This document shows, in pieces, positions 1 to 64,000 of a stretch of 64,000 bases of DNA (positions are counted from its first letter, which is position 1; every line of letters begins with the position of its first letter). The notes below the pieces were generated by a model. It did not search any database, was not told where the DNA came from, and worked only from the letters and a program-made list of their open reading frames with translations. Origin of the DNA: Selaginella tamariscina (taxonomy: Eukaryota > Streptophyta > Lycopodiopsida > Selaginellales > Selaginellaceae). The stretch is from the NCBI GenBank assembly GCA_003024785.1, contig PUQB01000449.1, positions 85,374 to 149,373 on the forward strand. Direction: 5' to 3'. The position numbers and the translations under genes are program-made.

Positions 1-2040
1 GTTATATGAAGTCCGGACCAACCATAGCTCTTCCAAAGGTCACAATGACAATAGTAGATTTTGTGGATGATATGCTAGCCATACCAAGTTAAGTTGTGGG
101 CCGCATTGTCCGCAACATTATCGTGGACAGAGGTTTGGGCGTGAACATCATGTTGGTGGAGCTCCACAAAGAGCTAGGAATGCCACCCTCGGAACCTTCA
201 CCCTTCCTCATACGTATGGCAAACTAAGCCAAGGTGACACCCAAGGGCATTATGAGGAAGGTAGAAATGAAGATCTGGAGCACCAAATTTATGATAAATG
301 TCATCATTCTTGACATGCATGCAACAGGGGGTTCGACATGCTCCTGGGATGATCGCAACTTAAGGACGCAAAGGTGCAACATGACTAGGAGCACCATTAA
401 GTAAGATTCCCCACGAAAAAGGGATTGATATCCATGATAGTGGAGCAAGTCTGGGCACTACCCTTGGAGTCTTGACCACATGAATACCATGTGCCAAACA
501 AGAGTGAGGGATTTAACAACGATGAAGAAGTGACCATCCTCGCTTGCCTACTGGACTTGTTTATTGTAGAGGATGTAGACCTTTGCCATGAAGTGCAAGA
601 GACCGTTGTAGCATACCACGTGATAAGAAGGAAGCCCCTAAAAGTGCAAGTCCCAAAGTGGCCCATTATGTGGAAGGAACTGAAGAACATCGCCTGCATG
701 CTCAAGAGGAGTACCACGACAAGCTTATGTACGGGTGGAACATGACCCCGAGGCAACAATAAAACAAGTAAATGTGAGCATGGATGAGGAATCTCAACTG
801 GTACACATCAATGCTCACATAGAACTGAAGCTGAGAGAACGAATTGTTGACTACCTCTGCAGCCACAAAGAAGTGTTTGCTTACCACGACTTAAGGAGAG
901 TACTGCCAAAATTGTGCCAACATAGGATCAAGATGAAGCTCGATACAAGCCCTAGCCACTAACAATAGTACCGCATCAACCTGAGCCTCTCCCGAAAATG
1001 CATGATGTTCCAATTGATCAGGGAAAAGCTATACACGCAGGGGAGATGACATCCTCTGGAGACGTCCCTTGTCATGGGTAATCTACAAGATCCTCAAAAC
1101 AGCCTAATGCTAGACACTTCGGAGGGGAGAAGACATCTAGGAAACATGACTAAGGTGGCCTATGATTTTCAAGACGCCACTAGGCAACAAGGAGCTACAG
1201 TGACAGACAACAAATTGGCCATCAACAACTGGCCAAGTCATGGAGTACCACCCAACAACAAAAATCACAGCGGTCAAGAAGTGGGGCCTAGACTCCATAA
1301 GCTTGAGTAACCCGAAGGGCCACAGGACACACTCCAGGTACAGTGCAATGGCAAGGGACTACACCACGAAGTGGGTCAAAGTGAAGGGAGTCACTTCATC
1401 AACAAAACGGCCTACAAGTTAGGAAGTATGATCATCATCAAGCACCTCATGTCAACAAATGATTACTCACAAAGGAACGGATAGGTCAAGTCCACAAACA
1501 AGACACTGATGACCATCTAGAGGAAGCTTTGCCGCAATGAACCTTGGCAATGGAAATAGATACTACCATCTGTCTTATAGATACTACATCTGTCTTAAGG
1601 TGCATCGAATGACCTTCAAGACTACAAGTGGAGCCACGTTTTTTCATTTGGCTTATGACTTGAGGGCCATCATGCCATGGGAGGTTACCATCCCTAGCTC
1701 ACGTACAAGCCAGGGGAACAAGTTCACGGAAGAACTAGGGGTTGCCCAAAGGAGGTTAGAGCAATTGGAATAGTTTGACGAAGAGCAATTCGTGGCGCAA
1801 TGAACCAGGGACAACCATCAACAACAAGCCAAAAGAAAAGAAACTTCAGAGGTAAAATGAGGATGGTATGTGAAGGTGCAAGTACTCTGGAGGGGCAAAT
1901 CTAGGCTAGGATGGAAGAGACCATATGAGGTCCCCAAAGTCTTTAACAACATCATGATGTTGCTAGGAGCTAGTGGACAACCACTACGGTAGACAGCCAA
2001 CGAGAACCACCATAAGCTGTATATCTACTCGGTTGAAGCT
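1..2040 (+). pseudogene. Decayed Ty3/gypsy pol (protease, RT start, integrase)
   Basis: The pieces of a plant Ty3/gypsy polyprotein can be read in order but only by changing frames and passing stop codons. Around 123-400 is a retropepsin-like stretch: the catalytic D-S/T-G is degenerate (VDRGLGVN), followed by the family's late protease signature (IILDMHATGG, then DMLLG and LKDAKVQHD with the Trp codon changed to a stop). Around 735-1060 is the linker before reverse transcriptase (HKEVFAYHDL). Most of RT and RNase H is missing. Around 1240-1430 is an integrase core (KKWGLDSI, DYTTKWVKV), then 1440-1560 an NG.V.STNKTL segment, then the integrase C-terminus (FHLAYDLRAIMPWEVTIPS at about 1640-1700; KSRLGWKRPYEV at about 1895-1930). 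The 5' end lies outside the window. The copy is not functional. Family assignment is by motif recognition, not by alignment. Confidence 0.8.
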
Positions 2041-2242
2041 CCAACCAAGGCATCCCAACTTGTCCCTAGCCACACGTGTGGCCAGGTCACATGGTCGCAT
2101 GGTCCACGAGGGTGGACCTCATGCATAAGGCACATACTATGAAGGTAATGATGGTTAGACTGTGCCATCATTACGTGTAAGGATAAATGCACTAGTCCAC
2201 CTCATATGGCATCATTAGGATTGCCACGTTGGCAACATGCAC
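2041..2242 (+). other. Non-coding flank, possible 3' LTR fragment of the gypsy relic
   Basis: About 200 bp between the end of the integrase-like sequence and the left end of the foldback element. No ORF. Its position directly after integrase suggests LTR sequence interrupted by the foldback insertion, but no second LTR copy was found to confirm this. Confidence 0.3.
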
Positions 2243-4311
2243 ATTATAATTAATAAAATGGGAATGACTATAGTCCCATTTTTTAATAATTAGCAATTTT
2301 AGTTATTTAATTAGTGTTTTCTAATATTAAAGAAATATTCTTTAGAATAATATAGGTTTTTAAAAAAGAATATTTTTAGAATATATGTTTGAAGATAGAA
2401 TATTCTTTAGAACATTATATTTTTGTAATTAACCTTTTAATAAATTATAGCATTCATGGACCAAAAATTAATAATTAAGTTATATAATATATTATATTTA
2501 AAATTGTATGAGCTTAATATAAAAATTAGTAAAGAGCATGATACATTATAAATATTTATGTTGTTATTAAAATATTAATATTTAAATATAACATTAATTA
2601 AAATTTTGTACTAGTAATAATATAATATATATATACAAAAATCCTATACAGTCAATCTTCCATATCTTTTTATAAATTTATATAATTAAATAAACAATTT
2701 GATACTATTATTAAAGAGTTTATTATAATTATGAATATTAAATATACTATATTTTTATAATTTTGTAATTGCTTTAAGCTTTAGAAAACATACATTCTCT
2801 TGCGGTTTTTAATCGTGATTTTTTCAATGCTTCTTGACATCCACCCATATCGAATGAATTTAACATTTATAAAACATGCTGGGTCTTTTTGATTGGGAAA
2901 CCATGTTTTCCATTATATTTTTTGTTCTCATTCTCATGTCGCCTTTTTTATGGTTTGAACCATGTAACCTTTACCATATATTTTTTGTGATAACTTCAGG
3001 TGTGGTCAATAATTTGACTCATCCAAATAGGCTGATTATATGACACATCTGGAGTAATGAGGACAATCATTAATTTTTTAAAGATACTTGTAGCAATCAA
3101 AGTATGATTTAGGTTTTTGGTTCCTTTATTCAACAAAGTGTGGGGTTTGCACTTCCAATCACTATTGACTTATATGTCGTCTATGCTCATTGATGTCATT
3201 TCAATCTCCTCTCGCCACTTTGTTAGGCCAAAAAGGGTGTTATAATTATGTACTTGTGACAGTAGGCCCTTCTAACTCTCAAACAACAATCTCTTAATAG
3301 TCAACCACATGCTTATATGGTTCTGAGTAACCAATTGCCTTATAAAAGTTCTTTGACATCGATTTTTGAAACCATGCCACATATTTTTTGATGCCATCAA
3401 TAATAAGCTTTTGTTCCTTGAGCTGGGCACTCAATGGAATAAGGTTTGGTTGTCCTTCTGGAAGAAGTGGCTTTCCATCCTCCACTTTTGAAAAGCATTA
3501 AGTCCTCTTTCGGTAACCATTCCTACTTTGATGGCCGTAACTTGTACTGCATAATAGGTATACCATCTCTTATGGAGAAAAAGAATTGTAGTGGCATGGA
3601 TGGTCCTCATTACTCCAGATGTGTTATATACTCAACCTATTTGGATGAGTCAAATTATTGACACACTTGAAGTAATCACAAAAAATAATATGGTTAAGGT
3701 TGCATACAAAAAGGCGACATAAGAAGGAGAGCAAAAGATATAATGGATGCCTAGAGAAAACATGGTCTCCCAATCAAAAAGACCCAGCATGTTTTATAAA
3801 TGTTAAATCCATTCAATATAGGTGGAATGTTAAGAAGCGTTAATAAAGTCACGATTAACAAAACTACAAGAGAATGTATGTTTTGTATATTTATATATAT
3901 TATTAATAGTACAAATTTTTAATTAATGTTATATTTAAATATTAATATTTTAATAACAACATCAATGTTTATATAATGTACCTCTTATGCTCTTCCTTAA
4001 GTTTTATATTAAGCCCATACAATCTTTAAATATAATATATTATATAACTTAATACCTTTTACTTTTATAATGTTATTAATTTTTGGTCCATAAATGCTAT
4101 AATTTATTAAAGGGTCAATTACAAAAATATAATGTTCTAAATAATATTTTCTCTTTAAACATACATTCTGAAGAATATTCTTTCAATAATTATTCTAAAG
4201 AATATTCCTTTAATATTAAAAACTGCTAATAAAATAATTAAATTATTAATTATTAAGAAATAGGACTATAGACATGCCCATTTTAGTTACAATGTGCATA
4301 CACCCTTAAAA
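2243..4311. mobile_element. Foldback derivative: two left ends of the giant element in inverted orientation
   Basis: The left arm (about 2243-3597) and the inverted right arm (about 3600-4311) both match the left end of the giant element at 35,385 onward. Each contains the terminal motif (GTAACTAAAATGGGCATG-like, with substitutions in the left arm), the 'tatagtccca' and 'aaggaatattctttagaat' blocks, and the AT-rich subterminal DNA. The left arm extends into the 3' part of the transposase gene; the right arm stops near the 3' end of that gene. The element therefore carries two left termini and no right terminus, an asymmetric inverted duplication of about 2.07 kb. It has no intact ORF and would need transposase supplied in trans. 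No convincing target-site duplication is visible. Confidence 0.8.
2960..3610 (-). pseudogene. 3' fragment of the DUF7869-type transposase gene inside the foldback
   Basis: On the minus strand the fragment matches the C-terminal coding exon of the transposase at 35,974-36,991. Recognisable pieces include LLPEGQP, LSAQLKEQ, IDGIKKYVAWFQKSM and a YSEPYKHVV segment. The rest is interrupted by frame changes. It contains none of the putative catalytic residues and is a passenger of the foldback arm. Confidence 0.75.
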
Positions 4312-4408
4312 GAGATGATAGGAGTAAGTGTAGGATGCATGTCTCTCTCTCTCTATAGCAAGTTTGCTCACCTCTCAGTAGAACATTTGACACTCCTCCA
4401 TCACTAGA

Positions 4409-6330
4409 ATGGACCGAACAATGCCAGCAATCATCCGAAAGATTCAGGTGTCTTATAGAGACCAGAAGAGGTTAGTAGAGCTCATCGCACCCAAGTACTC
4501 CAAATTCAAGGATTTGATTGAGTGACCTGACGTCCAAAAAGTCAAAATGCACATGCACATGCTCAAGTTCTTCAACCTCCCTTGAGGAGAAGTGAAGAAC
4601 CTGGGGTTCGCTGAGATAGCCAAACAATTCATCTAATTTGCATAGCTAGAAGCTGGGAGACTAGGCAATCAAGAATCTACTTACTTAGGAGGCAGTGCAT
4701 CCTTCTATGTAGGGTCTAATGAGCTGGCAGCAGTGTTTCAACTACCAAAGGACAGTCTTGTAGTAGGGAGTTGTTAGAATTCGAGCCCTAGTGGTCACTA
4801 CCAAGAAGAATGAGGCATCACGGCGGTATACAAGGAAGAAAGGAGGTGGCCAAGTTCTTGGCACTCGTAGCCTTCATGTTCATTGGAAAAATGGAGAGTG
4901 CAACTGGCAAATGCCATTTGTAGCAATTGGGAGGGAGTCGTAGTCAATTGGGCAAATTGCTTTAGGTGCTACATGATCCTGGCCCTAACTTGTGGTATCT
5001 ATGGGATCCATGGTGGGACAAAGTGGAAGCTCCCCACGACCAACCATATCAGTGTTATGATTGCTGGCATGTTTAGCCAGCTGCAACTCTAATACTGACA
5101 TAGCTCTGGTCCGACACGACATGAGACATGGAGGGGGGAGAGTAGGTCATAACAAATCAGGCAAGAAAGGGGGAACAACTAAAAACCCCGAAGTCGTCAT
5201 GGAAGCGAGTAAGAGACGACGCATTCTGGAGCAAGAACAATCTATGCTCAAGAAACCCCACAAGAAGGAGCAGAGACCCCCAACCATGGAACCCATATTG
5301 GCAGTTTATGGCAGTAGGCCCCCCATTATCGCTGAATTCGACACATGTGCTGCAAGGAGCAACCGGGAATCCAGCATGACCATCACAACTAGTCGACCTA
5401 GAGGATGAGGGGTGAGATTCCAAGGATATGCTTGGTGACATACCATCACTTCCATGCCAACGGGTAGTGGGCTTTGTTGTCCCCCTTTGAACTTGCAAAA
5501 GCCTTTGACTGAATTGGGAAAGCGGTGGCAATGTACAATGACCTGGACCTCATGGGTGTGGCCAAGGAGCACAATGCCATATTAGATAAGCTTATAGAAT
5601 AGTGTTGGGCCGTGCAGAAGGAAGCCAAGGATACAGGGAATGGGTCATCCATGGAGTTCAACAGTGGAAGATCACGAAGATGGGGCAAAAGTACACAGAG
5701 AAGGCCTGAAGTGCACTAGCTATGGGCCTCAACAAGCTACATGATAGCCTCAAGTGGCTCCAAGACCAACTCAAGCATGACCAAAAGCATGTTGTAGTAA
5801 AGAAATAGCGGCAAACCTACGAGCTTGTGACAAGGCTTGAGCAAAGGGAGAGGCAGCTTAGGGAACCTAAGAGAAGCTGGCAACAGTCAAGGAGGAGTTG
5901 CACCAATGCATTACCCAACTTACAGAGTGGAATCAGGAGCTAACCGAGGCCATGGCCATGGCAAAGCTTGCAACCAATGTTAAAAGGACAAATGGCAATC
6001 ATTTTATTCTAGCAAGAAGAGGGGGAGGAGCACGTTTGAGTAGTCGAAGCTCAACTGGACCAGCTACAAAGCACTAGGAGCAATAGCTCGTGGTCAAGGA
6101 ACAAGAGAAGGAAGCCACCACCTACCACAAAGCACTACAATATAGGCTAGGGATAAAGAACGCATGGCCTGAGAATGTGCTAACATGTAAGTTCGAGCAT
6201 CTGGCCGATGGTTTGTCCACCATCGAACAACTAGCATACATGAATGAGGAGCGGTCCAGAGGGAGGCTGAACGGGGGAGTGCACAATGTACAACGAGTAC
6301 GAACCGATAGTGATGGCTGTTAGGCATCGT
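4409..6330 (+). pseudogene. Decayed ORF of unknown type with a coiled-coil-like C-terminal part
   Basis: An ATG at 4409 opens a stretch (MDRTMPAIIRKIQVSYRDQK) that continues with stops and frame changes through a segment reading KVKMHMHMLKFFNLP, then WEGVVVNWANCFRCYMILAL near 4940-4990. A Lys/Glu/Gln-rich part follows (about 5160-6300) with heptad-like helical composition around 5700-5960 (LNKLHDSLKWLQDQLKHD). The layout (globular N-part, basic linker, coiled coil) resembles plant retrotransposon-associated ORFs, but I do not recognise the family. Its position between an integrase relic upstream and an LTR-like repeat downstream suggests it belonged to a retroelement. Not functional as written. 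Confidence 0.45.
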
Positions 6331-6479
6331 TGACAAAAGGCTAGATCCAATTGTTCAGACCAACCACCAAGGTACTAAGGATTGGACGCATGAGGGAGGT
6401 GCATTAAGTCAGTAGCATAAGACCATGTCATAGGGTGACAGCCCAATAGGGAAGTGCCACCTGGCCTATGTCCTATACC

Positions 6480-8520
6480 ACTAGTTTTTATTATGACTCG
6501 ACCCTTTACTTTGGACGTTGACTGTTGTTACCTACTGTACTATGTTGATGGACCTTAAATGTAGTAGGAAACAGGCCCGCTTAGTGCACTTGGGTATCTG
6601 GTGATGGTCCGGCTGGGTATCATTAGGTATTTGTAGGAAACTCTAAGTGAAGCTAGAACTTACCTTTTAGAAACTCACCCCCAATTTTGACGTCCTGAAT
6701 AGGCTGATTGGTCTTTGCAGATGAGTTTGGTGTGTTAAGTACGGTTAGGAACACCCCTAGGGTTACCCTAACCCACGCCCTAAAACCCCCACCCCCTTGG
6801 GTAGGGTTTAGGGGTAAGAGTAAGGGTGAGTTATAGGCTCATATTGTTAATTTATCTAAGGGGCTAAAATTCATGCCAGCCCACTTACACATATAGGAAA
6901 AGAGGGGGGGCTGTCACATAAATAAGGTAAGTATACGTAGGAGAGCTGGGTTCATGATTGAGTTCGTTGCTCTTCTGCCGGTGCAAGCTTTAGCTTGTGT
7001 CGTTAAGGTACAACCCTCTGTTGTACCGCCCTAACTTCCAAACGACAGGGGTACGTCCCACCTTCGGGGTAGCTTACCCTTAACGTTGGCAAATCATGCC
7101 TAGGAGGACTTGTCGAGATGCACGTTCCAAGAAGCAGAGGTTGAGACTTGTCTCCAGCCTCCTCCTCCACGTCAAGCTAGGAGCAACACTCACAGCTAAC
7201 TAGGGCACGTTCGTGTCCTTGTCCAACTGTGGGCGTGGGTTCTTGATTGACAGGGTTTCCTTACCAAGTCTTGAGGGATAATTGAGGGGTTCTAGAGTTG
7301 GCATTTAGGAGCCATTGGTGCAACTCTTGAATCTAAGGGCTATGGCATGATAGCCCACATCGGGGAAGGCAGTGTCACATGGAGATGTGACACTGGGCTA
7401 AACGTCACATGGTACAATGCTGAGGCACGCCCTTTGGGGTTATGTCATGGGCTTGTTGCCAAGGGGGTTGGATACTTTAGCAAACAGACATGCTTGTGCT
7501 TGCACTAGGGTGCTAAGCCTTGGGCATCTGCTCAAGGGAGGTTAGGTCTCATAACTAGGTGGCTTTGGCACACTTGGCTAGGGGAGTGTTCTCCTTGGAA
7601 TTCAAGGGTTGAACAACCTAAACATGTTAGCAGGAGCCCTTTCGTGAGGCACTCGCAAGTCATGTGCTTAAGGTTATCAAACCTAGCCTTAGGGAGTTTG
7701 CTTAGCAGAACACTCGTTCCGCCTATGGCACACACTCGTGTCCTCACTAAGTACTAGCCCTAGGTCTAGGGTATAACTTGGCCACTCAAATCCTTAAGGG
7801 TTAGTCATGGTTTAGGGTACCCCTTGTCGCCCTAAAGGGGTTGTACTCCTGGATGAGGGTGATTCCTCAAGGGGTAAGTGACGATGCCTTAGCTCTGTCC
7901 AGGGGTATGTGTGGAACACACGTCTCCTTGATGGGGGTTAGGGCATGAGCCTGTCTAGGTCTTCTAGGGCAAGACCCTAAGTCAATTAGGGTTATCCCTC
8001 AAGGGTTTTTGGGGGTAGACACTCTAGGGAGACTTAGGCTAAACCCTAAGTCAACTAGGGTTATCCCTCAAGGGTTCTGGGGGCAGACATTCTAGGAGAC
8101 TTAGGCTAAACCCTAAGTCTCCTGTCCACTTGGGCATTAGAGTCTAACCCTAGGGGTTGTTCTGGGAAACTTAGCGTTGCTCACACAGGGTGATGATGCC
8201 AAATGGCCACCTGGCAGCCACGTGTTGCCACGTGTTGGCCCTTTGGGTTAAAACTCTGACAACCACCCTACCCACTATATAAGCAGGGAGGTAAGTAGTG
8301 GGTTGGAGTCCTAGTCCATTTTCTTGTGTGTGTCTTCTTCTAGCCATCTCTAGGGAAGGGGCCACTCGTACTTCTAAGAAGCAATATATACATATCTCTT
8401 ATGTTTACCATTGCCCACCTCCCCACATCTCCTTCCTTCCTCTCCTCTTCCTACTCCCTCCTCATAGGGAGCCCACGCACCACCAAGAGGGAGGTCCAGT
8501 TTGCTAGTACATGAACCCTC
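6480..8520 (+). repeat. Long LTR-like repeat, fullest copy in the window
   Basis: This is the most complete copy of a repeat that recurs at 17.1, 18.8, 25.8, 27.3, 28.6, 33.4, 50.4, 51.7 and 52.6 kb. Shared landmarks in order: 'tttttattatgact' start, 'gcttagtgcacttggg', a telomere-like run of CCCTAAACCC-type words near 6780-6810, a G-run at 6904-6910, 'gccggtgcaagcttt', 'acactgggctaaacgtcac', 'ctcaagggaggttaggt', and 'cacgtgttgccacgtgttgg' with 'ttaaaactctgacaa' near 8250. A TATA-like box follows. The length (over 2 kb), a promoter near the 3' end, and dispersal in both orientations suggest an LTR. No primer-binding site or matching partner LTR was identified. Confidence 0.6.
8274..8287 (+). 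promoter_or_regulatory. TATA-like box of the LTR-like repeat
   Basis: 'actatataagcagg' lies about 25-30 bp before a pyrimidine-rich leader. The same 'tatataagcaggg' context occurs in the gypsy LTR remnants at 30,362 and 33,058, supporting a retroelement promoter. Start site inferred only. Confidence 0.5.
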
Positions 8521-8639
8521 ACAGCATCCAGGTAGAGGCTACCACAACACCTTCATGTACATCCCGAAGTGACAACCAGACCCCCGACTTGAAACCTCAG
8601 GATTGGGCATTGGCAACGATGTCATGGCGACCACGAGAC

Positions 8640-11600
8640 TACCTAAGTCACCTCACACCTGGCCTGCAAAGTTTCTGACAACCAAATATATTGAAATCAT
8701 AAGTAATAACTAATACAAAATTGTTCACTTGTGTTAACTCATTTGAAATGTTCTTACCTTGACAAATTGTTAGTTGCCATAATTTCCTGTCATGCCAGAC
8801 TGACATGTAATTTTGAGAATGCATTGAATTTTCCTCTTATACCAAGGTCTACAATTCTCAAAAGGGTTTCATCATTTTTGCTTCTTTCTTGGATAGGATT
8901 TCATTTAAGAAAAAGGAGCTTCAATTAGGAGAAAGAACGACACTCATTGTGTTGCAAGTGCTCAAAATTATTTTAAGAATTACTTGTAAAGATTGTTTCT
9001 CTCTACAATCGCACTCTTTATCTAAATTCAAACAAATGTAGAGTTTAAGGGTTCTCTTTCTATATTTTTAAACACTCTTTGTGTGTCACTTGGTCATGGC
9101 TTTGACAATTTAAATTGGAATTCCACCTTAATTAAAAGGTTTTTTCTTTGCAAAGATGGATAGGTACCTAGTCGTTCATGTTTATATCAACAAATTCTTG
9201 AGAGAAGATTCTCCAAAAATGGACTAACCACAATAAGCTGGCCTATGAAGATCCAAAAGGGATTCCTTTTTATTCTTGTTTAGAAAAATTGATGAGGAAG
9301 CTATTTTCCCTTCAAGAAATAACTTGGCTAGTTGTACTTGTACTTCATGTGCATATAAAGTAGTATTCTTTACCAAGGAGACATGTACATTCAGAGGCAA
9401 TTGAACAACATGTACAAGATATTAAAGACAAAGTTGTGGCAGCTATGCACAAGAATAAAGGCTCAAGGAAAAGGCTTTTAAAATATTAAGTGAGTATCCT
9501 TACATCATTCAATGGACATTGTAATTCTTTATTGCAAAGAACAGTGAGGGCTTGGACAATGCAGCCTCAACCCCCACACCAACTAAAATAGCTCATTTGT
9601 CTTTCTTTCATGGAGTTTGCTAGTGAACACCATGGATGCCACCTTTCTTGTTTATCTTCTATGTATGTGGTTCATTTTCAGACCACACTTTTTGACATCA
9701 TCCCTGAGATCAACATCATTCATGTTGATTACATTAAAATGATCAATGTGTACTATTGCCAAAATATTTTGGATGATTACTGAAGGCTTTAAGAAGGTGT
9801 ATGGTTTATAGGCAGATCTATAAACTTTATGATGTTCGACTTGTTGGACAACCTCCATCTCCCTAATGAAACTTTGTTGAAGTGGAAAAGAAACACCTCA
9901 CCATGCACTAGAATTTGTTAATGTATCTCAATCCCATGGCCATGCCCATCTTCATTCTTCCAATATCTTTGTATTTGGTTGTCATCCTCGCAAATGCACT
10001 CTGATGTATACACTTTAAATAGTATGAATTGGGCTCTTTTAGTTTGTAACACATGCATTCAAGCTCAAGTTGGCAAAATTATAAAAGGTACATTGCATTC
10101 TTTTTACAATGCATTTTGTAACTTGCACTCCTATTGAAGTGTTGTTCATAAATTACCATATCATTTTCTAAAGAGATCACGAGCTTGCTAAGAATGATGG
10201 TGTTGCTAATCTTGTCCTCCTAGGATATGATAGCAACACATACATTATTCCAAATGTTATGAAAGATGAAATGTGGTTGATGGCCGTGTGTGTCCACTAG
10301 CAAAGATAGACATGTGGAGTGTCCAAAAATGGCTGGGTGGAGGCCAAACTCATGCGGCCTATCGACGAAGGGGTGGCTGCGGATACAGCTGGAAGGATGT
10401 TGACTGTTGGTTAGGTAGCACTAACAGATTGGGATAGGTGATAGGTAGTGTTGATAGCAATCTAGGATATGATCTTTCGGACTAAACTATCAAGATGCAG
10501 AGGATGACACGTGTGGGTGAGGAGCATTAAGACAATTCACTTGTACCTACTCTGATAGAGGACACCCCAATGGGGAAACGCCACCTGGATTATGGCCACA
10601 TACTTCCCGACCTAGTTCATCTTCTCTTGTGTCTTGTATGTGGAACTAGATAGGGGTCATGTCCTACAGCCACTGCATCTTGGTGACCACTAAAACAACC
10701 TAAATTTGCCTAGATCTGGCATGTAGTCCTCAATGACCAAAATGCTTATGAGTGTATCACTTAGAACAAGGTATATGAATTATAGGGAGCACTCACCAAG
10801 GTTGATGCAAGTTATATGCCACCACCACATGCTATGGTTTATTGATTTTACTATTGGTACGGGAAGTATGGTGTAGCTTGTGCGACCACTATGCAATATC
10901 GAAAGGGCATATTGACTTGTTAAGATTTTTGAAGACCTAAAAACAAAGATTCATCACTTGTAATTGAAATTGGTGATTTATAAATTTGTAGATTTTAGTT
11001 CAATCAATATTATATAGATTCATCAAGCAGTTTTTGATCTCTATAAGAAGAAGTCAACATGCAATCTCACCAATGTTTTCAGTAACAAGTCATAAAAACC
11101 TTACCAACAAAACCAACTTGTTGATTACGAAGCTTTGAGTGACTTATGACTATTAACTATATCTCTATTAGTTATTGCAATTCACCATGATTTTAAGTAT
11201 GATGGTGTGTTTTATTTGTGGCCTAATAAGTTTTACCAATTTTTAAATTCGCATTTCATATTTGAGATTTATATAAATCATAATTAATATAAACACAAAA
11301 TGGGTCCAACCTCACCACAATATAGAGTACTACACAATATTCAATATATATTGTAAAGTTATATTTCACTAAATTTGGAAGCTCACTTTCTCATATATAC
11401 AAATTAGAACTTGAAAATAAAAACATTTTTATTCAGTTTTTTAGTATTGTACAACTTCTTGAACTGATAATTTAGCATTTTAACATTTGTCACATGGTTC
11501 ATCGTCATCGAACTCATACTATGAAACTTCTTTCATGAACTCAGAAAGAAAAAACACATATTTGTATAATTCTGAACATCCCCACTTGTCACCATGACAT

Positions 11601-12150
11601 TAAAATATCCTATTAACTTCACATTTAAGTTATATTTTATAATTTAATTAACATGAATAAAATATCTACTTTAATACTTAAATAAGATGCACTATTACTC
11701 ATTGCAATTTGTGTGCTTGGAGGCTTGTGGGCTTAAAGACTCACTTCATAAGTCAAATATTCTCACTTCATAAGGCAATAGTGTTACTTCATATAGTCAC
11801 TTGTCATGAGCCTCAATGCTAATGCAAAATTTATATGATATCTTGGTTAATCCAAATAATTTAAATCGTGGAACTACTATTCATTGCAATTGCAAGTTAC
11901 TTTCTTGTAATGTTGTATCAATATATATTGAAAACATTTTCTTCTAACATAAATGTAATTAATAAACTAATCATGTGATCGATTCCAGTTTAGTTCTTGG
12001 TGTTATTACTGAGTTATGCTATCTTATAAAGTTATCTTACACAATTGATATTAATGGATCCATTCTTGATTATAAGCACTATGACTTGCAATTCTAGTCT
12101 CTTCTCTTACCCTTCGCCATAGCCCTCCATAATCAAGTATGGTTCTATCA
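8640..12150. other. AT-rich repeat-derived DNA without a supported gene
   Basis: Only short, frame-broken ORFs occur. The segment 10,320-10,640 shares words with 6,395-6,480 ('gcattaag', 'cccaat.gggaa.cgccacctgg'), so it is probably another fragment of the same retroelement. The rest (8.7-10.3 and 10.65-12.15 kb) shows no domain I recognise. Confidence 0.5.
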
Positions 12151-12152
12151 TG

Positions 12153-12503
12153 CTACCCAAACGTGATACTCCATAACCAATCTAAAATAACATAGTTTTT
12201 GGTTATTACAAAGCAAGTGTGTAACCATGTGTGATCATATACTACATACATGTATGTGGCATAACTATTGTTGTTTAACAATAAAGGAACCAAGCATGTA
12301 AGATGATACAAGTGTCCACAACCATATTGGCAATTGCTCATTTTAGTGAATCCACTAAAGCATATCGGACAATCTTCATTTAACGGCTTTTGCCAACATT
12401 GATCCCCATCACATGTTCTCAATTGATTATGAACTGTTAAAGTGATATCTAATGATAACACACACATCCCATGCATGATGCTTTGTGAAGAAGGTCGATC
12501 CAT
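12153..12503 (-). pseudogene. RING-like zinc-binding fragment
   Basis: A 116-codon minus-strand ORF contains DCPICFSGFTKMS followed by CQYGCGHLYHLTC, a C-x2-C ... C-G-H-x2-H-x2-C arrangement typical of RING-type E3 ligases. It begins just after stop codons and has no recognisable partner domain next to it. Fragmented minus-strand coding-like sequence continues at 12.8-14.2 kb, so it may be the last exon of a broken gene or a TE-captured fragment. Ligand spacing is not fully canonical. Confidence 0.4.
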
Positions 12504-13284
12504 ATTACATTTGAATACACAATTGCATCCCCTCTAGCCACTTGCAACTCATTTGAATTCCTATGTGCTTAAAATGGGCAACCTCTTGCATTATTAGCTA
12601 CATAATGTTTTTTAAAGTCTTGTGTTTTTCTAATTCCCACTAAAGATTGTACATAAGGAGAAAGTGAGTATGGTTTTTTTCTTGGTGTGGTTAACCAAAC
12701 CACCCTCACCGTGTCTAAAGATGCATCAATGCAACAAAGGCCTACATTATTTCATTTTCTACAGTGATGTCAACTTGTTTTCGCATGTTTTGTCCTTGTC
12801 TAATGCTGCAAGATGCCATTATGCTATCTAACTATGTACGTGTAGGTTGTTGTTGCTATCATTGTAGTGGAGGATAAATAGCTTGCTTTAATATGGGACA
12901 AGCTATAGTAGTGGAAATTTTCATGAACCATTCCTTTGCATTGTTAAATGTGTGTTGAATTCCTTGAAGATTGAAGATTTGAACCTTGTACCTATAAAAA
13001 TACAATATTGCAACAAATTACTGTTAATAAGTTCATACCAAGGGTTTTGTGATATCCCAATTGTGGAAGATCCCAACCTCGTGCCCTAAAACCACAACAT
13101 AGAAGTGCTTCATTGCCAAAAAAGTTGGGGTACATTTTCCATGCAGGCTCAAGTAGATTTACTTAAAATTCTTTTAATCCTTCTCTTCATTAATAAAGTA
13201 CTTTAGACAACCTTCTTCATAAACAGTGGCAGTCCACTTTACAACTTTTGAAATTCTATCCATGGCTAGTATGAGAATGCAAAA
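12504..13284. other. No supported gene
   Basis: AT-rich sequence with short minus-strand coding-like pieces (a segment reading NAKEWFMKIST near 12,900-12,950) that cannot be joined into an ORF. Confidence 0.4.
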
Positions 13285-13643
13285 TGCTTCAATTTATTCT
13301 ATGTCAAGTCAACTTGTTTGTTGGTTTAGATGTTATGGAGTATACATGCGTACATATACATAATGTTGTGCAAGTTATCAGCCTTAATCATGAATTTTGA
13401 GTCATTTTATCCTTCTGTCATTGTTAAAAGAACTTCACCATTTAGTTTCTAGAGCCTAACTATGAGCCTAACTAGAGCTTAACTAAATGGTGAAGTTCTT
13501 TTGACGATGACTAAAGGATAAAATGACCCTAAATTCATGATTAAGGTTGATAACTTGCATAACATTATGTATCTATACGCATGTATACTCCATAACATCT
13601 GAACCAACAAACAAGCTGACTTGACATAGAATAAATTGAAGCA
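13285..13643. mobile_element. 359-bp hairpin (foldback MITE-like) element
   Basis: Two arms of about 165-170 bp are near-perfect reverse complements. The left arm starts 'tgcttcaatttattctatg' at 13,285; the right arm ends 'catagaataaattgaagca' at 13,643. The loop near 13,455-13,480 is short and holds the repeated words 'gagcctaacta'. No coding capacity. High arm identity suggests a recent insertion or strong palindrome conservation. Confidence 0.85.
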
Positions 13644-13659
13644 CTTAACCATATTATTT

Positions 13660-14200
13660 TATATATGCCACTTGAACTTTCTTTAGCCGTCCATGGATGT
13701 ATCTTCGAGCCAATGAACATGAAGTTTGTTATTTAAAAAATCATCTTATAAAATGAATGCTATTCTTATTGCTACTTCAGTATCATATTTCACCTTAATA
13801 ATATCTTCCTTTGGAAACAACATGGAAAATGGTACTCTGCTATACATTGCCTTCCAATAAGGATTTCAGCGTGTCTTAGTTTTGCCATCCATGTTTGGGA
13901 TCCCATATTTGTTGTTGAATTCCATAGCATCGTTACTTTCTCCTCCAATTCAACCACTACTAGGCATGTGTTGACGGGGACTAACTGGCTAACAAAGGTT
14001 TTGATGGTCTCACAAAATATTTACTCAACATCCTTTTTAGATGATCTAGAGGCAATAACTCATCTGAATCTTTCTCCAATGTGTCATGCATCAATGTAAA
14101 GAAAGGCTTGCATATATCAAAATTTATTAAGAAATTACATGGTCTACCTCATATGTGTTTTTGCAATAGTGTCCTCCATCTCTTTTGATTAGTAAGCACT
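13660..14200 (-). pseudogene. Coding-like minus-strand relic, family unknown
   Basis: Around 13,700-13,960 the minus strand reads a fairly continuous segment (EFNNKYGIPNMDGKTKTR, then YWKAMYSRVPFSMLFPKED and KVKYDTEVAIRIAFIL, ending near HVHWLEDTSMDG) interrupted by single stops. I do not recognise the family. Together with the RING-like fragment at 12.15-12.5 kb it may be the remains of one gene. Confidence 0.35.
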
Positions 14201-14574
14201 GCATTCAAAACTGTGCATTTAAAAAATGTGTATTCGACAAAGTTCCATATTTGTATATGTCATCACAAAGGTGACCTCCACCAAAGACATCCTATAAAAT
14301 GGACATATGTGAGTTGTCATTTACATATTGACATCAATTGCATGGCATATGTCTCTCATTTTTTGTGTTGTAGTCTGTGTCCACCCAACAAATGAGAGAC
14401 ATATGTAAATGACCTATGGAGAGACATATGGCATGCAAAAAACCAACTAGAAAATGGTTGTCTTAAGTGACATAATCTACCCAACTACAAAGCTTTTGGA
14501 ATGATACATGCAAAGACATATGGGCAGTATGTCTAACGTTCATGTGCTTTCAAATATGCCATTCTCCTAAAGGG

Positions 14575-14909
14575 TTCTAGTGGCACTAGCCCTGCCTTCT
14601 TTCTATTGGTTCTTGCCTTAATGATATTTCCTAGCTTGTCATGGCCACACTTTCCATGTTTTAATTACCCACCTCTATAAAACACTTCTAGTGGCACTAG
14701 CCCTGCCTTCTTTCTATTGGTTCTTGCCTTAATGATATTTCCTAGCTTGTTCATGGCCACACTTTCCATGTTTTAATTACCCACCTCTATAAAACACTTC
14801 TAGTGGCACTAGCCCTGCCTTCTTTCTATTGGTTCTTGCCTTAATGATATTTCCTAGCTTGTTCATGGCCACACTTTCCATGTTTTAATTACCCACCTCT
14901 ATAAAACAC
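14575..14909. repeat. Three tandem copies of a 112-bp unit
   Basis: Units start at about 14,575, 14,686 and 14,798 with 'ttctagtggcactagccc' and end in 'cacctctataaaacac'. They are nearly identical: the first lacks a single T in 'cttgtcatgg'. Near identity indicates recent tandem duplication. Confidence 0.9.
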
Positions 14910-17089
14910 TTTTAGTTCCACCTTGAAAGATGTTAAATGCTAATGTGTGCATAACATCCACTGTTGAAAGTTCCACTAAATCACACCTACAAGAGCCAAA
15001 TATGGACATTAGGAACATCTTAAAGTAGGACGTTACAAGTCTCACACATAAAATGCCATTCAATAAGCTCTTAACTCGAATGACAAAACAACACAAAAGA
15101 ACATACTTGCCTACACGTGCATTATGTGCATATGCAACGGTTTTGACCTTTCATGGATCCCTATCTCCTTTTGTGCATTATGTAGAGCAATGTCACTCTT
15201 GGAGCTCTCCACAATAGCCAAGTCTGTCAACAAAGTTGTTAGAGTTTTTTTCTTCTCAATTTCCATTGAATTTTCCACAATTCTAGTGTGCCTCCATCTT
15301 GTGCTTGACAACTTTGTACTTGTAAAACACTTGCAACATGGGCCTTTCCCACCTCAAATTAAGTTAACAACCTCAATTGATTCAAAACTTAACAAGATGA
15401 CAATTTTTTCATGATACAACTTCAAGATCTCACAATTTGCCCATAGGTTGCCAGTGTTATAATTCTCTTTGGAACTTTCTAAGTAATCTCTGATTGTAGT
15501 GTTTCGGTGCTAGACCATATTTGACATCAATACCTTCCATAAAGAGCTTTTCAAGTTCATCCATTAACAAGTTCATAAAAAGATTTGGAACATTGCAACT
15601 TGCTTCAAGTTGCTCCTTTGACACATAAATACGTGGTTGCTTGCCTTGCATCATGTGGATCATGGATTCAAGATAGCCACATTAAAGGCACCACTACTTC
15701 TCACCCTTCGCAATGAGAACATGTGAATTCATATACATCCCCTATTCATTAGCCTCAACCCTTGCCAACATTGGCTCCAATACCATGTTGTATATCAAAC
15801 ATATATTGAATATACAAAACAAGAACTTGTTGACCATTACTGTACAAATTCCTTGCAACTTGAGCACTTCACTAGTAACTCAAATGATTGTTCTAGCTCC
15901 CTAAATGCTTGGTATTGCCTCCACACTAATCCGTCTTCGCCTTCCAATTTTTGGTTGGTTCTTCAGCCACAAATCTCCCCTACCATCTCATCTTGGTTCT
16001 CGAGATCAAACAATAAATAGATGGTATGTTTTTCCTTAGTTATAGCCTACTTTGCAAAGTATCACGAAAAAGCTATGGCAACCCCACATCTTTCACAGAG
16101 TTCTTGATAGCTTTGGCAATTCCATCTAAGCAATGTTCCTGACGTGTTTCTGAAAAAGGATGTTAGAAAACACACTAAAAGTCAAGTGAAAAAACACATA
16201 TTTTTCACATTTGCAAGGTTTATCTATATTGTTGAAAAAAATGCTAGCTGGAATTTGTGACAACACGTCTTGCCTCAAGAGAGGGGGCATTTGGAGCATT
16301 GAGAACATTCAGTTCAAACCTCTATCGTGATTAGAGTTGCATTGTTAAACACTCTTGCTAGCTCAATAATGGACTTCAACCCCTTTGCTCCCTTGTTAGT
16401 GTTGATGTCGCCAATGTTTTGGGTGTCAAGCTCATCGCTATCATCCTCTACACTTGATGAGCTTCATCTCCCATGTGGTTAACACTTCAACACTGTGTTC
16501 TGGTGTGATTTTTGGCAACACCAAAGTGGTTTCCAATGTGGTTTTTAGCAACACCATATTGAAATATGTATGAGTCTTTTATTTCAGCAGCTTCTTCAAC
16601 TTGGAAAGTTCCTAAAATAAGGTTGGTTGTTGCCTCATGTGCAATGAATGAACATATGCTTGTAAAAACCAAATCTAGAAAACATTCTTCTCTCTAGATA
16701 TTAATTACACACCATTCACATAGGCACTTAAAAGGTCTTAGCATAGTATTCCTTGCTGCCACTATTATTAATCTCTTTGCCCTCTCCTTGTGCCACCAAT
16801 ATTGGTGCCTTATTACTTTTGCACCATTGCATGATTCATAATGGCAAGTGTAACTGCCCATTGCCCTGTAGAGGCCTATGCCAAAAGATATGTCTAATGT
16901 GTCACTTTTTGCCACCAAAAATAACTACTTTGGCCTTATGGTATTGCTGAAGAATTGAACCCAAAACCACTTGTGATAGTAATCAAACCGTGTTGCAATG
17001 GCCTTATGGTGATGCCAATGGACTTACACTTTGGCATGCTTCCATAGGGTTTTGGGGTTGGGTCTTTGACTTAGATCCAATGCCATCAC
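14910..17089. other. AT-rich relic DNA, no supported gene
   Basis: Several minus-strand ORFs of 60-75 codons (about 14,899-15,096, 15,111-15,311, 15,457-15,663) show coding-like composition, for example LFMNLLMDELEKLFMEGIDV near 15,520-15,580. None carries a motif I can name and they lie in different frames. Confidence 0.4.
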
Positions 17090-17870
17090 ACCTCTAGCCA
17101 GTATATGCCCAACACAAATGGAGCTTCCAAATGCCAATCGGCGAACATGAGTATATACTAAAAAACTCCCTAAGGCTAGGTTTGAACCCCCCCAAGGCCA
17201 AGTGTGCCAAAGCATACCTAGTTACAAGACCTAACCTCCCCCTTGTGCGGATGTCCAAGGCTTAGCACCCTACTACAAGCACAAGCATGCCTGTTTATTA
17301 GAGTATCCAGCCCGTTGGCAACAAACCCATAACAGAACCCAAGAGCGTGCCTCATGTGTCGTTTAGCCTAGTGTCACATCTTCATGTGACACTGTTCCCA
17401 CAATGTGAGTTATCATGCCATAGCCCCTTAAATTTAAGAGTTGCACCAAGTGCCACAACATGGCTCCTAAATGCTAATTCTAGAACCCTCTGTGGATCCC
17501 TTAGGAACTCGATAAGGAAAACCTATTAACCAAGATCCCACACCCACTGCTGGACTAAAACACGAATGTGCCTTATTTAGTTGTGAGTGCTACACTTAGC
17601 TTGACGTGGGGAGGTAGGAGACAAGCTTCAAACTTTGCCTCTTGGAACATGCAGTCCAACAAACCTCTCAGACATGGATTTGCCAATGTTAAGGGTAGGC
17701 TATCTCGAAGGTGAAATGTATCCCTATTGTTTGGAAGTTAAGGTGGCACAACAGAGGGTTGTGCCTTAATGACATAAGCTTGAGCTTGCACCGGTAGAAG
17801 AATAACAAGCTCTTGTTAACTATATACACTACCTTATTAACCTTATATCGTATCAATTTATCGAAATGCT
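17090..17870 (-). repeat. LTR-like repeat copy, reverse orientation
   Basis: Reverse complement of about 6,960-7,760. Shared words include 'cagtgtcacatcttcatgtgacac', 'ccttgtgcggatg' and 'gcttgagcttgcaccgg'. Truncated at both ends. Confidence 0.7.
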
Positions 17871-18829
17871 ACAACTACAATACAGACATGGTCTTACTTA
17901 CATGAACTCAACTTCAGTTTTGAGACAGAATTTATAATGTTATGACAATATTCCAAAAAACTTGTTCACAAACTAAGAGGAATCATGAACTAGTGTATGG
18001 TTCATCCAGCTGATTTAGTAATTATTTTTCACACTAATGTTATCATGACACAAACGTGCCACATTAACTTCACAGGAAATCTTCCCAAACATGAATAAGA
18101 TATCTAGTTCAGTACGTCAAACTAAGATACATTATCCATTTAAACACCTAGTAATTCACCACATTGCTCTTTAAGCACCGTATTGAGAAACGCCTCATTT
18201 CTTAACTAACTTAAAAAACACATAAGTTATAACACTAAGGTAATGCTTTATCAAAGTGTCAAACTCAAATCTGCTTAAGTCTTTTTATTTTATGATTATG
18301 GCCACTTCATGTGATCATAATCAAGTCTCGATATTAAGCACTCCAAACTCAATATTGAAGAGATATCATACCATACTTTGACAAGTCATTTATAATCAAT
18401 GTTGAAAAGATTGTCACAAATCTTTCAAAAGTCTAACGTATAAATATCTCAATGATGAGGTGATAGGAAACCTTATATTTTTGTATTCGATATTAACCAT
18501 ATATTAGGAACCATGAACCATGATCATTTAGAAGGGACACTAACTTCTTGAGCTAATCACAAAACTCGATATCATATTTGCACGAATGTTAAAGTAAACT
18601 CAAGGAACACCATCAGACTTTAAGATAGAATCCATAACTAACCCAAGAAATATAATCAAACCTTAAGTCAAAAATAATTTATTTATTTATTTATTTATTT
18701 TTTAATATTCCAAACAACTAAAGATACCTACTGTATAAGTTCTTTGAGTGGCCACATTGTGATCATGATGCAATCAAGAAACCATCTTTTGAATAATTGT
18801 ATTCGACTCTAAAATGAATTGTACTAATG
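17871..18829. other. AT-rich sequence with a short (ATTT)n tract
   Basis: No ORF with recognisable content. A tetranucleotide tract of TTTA units lies at about 18,674-18,703. Confidence 0.5.
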
Positions 18830-19790
18830 AGCTTAGGTTGTTCAACCCTTAGATCCTAAGGAGAACACCCTCTAGCCAGGTGTGCCAAAGCACACCTAGT
18901 TATAAAACCTAACCTCCCTTGAGCAAATGCCCAAGGTTCAGCACCCTAGTGCAAGCACAAGCATGTATGTTTACTAAAGTATCCAATCCCTTGGCAACAA
19001 ACCATGACACGACCACAAAGGGCATGCCTTGGCGTTGTATTGTGTAACGTCTAGCCCAGTGTCACATCTCCATGTAATACTGCCTTCCATGATGTAGGTT
19101 ATCATGCCATAGGCCTTTAGATTCAAGAGTTGCACCAAGTGCCATAAACGTAGCTCCTAAATGCCAATTCTAGAATCCCTTAGTGAACAATCAGGAACTA
19201 GGTAATGTGAACATATCAAACAAGATCCCACGTCCATAGTTGGACAAGAACACGAATGTGCCTTACTTGGTCATGAGTGCTACACCTAGCTTGACGTGGA
19301 GGAGGAGGTTAGAGACAAACCTCAACCTCTACCTCTTGGAATATGCATTTCGACAAGAGTCACCTTCCAGACATGGATTCGCCAACGTTAAAGGTGAGTT
19401 ACCCCGAAGATGGGACGTACCCCAAGTTAGGCGACACAAAGAGAGTTGTACCTTAATGACACAAACTAAAGCTTGCACCAGTAGAAGAGTAATGAACTTA
19501 GTCATGAACCCAGGAGCTCTCCTACATGTACTACTTAATATATATGACCCATTAACCCCTAAACCCTAACTTGAGGGGTTTAGGGCATTAGGGCAACCCT
19601 AAGGTTAAGTCAACCCTAAGGGCATCGGAACCACCCAAAAACCTAATTGGGACAGGTAAGAGTTTTCTAGATGGAAGTGTTAGTTTCAAACTTGCTTAGT
19701 GCACTTGGATATTTAGTGATAGTCCGACTGGGTATCATTATGTATTTGCAAGAAATTCTGATATTTCTTTTACACTTAAGACTTATTAAC
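18830..19790 (-). repeat. LTR-like repeat copy, reverse orientation
   Basis: Carries reverse complements of the same landmarks as 6,550-7,650, in order: 'ggtgtgccaaagcacaccta', 'gtcacatctccatgtaatac', 'gttggacaagaacacgaatg', 'ccttaatgacacaaac', and 'tgcacttggatatttagtg' near 19,700. Truncated. Confidence 0.7.
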
Positions 19791-21065
19791 ATAGTTCAGT
19801 AAGTAATAACAATTAATATTTAAAGTAAATAGTTAAGTCATAGTAAAAACTATGACAATATTAACAATTTTAAGTAATTAATAAGATCAAATGTATTCAT
19901 TCTAATTTTAATGAGGTAGAGTAAAATCATTTCAACAATACTTTGATAATGCAGCAGAATATTAACTTTGTACTTTAAATAGAATAATAAATAATGTTAA
20001 GAAAAAATAGGCAATTACCCAAACTCTTCCAATGGACAGAAATCTTTTATGGGCTATTTAAAAAAGCCAATCTTTAAAACACTTATTATTACACTTACCA
20101 TGTGTTAAGTTCTAACAATAAACCCTAATAGACAATTAGAAAATGCACATGGGTTTTATTCTTGGGATTAAGAATGTTAAACTCCTATAACATATAGAAA
20201 AGGTCCTACATAAATTGTAACGAACGTGATAAAATCAATTAAAATTTTAAAATATTAATCTTAAAAGAAAAAAATTTAGAAATTATAAAAATCTTATGGA
20301 AAATATGAAAAACATGGAATCTGATATCAATTTTTAAATAAACTTTTGAAAAAATAAACCAAGGATTGACAATATTTTAGATATTAGAATCTTTGAAAAA
20401 AAAATCTACATATTAAAGAGTACCTGCACACAAAATAATTTATCTTTAATCATATGAAGAACTATAAAAAAAAGAAAAATTCAAAATTAACTATCAGATA
20501 GTCTAAATTCTATTTCAGCCTTAAATTTTATTTAAAAATTGATAACTTTAAACGTGATTAGCTGGCCTTGTGGCTTGCAAAAGAGCCTCCTCTAAGTTCT
20601 TATGGACACATAGAGCATTCATAAACTTACAATCAGATGCCACACCACGGAGTGCACCTGTATGCAGAAACATCAACCAATCCATTCCATTTGACTCGCC
20701 ACCTGGAATCCCTTTGATTACAGTTTAAATATAATGCCCGATAATGTGTAGAAATTCCAGAGTTCCGGTGCACCTGTTGCATCCACCAGCCAGTTAGAGG
20801 GCAGTAACCCCTTAGAGTCTCTCGTGTTGACAATTTACTGCATTCAGATATATAAAAACCAGTCACGAACCATATATAAGCTGATCAGGATTCAGTAAGC
20901 GGCATGCTAATAGTATCCTCTGGCAGCATATAATGTAGACGAGGAACCAAGCAGCAGCACGTATTTACGTGCACATTTGCATGATTGTCCACCTTGGTTG
21001 GTGTATGAGAAACTCCTACATACAGGCTAACATCAGTGCCCTCCGCACAATTGCAATTTAATCTG

Positions 21066-21114
<49 letters not shown>

Positions 21115-21543
21115 TATTTTAAGAACAGTTGCAACATTCACATGTCCTACCAGTACAGCTGCTACCATTGAATTTTCTCAAGAGGAGTCCAATTATTCCA
21201 GCCTGACCAGCAAAAGCAGCTACATGGAGCTACATGGAGTGGAGTGAGCCTGTTATAGAAGAAGAGCGTTGTTGAGAAACTTTTGCGATGCATGCTCCAC
21301 CGATTGGCAGACTCAGCTGCCAGCAACTCTGTGGTCGCTCAAAACCAATCCTCTGTTTCCTAATACAACTGTTGACAGTTACTATACCATCCGGTTCCTC
21401 TAGCATCTCCTATCTGACTCTAGGTTAGTTATCTCCACCTAAGAACCTGCATGCATGCCGAAACTTAGAAGCTAGACTACCTACATATTTTGTTGGCCTA
21501 ACCTGATGCCATTCCACCAAGTCTGAACGCCCAATATCTTCAT
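19791..21543. other. Non-coding interval 3' of the STOP1-like gene, with a (TA)n tract
   Basis: 19.8-20.55 kb is AT-rich without ORFs. 20.57-21.54 kb has a more balanced composition and is probably 3' UTR or downstream flank of the minus-strand gene. A perfect (TA)n microsatellite of about 45 bp lies at 21,066-21,111. Confidence 0.5.
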
Positions 21544-22950
21544 TCATTGCCTGCTCTGAAGCAGCAGCTGCTGAAGTAGAGGCTCTGTATCTTGAAGAGG
21601 CAATGCTGGCGTGTGACCTTGAAACAAGCCAATATGTCCAAGGAGCTTATCTTTCCTTGAGAAGGTGGTACCACATGAGCACTGCCATTTATCCCGCCCA
21701 CAATGCTTTTCGTGTGTCTTGAGATCAGCCACAACTGAGAATTTTTTGCTCTTGCACTTGCTGCAAGTTAGTGATTTTGGGCAATGGCTCCGTCTGTAGT
21801 GATTCTTGACGCATAGCACAGTCTTTAGAGGCTGAAACTTCCTGTGTTTCTTATTTCTCTTGCATCCAGCGTAGGGACAGGAGTACCTCCTGGGACGAAC
21901 CACGGCTGCATTATCCTGTGAAAACTTGTCCGGTCTTGCCAATGCTGCAGGCGACTTGTACTGCTCACCGTGGCCCGCATGTGCATTCGCAAATTTGCAT
22001 CCCTCTTGAAACCCTTTCCGCATTTGTCACAGAAGTGCGTGTGCTCTGCAAGGATCTCCACGGCGTTCATCTCGACTAAATCATATGAGCCAGGCACTAG
22101 GTCTTCTGCTTCTCCATCGTCATCCTCGTCCCTTGATCCCGCACCCGAGTCACCGTCATCTGTTGGAACTACTGCTGGCACCATCGGTAAAGGCTCTCTA
22201 CCTTCGCTGACATTCTTGCCAGGCACCAGCTGAGCCACTTCAAGATTGAATGCTGCCGCTCCTGAGTCTTGGTGCTGCTTGTGCTGCTGCTGCTCAACAA
22301 CAGGAAGTGGGTTCCGGACTGCGGCTGTAGCTACTTGCAGAGTGCTGCTGGTGCTGTTGTTACTGCTGAAGAGTCCATGCTGCTGCATATCTGGCAACAA
22401 AGAGTGAGCAGCATTGGGCACCACCCCAACGGCTGCCAATGCAATCTGCGAGATACTCGATGCAATCCGTGCAGCTGCCATTGCTGCATGAGGTTGGAGA
22501 ACGCCGCTCCCGCATTGTGGGAGAAGGAATGGACCAGAGTCCGCAGCTGCTCCGTTTCTGCTCCAGCAGAGATACGAGGTTCACGTTGTAAGAAGCAGGA
22601 GCACTGGTGCCTGCGTTCAAGGGGACAGGAGGGCTTCCGGGAGGGCTCAGCTTTATCAGGTCTTCCAATAGCATTTGCGGAGCAGCAGCCAGCTGCAAAT
22701 TGTAGCCAGGCTGTGTAGGACCTGTGGTTAAGAGAAAACCCTGATGGAGCAAATTCTGAAGAGGAGGAGCAGTAGCTGTTGCCATTTGCACTTGGTGATG
22801 GAAATGCGGCTGCGGCTGTTGTTGCTGCTCCAAGGCTCCGAGGATTGAGAACCCATGGCAAGGGGAAGAAGCGTAATGACCCAGAAAAGAGAGCCTCGGC
22901 ACACCTCCTCTAGGGCTCTGCTGCTGCTGTTGGCTATCGCCTTGCTGCAT
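21544..22950 (-). CDS. STOP1: STOP1-type C2H2 zinc-finger transcription factor (three apparent frame breaks)
   Basis: STOP1/ART1-family proteins are nuclear C2H2 factors that in angiosperms activate genes for proton and aluminium tolerance. The signature fingers are all present: finger 1 [19 protein letters not shown] (about 22,000-22,060), finger 2 [20 protein letters not shown] with NHYRRSHC, finger 3 [20 protein letters not shown], finger 4 [19 protein letters not shown], then [11 protein letters not shown] near the C-terminus. The N-terminal part is Gln-rich with [10 protein letters not shown] and an acidic stretch ([11 protein letters not shown]) before finger 1. The start chosen is the ATG at 22,950 (MQQGDSQ); about 469 codons once frames are connected, close to the 499 residues of Arabidopsis STOP1. 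The frame changes three times (near 22,545, 22,480 and 21,975); each fits loss of one base in a 2-4 base run, while the protein on both sides stays conserved. I therefore favour assembly error over a pseudogene. No intron is needed. Confidence 0.9.
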
Positions 22951-23940
22951 CGTAAAGCAAGCACTCACCTCTTTCTTCCTTTCAATTCTGCTTATGCGAA
23001 GCCAACCCTAGAAACTCCTCTGAATGGAAGAGAGAGAGGAAGAGGAGTTAAAAGCAAATGGGACCTGGCCAAACATAGGCTACTAGGCAGTACACACCAC
23101 TGTCGAAAGTCGCCTGTCTCTAACATTCCTATAGCTACGCCTATTATTACGTACTACTTACGTACGATTTTCGTTGAGTGCTGTGTACAGTCTAAAAGAT
23201 AAAGCATGGGTCAGCATAGAGTGTCACCAAGGGAGTGAATTCTACTGCAGATTCAACAATCTGCATTCTTATACGTTTTGGTTCAATTCTATTGTGGACG
23301 TCTTCGAGCAGAGTACTCGATTTCCTAAATCACAAATTTTTAACAGTGTTGAAGGCCTATGTACATCATATAAGTCTTTCACAAGTTTATGTTACTACAT
23401 AGGGAAATCGTCGCATGCAGGTGGGTATACGACATGACATGGCTTTTTAAGAATTGTCATTAGCAAAGAAGCCAGAGAAGCTTGGTTTTCAAACTTTGTA
23501 AAATTAACCTGTGATAATCAATCTTGAAAAGTACTTCTATCAAATAAAACCTAAAAACCCTTATATACAGGCTATTTCTGGTGATTGCTGATGTGACTAG
23601 TTGTCAATGGAGCAGCCACCAACTAGTGATGAACGCCCGCCAACGGAGGTGCAAAGATCGTCCGTGTAGAGCTATGGAAGTAGGAGACAAGTTGACAAAC
23701 TATGGTCCACACCAATAAGTCATTGACAAGATGTCAAACAATGCTACAAACTCAACATTAACATGTGTTATATGATCCCACATATGGATCCAACCAACTA
23801 CCCAGAGGTATTGAAAAATGGCATGCATGGAGAGTCACATTACGATAGTTGACTAGGTACAAGTTCATCATGAGGACATCCCAAGGAGGGGACACCACAT
23901 GGAGGATGGCAACCCAAGGGGGATTGACATGTGTACGCAC
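22951..23940. other. 5' flank / promoter region of the STOP1-like gene
   Basis: No supported gene. 'agag|gtgagtgc' on the minus strand at about 22,964-22,973 looks like a splice donor just upstream of the ATG, so a 5' UTR intron or alternative start is possible. Sequence beyond 23.25 kb is low-information. Confidence 0.35.
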
Positions 23941-23949
23941 CCAATGACT

Positions 23950-24560
23950 ATATGAGGGGGAAGGTGGCTAGTAAACAAGGTTCTAGTGCTTCTACATCCA
24001 ACAACCCTTCCATTGCTTGTTCTTCGTTCTTAGTCTTTGAGTCTAGTTGGTGTTGTCCTCCTACAAGAGAACTACACATATGGCAGCATTTAAAGCATTC
24101 AGCTATATGTGAAACTGTTGATCCATCAAGTGGAATTAGTATGGGGCCTCAACTATTTGTTGTTTGTGATTTTTGAATGCCCTATGTTGGTTGTCTATCA
24201 TTTATATGGCACCTCCTTGACAAGCAAATTGCTCAACAACTGAGCCATGTGGTTTACTGCTTGTGGTAGAATCTAGCCTTAGGAACTTTCTAAGCTTGGT
24301 AATGTTTTTCAAATGTGGCGATGGCTCGTACCATCCCTAGATCCAATGTGATCCCTTTCCTAAATACAATGTGTCCTCACAGCTTCCTAAAAAACATCTT
24401 GAATACACATTTTGAGTAGTTCAAAGAAATGCCAAACTTCTTGCATTAGTTGAATACCCATTCAAGGAATGTTTGGACAAAATCTATGAGATTGTCCGAA
24501 AACACATGTTGGACTAGCCTTTGGAATGTTGGGTACAATTAGGTATTGATCACTTAAGAG
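23950..24560 (-). pseudogene. Decayed Ty3/gypsy reverse transcriptase-RNase H fragment
   Basis: On the minus strand, 24,560-24,270 reads FQRLVQHVFSDNLIDFV, CKKFGISLNYSKCVF and GHIVFRKGITLDLGMVRAI. These are the thumb-side RT signatures of Ty3/gypsy elements (usual forms: CREFGISLNPKKC.F, LGHIVSKDGI..DP). Further on, FHI.LNALNAAICVVLL.ED matches the RNase H start (DAS..AIGAVL.Q). Stops and frame changes throughout. Minus-strand sequence up to about 25.6 kb may be the upstream part of the same relic. Confidence 0.7.
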
Positions 24561-25029
24561 ACCAGTCCAAGACAACATTTACGATTGTTTAGGGGACATT
24601 TATTGTGGTACTGTTGTTTACAAATTCACATGTCTTTTGTTTCATATTGGCTAGCTTGTGAATTACCTCCTTGCTCTTTTTTTCATAGAAAGCATTCAAA
24701 ATTGCCTTGTGAGCTACAATTTGATAGATCCCTTCAATAACCTCTTGGAATCACATCTATCATGCATGGGCCTTCTTCTCTAGGGTACATTGGAAAGTGC
24801 TTACCTTCTTGGGATTTCTAAACACCATGCACACATGTTTGAACTTCTCTAGATGGCATTGACATATTGGGGTTATCTTTATGATCTCTTGTCTGTGTCT
24901 TGTGGGCATTTCAAGCCTCATCCCTCCCCATTAGGGATGGTGATGATGGGCTCCTGGCTGTCCATTGGGAGTTATTCTTTATTCATCCAACTTTCCAAAG
25001 GGCGACATGGTATCCCTTGCATGGACAAG

Positions 25030-25350
25030 GTTGGCAGCATTCGAGTAGGTTGAATCCCCTCGCTTTGTCATGATGGCCTTGCTTGCTTAGGTAGTATCCC
25101 TCACCTATGAACAAAATTACCTCATCCAACATTAATCATGATGACATTGTCTGAACATGTAAAATACCCTTACTTTATTGTGATGAGTGAGGTAGAATCC
25201 TTGCTTATTGACAAAATCTCCTCATCCAATGATACTTGTGATGGCAGCGTCTAAGCATGCTGAATCCCCTTGCTCTATCATGATAGTCTTGCTCATATGG
25301 GCAGAATTCCCTTGTTGAAGGACATAATCACCTCATCCCTTAGCTGGCCT
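25030..25350. repeat. Imperfect tandem repeat, about three units of roughly 100 bp
   Basis: Units share 'gcagcgtctaagcatg'-like openings, 'gaatccccttgct' and 'aatcacctcatcc' endings with about 25-35% divergence. No function assigned. Confidence 0.6.
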
Positions 25351-25623
25351 TTTGTGGTGCACATGATAGGGCATGCCATGTAATGCTTCTATGTGTACAC
25401 TTGGCACATCTAGATCACACTCCTCAATTTTGTCCAACACCTGCTCTCCTCAAAGGTTGGGTTGCTCCTTATGGACAGCCCATCTCATCGATGCTTCAAC
25501 CCACTCTATTTGCTTTTCAATTTCTAGGCGTCTACCTTCTCATGCCCAACATTCTTGAGTCCTGGGTTGTCGTGCTACTCAAATGTAGGTGCAATATTTC
25601 ACTAACTACTCTTTGAATAGTTC

Positions 25624-25643
25624 ACTCTCTCTCTCTCTCTCTC
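25624..25643. repeat. (CT)n microsatellite
   Basis: Perfect CT dinucleotide run of about 10 units. Confidence 0.9.
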
Positions 25644-25789
25644 CTTAGAGTGGTGGCAGAATTTCCTCATCATGCCACCTATCTCAACCCTCTCCACATG
25701 TCATACTAGAGTGGGATCGCCAACCATGTTGTTGATTCTACCTGTGTGTTCCCATGCTTGTGCTTCTATTGGGATGTGTTGTGTGCTGT

Positions 25790-26620
25790 CATAGTTTTTA
25801 CTATGATTACTCTTCACTTTAAAGATTGGTTATTGTTTATTATGATTCAACTGATTATCACTATACATATAAACTCTAGGCAAAGATAAAACTTCCCAAA
25901 AACTCTTCACTTTTTCCTTAGCTTGAATTTTGGTTCATTTGATTAGTTGACTTTGACCCCTAAGGTTGACCAAACCCCACTCCTAACCCCTTGGGGTAGG
26001 GTTTAGGGGTAGGTGGTTCATTAGTATATTAAGTAGGCAGGGGTGTGGTGAGCATGTTAAAGATTAAGAGGTCTTTGGTTCTTCATTAGCATGAGCCTAG
26101 CTTATGTTGTCAAGGCACATTCTCTATGCCCCCTAACTTTCAACATGTAGGGGTACATCACACCGTAAGGGTAAGCTTATCCTTATTCCACATTGTTGTG
26201 CTTGGGTACGTCTCATCCAGTGGGTTAGCAAATTCCTTTGCATTCTTTTGCATGTCTGGTTTGAGGTCTAATTTAAGTACATGTTTTGATAGTTAAAGGT
26301 TGAGGCTCCTCCTCCCTACTAACATTAACTCACAATGTAAGCATTGTATGTCTTCTTGTTTAACTGTGAGTGTGGGATTTTGGTAAACATGTTCTCTTTA
26401 TCATGTTCCTTAAGGGTTCACAAAAAGGGATTCTAGGGTTGGCATATGCGGGCCCTCTTACCTCGGAGGGAATATGTATGTCTTGGAAACACTGTCACAT
26501 GAACATGTGACACTAGGTTGGGTGATACTATGATGCACAATACAATGTCCAAAGCATGACCTTAAGAGTTGTCTCAGCCTATTACACACTCTCGTGCCTG
26601 CCTATTGCACATATTGGTGT
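25790..26620 (+). repeat. LTR-like repeat copy, forward
   Basis: Matches 6,485-7,500: 'tagtttttactatgatt', 'ccccttggggtagggtttag', 'atgtgacactaggttgg'. More diverged than the 33.4-kb copy and truncated before the TATA region. Confidence 0.65.
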
Positions 26621-27289
26621 TGAAGGCTTGATTGGCTTGAATTTATTAGGACCACTATCACTTTCATCTGCCTGAAAAATTCGATTCAAAGGAACTTAAT
26701 TCTGAATCATGCTTCTTCTTCTTTTGTCATGTGTCAGTTGTGGAACATTTGGTAATATGGTAACTACTGGAATCTGAGCAACATTACTGATTCAATTGTT
26801 CAACCCTAAAATATATCCTAAAAGTTCGTTTAGGGCATCCATCATTATTTCCCGCCAACCATGTCGCTGCCTAACTCTAAGGGGTTGACCTGGATCATCT
26901 TCATCCATTTCCTCATTTTGAGCTTTTGCAATAACCTCTTTGCCTCATGTTTGGTTGCTTTCTCTTATTCATTATATTGAACTTTAATTTCAACACTCTG
27001 AGAATATGCTTAGAATATTTCCATTATGGAATTGAAAACACTATACACAGTTGTACACCCACACAATCACCTTGAACCAACATAAGACTTTCAGACATAC
27101 CTAAAATCTCACCCCGACTCATTGAGTAAGTGTTTTTCAAAATTAATAACTCACAAGATCAAACTCTCTACATAAAATACGGACATGTTAACCGAAAGTG
27201 ATAGAGTATATTAAGAATTTAGAGTTATTTAAACACTGAAACACCCTATGACTTAACGTAGTCCTATTAACCGCATAGAACTTGCTCCA
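26621..27289. other. No supported feature
   Basis: AT-rich, no ORF with recognisable content, between two LTR-like fragments in opposite orientation. Confidence 0.4.
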
Positions 27290-28220
27290 ATACCAATTGT
27301 CAATGTTTTTACTTGGTGCCACAAAGGCAACTTACCAGATGCCAACCATGGAATCCCCTCTCTAGAAACTCCACAAAATTTGATAAAGTAACCCATATTA
27401 AGAACCTAGCCCTTAGGAGCTTAAACTGCTAGCTGACCTAGTCCATATATGAGGCTCACTTTGAGAATCAAGATACGTGGACCAACTGAGCTATAGGTGT
27501 CATTTCTAGCTTGGCGTGGTTGAGGCATCTAGAGCAAGGCCTCAACCACTAGTTTTGCAGAATGAGAACTTGGGCAATGCCTTTAAGCTTGTGAGCAGGT
27601 TTTTGGACAAGGGAATTTGACTAACTTCTTAAAAGTGACATACCCGGTCACAAAGGCGAGATCCTGCCAACGATAAGGATAGTTTAACCCAAAGGTGAGA
27701 CGTACCCACGTCATGTGGAAGTTAAGGTGGCACAACAGAGGGTTGCGCCTTGACGACACAAGCTTAACTTGCATCGATAGGAGGTTAACGAGCTCTCTTT
27801 TAAACCCAGGAAGCCTCATTACACATACTCTACCTTATTTATGTGATGGAGCTCCCCCCCTTGTTTTCCTAATTGAGTAAGTGGGCTAGTAAGGAAATAC
27901 CAAAAAGAGATGCCTAACCTAACCATAAACCTAACCCCTAGTAAGAAATAGGGTTAAGTCAACCCTAGGGTGACCCTAACTCTTTTGACAAGCTTTACTT
28001 TTGTGGAAAACCTATTTTGGAATGTCAAACTGGGGGAGAGTTTTCTAGAAGGTAAGTACTACCTTCACCTAGAGTTTCTTAAAGAATCTAGTGACAGCTG
28101 GCCAGACTACCCCTAACACTTAAATGCATTAAGCAGGGTTATGTCTCACTACATCCAAGGTTTGTCACACAACTCGGTAGGTAACAATAGTTAAATGTCA
28201 TATGGGTATGTGTGGGACAC
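27290..28220 (-). repeat. LTR-like repeat copy, reverse orientation
   Basis: Reverse complement of the 6.5-7.2 kb segment. It includes 'gacacaagcttaacttgcat', a C-run of 7 at 27,854-27,860 (homologous to the G-run at 6,904) and 'accctagggtgaccctaac'. Confidence 0.7.
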
Positions 28221-28639
28221 ATCTCCTTGCTGGTGTTAGGGTAACATCATGTTCCCATAATCATGTTAATTTATACATTAAAGAAAAGAAAAAAATTCCG
28301 AAATATGTTGACTTAGATCACCATATGATCTAATTCATAAGACATAATTTGTAAATCAACACAAATTAATTCGTCATGATTTATGAAAATGTGAGGTAAA
28401 TTAATATATGCAAACATAAGGTAAAGTAGCATGGGCAAATATAAAAAAAGTAACTTTGGCACACAACATGTCTTCCAAGTGCTACCTTAATACTAGAGTC
28501 CATAACCCACAGCAAGGCCTCTCCTCAAATGACTGAGAAACATAAGATCTGATCAAAGTTTTGACTCAAAGCCTCAACATGTGGTTGCCAAGTGATCATC
28601 CATTGTCATCACCCTATGTGAACAATGTCAAGTCTTCCA

Positions 28640-29050
28640 TGACAATTTTAATTGACCCCTAGGGTAAGTCTCCTTATAGTGTTTACCCTCAAACCTATAG
28701 TATTACTATTCTCAAACATTAAGTGCATTAAGCGGGATTGTTTTTCACTATGTATAGTCTATGAACTTAGTAGGTAACAATAATCAACCTTTAAAGTGAA
28801 ATGAGTACATAATAAAAGCTATGACAACTAACATCTTCATAACCATGTTAATTTGAACTTGCCACCTTCGTGCAATTATAAGATATCCCACAAGTTTACT
28901 GAACTCCTTGACTAAGTGAGGTTTTCATGTGGAAGGTTTGCAATGAGTAGTATAGACGTGGATGAGGCCTTGAAACATAGGTTAACCTTCTTCTATAGAT
29001 CTTCTCCCCCATTTTTCTATAAGGCCAAGTGGGCTGACATTAAATGGCCT
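28640..29050 (-). repeat. Short LTR-like repeat fragment, reverse orientation
   Basis: Shares 'aagtgggctgaca', 'cttaagtgcattaagcggg'-type words and the C-run region with the preceding copy, but is heavily diverged. Confidence 0.4.
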
Positions 29051-30299
29051 TCCTATTGATTGCATTAAAATCATGTCATATCCTCGCACATGTTCTCCTA
29101 TCCCTTTCTAGCCTTTTTAGGTCCTATAGTTGGACTATTGTTAGGATTTACCTAAAAATGTTTCTTCTCACATGCATTCTAACCTGTTTCCTACATGGCA
29201 CCAAACTTACCATTTCATGTATTTTTAATTACACAAAAGTCTTCATACCTTTATTCTCTATTTACAATTCTTTATTATTTGCCCTCACGTTCTCCTTTTA
29301 TAAGGCTAGGGTTTTCTTCCACACACACTAAAATCTTTCTATTTCATGTTGTTAAAGGCAAAAGAGAAAAATGAAAAATAACAATACTTTAGTTGAGACT
29401 TGAACACTCCTTATATACCAAATGAATATATGTTATAGAATCTTTTAGAGTGGAATATACTAAAGATGTTCCAAAAACGTTGCAACATCTACAATGTGAA
29501 GGGAACTGAAAAGCCAACTTGTCTATTCTATAATGTGAAAGAAACTCATTGCTGTCCTTGCCTTTCTAGCACATATTTTTTCCACTTGATGCCATAGAAG
29601 GCCTATCATTGACATTGGTCTCCTTCAATATATTGTTTCCCCCTTCTTCACCATTGTGGGTTTGCTGAAACTAACATCTTTGCTCACTCTTGGCCTTTTA
29701 CTATATGTCCTTGGTGATAATTGTTTCTTTAGATAATCCTTTATGAGGCTCACATACATCATCATGAATGCCCATGACACAATGTGCAAGAATGATAAAA
29801 TCCATTTCACATCTTTTAAAACCCAAAGGAAAACCAATGAGATAAAGCCAAATTTTCAAGGGCTCTACTTAAATGCATAATTGCATGCTAGATTTTCAAT
29901 TGCAATGTATCATTCAGAAGGATGTGTTAGTCATACATGAAGTCCACTCTATATGAAGTCCACGGCATGATGTAATTTGCTTGTGTGTTATCTATAAAGA
30001 GATCATTTTGCACTTCAAAAGCAGTCATGAGATTGCATGTTGGTGCACAATTGCATGATCACAACCGTCTCTATCTCCTCGAACTTGGCCTTTGTGGGTT
30101 CTACAGCCTCAAATTTGAGATCTGGTTAGTGACATTGCTTGCAAATTAATTTCAAGACTTGAAGGATTTATTATCACAGTTTTCACTTGACCATATGTTT
30201 TTATCCTCAACCTAATTATAATAATTGAAGTCATAAGATTTTGTATAATGTATATACGCATGTGTATATACACACATGCATAGTGACACATGGGTGGTG
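29051..30299. other. No supported gene
   Basis: AT-rich. The 95-codon ORF at 29,044-29,331 is hydrophobic by composition only and has no homologue I recognise. Confidence 0.4.
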
Positions 30300-30352
30300 A
30301 TCTGGCCCCCATGTGTTAGTGCCACGTGTCGCATGTGTGCCACATGGCAAAA

Positions 30353-30421
30353 GGTCTCTTGTATATAAGCAGGGTTTTGTACATGAATAAGGGATCACGT
30401 TTTGTGCATATTTATCTGTTC
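30353..30421 (+). repeat. 5' LTR remnant with TATA-like box
   Basis: 'gtatataagcagggttttg' followed by a leader. Direct repeat of 33,048-33,116. The U3 part may extend upstream to about 30,270. Confidence 0.8.
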
Positions 30422-30478
30422 TTTCATTGGTGGAGAAGTTGGGTATAACTTTCTTTCACCTCTTCCTTTTCTTGTTTC

Positions 30479-31211
30479 ATGACAATGAATATGGAGACGA
30501 CTTTTAGCATTATTGCTACTACTATTGATGCACAAACTAAGTTATTGGAGCGCTTTGTGGGTCCATCCTCTTCTTCCCCACCTGAGCCTCCTGCCAAGGG
30601 ATCTGCTTCTAGTGCTCCTTTGTCTTCTTCACATGCCACAAATTCGAGGGTTCGACCTCGATCTTTTTGTGGTGATCGGGAGATGATGTATACTATTGGT
30701 TTGATCATTTCCAGGTTATTGTTTGTTACCATGGTTGGGATGAGGCCCATGCTCTCAATGTATTTCCTACATGTTTGGAAGGCCCTGCTCAAATGGTATA
30801 ATGGATTGGCTGCGGAGATTCAAGCCAATAGTAATCGTTGACGGAATACCTCAAACATATGTTTGGCAAAGTTGAGCATTCAGATGATGCTTTTTAACAA
30901 CTAATGCGATACGACAACATCCTGGTGAGTCTGTTATGCGGTTCAGTATTAGATTTGGGGATTTAGCTTGGCATGTATATCCTAATATGCATGAACCCAT
31001 TAAGTTCGATATGTTATGGCCGACTATGCGACCCGAACTTGTTCAATTCATTCGGGCTCTTCGACCTACCAAATTGGAGGAAGCTTTTACACTAGCTCAA
31101 CGATTTGAGTTGGTGCTTGGTGAGGGTCGTGGTCCCCTTGGGTTACCTACTCCTCCTATTCAGCGTGCTGATCCAATGGAGGTGGACGCTGCTGCATACA
31201 TGCCCGCATGA
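30479..31211 (+). pseudogene. gag of the truncated gypsy element
   Basis: Starts MTMNMETTFSIIATTIDAQT, with a Ser/Pro-rich segment. After a frame change near 30,840-30,935 it reads DLAWHVYPNMHEPIKFDML and LRPTKLEEAFTLAQRFE, the conserved end of the Retrotrans_gag domain. Followed by PMEVDAA, a usual post-gag motif. Confidence 0.75.
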
Positions 31212-31651
31212 CAAGCCCTTTGTGGTCGACCTCGGGGCCCACCCGTGGACCACCTCCACAAAATCGTCCTCACTTGCTCCAGTTCCTGCCCGTGGTGGTC
31301 AAAATCCACGGATTCGTGACAGGAATCGAAACAATGCGGTCGACCCAATCAAGTTCATTGTTGGGCATGTTGGGCACCTGGACATACTTGGTGGGCATGT
31401 GATGTGTATCTTGATTGGCGTCCACCACATCCGAGTGGCGACCATATGTTCCGAATGGTGTGCATGTGGTGCCATTATGTCTGATGATGAGCTTTCAGAT
31501 GACGAAGCCTCTCTTGCAGGTGGATCTGTTGCGGAAAACCATAATTGTACGGGGCGAAGGGATCCCGTGTGATGGAGACTTTCCTCATGTTTTTTCCGCT
31601 ATGCATATCAAGGATTGCAAGTTCTACCAAATCATCTAGTTTTCACATTTT

Positions 31652-31925
31652 CTACACGGGTGAATGATTTTCAATCACAGTGCTTGTGGATACAGGATCC
31701 AGTATGTCTTCCATAACTACTTCTCTGGTGCATCGGTGCTCATTACCCTTGAGACGTGCAGATATGGTCTTGCACATTTTATATGGTAATGGGCAGTCTC
31801 GTGCAGTATCACAATACACCACTTCAACTATGCTGATTATGGGTGCCAACTGTAAGTTTCCCTCTGGGTCTCTTAGGTTGTCCCTTCCTAGGTCTTTGAC
31901 ATTATTTTGGGATGTGATTGGTTAA
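31652..31925 (+). pseudogene. Retropepsin-like protease of the truncated gypsy element
   Basis: LVDTGSSMSSITTSLV carries an intact catalytic DTGS motif, followed by a flap-like segment (ILYGNGQSRAVSQYT). The frame is open here but not joined to gag or RT. Confidence 0.75.
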
Positions 31926-32349
31926 AGCAGTCAAAAGATGTGTGATTTTTCATTCTCTCCTCTCGTATTACGCTTGGAGTCTGTGTCTCTGCAGTCTGTT
32001 CCTTTACGTCCAGAGAAGCTTGTTGCTGTTTGTATCACACATATAGCTCCTTTGATTCCGGTCTTGGGGTGGTGTTCATCTCAACAGGTTCAAATGCCAT
32101 CTGTCACTTGAGTATCGAGCACACTGCATCGAACAACTTAAGCAGCAGTATGCAAGTTTGTTCAAATTTGATATGTCCCAAGGTGCACGTGTGAAGAGTC
32201 AACACTGTATACCCACTGGCAATGCAAAAGCCTTCAAAGTTCTGGTTCGACACAGGGCACCAAAAGAGTTATCAGCCATGCAAACAACTGTTACCGATAT
32301 GATTGGTAAGCGAGTGTGTTGTCCATCACGGAGTCCATGGGCATGTGAA

Positions 32350-33035
32350 CCTCATTCGACCTCTCAACGATGTTACCATCAAAGATGTTTATCCACTTCC
32401 AAACTCTGCCAATTTATTAGATCGTTTAGATCAGAGTTGATGGTTTACTAAGTTGGATTTGGCATCAGGATATTGGCATGTTCCTATGGATGAGGAGGAT
32501 ATTCCAAAAACGGCTTCCGGACACCATTTGGTCTTTACGAGTTTTTGATCATGCCCTTTAGATTGATTTTAGCTCCTGCTACCTTTCAATGCATGATGGA
32601 TGAGCTTCTTTCAAATATGCATAATATCACTACCGATTTCATTAATGATATGCTAATTCATGGGTCTGGTTCTTAGGAGGATCACATTCATGATGTATAG
32701 CGAGTTCTTGATCAATTTTGAGAAGTCGGCTTAAAGTTGAAACTTGAGAAGTGTGCGACCAACACCACTTACTTGGGTTACCGTATATCTCGAGAGGGTT
32801 TACAGGTGGATCCAATGAAGTTGCGAGTTGTTCGAGAGTTTCCTCATCCCCATACATTACAGGAAGTCCAACGTTTCTTGGGCAAGGTGCAGTACTTGGG
32901 TCGATTCATCAATCATCTTGTTGATCGAACTTCCCCTCTTCATGAGTTAGTTCGTCCACAGGTACCTTTCAAGTGGACTCGTATGTGTCAGTAAGCATTT
33001 GACCAATTATAAGAGTTCCTGACACTCCACCATTG
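32350..33035 (+). pseudogene. Reverse transcriptase of the truncated gypsy element
   Basis: RT motifs can be followed across frames: KDVYPLPN-like start, KLDLASGYWHVPM, TPFGLYEFLIMPF, LAPATFQCMMDELL, then FINDML where the catalytic YxDD should be, so one Asp is replaced by Asn. The thumb motif TYLGYRISREGLQVDP is present. The sequence then enters the tether (FPHPHTLQEVQRFLGKVQYL) and ends at the LTR remnant. Confidence 0.85.
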
Positions 33036-33047
33036 CTTCAATACCCA

Positions 33048-33116
33048 GGTCTTTTGTATATAAGCAGGGTTTTGTATATGAATAAGGGATCACGTTCTGT
33101 GCATATTTATTTGTTC
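33048..33116 (+). repeat. 3' LTR remnant with TATA-like box
   Basis: Near-identical direct repeat of 30,353-30,421, abutting the RT fragment. Confidence 0.8.
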
Positions 33117-33394
33117 CACACCCTAACCTTTAATGGCACATCTACCAATGCATATTCATTGACCAAAGGCAATGACCAACTCCACATCATGTCAATTGCC
33201 AGGTTGACAAGTTAGTGACATTGGCTTATCCATACCAAGTAAACAAAACCTAAACTTCACATATATATGAGGTGGGGGATGTTTGGCATAACTAAGGTGA
33301 CATATTCCCTAAACCAAGGGTGAGTTCTATCCCTCCTTTACTTTTTAGTGGACTCTTGGGTGGCCTTGTCCTTTGAGTTCAACCTCCACATTCA

Positions 33395-35065
33395 CATATG
33401 ATGTCTAGTTTTTACTATGATTCCTCTTTACTTTGGACGTTAACTGTTGTTATCTACTAAACTATGTTGATAAACCCTAGGTGTAGAAAAAACAGGCCCG
33501 CTTAGTGCACTTGAATATCTAGTGATGGTCCGGTTGGGTGTTATTATATTTACAAGAAACTATGGGCGAAGCTAGCACTTCCATTTAGAAAACTCTTACC
33601 TTGGTTTTCCGTGTCCCAATTAGATTTTTGGGTGGTTTCGATGAGTTCGGCATGTTGTATATGGGTAAAAACACCTTAGGATTACCTAACCCCACGCCCT
33701 AAACCCCTCATGTTAGGGTTTAGGGTTAATGTGTCATTAATTAACTCACTAAGTATATTCCCTGAATGAGATTTCGTGCTAGCCCACTTATGTAAACAGG
33801 AAAACAGGGGGGGGGGGGGGGGGGGCTTTATCACATATATTAAGTAGTACATTCCTGGGTTCATCACTGAGTTCATTGCTCTTTTGCCGGTGCAAGCTTC
33901 AACTTGTGTCGTTATGGTACAACCCTTTGTTGTGCCACCCAAACCTCCAAATGATAGGGGTACGTCCCACCTTTGAGGTTGCTCACCCTTAACATTGGCG
34001 AATCCATGCCTGGGAGGTCTTGTCAGAATGCACGTTCCAAGAGACAAAGGTTGAGGCTTGTCTTTAGCCTCCTCCACATCAAACTAGGTGTAGCACTCAT
34101 GGCCAAGCAAGGCACATTCGTGTCCCTGTCCAATTGTGGGCACGGGATCTTGTTTAACAGGTTCACATTACCCAATTCTTGAGGGTTCACTAAGGGTTCT
34201 AGAGTTGGCATTTAGGAGTCACATTTGTGGCATTTGATGTAACTCTTGAGTCTAAGGGCTATAGCATAATAGCCCATATCATGGAAGGCAATGTCACATG
34301 GAGATGTGACACTAGGCTAAACATCAGACGATACAATACCCGAGGCATGTCCTTTGGGTCCTATCATGGGTTTGTTACCAAGGGTTGAATACTCTATGCT
34401 TGTGCTCACACTCGGGTGCTAAACCTTAGGCATCTGTACAACAAAGGTTAGGCCTCGTAACTAGGTGTGCTTTGGCACACCTTGGATGGGGGTGTTCTCC
34501 TTAGGATCTAAGGGTTGAACAACCTAAGCTCATTAGTAAAAGCCCTATCGTGAGACACTCGCAAGGTCATCTACTTAGGGTTATCCAAACCTAGCTTTGG
34601 GGTTTTGCTTAGTAGAACACTCATGTTCGCCTATGGTGCACACTCGTGTCCTCACTAAGTACTAGACCTAAGTCTAGGGTATAACTTGACCACTCAAACC
34701 CTTAGGAGTTAGTCGTGGTTCATGTTACCCCTTGTTGCCTTAAAGGGGTTGTACGGCTGGATGAGGGTGATTCCTCAAGGATAAAGTGACAATGCTTTAG
34801 TTTTGTCACGGGGGTATATTAAGGCACATCTCCTTGATGAAGTTAGGGCATGAGCCTGTCTAGGTCTACTGGATAGGATCCTAAGTCTATTTGGGATATC
34901 CTCTAAGGTTCGAGGGATGGTTATTCTAGGGGACTTAGGTTAGAACTCTAAGTCTTTTTATTTAAACTAGGCATCTGGGTTAGAATTTTGGGGTCATCTT
35001 GGAAGACTTAGCGTTACTCCACAAAATTGACACCAAAAGCCACTTGGCGGCCACATGTGAAAACT
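33395..35065 (+). repeat. LTR-like repeat copy, forward, long
   Basis: Colinear with 6,480-8,250 and well conserved. Contains a pure run of 21 G at 33,807-33,827 where the 6.5-kb copy has 7. Ends at 'aaaactct', the same position where the 51.4-kb copy ends, and abuts the left flank of the giant element. Confidence 0.75.
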
Positions 35066-35973
35066 CTAACATATGAAAATGATATTCATATTTGGAATTT
35101 AGTCATGTACCTTCTGTATACTCATCAGTGTTGTCAATGAGAACTGCTCTAAGGACTTTAAAGAGGCTTGAAAGGTGATTCCTCATGGATGTGATGGTGC
35201 CGATAGTTAGGTTCTCTTACTTGAAATGATGCCATGAAAGTGAACTTCTCTTTTATACATGATAACTAGATTTTATATATCCAAGTGTTGCCATAAGTGG
35301 TTGTGTCTCTTAAAGATGATGATTGATTAGTTTTATTGAAGATGCTATGATGCAAGTGGCCATTAAACAATACATACAAGTTATAACTAAAATGGCATGG
35401 CTATAGTCCCATTTCCTAATAATTAGCAATTTTAGCTATTTAATTAGCATTTTCTAATATTAAAGGAATATTCTTTAGAATATATGTTTGAAAAGAGAAT
35501 ATTCATTAGAATATTCTATTTTGTATTCTACCCTTTAATAAATTATAGCATTCATTGAACAAAATTAATAACATTATAAAAGTAGAATGTATTAAATTAT
35601 ATAATATTTGCCTAATATAACAATTAAGGAAGAGCATAAGAGGTACATTATATAATATGATGTTGTTATTAAATATTAATATTTAAATATAACATTATTA
35701 ATTAAAAATTTGTAGTAGTAATAATATATATAAAATCCTATAATAATATAGTCAATCTTCCATATCATTTTTTAAATTTATATAGTTAAGTATACAATTG
35801 GTACTATTATTAAGAGTTTATAATATATTATGAATATTAAATATATGATATTTTATAATTGTAATGCTTTAAGCTTCAGAAATATACATTCCTTTGTAGT
35901 TTTGTTAATCGTGACTTATCAACGCTTCTTGACATCCACCCATATCGAATGGATTTAACATTTATAAAACATG

Positions 35974-38900
35974 CTAGGTCTTTTTGATTGGGAGACCATG
36001 TTTTCTTAGGCATCCATTATATTTCGCTCTCCTTCTCGTGTCGCCTTTTTTGTGGTTTGAACCATGCAACCTTAACAGTACTATTTTTTGTGTTACTTCA
36101 GGTTGTGTCGTAATTTGACCCATCCAAATAGGCTGATTATATGACGCATCTGGAGTAATGAGAACCATCATTAGTTTTTGAAGATCCTTGCAGCAATCAA
36201 AGTATGCTTTAGGTTTTTGGTTCCTTTGTCCAACAAAGTGTGGGGTTTGCACTTCCACATCACTACTGGCTTCTATGTCGTCTATGCTCAGTGATGTCAT
36301 TTCAATCTCCTCTCGCCACCTTGTTTTAGGCCAGAAAGGGTGTTGCAATTCTGTACTTGTGACAGTAGGCCCTTCCAACTCTCGAACAACAGTCTCCCAA
36401 TAGTTGACCACATGCTTATATAGTTCTGAGTAACCAGTTGCCTTATCAGAATTCTTTGGCATCGATTTTTGAACCCATGCCACATATTTTTTGATGCCAT
36501 CAATAATAACCTCTTGTTCCTTGAGCTGGGCACTCAATGGAATAGGGTCTGGTTGTCCTTCTGGGAGAAGTGGCTTTCCATCCTCTCCACTTTTGAAGAG
36601 CATTAAGCCCTCTTTCGGTAACCACTCCTGCTCTGATGGCCGTAACTTGTACTGCATAATAGGTATACCATCTCGTATGGAGAAAAAGAATTGTAGCGGC
36701 ACAAGGTGACCAACTAAAGAATCACTCCCTTCTTTTATATACTCCTTGAGAAATTTTTTGAAGTCTGGCACCTCAGTCACAAGCAAAGCACAACTTTTTT
36801 TGGAGATGCAATTTTCAAAAAGATTCATCATATGCGGTAAGGTAAGTGCACTTGTCCTTTTTGTAGAGTTGGAGACCTTGCTGAAGAACGCATCAATATC
36901 TTCATGAGTGTGACCAACCATAAGGAAACTGAGCGTGATTGTTTCAAACACACCTTTGGCAACAAGCATTGACAAGTATGCTAGCACATATCTAGAAAAT
37001 AAAAGTAAGTATGAGCTTGAGAAACCCTTAAGTAAAATGATTTACCTATTTTTGTTCTCGCCTGCACAATTATCCATCTGTAAAAGCAAATGACGAGGAA
37101 GCTTATTTGATGTTGAGGACACATGTACACTATTTGAGCTAGATCCCTCCACTGAACCTGAACTCTCAACAGGGCCATCTGTTTTTTGTGCAGGTTGCTG
37201 ACAATGCCTCTCATATTCCCAAGTAGCCTCAAGTGCAGATGTGTTCATGAGAGCATTATGTAAAGGTTGAAGGTGTTGTTTCTTCACTTTGAGATCACTG
37301 ATAGGACTTGTCTGTGAGTGGGCTTCAAGGTTTCTGAAACACATGGCTAACGACCCAATAGTGAAATTGGAGTCGCTAGACCAATGTGGAAGTGAAAAGT
37401 GTCCATATGACTCACAACCGTGTCCATGTGTTAGCACACCTGTCAATGAAATCGGAAGTTTCATGACATTTCCAAGGCACTTTGGTGTTGCAAAGAGCTT
37501 TGGAATGCTGGTCTTTGAATGATCCATCTTGTCATGGATCAAGCACAGGTACTCTGATGGGCGTGACACAGAAAGCATGCGGTGTGCATAGTACTGAGAC
37601 CGGCAAGTTTGTTGTGCAATCATGTGGGCCTCCATCTTCCTTTGAATGGTAGTGATCTCCACCAAGGTTTTTGCACAAGCCTCTGCAGCCTTCAATGATG
37701 TACAAGTGTCACACTTAGAAAAGCTAGAGTGTTTTGCAATCTCCACATCCTTAAAATGAGTATTCCATATGTTGTTGAAGGTACCAGTGCAGATTGCTTG
37801 GAGCCCCATCAAACTGAGGCACTTGTTCACATGTTCACACAGTTTCAATTGAGTGTAGATTGAAGGTAAAACCTTGAGATTTTCCCTGACCCCTGCATTT
37901 GTGGTTCGGCATTTGTGAGGCATCCTGTCTGCATTTGCTTCCACAAAAGCCTTGAGTATCTCTATGGCTGCCATGATGTGAGAGCGGGTTTTGACCAAGC
38001 GAGTGTTCCCATGAACTGAGGTTCGCGCTCCATCTAGCCACTCATCCCTCCGACGGTAGAACGTGGTCTTTGGGATCCCGTATATACTGTACCAAGCTTT
38101 GAAGCAGATGGCCACCTTATTAAATACCATGGATGTACTCTGATAACCTGTGTCCGAGGCCATTCCATCAATACACCCAGTTAGTGCAGCATATACAAAC
38201 TCATGCCTTTGCTTTTGGGTGAGCATACGAAAGACATGTCTACATTGGGTAATTTCATTCCGGTCTGCCATCTGACAACACTTCTTCTTGCAACAGTCAA
38301 TCGTGGAAATGCTCGTAACACTTTCGGAAGATGTAGGATCCATCTTTACCCTCTTGCTGAAACTTGCAGGGGAAGATCTACAACCCATGAATCGCCTTTT
38401 TCTTACAATAGGACCAATGCAAGGAACCTCTTCAAATATGAGTTGTTCTTCCGGGTTGTTATTATTGAAATCCAACCCAGAATATGTTGAACCATCTTGC
38501 CGTCTTAATTCAGATGTTCGCCACCTCACGAGGGATCCAGGATACAATGTGCCATTAGGTGAAACCTCTGTCACAACTACACCCACGAAGTCGGACCCTA
38601 GTTTCTCTTCTGACACTGCTTCCATTGGATTTATAGCTGTGATGATGCCTCTTCCGACTTCAATCTCACGAAGAAAGAGAATCACCTCATCCATCACAGC
38701 AGGCAAGCCATCATCTGGTAAACTCGTGCTACTATTTGTTTGTGACTCTGCATATTCTGTGTCAGCCTTGACTTCATCCAAATTCCACAATACAGGAGAA
38801 CCCTCCTCAAATTCCATTCCCAGAACCTCAACATGCTTGTAAATGGTGTTCACCCATACGTACACACAAGATCCTTGGGCAATATTGTGACATGATGCAT

Positions 38901-38982
38901 TATTATCTCGAACTTCCACAGTTCCAGTGCCAACTATCTCGTTGTTCCGAAGAAGACATACTTTATCTCCAGTATTAAACAT
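35974..38982 (-). CDS. DUF7869-type putative DDE transposase, two coding exons
   Basis: Coding exon A is 38,982-37,046 and exon B 36,991-35,974, joined across a 54-bp intron (donor GTAAAT, acceptor TTTCTAG); 984 codons, no internal stop. The N-terminus (MFNTGDKVCLL, GSCVYVWVNTIYKHVEV) resembles a domain seen in plant transposase-associated proteins. A Cys-rich block (CCKKKCCQMA, residues about 240-260) precedes WYSIYGIPKTTFYRRRDEWL, a probable helix-turn-helix. The RNase H-like core shows IHDKMDHSK (Asp about 484), LLQMDNCAGENKNR (Asp about 637) and FLMVGHTHEDIDAFFSKV (about 668-685), the hallmark order of the DUF7869 family; the Asp/Glu residues are candidate catalytic residues. The first Met in exon A lies 6 nt after a splice acceptor (TTATGTGCAG), so the start is preceded by a 5' UTR intron holding a palindrome array. 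This is the only intact long gene of the element. Transposase activity is inferred. Confidence 0.8.
36992..37045 (-). other. 54-bp intron of the transposase-like gene
   Basis: GTAAAT...TTTCTAG on the minus strand. Removing it joins GENKNR to YVLAYLSMLV in frame, restoring the contiguous core motif. Confidence 0.85.
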
Positions 38983-38988
38983 ATTGTC

Positions 38989-39854
38989 CTGCACATAAAT
39001 AATTGTATTATTTATGATATCTGTTTATGCAATATTTCTAAGAAATCTGAATTACGGTTACTTAATAATATGCATATGCAATAATACATAATTATGTTTA
39101 GAGATAATATCTCATGTTTGATTAATACAACTGATGGGCGGGATTAATCCCGCCCACGAATCCCTCCGACGAGGAACGGTCGGCGGGATTAATCCCGCCG
39201 CCGACTCAACCCCTTCGGAGAGAGTCGGCGGGATTAATCCCGCCGGACTCCCCCGAGGAAGAGCGGCGGGATTAATCCCGCCGGCTCTTCCTTGTCGGAG
39301 GGAGTCCAAGGCGGGATTAATCCCGCCCACAATTCTTACGACGGGGAATGGGTGGCGGGATTAAACCCGCACATAACTCTCTCCAAAACTATGATTTCAA
39401 AGAGATCTCGGGATAAATCCTGTCCCCAAATCCTTAAAACAGGGAGTGGTGGCGAGATTAATCCCGCCACCCCTTCCCTGCCTCCTAAAATGGTTGGCGG
39501 GATTAATCCCGCCGACAACTCTTTCTAATAAATTCTGGTAACTCTTCATCAGTTGAGAAGGTTATCGCGGGATTAATCCCGCCACTCTTTTTCAGTGGCG
39601 GAGAAGCATTGCCCGAAGATGGTGGCGGGATTAATCCCGCCACCTCTTCAAAGAGGCGAAAAAGAAATGGCCGGATTAATCCCGCCGCCCCGGTTAACCT
39701 AGAATATTAAGTTAAAAGGATATTTAAACGGGATAAATCCCTAACGGAATATATTATAATCCTAATGCATTCTAAACCCCTAAATTGTAATTTTAAGAGA
39801 GAATGTAAGAGAGTGAATCTTATAAGTATTTTTAAATTTGTTTATAATACTTAC
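38989..39854 (-). other. 5' UTR intron of the transposase-like gene, containing palindrome array 1
   Basis: Donor GTAAGT at 39,854 (minus strand, after GCTGTTTACAA), acceptor TTATGTGCAG ending at 38,989. Both sites recur in the second copy. Length 866 bp. Inferred from signals and copy-to-copy conservation. Confidence 0.6.
39136..39690. repeat. Palindrome array 1 (GGCGGGATTAATCCCGCC)
   Basis: About twelve copies of an 18-20 bp palindrome. The first five centres (about 39,145; 39,190; 39,235; 39,273; 39,318) are 38-45 bp apart; later ones are 44-66 bp apart and more diverged ('ggataaatcct', 'ggcgagattaatcccgcc'). Spacers such as 'tccctccgacgaggaa' also occur as reverse complements, making larger nested palindromes. 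Confidence 0.95.
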
Positions 39855-40060
39855 TTGTAAACAGCACTGAAGGCGCCGTGCTTTCCTATAAAGAATAGCA
39901 CCCAATTTAATCTCGCTCCTGAGATGATCACTATGAAGAAAAAAGAAGATCTAAAGAGTGAAAAATACAGAAATGAAGAAACCCTTGCCGGAGAAAGAAC
40001 CAGATCTGAATTTGAGTGGGAAATTAAATGCATTTTCAAATTTACATGTCAGACCGACAA
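39855..40060 (-). promoter_or_regulatory. Putative 5' UTR exon / leader of the transposase-like gene
   Basis: This block is conserved in all three occurrences (here, 60,060-60,260 and 61,551-61,756) and ends in a GTAAGT donor on the minus strand. A 62-codon minus-strand ORF here (MKMHLISHSNSDL...) runs into the donor but is out of phase with the coding exon, so the leader is probably untranslated or carries an upstream ORF. The donor is mutated to AT in the 60.06-kb copy only. Transcription start not determined. Confidence 0.5.
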
Positions 40061-41290
40061 TACATATGTCAGAAATTCAAATTTTTTAAAAAGAACAGAA
40101 AATAAAATTTAAGATGAGTTGACACAAATATCCGACACTCTGACATATATACTCTCCAGTTCCAATGAGTATTTTAAAATTGCATTTAATGTTATTCAAG
40201 TGATTCAAGCTGTTTAATATTACGAAATTTTAGACTATATTCTACATTCTTAGTATTCAAGTATATATATTATATATATATATATATATATAAATATATA
40301 CTTATACAATAAATAAATTGATATATTATTATGTATCATTTAAAATATATTCATAGTCTGTTTATTATTATTATTTTCTTAATTACTCGAGTATTTAGTT
40401 TTCATTTCCTAGTATCAATGGGATATTCTTTAATATTTTATTAATATTTGAAGAATATTCTAATATTAAACCTGATTATCATAATTAAATTAGTCTTGTT
40501 CTTAATTATTGCAGTAATTATTCTACATTTGTATATATTAATGGGATTTTCTCAATTAATTTGTTATTATTTCAAGAATATTCATGTGTTAAACCTTATT
40601 ATCAATATTAAATTAATACACACTATGAACATATTTTAAATTATACATAATAATACATCATTTTATCTAATATATAGTCATATATAGTTTTAATAATATA
40701 TATTAATATCATTTCCTTAATTACTTGAGTAATTAATCTTCTTTATATTAATGGGATATTCTTTATTATTTTCTTATTATTCCAAGAATATTCCAATATT
40801 AAACATGATTATGATAATTAATTTAGTTAATTATTTGAGTACTTAATTTACATTTGTATATATTAATGGGATTTTCTCAATTAATTTCTTATTATTTCAA
40901 GAATATTTCAATGTTAAACCTTTTTATCAATATTAAATTAATATATATTATTAAAACTATATATGGCTTATATTAGATAAAATCATATATTATTATGTAT
41001 AATTTAAAATATGTTCATAGTGTGTTTATTAATATTATTTTCTTAATTATTCGATGTTTGTTTTGCACACATATATAAACACAATCATAAATTTACACAC
41101 GCATTACAAGAACTTACAAAAACACATATGCACACACATGCACAACCCTAAACCAAACTGAAGAAATAGGTTGCTTCTTTATTGAAAACATCATGTTCAA
41201 CGCATGTATGATATATGTACTCAATCTGTGTGACTGTATGTAACACATTGAATTTACATGTGTAATATTTATATTAAGCTTGTTGGGAGC
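40061..41290. other. AT-rich spacer of the element
   Basis: Strongly AT-rich with repeated 'ttaatgggatattctttatt' and 'caagaatattc' words arranged as degenerate tandem units of about 300 bp. No ORF. Near-identical sequence recurs at 61.75-62.95 kb. Confidence 0.7.
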
Positions 41291-41774
41291 AAACCCTAAA
41301 CCCTAAACCCTAAACCCTAATATGTAACACAATGAATTTACTCATGTAATATGTATGTATGTCTGTGTGTATACACGTGTGCATGTATATATGTGTACTC
41401 TGTATGTATATATGTGTACTTTCTGTCTTCTCTCATACATACACACCATGCATGATCCATGTTAATATGTACTGTCTCTCTTCTCTCAAACATACACACC
41501 ATGCATAATATGTACTCGGTCTCTCTAATATTATGTACTAATATGTATGTATGTCTGTGTGTATAATACACACCATGCATGATCATAATATGTACTGTCT
41601 CTTCTCTCATATACTATGTATGTATATCTGTGTATAATATGTGTAAGTATATATGTGTACTAATATATGCAATGTGTACAAAAATAATTTTTCAACACTC
41701 TCTCTTCTCTCATACATACACACCATGCATGATCCATCCTAAATCCAAAACCCTAAACCCTAAACCCTAAACCC
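41291..41774. repeat. Interstitial telomere-type repeats (teloboxes) with RY-motif cluster
   Basis: CCCTAAA arrays at 41,291-41,320 (four units) and 41,747-41,774 (about four units) bracket a cluster of the word 'acaccatgcatgatccat'. The RY core CATGCATG is at 41,448, 41,574 and 41,724, with a shorter CATGCAT at 41,500. The arrangement is repeated in the second copy. Confidence 0.9.
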
Positions 41775-42136
41775 ATGTAATATGTATGTATGTCTGTGTG
41801 TATACACGTGTGTATGTATATATTATGTGTATTAATATATGCAATGTGTATGTATGTATTGATACACATGAAACTTTAACACTCTCATGGACACACACAT
41901 GTTAAATCCCTGCATGATTTATATTTTTGAGGTGTATGTGATACACCCACGCACACGCACGCGCTAATAATATAATGAAAGAATATTCGTTTAGGGCGAA
42001 TCTATATTTTATTCTTTTTAGGGTTTAAGTATATTCTCAGAAGGAATATTCTATTAGGGTTAATATATATATTTAATTCCTTTAGGGTTTAGGTATATTC
42101 TTAGGGTTTCAAAGAGCGCGGCGGCTGTGCACACAG

Positions 42137-42433
42137 GTGAGATCTGTGTGTGTGTGTGTGTGTATGTATGTATATATGTATAGGAGTGTGCGTATAAATT
42201 TATTTATTAGTTTTATCTCTCGCACACACACGCACACTCCTGTGTATGTATATGTGTGTGTGTTTGTTTATCTGTATGATTTTATTTGTTTCGCTCACAC
42301 ACGCATACACACGATATACATATACACATATATATATATATACCTATATACATATATATATACATATATTATGTGTACCAGTATCTGTAATTTTTTTTTA
42401 TTGATCTATCTCTCCCACACACACGCACACTGC

Positions 42434-42529
<96 letters not shown>

Positions 42530-43424
42530 CAATGCATATTAACAAATAGTATACAACACTAGTTTATATATATGCTTATATATTCATATGGGTTATATAT
42601 CTATATACACACATATATATGTGTGTTTATCTGTATAATTTTATTTATTTATTAGTTTTATCTCTCGCACACACACGCACACTCCTGTGTATGTATATGT
42701 GTGTGTGTGTGTGTTTGTTTATCTGTATGATTTTATTTGTTTCGCTCACACACGCATACACACAATATACATATACACATATATATATACCTATATACAT
42801 ATATACATACATACAACACTAGTTTATATATATGCTTATATATTCACAGACTCTCTCCTTTCTCTATGGATTATATATCTATATACACACATATATATGT
42901 GTGTGTTTATCTGTATAATTTTATTTATTTATTAGTTTTATCTTTTGCACACACACGCACACTCATGTGTATATATGTGTGTGTGTGTGTGTTTTGTTTA
43001 TCTGTATGATTTTATTTGTTTCGCTCACACACGCATACAACAATATACATATACACATATATATATACCTATATACATATACATACATACAACACTAGTT
43101 TATATATATGCTATTATATTCACAGACTCTCTCTCTTCTCTATGGATTATATATCTATATACACACATATATATGTGTGTGTTTATCTGTATAATTTTAT
43201 TTATTTATTAGTTTTATCTTTTGCACACACACGCACACTCATGTGTATATATATGTGTGTGTGTGTGTTTGTTTATCTGTATGATTTTATTTGTTTCGCT
43301 CACACGCATACACACGATATACATATACACACATATAATACCTATGTACACACATATATTATGTGTACCAGTACTGTATAATTTTATTTATTTATCTATC
43401 TCTTGCACACACACGTACACTCCT

Positions 43425-43479
<55 letters not shown>

Positions 43480-43545
43480 TATATATATATGTGTGTGTTT
43501 ATCTGTATAATTTTTTTATTTATTAATTTTATCTCTCGCACACAC
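42137..43545. repeat. CA/TA-rich minisatellite, about four units of roughly 270-290 bp
   Basis: Each unit contains 'ttatctgtataattttattt', 'ctcgcacacacacgcacact', 'tttgtttatctgtatgattt' and 'caacactagtttatatat'. A (CA)n(TA)n tract lies at about 42,437-42,528. The ORFs over this region are products of the repeat composition. Confidence 0.9.
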
Positions 43546-43562
43546 GCGAAGCCCCTCGAGCG

Positions 43563-45085
43563 GCGAGATTAATCCCGCCGCTTTAGGTTTATAGCCTCGG
43601 CGGCGGGATTAATCCTGCCGCTATATGGTTGGGGCCTCGGCGGCGGGATTAATCCCGCCGCTCACCCATGCCCTGTGCGGAATGCGGCGGGATTTATCTC
43701 GCCGGCAATGGCCTATGTGAAGGCCTTAATGGGCGGGATTAATCCCGCCGGATCCGCGCAGGCATTTACAGGGGATGGGCGGCGAGATTAATCCTGCCGC
43801 TCATGAGGCTAACCGAAGAGCCTGCATGAAAGATCCTGCACGGAAGGCTAACCGAAGAGCCTGCATGGCATGTCTTGCGCGTAAGGCGGCGGGATTAATC
43901 CCGCCGCTCACCCATGCCCTGCGCGGAATGCGGCGGGATTTATCTCGCCGGCAATGGCCTGTGTGAAGGCCCTAATGGGCGGGATTAATCCCGCCGGATT
44001 CCGTGCAGGGCATTTACAAGGGATGGGCGGCGGGATTAATCCGCCGCTCATGAGGCTAACCGAAGAGCCTGCATGAAAGATCCTGCACGGAAGGCTAACC
44101 GAAGAGCCTGCATGGCATGTCCTGCGCGTAAGGCGGCGGGATTAATCCCGCCGCCCAGGGAATTCACGCAGGACATGAACGGCGGGATTAATCCGGCCCC
44201 ACGCTCATGCCCTTCGCGGAGGGCGGCGGGATTAATCCCACCGCTCAGGCACTTCCGCAGGATATAAGCGGCGGGATTAATCCCGCCCCCACCCATCCCT
44301 ATTCAAAATGCCGCAGCCAATATATATGTGTGAGCACATGATTTACGAGAGGGCGGCGGGATTAGTCTCTCCAAACCTTCATTACCCGGTGGCGAGATTA
44401 ATCTCCGAACCTTCATTACCCCATTGGTATGTTGAATCAATCCCGACTAACTCTGTCTGAGACGGAGAAGGTTTACAAAATACCAATGGAGGGAACTGAG
44501 AAGGGTGGTGGGATTAATTTCACCATCCCTTACATGTTGGGCGGGATTAATCCCGCCGCGTACGCATGCCCTGCACGGAATCGGGCGGGATTTATCCGCC
44601 GCCATTGGCCTGCCTGAAGGGCCTAGGCGGTGGGATTAATCCGCCCGATTTCGCACAGGGCATTGGTGTTCGGCGGGATTAATCCCGCCGCATAGGGACC
44701 GAGTGAAGGCCCTGGCCGGCGAGATTAATCCCGCCGAGTCTTCAATGTCTGTTGGAGGAATGAATCCCGCCACCCTTCTCTTTTTTCTCCATTGGTGAGT
44801 CGGACCAATCCTAAACGTTTCTGTCTGAGACGTAGAAGGTTTTCAACATACCAATGGAGAGAATTGGGAAGGGTGGGGAAATTCATTTAACCATCCCTTA
44901 CATGGTGGGCGAGATTAATCCCGCCTCCTTTCTGGAGTCACTGAAGGGGTGTGAGAAATAAATCCTGCCCAGTTCTCTCTGAGACCGAGAAGGGTGGCAA
45001 GATTAATTCCGCACTCCCGTTCAAGGCCTCCAGAAAGGTGGCGAGATTAATCCCGCCCACTCTTTCAGGAGGCATTGAAGGGGGC
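43563..45085. repeat. Palindrome array 2, including two 246-bp tandem units
   Basis: More than twenty copies of GGCGGGATTAATCCCGCC and variants (GGCGGGATTTATCTCGCC) in a GC-rich block. Two tandem higher-order units of 246-247 bp start at 43,641 and 43,887 and a third diverges at 44,134. Spacers share 'cctgcatggcatgtcctgcg'. The array lies directly upstream of the rightward genes. Confidence 0.95.
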
Positions 45086-45208
45086 GAGATTAATTTTCCA
45101 TGTGAATATATATGTGTATTAGTATATATAAGTTGCATATCTCATTTTATTTACTTTTATCATCTTATCATAATATTTCGAGTAAAAGCTAGGAATCTAT
45201 GTAAAACT

Positions 45209-45287
45209 GTCCAGAGCTCACATTTGTGGTGGTTCTAAAACGAAATGTTATCTTTCTTTTGCACTAACACAAATGTGAGCTTCGGAC
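45209..45287. repeat. 20-bp inverted repeat (hairpin) upstream of the rightward gene
   Basis: GTCCAGAGCTCACATTTGTG at 45,209-45,228 pairs with CACAAATGTGAGCTTCGGAC at 45,268-45,287 (18 of 20 positions), with a 39-nt loop. May be a regulatory hairpin or bipartite binding site. Confidence 0.75.
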
Positions 45288-45395
45288 AATTAATTACGTC
45301 TACTTCTCTCTGTGTATTATTTTTTGTATATTCGGGTTTATACAAGTGTGTGTGCGTTTTTATATAATTTATATTTATAGTATATTATTTTGCAG

Positions 45396-45518
45396 AAGGA
45401 CGATTTGATCAAACAAGGAGATCGAGTCATTAGTATGGAGTCGTCGTCAAATTCTGGGTAATAATTAAAATAAAATCTGTTATACTCGGATACTTGAACT
45501 AATCATTTTTGTATTCAG
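45396..45518 (+). other. Possible first exon and intron of the ParB-MTase-like gene
   Basis: An exon-like segment at 45,396-45,457 contains an ATG at 45,435 and ends in GG|GTAATA. An intron to 45,518 ends TTTGTATTCAG. Joining it does not give an open frame with the main ORF unless a small frame change is assumed, so it may be leader sequence. Confidence 0.35.
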
Positions 45519-45560
45519 ATGTGGAATTAGGTGACATTAAAGACAAGAGCAAGAGAAGAG

Positions 45561-48534
45561 ATGGGCAGGGGGATTCTAGAATCAACTTGGCCATATTTTA
45601 AGATAAATGGGGAAGCGCTTGGAGCAACCATGGTTGCTGTCAAATTAACCTCTGTCACATCTCATGGACAAGCAAAACAATGGAAAGTAGATTCGCTAGT
45701 CAAGCACCCGAAAGCAGGCTGCGAACCCAGATTGGACGATGCTCGACAGATATGCCTTGTTCCATCCAATGTCACGTTCTCGGATCCAGAGGTCGTCAGT
45801 TACAACATTAATCTCGGGTGGTTTTGTCGACTTGTGGATAATGACGTTCACGTGTTCACTAATGATGTTGACCTTGGAGTTCTTCTTCAACTCAACGAAA
45901 GCCCATCTATGGAGGGGATCCATCTGGATGTCTACTTCGAAGATCTTCAGACTCATCGAGTAGGTGTATTGTCAGGAGATATTGCTTCACAATACAGAAA
46001 ATCAGCAAGTGGAGCAATCTTCCCTCTTCACATTGAAGAAGAACACAGCGACATCATAAGGAGATTGAGAAGGTGGCTCGGTCTCAGGTTCTCTACAGAT
46101 CACGTTCAATTTGCTTAGGAAGCTTCGGGAGCTGGAGAGTGTGCCGAGAACACTAGAACAGCTGCAGTCGGGGATCACACATGTTGATTCGGATCGCAAA
46201 AGAAAATCATCAATCGTTTTGTCAGCTGCACCTGTGGCATCTCATGCTGCAATAAGTCACAAGGAAATGATGTTGGATGATAAGATTTATCCTTGTAGGG
46301 TTAAATATTGCAGCGTCAACCCAAACTTCAATTACAGGCCACTCAACCAGGAACGTGTAGCTGAGCTCATGGAGAAGATGAAGGACGACAATTCTTATAC
46401 CGTTCCACATAATGCTGTTTTGTGTCCATACTATGAAAGAAGGAAGGGTGCTGACAAAGTCTGGATCACAACACCAGAACAACTCATGAAGATTCAGACG
46501 GAGAATAAAAGATCTATCAAGTACTACATCATTAGTGGCCAGCACACAATAACGGCAGCCCAACGACTTCTCGATGAACACAACAAAGGAACGATGGCAA
46601 CAAAACTTTCCGAGCATACCCGTGAGAAGCTGACAAAAAGATCGGCGTTTTTAGCTAAGCCGAATCTCACAATCGAGCAGTACCATAAGTTATCGGCGGA
46701 ATGGGACGCTGCCGACACCAACCACTACAACAGCAAAATATGGGAGAAGTTTAAACACACGCGAGCCGTGTGGGAATCTCTTGCGACCACAAAGAGCTAC
46801 CGCAGGGAATACACAATCTGCGGAATACCGGGTAAGCAAATTGTTTGGGCGGGATTTATCTCGCCGGTATATTAATCTGTCTTTTTCCTCAGAGAGTTGA
46901 AGAAATTGCAGCAGTTGATTTTGCCCAGGTGGGCGGGAAGGAAACATCCTTTCTGATGATGTTGATTTCTTGCCCCGAAGATAGGATCTTTGCCAAATGG
47001 TTGGGGATTATGGAATCCTTTTCAAAAGGAACACTGAAGAAGAAGCAGACAAGTGAAGGGGAGCCCTCAGAAAAGTCTGCAAAGAAACCCAGTAAGACGC
47101 CGAAGGCTAAGTCTGTTCAATCTACAAAGGATGTAGACAACGATTTCAAGCTCACATGGTTGAAGCCTTTAAATGGAACAACGATGGAGGAGATGGAAGT
47201 CTTGGCTGATTTGGTGATCGATGGCAAACTACAAATTAATAACAGCAGCCCAACCTCTCCTTTTCATCTCAAGGCAATGGAGTTGAAGACGGTCAGGCAT
47301 TTCAAGGAGTGGTTGGGAATACACTGCCACAAACTGGGTTGGACCTCGACTTCAACATATGAAGAGGTTAGCAAATATTTGCATGTGACGAACGATGATA
47401 TGCTTGTCGAATGGGTGAACCAATCGGAAGATCTAGGCAAGAATCTATTGCACGCCAACGCCAAAAAGGAGAACATTGGGATGACGCCTTCTCTTATGGC
47501 AGTCCTTCAGCAGCGGAGAACCGAATTGAACCTTATAAAGGAGGATGCTACGAATCACGACAAGCCCTACAGATGTTTGTTGTTAGATTCGGAGACTTTA
47601 TGGGGTAACATCACTGCTTGTAGGAAACCGTTTCAATTGTTCGTGATGGATCGGCGGGTGTCAAAAAATCTTTCGACAGATAGGGCACTAGAGGATCTGG
47701 TGGAGAAACTTAGCCGTGCAAGCATATACATAGAAGGTATTTATTATTGAATTCATGCTTGCGCTCTTCACTGATACCTACTTTTTCAGGTATTTATTTC
47801 TTGATTCTTGCTCATGTCACCGATACTTTTGCCTTCGCCTTCGCCAAGAAGAATAGACATCGTTGGACAGGATTTTATATGAACGATGCTAATCCCAAGT
47901 GCATTGATACTGTTGTTCACTTGGTTGTTAGGAATGCGCCAAACAATTTCAAGCTTCCAAATGACTGGCCAGGCATCTGTTTGCACTCCAACGGCCCTGA
48001 ACCTCCATCCGATACACCGATAGGTATGAGTGACGTATTCGGCAATGTACGTTATCCAAACATTACAAGTCAAGCGGCACGGAGCATCGTCAACTTGATC
48101 AGGGGTCCTCACAGTGATGCGTGGGTTTTTGACTACTGCACTAGGGGGTCCGTCTTGAAGGAGTGTTACCTTCGGCATACATGTGTGTTTGCCGTTGAAA
48201 GGATAAGACCATGGTTGAGGACCTGAACAAGTGGATAGATTGGGTCTCAACTGAGTACCCCAACGAATCCATAAAGGCGTATTTGAGAAAGTTCCCTCCA
48301 GATAAGTGCGATAGCTCTGAAGGTGAATCTGGTTCAATCTCGGAGTCTGAGAACGAACATCAATCAGATATTAGACCGGAAGTTATCTCGAGGAGTACAG
48401 AACATTCGCACACTCCAGGACCCATGGAAACATCAATAGAAGATGCAGAAGATCTTGAACCATCTCACAAGCGGCTTAGACCTTCTTCGCCTCATTCAGA
48501 AGGTAATAGCGAAGAAGAATTGATAATGAATTGA
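45561..48534 (+). CDS. ParB-like/Srx-fold protein fused to a degenerate methyltransferase-like domain
   Basis: Model: 45,561-46,831, 46,897-47,736 and 47,790-48,534, with GT-AG introns of 65 and 53 bp. Frame changes near 46,105 and 48,205 fit losses of 1-2 bases in short runs. The unknown N-terminal region (185 residues) is followed by a ParB-N-like segment: YRPLNQERVAELMEKMKDD, CPYYERRKGADKVWITTPEQ, YYIISGQHTITAAQRLLDEH. SGQHTITAAQ stands where GERRxxAA is usual, so the nucleotide-binding Arg appears missing. After a Lys-rich linker comes an MTase-like fold in permuted order: LFVMDRRVSKN where DPPY/W is expected, then AWVFDYCTRGSVLKECYL and TCVFAVERI resembling motif I (D.F.GSG ... GVE). A Ser/Glu-rich acidic tail ends it. 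ParB-N plus N4/N6-type MTase fusions are familiar from phages and bacteria. Catalysis looks lost here, so DNA binding is more likely. About 950 codons in all. Confidence 0.55.
46848..46865. repeat. Single array-type palindrome inside the first intron of the ParB-like gene
   Basis: GGCGGGATTTATCTCGCC lies entirely within the 65-bp intron 46,832-46,896 and is the same variant seen in array 2. Confidence 0.9.
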
Positions 48535-48645
48535 TAGAGTGATGAATAGTTGTAAATGAGTGTAACATAAGGCATTTTTGTATATTTCTTTTATATTTGT
48601 ACAGAAAATAAATTCTCAAGGATTAATGAAGCTTTTAGTTCAAAC

Positions 48646-49984
48646 ATGGGTCACACATTAACAAGGTAAATAATATACCTTGATAATTTTAAGGTCAGCT
48701 AATTATCATTTTGCAGATGTAATGAAATAATTGAGAACATGGATTTTCAGCATTGCCATGAGGTAAGAGAGGGGTTTGGCGACAATTTCTTGTGCCACAT
48801 GTCAGAATGACAGAGTTCATGCAGGAAATGGATAATAATGCAGCTCAAAACATCGTTACCATGGGGGCCACTTCATCATCATTTTTATTGGCTTCAGTTC
48901 CGAAATCAATTTCTTCAGCGCATGCAATATCTGAATCTTGTAAGGATGATGTACAATTAAATGATGAAGGGATAGGCAACGAATAGTGGCAACGGATAAA
49001 TGTGAAAGGGAGCAAACAAGTGATTTGCAAAGTATTCAAGAGGCAACGCTATCTCATGTTACTCATGGCCATATTGTGTTGTTGGATGTCAATGGTGTTC
49101 TGCTTCATCGACAAAGGCCCAGGATAGAAAAACAGAAATCAAACAAGGAGATTTCATTCCTTGTCATGGTAAATTTCGATATGATATTATTTTTCGTCCA
49201 GGGTTGGATCGTCTCTTTCAAAAGCTTAAGGAGATGGGTGCGCTTGTGGGGATTTGGTCATGCATGCAGATTCATAACTTAACACCGCTGTTGAGTTTAC
49301 TTAAGAAACATTGTAGTGTTGCAGAAGAGGTGATTCGTAAAGATTGGATTTTTGACCAGCGAATGTGTCATAAACCTCTCGAATTTCACAATATAAGAAA
49401 GGAAAGCAAGCCATACTTCTTCAAGAATGAAAGAATAATTGGGACTCATGGGGAGATCAGTCGCTTAAGGATAACGAAGAACACATATCTTAGTAGTAGA
49501 CGACTCTCCTCAGAAGGCTATGCTCAACCAAAACATTGCTTGTATTCATCCAATCACTTTCGATCCATATTCTGATACCGATATCATGGATGAGCTAGTG
49601 AACTACTTGGATACGTGCCTCAGAAAGAAGAATCTCGAAAATTTTTGTGAGCAGTATCCACCGTATCATACATTTCCTGAAGCTTTTCTTTCTCGTGATA
49701 TTGAATTTTATAAAATGAAGGATAGCAACCGGGCGCTTTATAATATTATTCTTAAGGAACGTCAGTTTTTAGATGAGCCTTTATGCAGACCTTCTCTTAT
49801 CACATCTTATGTATTAACAAGGATGGCAACTCCCAATTGCATTCGTGAGAGTGTTAAGTGGTGGCAACAACATCAAGATATTGACCAAAATGATTTGATT
49901 AATCCGGAGAGTGATGATTTAGACAAAATGAAAAGATTTCTTTGTATGATAGAAAAAAGTATTTATAAAAAATTAACATGTTGA
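48646..49984 (+). CDS. FCP1-like HAD-family phosphatase, frame-broken
   Basis: Possible first exons are ATG 48,646-48,665 (donor GTAAAT) and 48,716-48,769 (donor GTAAGA). The main body reads HIVLLDVNGVLLHRQRP near 49,070-49,125, the HAD nucleophile motif in the D-x-N-G form found in some plant FCP1-like proteins (DxDGT in canonical enzymes). Then FRYDIIFRPGLDRLFQKL, VGIWSCMQIHNLTPLL, DWIFDQRMCHKPLEF and VVDDSPQKAMLNQNI, the characteristic order of FCP1/SCP phosphatases, and finally a unique helical C-terminal part ending at 49,984. Frame changes near 48,985, 49,125 and 49,495 each fit loss of 1-2 bases in a short run. The first Asp and the DDSP motif are kept, so phosphatase activity is possible but the Asn substitution makes it uncertain. 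Confidence 0.65.
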
Positions 49985-50246
49985 TAAGAAAATGATTTCA
50001 TTTGTAATTATGTTTGATAGTATTTCTTCATTATTGTAAACTATTTTTAGAATAATATGAATATTCTAAGATATTTTAGGAATATTCCTTACTAAGTAAG
50101 GTTATTGAAGGATTAATTAATTAATTAATTAATATTTAAGGCTTAATTACATATTAATTAAAATAATTTAATTAAAACTTAAGTATATTAGTAATTATTA
50201 TATTCCCATTTTTCCCATTTTCATGCCCACTTTAGTTACAACGTGC
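49985..50246. other. Right subterminal region and inverted terminus of the giant element
   Basis: AT-rich DNA with an (ATTA)n stretch near 50,111-50,135, ending 'catgcccactttagttacaa', the reverse complement of the left terminus. Confidence 0.75.
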
Positions 50247-50429
50247 ATGTACCTAGGAATATGTAGGAAGTACATGACTAAGTTTCAAATATGGACACCA
50301 TTCTATATGTGAAAAGAACTTAGACTTGTAGTGGAGGCTAACTTCGAGGAAAAAGCTACCTAGGAGTCCACTAACAAGGTAAGAGGGATGAAGCACACCC
50401 TTGATAAATATCACCTCTTACTCCTATCC

Positions 50430-51405
50430 TTCCTTCCCTATCATAATTTTTATTATGACCTTTACTTTTATTTTGGAATTGATTATTGTTACTTATCAAA
50501 TTATGTGATGAACCTTATATGTAGTGAAAAACATCCCCTTTTAGTGTACTTAGGTGTTTAAGGATAACCCGATGGGCTGTCATTAAATACCTCAAAAAAC
50601 TCTAGGCAAAGGTAACACTCACCTTTTAGAAAAATCTTCTTCTAGTTTTTATGTTTTGATTAGGCCCATATAGTTTGACTCTATCGAATTGGTGTGTCAG
50701 TATGGGTAGGATGACCTAACCCCTCACCCTAACCCTTTAAGTAGGGTTGAGGGAGTATGAAATGCTAAGGGCTGGCACTTGTGCCAATCCACTTACTTAA
50801 CAAGAAAACACGGTGGGGGGGGGGCTCCACCTCATAACTTAGGTAGAGATGATGTAGTGAGAATTTCTTGATTTAAAATGATCTTGTTATTCTTTTACCA
50901 ATGCAAAGCTTTAACTGTGTCATTAAACCCATATTGTGCTGCCCTAACTTTCAATGCATAAGGGTACATCACACCCTAAGGATTGTTCAACCCTTATTGT
51001 TGGCAAATCTGCTCATTTTAGAGTATTCGAGGCGGGTACCCCTTGTCGCCCTAAAGGGGTGTACTCCTGGATGAGGGTGATTCTTTAAGGGGTAAGTGAC
51101 GATACTTTAGCTCTATCACGGGGGTATGTGTAAGGCACATCTCCTTGATGAGGTTAGGGCATGAGCCTGTCTAGGTCTATTGGGATAGAATCCTAAAGTC
51201 TACTCAGGATATCCTCTAAGGTTGAAGGGATGGTCATTCTAGGGTGCTTAGGGTATTACTCTAAGTCTTCTGTTTAACTAGACATTTGAGTCAGACTCTC
51301 AGGGTTATCTTAGAAACTTCGCGCTGCTCACACAGGGAATTGACCCACTTGGTGGCCACGTGTTGCCACGTGTTAGCCTCCGGGTTAAAACTCTGACAAG
51401 AAGGG
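50430..51405 (+). repeat. LTR-like repeat copy, forward, internally deleted
   Basis: Starts at the 'tttttattatgacct' landmark and ends at 'ttaaaactctgacaa', but the middle (equivalent to about 7,080-7,790) is missing. G-run of 10 at 50,815-50,824. Confidence 0.7.
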
Positions 51406-51739
51406 TACTCATGTATGTAAGAAAGAAACCCTAGCCCTAAAAAGGAAAATGTAGATGCATGTAGAAAGCAAGGTGCAAGTGTTAGACATACACAAGAATG
51501 GATATATGAAGGTATGTGACTAAGAAACAATGGAAAGTTTAGGGTTATATGGGAAAAATGGAATGAAAAGTTTAGTGTTACTTGGGAAATATGTTAAAGA
51601 ATACATCACTTTCTTAGTGCACATGTGTGGCAAAAAACTTCTATGTTAGGGTTTTGGGGTGAACCTCAATAATAGCCCAATGAAAGGGCCCATAAAAGTG
51701 AGAAAGGGTGTAAAAAGTCACCTATGGATAGAAAAAGAC
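51406..51739. other. No supported feature
   Basis: Short interval between a forward and a reverse LTR-like copy. No ORF of note. Confidence 0.4.
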
Positions 51740-52660
51740 ATAAAGGGATTAGGTCGTGAACTCAAGAAACAATCAATAGGATTGTTAAAATTTTAACTTG
51801 AAGGGTTGACATGTGACAACACAAGTGGTCATTCGACATGAACATCCTATGTGCGAACATTAAGTCTACCCAAGAGTTTGATTCATATTTATATATACTA
51901 TCATGAAGAGCTAAGGCATCATCACTTCCCTCTTGAGGAATCACCCTCACCCGGGAGTACAACCCCTTTAGGGCGATGGGTGGTACCTTGACCCATGAAT
52001 AACCCTTTTAAGGGTTTGAGTGGGCTAAGGCACTTGTATGTAATGAAGAACGAGTGTGTGTGCTAGAGGCGAACACAAGTATATGTTAAGCAAATCCCCT
52101 AAGGCTAGGTTTGAAGAACCCTAGCAGTAACCTCACAAAAAGGGCTCTTGCTAATGAGCTTAGATTGTTCATCTCATGGACATGTTCACACATCCCCATG
52201 AAGATAATCCCTTGCCAAGTGTGCTTGTAACACACCCAGTTATGAGACATGACCTCCCTTGAGTAGGCTTAAGACCTTGTTACAAGCACAAGCACACATG
52301 CTTACTAGGATATCCAGCCCTTTAGCATTAAACCCATGACACAACCCTAAGGTTTGGGCATTCTATTACGTGCCATGTAGTCTAGTGTCACATGTTCATC
52401 ATGTGACATTGTTTCCCAAGATGTGGGTTATTTCGCTATAGCCTCTCAAACTCAAGGTCTAACACTTGTGACACAAATGTGACTTATAGAAGCTAACCTT
52501 GGAACCACCCCCCCCCCCCCCCCCCCCCCCCTCGAACCTTTAGGAACATGGTAAAGAGAACATGTTAGTTAAGATCCCATGTTCATAGTTGGATAAGGAC
52601 ATGAATGTATCATGTTTAGCTACAAGTTCTGCTCTTAGCTTAATGTGGAGGACGAAGCTA
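51740..52660 (-). repeat. LTR-like repeat copy, reverse, with a 24-C homopolymer
   Basis: Reverse complement of about 7,200-7,900 plus flanking sequence ('cttgaggaatcaccctcacc', 'gtcacatgttcatcatgtgac'). A run of 24 C at 52,508-52,531 replaces a 4-base G/C run at the equivalent position of the 6.5-kb copy. Confidence 0.7.
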
Positions 52661-53530
52661 AAGATATGGTGTAGCACTCACGGTCAAACAAGGCACATCT
52701 ATGTCATTGTCCAATTGTGGGCGTGGGATTTTGTTTGATAGGTTTACATTCCCAATTCTAAGAGTTCACCAAGGGGTTCTAGAGTTGGCATTTAGGAGCC
52801 ACGTTTGTGGCACTTGGTGCAACTCTTGAATCTAAATGTTAGGCATGATAGCCACATCGTGGAAGGTAGTGTCACATAGAGATGTGACACTGGGCTAGAC
52901 GTCACGCAATACAATGCCAATGCATGCCCTTTGGGATTGTGTCATGGGTTTGTCGCCAAGGGATACTCTGACAAACATGCATGCTTGTGCTTGCATAGGT
53001 GCTAAGCCTTAGGCATTTGCTCAAGGGAGGTTAGGTCTCAAAACTAGGTTGCTTGGGCACACTTGGTTAGGGGAATGTTATCCTTGGAATCCAGGGGTTG
53101 AGAACAACTTAAGTTTGTTAGTAGGATTGTTTCCTGAAGCACTCGCAAAGGTCATGTACTTAGGGTTATCCAAACCTAGCCTTAGGGAGTTTTGCTTAGT
53201 AGAACACTCGTGTCCGCCTACACACACACTCGTGTCCTCATAAGTACTAGCCTAGGTCTAGGGTATGACTTGGCCACTCAAACCCTTAAGGGTTAGCCGG
53301 GTTCATAGCTTGACATGGAGGAGGAGGCTGGAGACAAGCCTCTACCTCTGCGTCTTGGAATGTGTAATCTGACAAGACCTCCTAGGCATGGATTCACCAC
53401 GTTAAGGGTAACCTACCCCGAAGGTGGACGTACCCCTGTCATTTGGAAGTTAGGCGGCGGCACAATAAGGGTTGTGCCTTAATGACACAGTAGAAGTATA
53501 ACACTTCTTCATGGTATAAGAAATGGTCCA
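52640..53530 (+). repeat. LTR-like repeat copy, forward, rearranged
   Basis: Begins at the equivalent of about 7,165 and runs to 'aacccttaagggttag', then switches near 53,300 to a reverse-oriented fragment ('gaggaggaggctggagacaag'). Two joined pieces. Confidence 0.65.
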
Positions 53531-54000
53531 TGAACCTAGTATAGTTTATTTAAGGTGTGTAACAAAAAAAAAAGCTCATGCTTATTGTTAAGTCTCATCA
53601 TAATTATTTTAGCTTTAATTTTATATAAAGTTAGTAAAAATGGGTTGGTGTTGATTATTAAAAATTGTATGTGAAAAAGAATGACTATTTCATATTAAAT
53701 TCATAATTTTTAATTTAACAGTGTAGGAAATTTATAATGTTTTCTATATGAATCTTAATTAATAAATCACTAATGGAACAATCGATTAAATATAGCATCA
53801 AATTGATTCCTTCTTACATACATGGTTAACCATGGTTAAGATTAAGAGGTTTAATGAATCAATTTCATCATGAATTTATAGTGATGTTAAATATCTTATT
53901 TAATTAATTCTTAAAAATTTAGAGTTTAAGAAACCATTAATTGAGCTATTTGTTATGATTAATTATGCATAACAATTTTAGAATTTCACAAGTACATTTT
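53531..54000. other. AT-rich, no supported feature
   Basis: No ORF and no clear repeat match. Confidence 0.4.
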
Positions 54001-56565
54001 CACCAAGATCTTCCTACCCTCCGAGGCCCCATGCTTTCAATGGGATACATCCCAATGAGACCTTTCTTTACGTCCCATGCCCCCGAAGGAGATAAAACCT
54101 ACTCACGCATTGCTCCTAGCAGGACAAATCTTGTTATGCCCTCATGCTCTTTGCTTATGGTGAAAAAATCCCATCGAGGCTTCTTGCCCTCATTGGCCAA
54201 CATAAAAATTGATGTCATTAGTAAACTTGTCAATATATTTGGTAAAATTTTATGTCATTTATTTTACAATGTGAAATTGAGGTGACTTTTAAAAACAACA
54301 ACATGAAATTATTTCTAGGCTGTGGGATTCTAGAATAACTTGTCATATTATAAGATAGATAAGAAATAAATAGGGTCAGTCATGTTATTATTTTGGCTTA
54401 ATGAGGTTTACAACATGTAAGCTTGGATGGTGAATGTTCAATATATCCACTTAATCCACTTCGACGTTGTGATTTCCACAACATAAAGGTCAGCTACGAC
54501 TCTTCTAATTGATGGTCTTGCCGAGTTAGTGAAAATAATGTTCATGTCTTCACCAATGATGTTGATCGAGGTGTTTTTTTAGAATAGTCGAGAATCTTTC
54601 CATATATGAAGTGATGCTAGTGTTTACTACAAGATCTTATCACACATTAGGTGTCAAGCTTCGCAATGACACTGTGAGGGAGATCCAATGAGCCTTCTTC
54701 CATATGAATCTCACTCAATTGTGCTAGGCAACTATGGATGCAAACTTTAGACCTTAAGAGTGTCATGTTAGCCATCACCCTAAATCAGTCACCTAGAAAA
54801 GAAAATTTTTATAGCTTATTAGAGGACCCACTAGTGTCTCAAGTTATTCTTAACCACAAGGAAAGTATACATATTATATTATAGCAAATTGAGATGAAAA
54901 GAAAAAATGAAATTTGTTATAATATATATATATTATAATATTTATATTTATTTATTTTATAGCAAATTAGAATAAACTAAATAAATAATTTCCATTTCTA
55001 TAAAAATAGTTTATCATATTATGATATATATGTTTAATTTGTGTTAAATATTATAAATTATAAATACATTTAGTTGAAGAATATGAAATTTTTATTGAAA
55101 TTTGAAAGTAAAAATTAAAGTTTTATAATTTTAAAAATTATATAAATAAGAAAAACTTCAAGGCTATACATATTTAATTCTTTTGAATTGAAATAAAAAA
55201 CTTAGTATATAATTATTTCAAATGTATACATGCAATGAATATTAGATAAATCAGCATAATGCTAATTAATGATCTGTTGTGGCAAAAAAGTTAATTAATA
55301 TGTGAAAATTTCAAGGCTATAATATATAGGAATTATGAAAATCAATATATTAAAGCAACACATACTAAATAATCTTACATGCATATGGATTCTTGTAAGG
55401 ACTAATATGTGCATATTTTTAATGTGTATATTATATGCTCTCAAATTATATATGTACTTACGTACTTTAGCTAAATAATAGAGTAATATAATTAAATTTA
55501 ATTCACATATAAGTAGGCTATATATATCGACCCCTTTTCATGCACCTTATTTTTATATATGTATGTGTAAGAATATTCGTTAAAATCTTATAAGTGAAAA
55601 AATTTGCTGAAGTATAAAACAAAGTTGCTCATAGGATTTGAAATGTAAAAAAAAACACAGGGCTGCCTAATGGAAGCTTAAATGTATTTTTGTGGCCCAC
55701 TTTTGTTTTTTGGTGTATGCACCCTCTCTCTTATTTATGGGAGGGGGGGGGGAGGGGGAGGGAAATTGAAGGGCTAGCGAGCTTGTGAAGAAGATGAAGG
55801 ACAAAAATTGTACATCATTTCTCATAAACCAATGTTATGTCCTTATATTCAAGATGAAGACATTGTCAAGGAGGTGTGGATGAATAAAGAACTTCAAAAG
55901 GTACCAAAAAAGGAAGGTAAGACTTTTGAGATACACCATTATCAACCAACACACAGTAACATTAGCTTAGTGCCTCATCAACGACACAACACGAGAAATG
56001 TTAAAATTATTTGTAAAGTGGGACATACCAACACCAACCATTATAACAACAAGATATGGAAGAAGTTCCTACACACACGAACAATGTAACACAATCTTGA
56101 ACAATCACTTAGAGCAAAACATGGGATATGCAAAGCATGTCATATTGGGTAAGTAAATTTCTCAGTACAATTTATCCCACCCACAATTTTGTTTGCTAAT
56201 TCCTCCACCCTTAAAAGGTTAAAGAGATTGTAGATGTGAATTTTTTGATGTGGGTGGGAGTTAGCCATACTTCATGATAATGCTAATCTCCTACCTTGAC
56301 GTCGAAGTTTTCGAGAAGTGAGTGATCATCATGTGGACATTCGCAAATAGAACACTCAAAGGATGAAATATAAGTCATCACTTGTGTAGAAAACATCCTC
56401 CTTGAAGAAACTAAGTAAGCCGCCAAAGCCTAACGCTATCCCACTTCCAAAGGAAGTGGATAGCAACTTCAAGTTCACATAGTTAAAGGTCCTTAATAGA
56501 ACAAATGTGGAGGAGATGTGGGTGTTAACAAATCTAGTACTCAATAGCAAGCTGCAAATTACAAG
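54001..56565 (+). pseudogene. Old relic of palindrome array 2 and the ParB-MTase-like gene
   Basis: 54,030-54,190 shows decayed palindromes ('aatgggatacatcccaatg', 'gcaggacaaatcttgtta') at about 30-45-bp spacing. 54,315-54,860 matches the first ORF of the rightward gene: NNVHVFTNDVDRGVF corresponds to DNDVHVFTNDVDLGVL, and an SHKE-type block follows. AT-rich DNA (54,890-55,760, with a G-rich tract at 55,742-55,764) interrupts it. 55,770-56,150 matches the ParB-like part (LVKKMKDKN, TNTNHYNNKIWKKF). An intron-like segment follows, then 56,215-56,565 matches the linker exon (VKEIVDVNF; a stretch equivalent to FKLTWLKPLN). Stops throughout. It shows the gene order array-ORF-ParB is an old unit. 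Confidence 0.75.
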
Positions 56566-56756
56566 ACCTAACCTCTCTTGAGTAGATGCCTAAGACTTAG
56601 CACTTTGATGGGAGCACAAGTACGCATGACTACTCTTTGAATTGTCTTATGACTTGAGCTTATGACTTGAGCTCCTTGGTAGGAAATAGAGATGTGGGTG
56701 TTCATGCTAGTTGAGGATACACTATAAAAAACTCATATAGACATATTATAAATCAA
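56566..56756. repeat. Short LTR-like fragment before the second giant-element copy
   Basis: 'aagacctaacctctcttgag' and 'ttagcactttgatggg' match the reverse-oriented LTR-like copies. The second giant-element copy begins immediately after. Confidence 0.5.
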
Positions 56757-57356
56757 ATGCATGTTGTAACTAAAATGGGCATGGCTATAGTCCCATTTCC
56801 TAATAATTAGCAATTTTAGCTATTTAATTAGCATTTTCTAATATTAAAGGAATATTCTTTAGAATATATATTTGAAAACAGAATATTCTTTAGAATATTT
56901 TATTTTGTAATCGATCCTTTAATAAATTATAGCATTCATTGAACAAAAATTAATAACATTATAAAAGTAGAAGGTATTAAATTATATAATATATTATATT
57001 TAAGATTGTATGGGCCTAATATAACAATAAGGAAGAGCATAAGAGGTACATTATATAAATATTGATGTTGTTATTAAAATATTAATATTTAAATATAACA
57101 TTATTAATTAAAAATTTGTAGTAGTAATATAATATATAATATATAAAATCCTATAATAATATAGTCAATCTTCCATATCGTTTTTTAAATTTATATAGTT
57201 AAGTAAAACAATTTGGTACTATTATTAAAGAGTTTATAATAATTATGAATATTAAATATACGATATTATTATAATTTTGTAATTGCTTTAAGCTTCAAAA
57301 AACATACATTCCCTTGCAGTTTTATTAATCGTGACTTTATCAACGCTTCTTAACAT

Positions 57357-58994
57357 TCACCCATATCGAACGGATTTAACATTTATAAAACATGCTGGGT
57401 CTTTTTGATTGGGAGACCATGCTTTCTCTAAGTATCCATTATATCTTTCGCTCTCCTTCTTGTGTCGCCTTTTTTGTGGTTTGAACCATGCAACCTTAAC
57501 TATACTATTTTTTGTGATTACTTCATGTGTGTCGATAATTTGACCCATTCAAATAGGCTTGATTATATGACACATCTGGAGTATGCTTTAGGTTTTTGGT
57601 TCCTTTGTCCAACAAAGTGTGGGGTTTGCACTTCCACATCACTACTGGCTTCTATGTCGTCTGTGCTCAGTGATGTCATTTCAATATCCTCTCGCCACCT
57701 TGTTTAGGCCAAAAAGGGTGTTGCAATTATGTACTTGTGATAGTAGGCCCTTCTAACTCTTGAACAACAGTCTCCCAATAGCCGACCACATGCTTATATA
57801 GTTCTGAGTAACTCGTTGCCTTATCAGAATTCTTTGGCATCGATTTTTGAACCTATGCCACATATTTTTAATGCCATCAATAATAACCTCTTGTTCTACT
57901 GACTCTTGCATTTGTGGTTCGGCATTTGTGAGGCATCCTGTCTGCATTTGCTTCCACAAAAGCCTTGAGTATCTCTATGGCTGCCATAATGTGAGAGCGG
58001 GTTTTGACCAAGCGAGTTTCCCATGTACTGAGGTTCGCGCTCCATCTAGCCACTCATCCCTCCGACGGTAGAACGTGGTCTTTGGGATCCCGTATATACT
58101 GTACCAAGCTTTGAAGCAGATGGCCACCTTATTAAATACCATGGATGTACTCTGATAACCTGTGTCCGAGGCCATTCCATCAATACACCCAGTTAGTGCA
58201 GCATATACAAACTCATGCCTTTGCTTTTGGGTGAGCATACGAAAGACATGTCTACATTGGGTAATTTCATTCCGGTCTGCCATCTGACAACACTTCTTCT
58301 TGCAGCAGTCAATCGTGGAAATGCTCGTAACACTTTCGGAAGATGTAGGATCCATCTTACCCTCTTGCTGAAACTTGCAGGGGAAGATCTGCAACCCATG
58401 AATCGCCTTTTTCTTACAATAGGACCAATGCAAGGAACCTCTTCAAATATGAGTTGTTCTTCCGGGTTGTTATTATTGAAATCCAACCCAGAATATGTTG
58501 AACCATCTTGCCGTCTTAATTCAGATGTTCGCCACCTCACGAGGGATCCAGGATGCAATGTGCCATTAGGTGAAACCTCTGTCACAACTACACCCACGAA
58601 GTCGGACCCTAGTTTCTCTTCTGACACTGCTTCCATTGGATTTATAGCTGTGATGATGCCTCTCCCAACCTCAATCTCATGAAGAAAGAGAATCACCTCA
58701 TCCATCACAGCAGGCAAGCCATCATCTGGTAAACTCGTGCTACTTTTTTGTTTGTGACTCTGCATATTCTGTGTCAGCCTTGACTTCATCCAAATTCCAC
58801 AATACAGGAGAACCCTCCTCAAATTCCATTCCCGGAACCTCAACATGCTTGTAAATGGTGTTCACCCATACGTACACACAAGATCCTTGGGCAATATTGT
58901 GACATGATGCATTATCATCTCGAACTTCCACAGTTCCAGTGCCAACTATCTCGTTGTTCCGAAGAAGACATACTTTATCTCCAGTATTAAACAT
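57357..58994 (-). pseudogene. Internally deleted transposase-like gene of the second copy
   Basis: Compared with 35,974-38,982 it lacks about 1.37 kb at the junction near 57,897 (from the C-terminal exon to within exon A), removing all three candidate catalytic motifs and the coding intron, plus about 55 bp near 57,580. A T-run shortened by one near 58,358 shifts the frame. The N-terminal half (start at 58,994) is otherwise nearly identical to the intact copy. Non-autonomous. Confidence 0.85.
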
Positions 58995-59149
58995 ATTGTC
59001 CTGCACATAAATAATTGTATTATTTATGATATCTGTTTATGCAATATTTCTAAGAAATCATGAACTGCGGTTACTTAATAATATGCATGTGCAATAATAC
59101 ATAATTATGTATAGAGATAATATCTCATGCTTATTAATATAACTGATGG

Positions 59150-59890
59150 GCGGGATTAATCCCGCCCACGACTCCCTCCGACAGGAACGTGGCGGGATTA
59201 ATCCCGCCGCTCTACCCCTCGGAGGAGTCGGCGGGATTAATCCCGCCACTGACTCTACCCCTTCGGAGAGAGTCGAGGGAATTAATCCGCCGCGGTCTCC
59301 GACGAAGAGAGGATTAATCCCGCCGGACTCCCTCCGACGAGGAAGAAGCGGCGGGATTAATCCCGCCGGGACTCCCTCCGACGAGGAAGAAGCTCCGACG
59401 GGAAGACGGCGGATTAATCTCCGCCGCCAGATCTTCCTCGTCGAGAGAGGGGCGGGATTAATCCGCCGTAATCCTCCGACGAGGAAGAGGCGGTGGGATT
59501 AATCCCGCTCACAACTCTTACGATGGGGAATAGGTGGCGGATTAATCCCGCCACAATCTCTCCGAAGCTATGATCTTAAAGAGATCTTGGGATAAATCCT
59601 ACCCACAAATATTTAAAACAGGGAAGTGGTGGCGAGATTAATCCCACCACCCTTCTCTGCCTCCTAAAATGGTTGGTGAAATTAATCCGCCGATAACTCT
59701 TTCTAATAAATTCAGGTAACTCTTTATTAATTGAGAGAGTTATCGACGGGATTAATCCCGCCGCTCTTTTCAGAGGCGGAAAAGCATTGCTCGAACTAAT
59801 TCTGCCATGGCTATCAAACAGATGGTGGCAAGATTAATCTGCCACCTCTTCTAAGAGGCGAAAAAAGAAATGGCCGGATTAATCTTGCCT
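59150..59890. repeat. Palindrome array, second copy, first unit (diverged)
   Basis: About 14 palindromes at roughly 45-bp spacing. Many have lost one or more G/C positions ('gcggattaatc', 'ggtgaaattaatccgcc'). Confidence 0.9.
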
Positions 59891-60059
59891 CCCCGGCTAA
59901 TCGAGAATATTAAGTTAGAAGGATATTTAAACAGGATAAATCCCTAACGGAAATATATTGTAATTCTAATGCATTCCTAAACCCCTAAATTCTAATTTTA
60001 AGAGAGAATGTAAAAGAGTGAATTTTATAAGTATATCTAAATTTGTTTATAATACTTAT

Positions 60060-60260
60060 TTGTAAACAGCACTAAAGGCGCCGTGCTTTCCTATAAACAA
60101 TAGCACCCAATTTAATGTCGTTCCTGAGCTGATCACTATGAAGAAAAAAGAAAATCTAAAGAGTGAAAAATAAAGAAATAAAGAAACCCTTGTCGGATAA
60201 AGAATCAGATCTGAATTTGAGTGGGAAATTAAATGCATTTTCAAATTTACATGTCAAACC
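60060..60260 (-). pseudogene. Leader exon copy with destroyed splice donor
   Basis: Homologous to 39,855-40,060, but the donor GT reads AT on the minus strand (plus 'acttatttg' instead of 'acttacttg'). Confidence 0.6.
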
Positions 60261-60609
60261 GACAATACTTATGTCAGAAATTCAAATTTTTTAAAAGAAC
60301 AGAAAATAAAATTTAAGATGAGTTAACACAAAAACTAATACTCTGACATATATACTCTCCAATTCCAATGAGTTTATAAAATTGCATTTAATGTCATTCA
60401 AGTGATTCAAGCTGTTTAATGTTACGAAATTTTAGTAATTATTCTACATTCTTAATATTCAAGTATATATTATTAAGTTTATATTATATATATATATATA
60501 CACTTATACAATAAATAAATTGATAAATTACAGTTACTTAATAATATGCATATGCAATAATACATAATTATGTTTAGAGATAATATCTCATGTTGATTAA
60601 TACAACTGA

Positions 60610-61385
60610 TGGGCGGGATTAATCCCGCCACGAATCCTCCGACGAGGAACGGTCAGCGGATTAATCCCGCCGGACTCCCCCGAGGAGGAAGAGGCGGCGG
60701 GATTAACCCCGCCGGCTCTTCCTTGTCGGAGGGGAGTCCAAGGTGGGATTAATCCCGCCGACTCTCTCCGACGAGGAAGGGAGTCCGACGGATTAATCCC
60801 GCGCCAACTCAACCCCTTCGGAGAGAGTCGGCGGGATTAATCCCGCCTTGGAACTTCCTCCTCGGGGGAGTCCGGCGGGATTAATCCCGCCAGACTCCCT
60901 TCCTCGTCGAGAAGAGTCGGCGGGATTAATCCCGCCTTGGACTCCCTCGAGGAGGAAGAGGCGGCGGGATTAATCCCGCCGCCTCTTCCTTGTCGGAGGG
61001 ACCAAGGCGGGATTAATCCCGCCCACAATTCTTACGACGGGGAATGGGTGGCGGGATTAAACCCGCACATAACTCTTTCCAAAACTATGATTTCAAAGAG
61101 ATCTCGGAAAATCCTATCCCCAAATCCTTAAAACAGGGATGTGGTGGCGAGATTAATCCCGCCACCCCTTCCTGCCTCCTAAAATGGTTGGCGGGATTAA
61201 TCCCGCGACAACTCTTTCTAATAAATTCTGGTAACTCTTCATCAGTTGAGAAGGTTATCGGCGGGATTAATCCCGCCACTCTTTTTCAGTGGCGGAGAAG
61301 CATTGCCCGAGAGATGGTGGCGGGATTAATCCCGCCACCTCTTCGAAGAGGCGAAAAAGAAATGGCCGGATTAATCCCGCCGCCC
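60610..61385. repeat. Palindrome array, second copy, second unit
   Basis: About 15 well-conserved palindromes. The 3' part (61,010-61,385) is nearly identical to 39,310-39,690. Confidence 0.9.
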
Positions 61386-61550
61386 CGGTTAACCTAGAAT
61401 ATTAAGTTAAAAGGATATTTAAACGGGATAAATCCCTAACGGAATATATTATAATCCTAATGCATTCCTAAACCCCTAAATTGTAATTTTAAGAGAGATG
61501 TAAGAGAGTGAATCTTTATAAGTATTTTTAAATTTGTTTATAATACTTAC

Positions 61551-61756
61551 TTGTAAACAGCACTGAAGGCGCCGTGCTTTCCTATAAAGAATAGCACCCA
61601 ATTTAATCTCGCTCCTGAGATGATCACTATGAAGAAAAAAGAAGATCTAAAGAGTGAAAAATACAGAAATGAAGAAACCCTTGCCGGAGAAAGAACCAGA
61701 TCTGAATTTGAGTGGGAAATTAAATGCATTTTCAAATTTACATGTCAGACCGACAA
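61551..61756 (-). promoter_or_regulatory. Leader exon copy with intact splice donor
   Basis: Almost identical to 39,855-40,060 including the GTAAGT donor. Confidence 0.5.
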
Positions 61757-62970
61757 TACATATGTCAGAAATTCAAATTTTTTAAAAAGAACAGAAAATA
61801 AAATTTAAGATGAGTTGACACAAATATCCGACACTCTGACATATATACTCTCCAGTTCCAATGAGTATTTTAAAATTGCATTTAATGTTATTCAAGTGAT
61901 TCAAGCTGTTTAATATTACGAAATTTTAGACTATATTCTACATTCTTAGTATTCAAGTATATTTATATATATATATATATATAAATATATACTTATACAA
62001 TAAATAAATTGATATATTATTATGTATCATTTAAAATATATTCATAGTCTGTTTATTATTATTATTTTCTTAATTACTCGAGTATTTAGTTTTCATTTCC
62101 TAGTATCAATGGGATATTCTTTATTATTTTATTAATATTTGAAGAATATTCTAATATTAAACCTGATTATCATAATTAAATTAGTCTTGTTCTTAATTAT
62201 TGCAGTAATTATTCTACATTTGTATATATTAATGGGATTTTCTCAATTAATTTGTTATTATTTCAAGAATATTCATGTGTTAAACCTTATTATCAATATT
62301 AAATTAATATAATTATTAAAACTATATATACTATATTTATAAAATGATGTATATATTATAATTTAAAATATGTTCATAGTGTGTATATTAATATCATTTC
62401 CTTAATTACTTGAGTAATTAATCTTCTTTATATTAATGGGATATTCTTTATTATTTTCTTATTATTCCAAGAATATTCCAATATTAAACATGATTATGAT
62501 AATTAATTTAGTTAATTATTTGAGTACTTAATTTACATTTGTATATATTAATGGGATTTTCTCAATTAATTTCTTATTATTTCAAGAATATTTCAATGTT
62601 AAACCTTTTTATCAATATTAAATTAATATATATTATTAAAACTATATATGGCTATATATTAGATAAAATCATATATTATTATGTATAATTTAAAATATGT
62701 TCATAGTGTGTTTATTAATATTATTTTCTTAATTATTCGATGTTTGTTTTGCACACATATATAAACACAATCATAAATTTACACACGCATTACAAGAACT
62801 TACAAAAACACATATGCACACACATGCACAACCCTAAACCAAACTGAAGAAATATGTTGCTTCTTTATTGAAAACATCATGTTCAACGCATGTATGATAT
62901 ATGTACTCAATCTGTGTGTATGTAACACATTGAATTTACATGTGTAATATTTATATTAAGCTTGTTGGGC

Positions 62971-63550
62971 AACCCTAAACCCTAAACCCTAAACCCTGTG
63001 TATACATGTGTGTACAAAAATAATTTTTCAACACTCTCTCTTCACACCATGCATGATCCATCCTAAACCCTAAACCCTAAACCCTAATATGTAACACAAT
63101 GAATTTACTCATGTAATATGTATGTATGTCTGTGTGTATACACGTGTGTATGTATATATGTGTACTCTGTATGTATATATGTGTACTTTCTGTCTTCTCT
63201 CATACATACACACCATGCATGATCCATGTTAATATGTACTGTCTCTCTTCTCTCAAACATACACACCATGCATGATCTATAATATGTACTCGGTCTCTAA
63301 TATTATGTACTAATATGTATGTATGTCTGTGTGTATAATACACACCATGCATGATCCATAATATGTACTGTCTCTCTTCTCTCATATACTATGTATGTAT
63401 ATCTGTGTATAATATGTGTAAGTATATATGTGTACTAATATATGCAATGTGTACAAAAATAATTTTTCAACACTCTCTCTTCTCTCATACATACACACCA
63501 TGCATGATCCATCCTAAATCCAAAACCCTAAACCCTAAACCCTAAACCCA
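62971..63550. repeat. Telobox arrays and RY-motif cluster of the second copy
   Basis: CCCTAAA arrays at 62,971-62,997, 63,062-63,087 and 63,524-63,550 with CATGCATG words near 63,048, 63,214, 63,270, 63,346 and 63,499. One more telobox array than in the first copy. Confidence 0.9.
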
Positions 63551-64000
63551 TGTAATATGTATGTATGTCTGTGTGTATACACGTGTGTATGTATATATTA
63601 TGTGTATTAATATATGCAATGTGTATGTATGTATTGATACACATGAAACTTTAACACTCTCATGGACACACACATGTTAAATCCCTGCATGATTTATATT
63701 TTTGGGGTGTATGTGATACACCCACGCACACGCACGCGCTAATAATATAATGAAAGAATATTCGTTTAGGGCGAATCTATATTTTATTCTTTTTAGGGTT
63801 TAAGTATATTCTCAGAAGGAATATTCTATTAGGGTTAATATATATATTTAATTCCTTTAGGGTTTAGGTATATTCTTAGGGTTTCAAGAGGCGGCGGCTG
63901 TGAAATCGGCGGCGGCTGTGCACACAGGTGAGATCTTGTGTGTGTGTGTGTATGTATGTATGTATATATGTATAGGAGTGTGCGTATAATTTTATTTATT
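63551..64000. other. AT-rich and CA/TG-rich spacer, start of the minisatellite
   Basis: Near-identical to 41,775-42,215. 'ggcggcggctgtg' is duplicated near 63,892-63,918. Cut by the window end. Confidence 0.8.

Follow-up and report, generated by a model that had tools for sequence, protein, structure and literature searches.

Described systems and the element considered here

Sola DNA transposons have a transposase of the DDD type, terminal inverted repeats and a target-site duplication of 4 bp, and they occur in a moss; most are 2-9 kb long, though some exceed 15 kb (from the passages of PMC10741241 that deal with them). One member, Sola1-1_Ec32 from the brown alga Ectocarpus, is 21.5 kb long and carries, on the strand opposite the transposase, a gene that combines ParB and a DNA methyltransferase in a single protein of 1104 amino acids (PMC12477816). 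According to the same source, similar proteins are reported from transposons of green and red algae (Iyer 2011; Petroll 2025), and it is suggested there that the algal proteins may attach to the transposon that encodes them and alter it epigenetically.

Here, we describe an element of the lycopod Selaginella tamariscina that resembles Sola1-1_Ec32 as a giant DNA transposon with a ParB/methyltransferase-like gene opposite its transposase. The two are compared by description rather than by sequence, and the passages of PMC12477816 that describe the algal element mention neither an FCP1-like gene nor palindrome arrays, both of which are found in Selaginella. At 14.9 kb, the Selaginella element is longer than most Sola elements, though not than those above 15 kb (PMC10741241). 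The algal case thus gives the gene set a precedent (PMC12477816, as far as its account goes). The original prediction had called the element undescribed-looking; this does not hold for the ParB/methyltransferase gene. The land-plant carrier and the FCP1-like gene do look new, the open-access literature having yielded no land-plant element of this kind, no NIF/FCP1-like third gene and no palindrome arrays. The locus suggests that the ParB/methyltransferase gene described from algal transposons also rides a giant land-plant DNA transposon, where a phosphatase gene and a DDD transposase of the DUF7869 type accompany it, along with what look like binding sites of its own.

Structure of the element

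The window, that is, the whole 64,000-nucleotide stretch that was analysed (C781:85,374-149,373), contains one full-length 14.9-kb DNA transposon, copy A (Table 1). The inverted termini, the leftward DUF7869 gene, the rightward FCP1-like gene and the repeat-rich centre of the original prediction are all present. Its coordinates needed a slight correction, to 35,374-50,248, and the repeats of the centre proved to be two arrays of an 18-bp palindrome, one upstream of each of two oppositely directed genes. A ParB/methyltransferase-like gene and the FCP1-like (NIF) gene run rightward, away from the DUF7869 gene.

Table 1. Features of the window (positions in the 64,000-nucleotide stretch)
Feature	Position	Strand	Remarks
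Foldback derivative	2237..4299	.	two left ends head to head (inverted)
Copy A, full-length	35374..50248	.	length 14,875 bp; inverted repeats at both ends
Left terminal inverted repeat and subterminal end	35374..35415	+	40 scored genome matches at 98-100%
DUF7869 exon	35974..36991	-	third Asp motif (GHTHEDID)
DUF7869 intron	36992..37045	-	54 bp, GT-AG, within the DUF7869 domain
DUF7869 5' exon	37046..38982	-	from first in-frame ATG; HDKMD and QMDN motifs
Palindrome array 1	39137..39686	.	11 sites of GGCGGGATTAATCCCGCC (≤2 mismatches), upstream of the DUF7869 gene
AT-rich, microsatellite-like centre	40000..43550	.	between both arrays
Palindrome array 2	43562..45057	.	18 sites (≤2 mismatches), upstream of the ParB/methyltransferase-like gene
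ParB/methyltransferase-like gene	45435..48531	+	exons ~45435-45457, 45519-46831, 46893-47736, 47790-48531
Lone palindrome-like site GGCGGGATTTATCTCGCC	46848..46865	.	second intron of the ParB/methyltransferase-like gene; 5/5 copies examined
NIF/FCP1-like HAD phosphatase gene (predicted)	49037..49981	+	frame broken in copy A
Right terminal inverted repeat	50205..50248	-	40 scored right-end matches at 88-100%
Relic of the ParB/methyltransferase-like gene	54489..56561	+	old, degenerate; segments in order
Copy B, second copy	56757..64000	+	comprises the left half with the region of array 1; lacks the transposase core; truncated at the window edge

The termini of copy A pair as inverted repeats (left, ATACAAGTTATAACTAAAATGGCATGG; right, reversed, ATGCACGTTGTAACTAAAGTGGGCATG). 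In the family, the ends agree over about 27 bp, the left end of L050 having two mismatches to the right ends. Most of the other left ends that were read start with ATGCAAGTTGTAACTAAAATGG. The 4 bp on either side of copy A, ATAC (35370-35373) and GTAC (50249-50252), form a target-site duplication in which one base differs.

A family of young copies

The search of the genome (300.7 Mb in 1,391 contigs) shows that copy A belongs to an abundant, recently active, 15-kb family with young copies. The left-end matches were scored from 277 candidates. The right terminus, whose uniqueness had been named beforehand as evidence against the prediction, is not unique: among 523 candidates there were 79 matches, made up of 40 right ends and, for the remainder, short matches inside the element. 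A left end was found at the full-length distance (within an 801-bp slot) for 6 of 20 right ends, and not for the other 14. Conversely, ten left ends were taken, two of which left the pairing when their contig ended; a right end stood at the full-length distance from three of the remaining eight, leaving five without.

Four further copies were read from the left end onward. In C1293, C1285 and C837, the DUF7869 gene, the array region, the ParB/methyltransferase-like gene, the NIF gene and the right end all follow in this order, so that the right-half genes do recur between the same two ends; their never doing so was the other outcome named beforehand as a refutation. The fourth, C802, keeps the order up to the equivalent of position 49,717 of copy A, where N begins, and in C1285 the sequence is interrupted by 1,739 bases of N that cover some of array 2 and the beginning of the ParB/methyltransferase-like gene. 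The copies diverge from one another by 0.3-0.9%: substitutions amount to 0.27-0.87% in the left half of five copies and, for C1285 against the others, to 0.42-0.73% in the right half. In 13 of 14 pairwise comparisons there are more gapped bases than substitutions, so that some of the frame breaks discussed below may be assembly errors.

Target-site duplications, proposed with the prediction as a check, are exact at 4 bp in 5 of the 12 copies for which both flanks could be read (GTGT, AATT, TTAA, GAAG and ATAT), against 2 of 132 swapped controls. Two copies fall outside this count, C102 with N at its left flank and C802 with its N run before the right end. When one mismatch is allowed, the figures become 8/12 and 14/132. 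Exact duplications of 2 bp (2/12 against 14/132) and of 5 bp (1/12 against 1/132) were also seen, and there was none in the 12 copies at any remaining length between 2 and 10 bp. The flanks of C1293 and L028 agree with one extra base; those of L026 and L027 have no visible duplication. Taken together, the genome-wide copies, the two termini and these duplications support the proposal of a giant DNA transposon in a plant that carries these genes.

The transposase and the superfamily

The DUF7869 reading frame is 984 amino acids long and uninterrupted once the intron is removed. Pfam PF25273 matches its two exons at E 2.6e-12 and 9e-27, and among the models that the library has, DUF7869 is the only match of either exon at E up to 1. 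The family is also found in Riccia sorocarpa, molluscs, a sea anemone and lancelets, relatives known here from their proteins, and the aspartates of three motifs are conserved across 52 aligned proteins. A structure model has an RNase H-like fold; Foldseek on its own found nothing for this model at E 0.001 or better.

It is likely, then, that this giant land-plant DNA transposon moves by cut and paste, and that its DUF7869 protein is a DDD-type transposase with an RNase H fold, as motif conservation and the model suggest; the assignment of catalytic roles to particular aspartates is inferred. The protein would cut both ends, insert the element and duplicate 4 bp of target. Thus, a domain of unknown function gains a likely role as transposase.

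Which superfamily this transposase represents is, of course, a separate question. A DDD transposase and a 4-bp duplication fit Sola, as do the inverted repeats. By these features, rather than by comparison with Sola sequences, we class the element as Sola-like, whether inside that superfamily or adjacent to it. This basis leaves some room for the rival view that the element represents a different superfamily (KDZ, CACTA/EnSpm, MULE or hAT) or one that is separate from all of these; we find that view somewhat doubtful. CACTA elements have CACTA ends and a 3-bp duplication, KDZ elements have a KDZ transposase domain, and the duplications of CACTA, hAT and KDZ elements measure 3 or 8 bp. Here, the ends are ATGCA, a 3-bp duplication is exact in 0/12 copies, and DUF7869 is the sole match of the transposase exons among the Pfam models of the library. 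Of the 7-12 bp duplications of MULEs (PMC10741241), lengths 7-10 are exact in 0/12. In favour of the rival view, KDZ and EnSpm elements of giant size that carry additional genes do occur in algae (PMC12477816).

Genes of the right half

The third gene is, by its profile match, a predicted NIF/FCP1-like phosphatase gene. PF03031 (NIF) matches it in copy A at E 3.6e-5 (23.9 bits) and in C837 at E 2e-8 (34.5 bits), above the curated cut-off of 21.8; among PDB sequences, none matched the protein at E 1 or better.

The ParB/methyltransferase-like gene is harder to name. The predicted gene exists, and its place in the order is kept across copies. Judged by GT-AG sites and frame, it is split into four exons by introns of 61, 61 and 53 bp. 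Its protein found no match among Pfam, PHROGs or NCBIfam profiles, which is why the two names are motif-based. Searches of PDB and two protein-database searches with the ParB-like protein gave nothing of weight, nor did a phage tblastn, with one match at E 8, and the fold model has low confidence (pLDDT 31.5). We take the order of motifs to resemble that of ParB, VFDYCTRGSVLKECYL...AVE to resemble methyltransferase motif I, and FVMDRRV to be at best a degenerate motif IV. With the published algal precedent, these resemblances make ParB-like and methyltransferase-like our working names. A viral origin was considered as a leading idea and set aside: tblastn of viral contigs with the ParB-like exon and the second DUF7869 exon, a search that detects close relatives, found none.

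The right-half genes might, alternatively, be passengers captured by chance in the manner of Pack-MULEs and useless to the element. Their frames are indeed broken in the copies read. In copy A, the ParB/methyltransferase-like frame breaks near 45.5, 46.07, 46.8 and 48.2 kb, and some of these breaks are common to other copies. As to the last exon, C1293 and C1285 have an open frame, whereas A and L084 do not. A search with the ParB-like exon gave 6,328 first-look candidates; in the 144 that were scored, all at 82-100%, it is fully open (477-478 amino acids) in nine, and a 478-residue frame was read in L084. The commonest open value is 277, which means that most scored copies have in common an interruption near 46.07 kb of copy A. 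NIF/FCP1-like proteins, moreover, are ordinary plant genes.

Against this, the other copies that were read have the same two genes enclosed by the same ends, an older version of the ParB/methyltransferase-like gene survives as a relic in the window, and copies at 82-90% exist. Possible assembly errors weaken the argument from broken frames. The algal Sola1 element, too, has such a gene opposite its transposase (PMC12477816, from its description there). We consider mere passengers unlikely, and lean tentatively towards a reading in which these genes would serve the element; intact copies could then serve broken ones.

Palindrome arrays and what may bind them

The 18-bp palindrome GGCGGGATTAATCCCGCC has 27,128 exact copies in the genome, against 0 for the reversed control. 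The window has 27 exact and 51 near sites (≤2 mismatches), all within copies A and B. In five copies, 31-43 sites were counted at ≤3 mismatches, 15-27 of them exact. If every site in the genome belongs to this transposon family, 15-27 exact sites per copy would translate into roughly 1,000-1,800 copies of full length, which would make up 5-9% of the genome.

The arrays could, of course, be a minisatellite that is merely carried along, kept uniform by slippage and without function. The spacing is tandem-like, 84 of 166 near spacings being 43-46 bp, and the number of sites varies by copy. Between sites, however, likeness is 0.92 in the palindrome, a value that is partly by construction since sites were picked by likeness, and 0.30, near random, in the adjoining 26 bp. 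The near-random spacer is the telling half of this comparison, because a slipping unit of 45 bp would have preserved the spacer also. Further, arrays 3.4-3.9 kb apart stand upstream of the DUF7869 and the ParB/methyltransferase-like genes in all five copies read, and the lone intron site recurs in all five. Idle minisatellites are thus improbable, to about the degree that passengers are, and we return to arrays that may be binding sites of a protein of the element itself.

That protein would most likely be the putative ParB-like one. We propose, tentatively, that the opposite-strand gene encodes a ParB-like, methyltransferase-like protein recognising the element's palindrome arrays, and that this recognition controls the two promoters, marks the element's DNA, or does both. 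FCP1 relatives act on RNA polymerase II, and the NIF/FCP1-like phosphatase may act on transcription. The arrays would be the missing target for the self-binding suggested for the algal proteins (PMC12477816, in the passage on their role). The role of a bacterial-type DNA-binding and DNA-modifying protein in a eukaryotic transposon becomes directly testable, as every base of the candidate site is defined and the genome offers 27,128 copies of it.

A bolder version may be imagined, which we rate as rather unlikely in its entirety. Here, the family would run a parS-like system, in which the self-encoded protein binds the approximately 30-40 palindromes of each element, loads at the two promoters and, by marking or insulation, lets more than 1,000 copies escape host silencing. 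If true, such an escape would explain the recent spread of the family through several per cent of the genome.

Other features of the window

The left terminus had been noted again at 56,757 and twice in a foldback. The first is the left end of copy B; the second is the head-to-head pair at 2,237-4,299. Copy B matches copy A at 88% at its left end and at 94-96% in longer blastn blocks with gaps counted, against 99-100% in ungapped 300-bp blocks. It lacks positions 36,520-37,885 of copy A, the stretch with all three transposase Asp motifs. The relic predicted for the right-half genes at 54-56.6 kb is one of the ParB/methyltransferase-like gene, with no FCP1-like part seen there. A gene at about 21.5-23 kb is presumably a STOP1-like C2H2 gene, which points to a land plant. 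The window has no tRNA gene and no Rfam match at the gathering score.

Sequences related to the transposon

Copy B, the second copy of the 14.9-kb transposon, is missing 1,366 bp and with them every one of the three Asp motifs encoded by the transposase gene, DUF7869. Array 1, the palindrome array upstream of that gene, and the AT-rich centre are still present as long blocks. Copy B is likely a non-autonomous derivative. Past the window end, the contig continues as an N run of at least 5.5 kb.

The relic of the ParB-MTase-like gene is much older, with a protein identity of 25-59%. This gene was therefore probably in the S. tamariscina genome long before the recent burst, the spread of young copies.

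The foldback element is built from a pair of left ends in head-to-head arrangement. Its ends have diverged; one side reads ATTATAATTAATAAAATGG.

Introns and surroundings

Four introns could be placed in the element; at only 53-61 bp each, they are short by land-plant standards. Around the transposon lie pieces of a dispersed repeat family, at 63-87% identity. The window also has a STOP1-like C2H2 zinc-finger gene.

Features in and around the transposon (window coordinates)
Feature	Position	Orientation or form
Dispersed repeat family pieces	6481-8052, 17184-19547, 33405-34954, 50444-53489	direct and inverted
C2H2 zinc-finger gene	21544-23007	minus strand; spread across several frames
Foldback element	2237-4299	
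Element introns (n=4)	36992-37045, 45458-45518, 46832-46892, 47737-47789	
ParB-MTase-like gene relic	54489-56561	
Copy B	56757-64000
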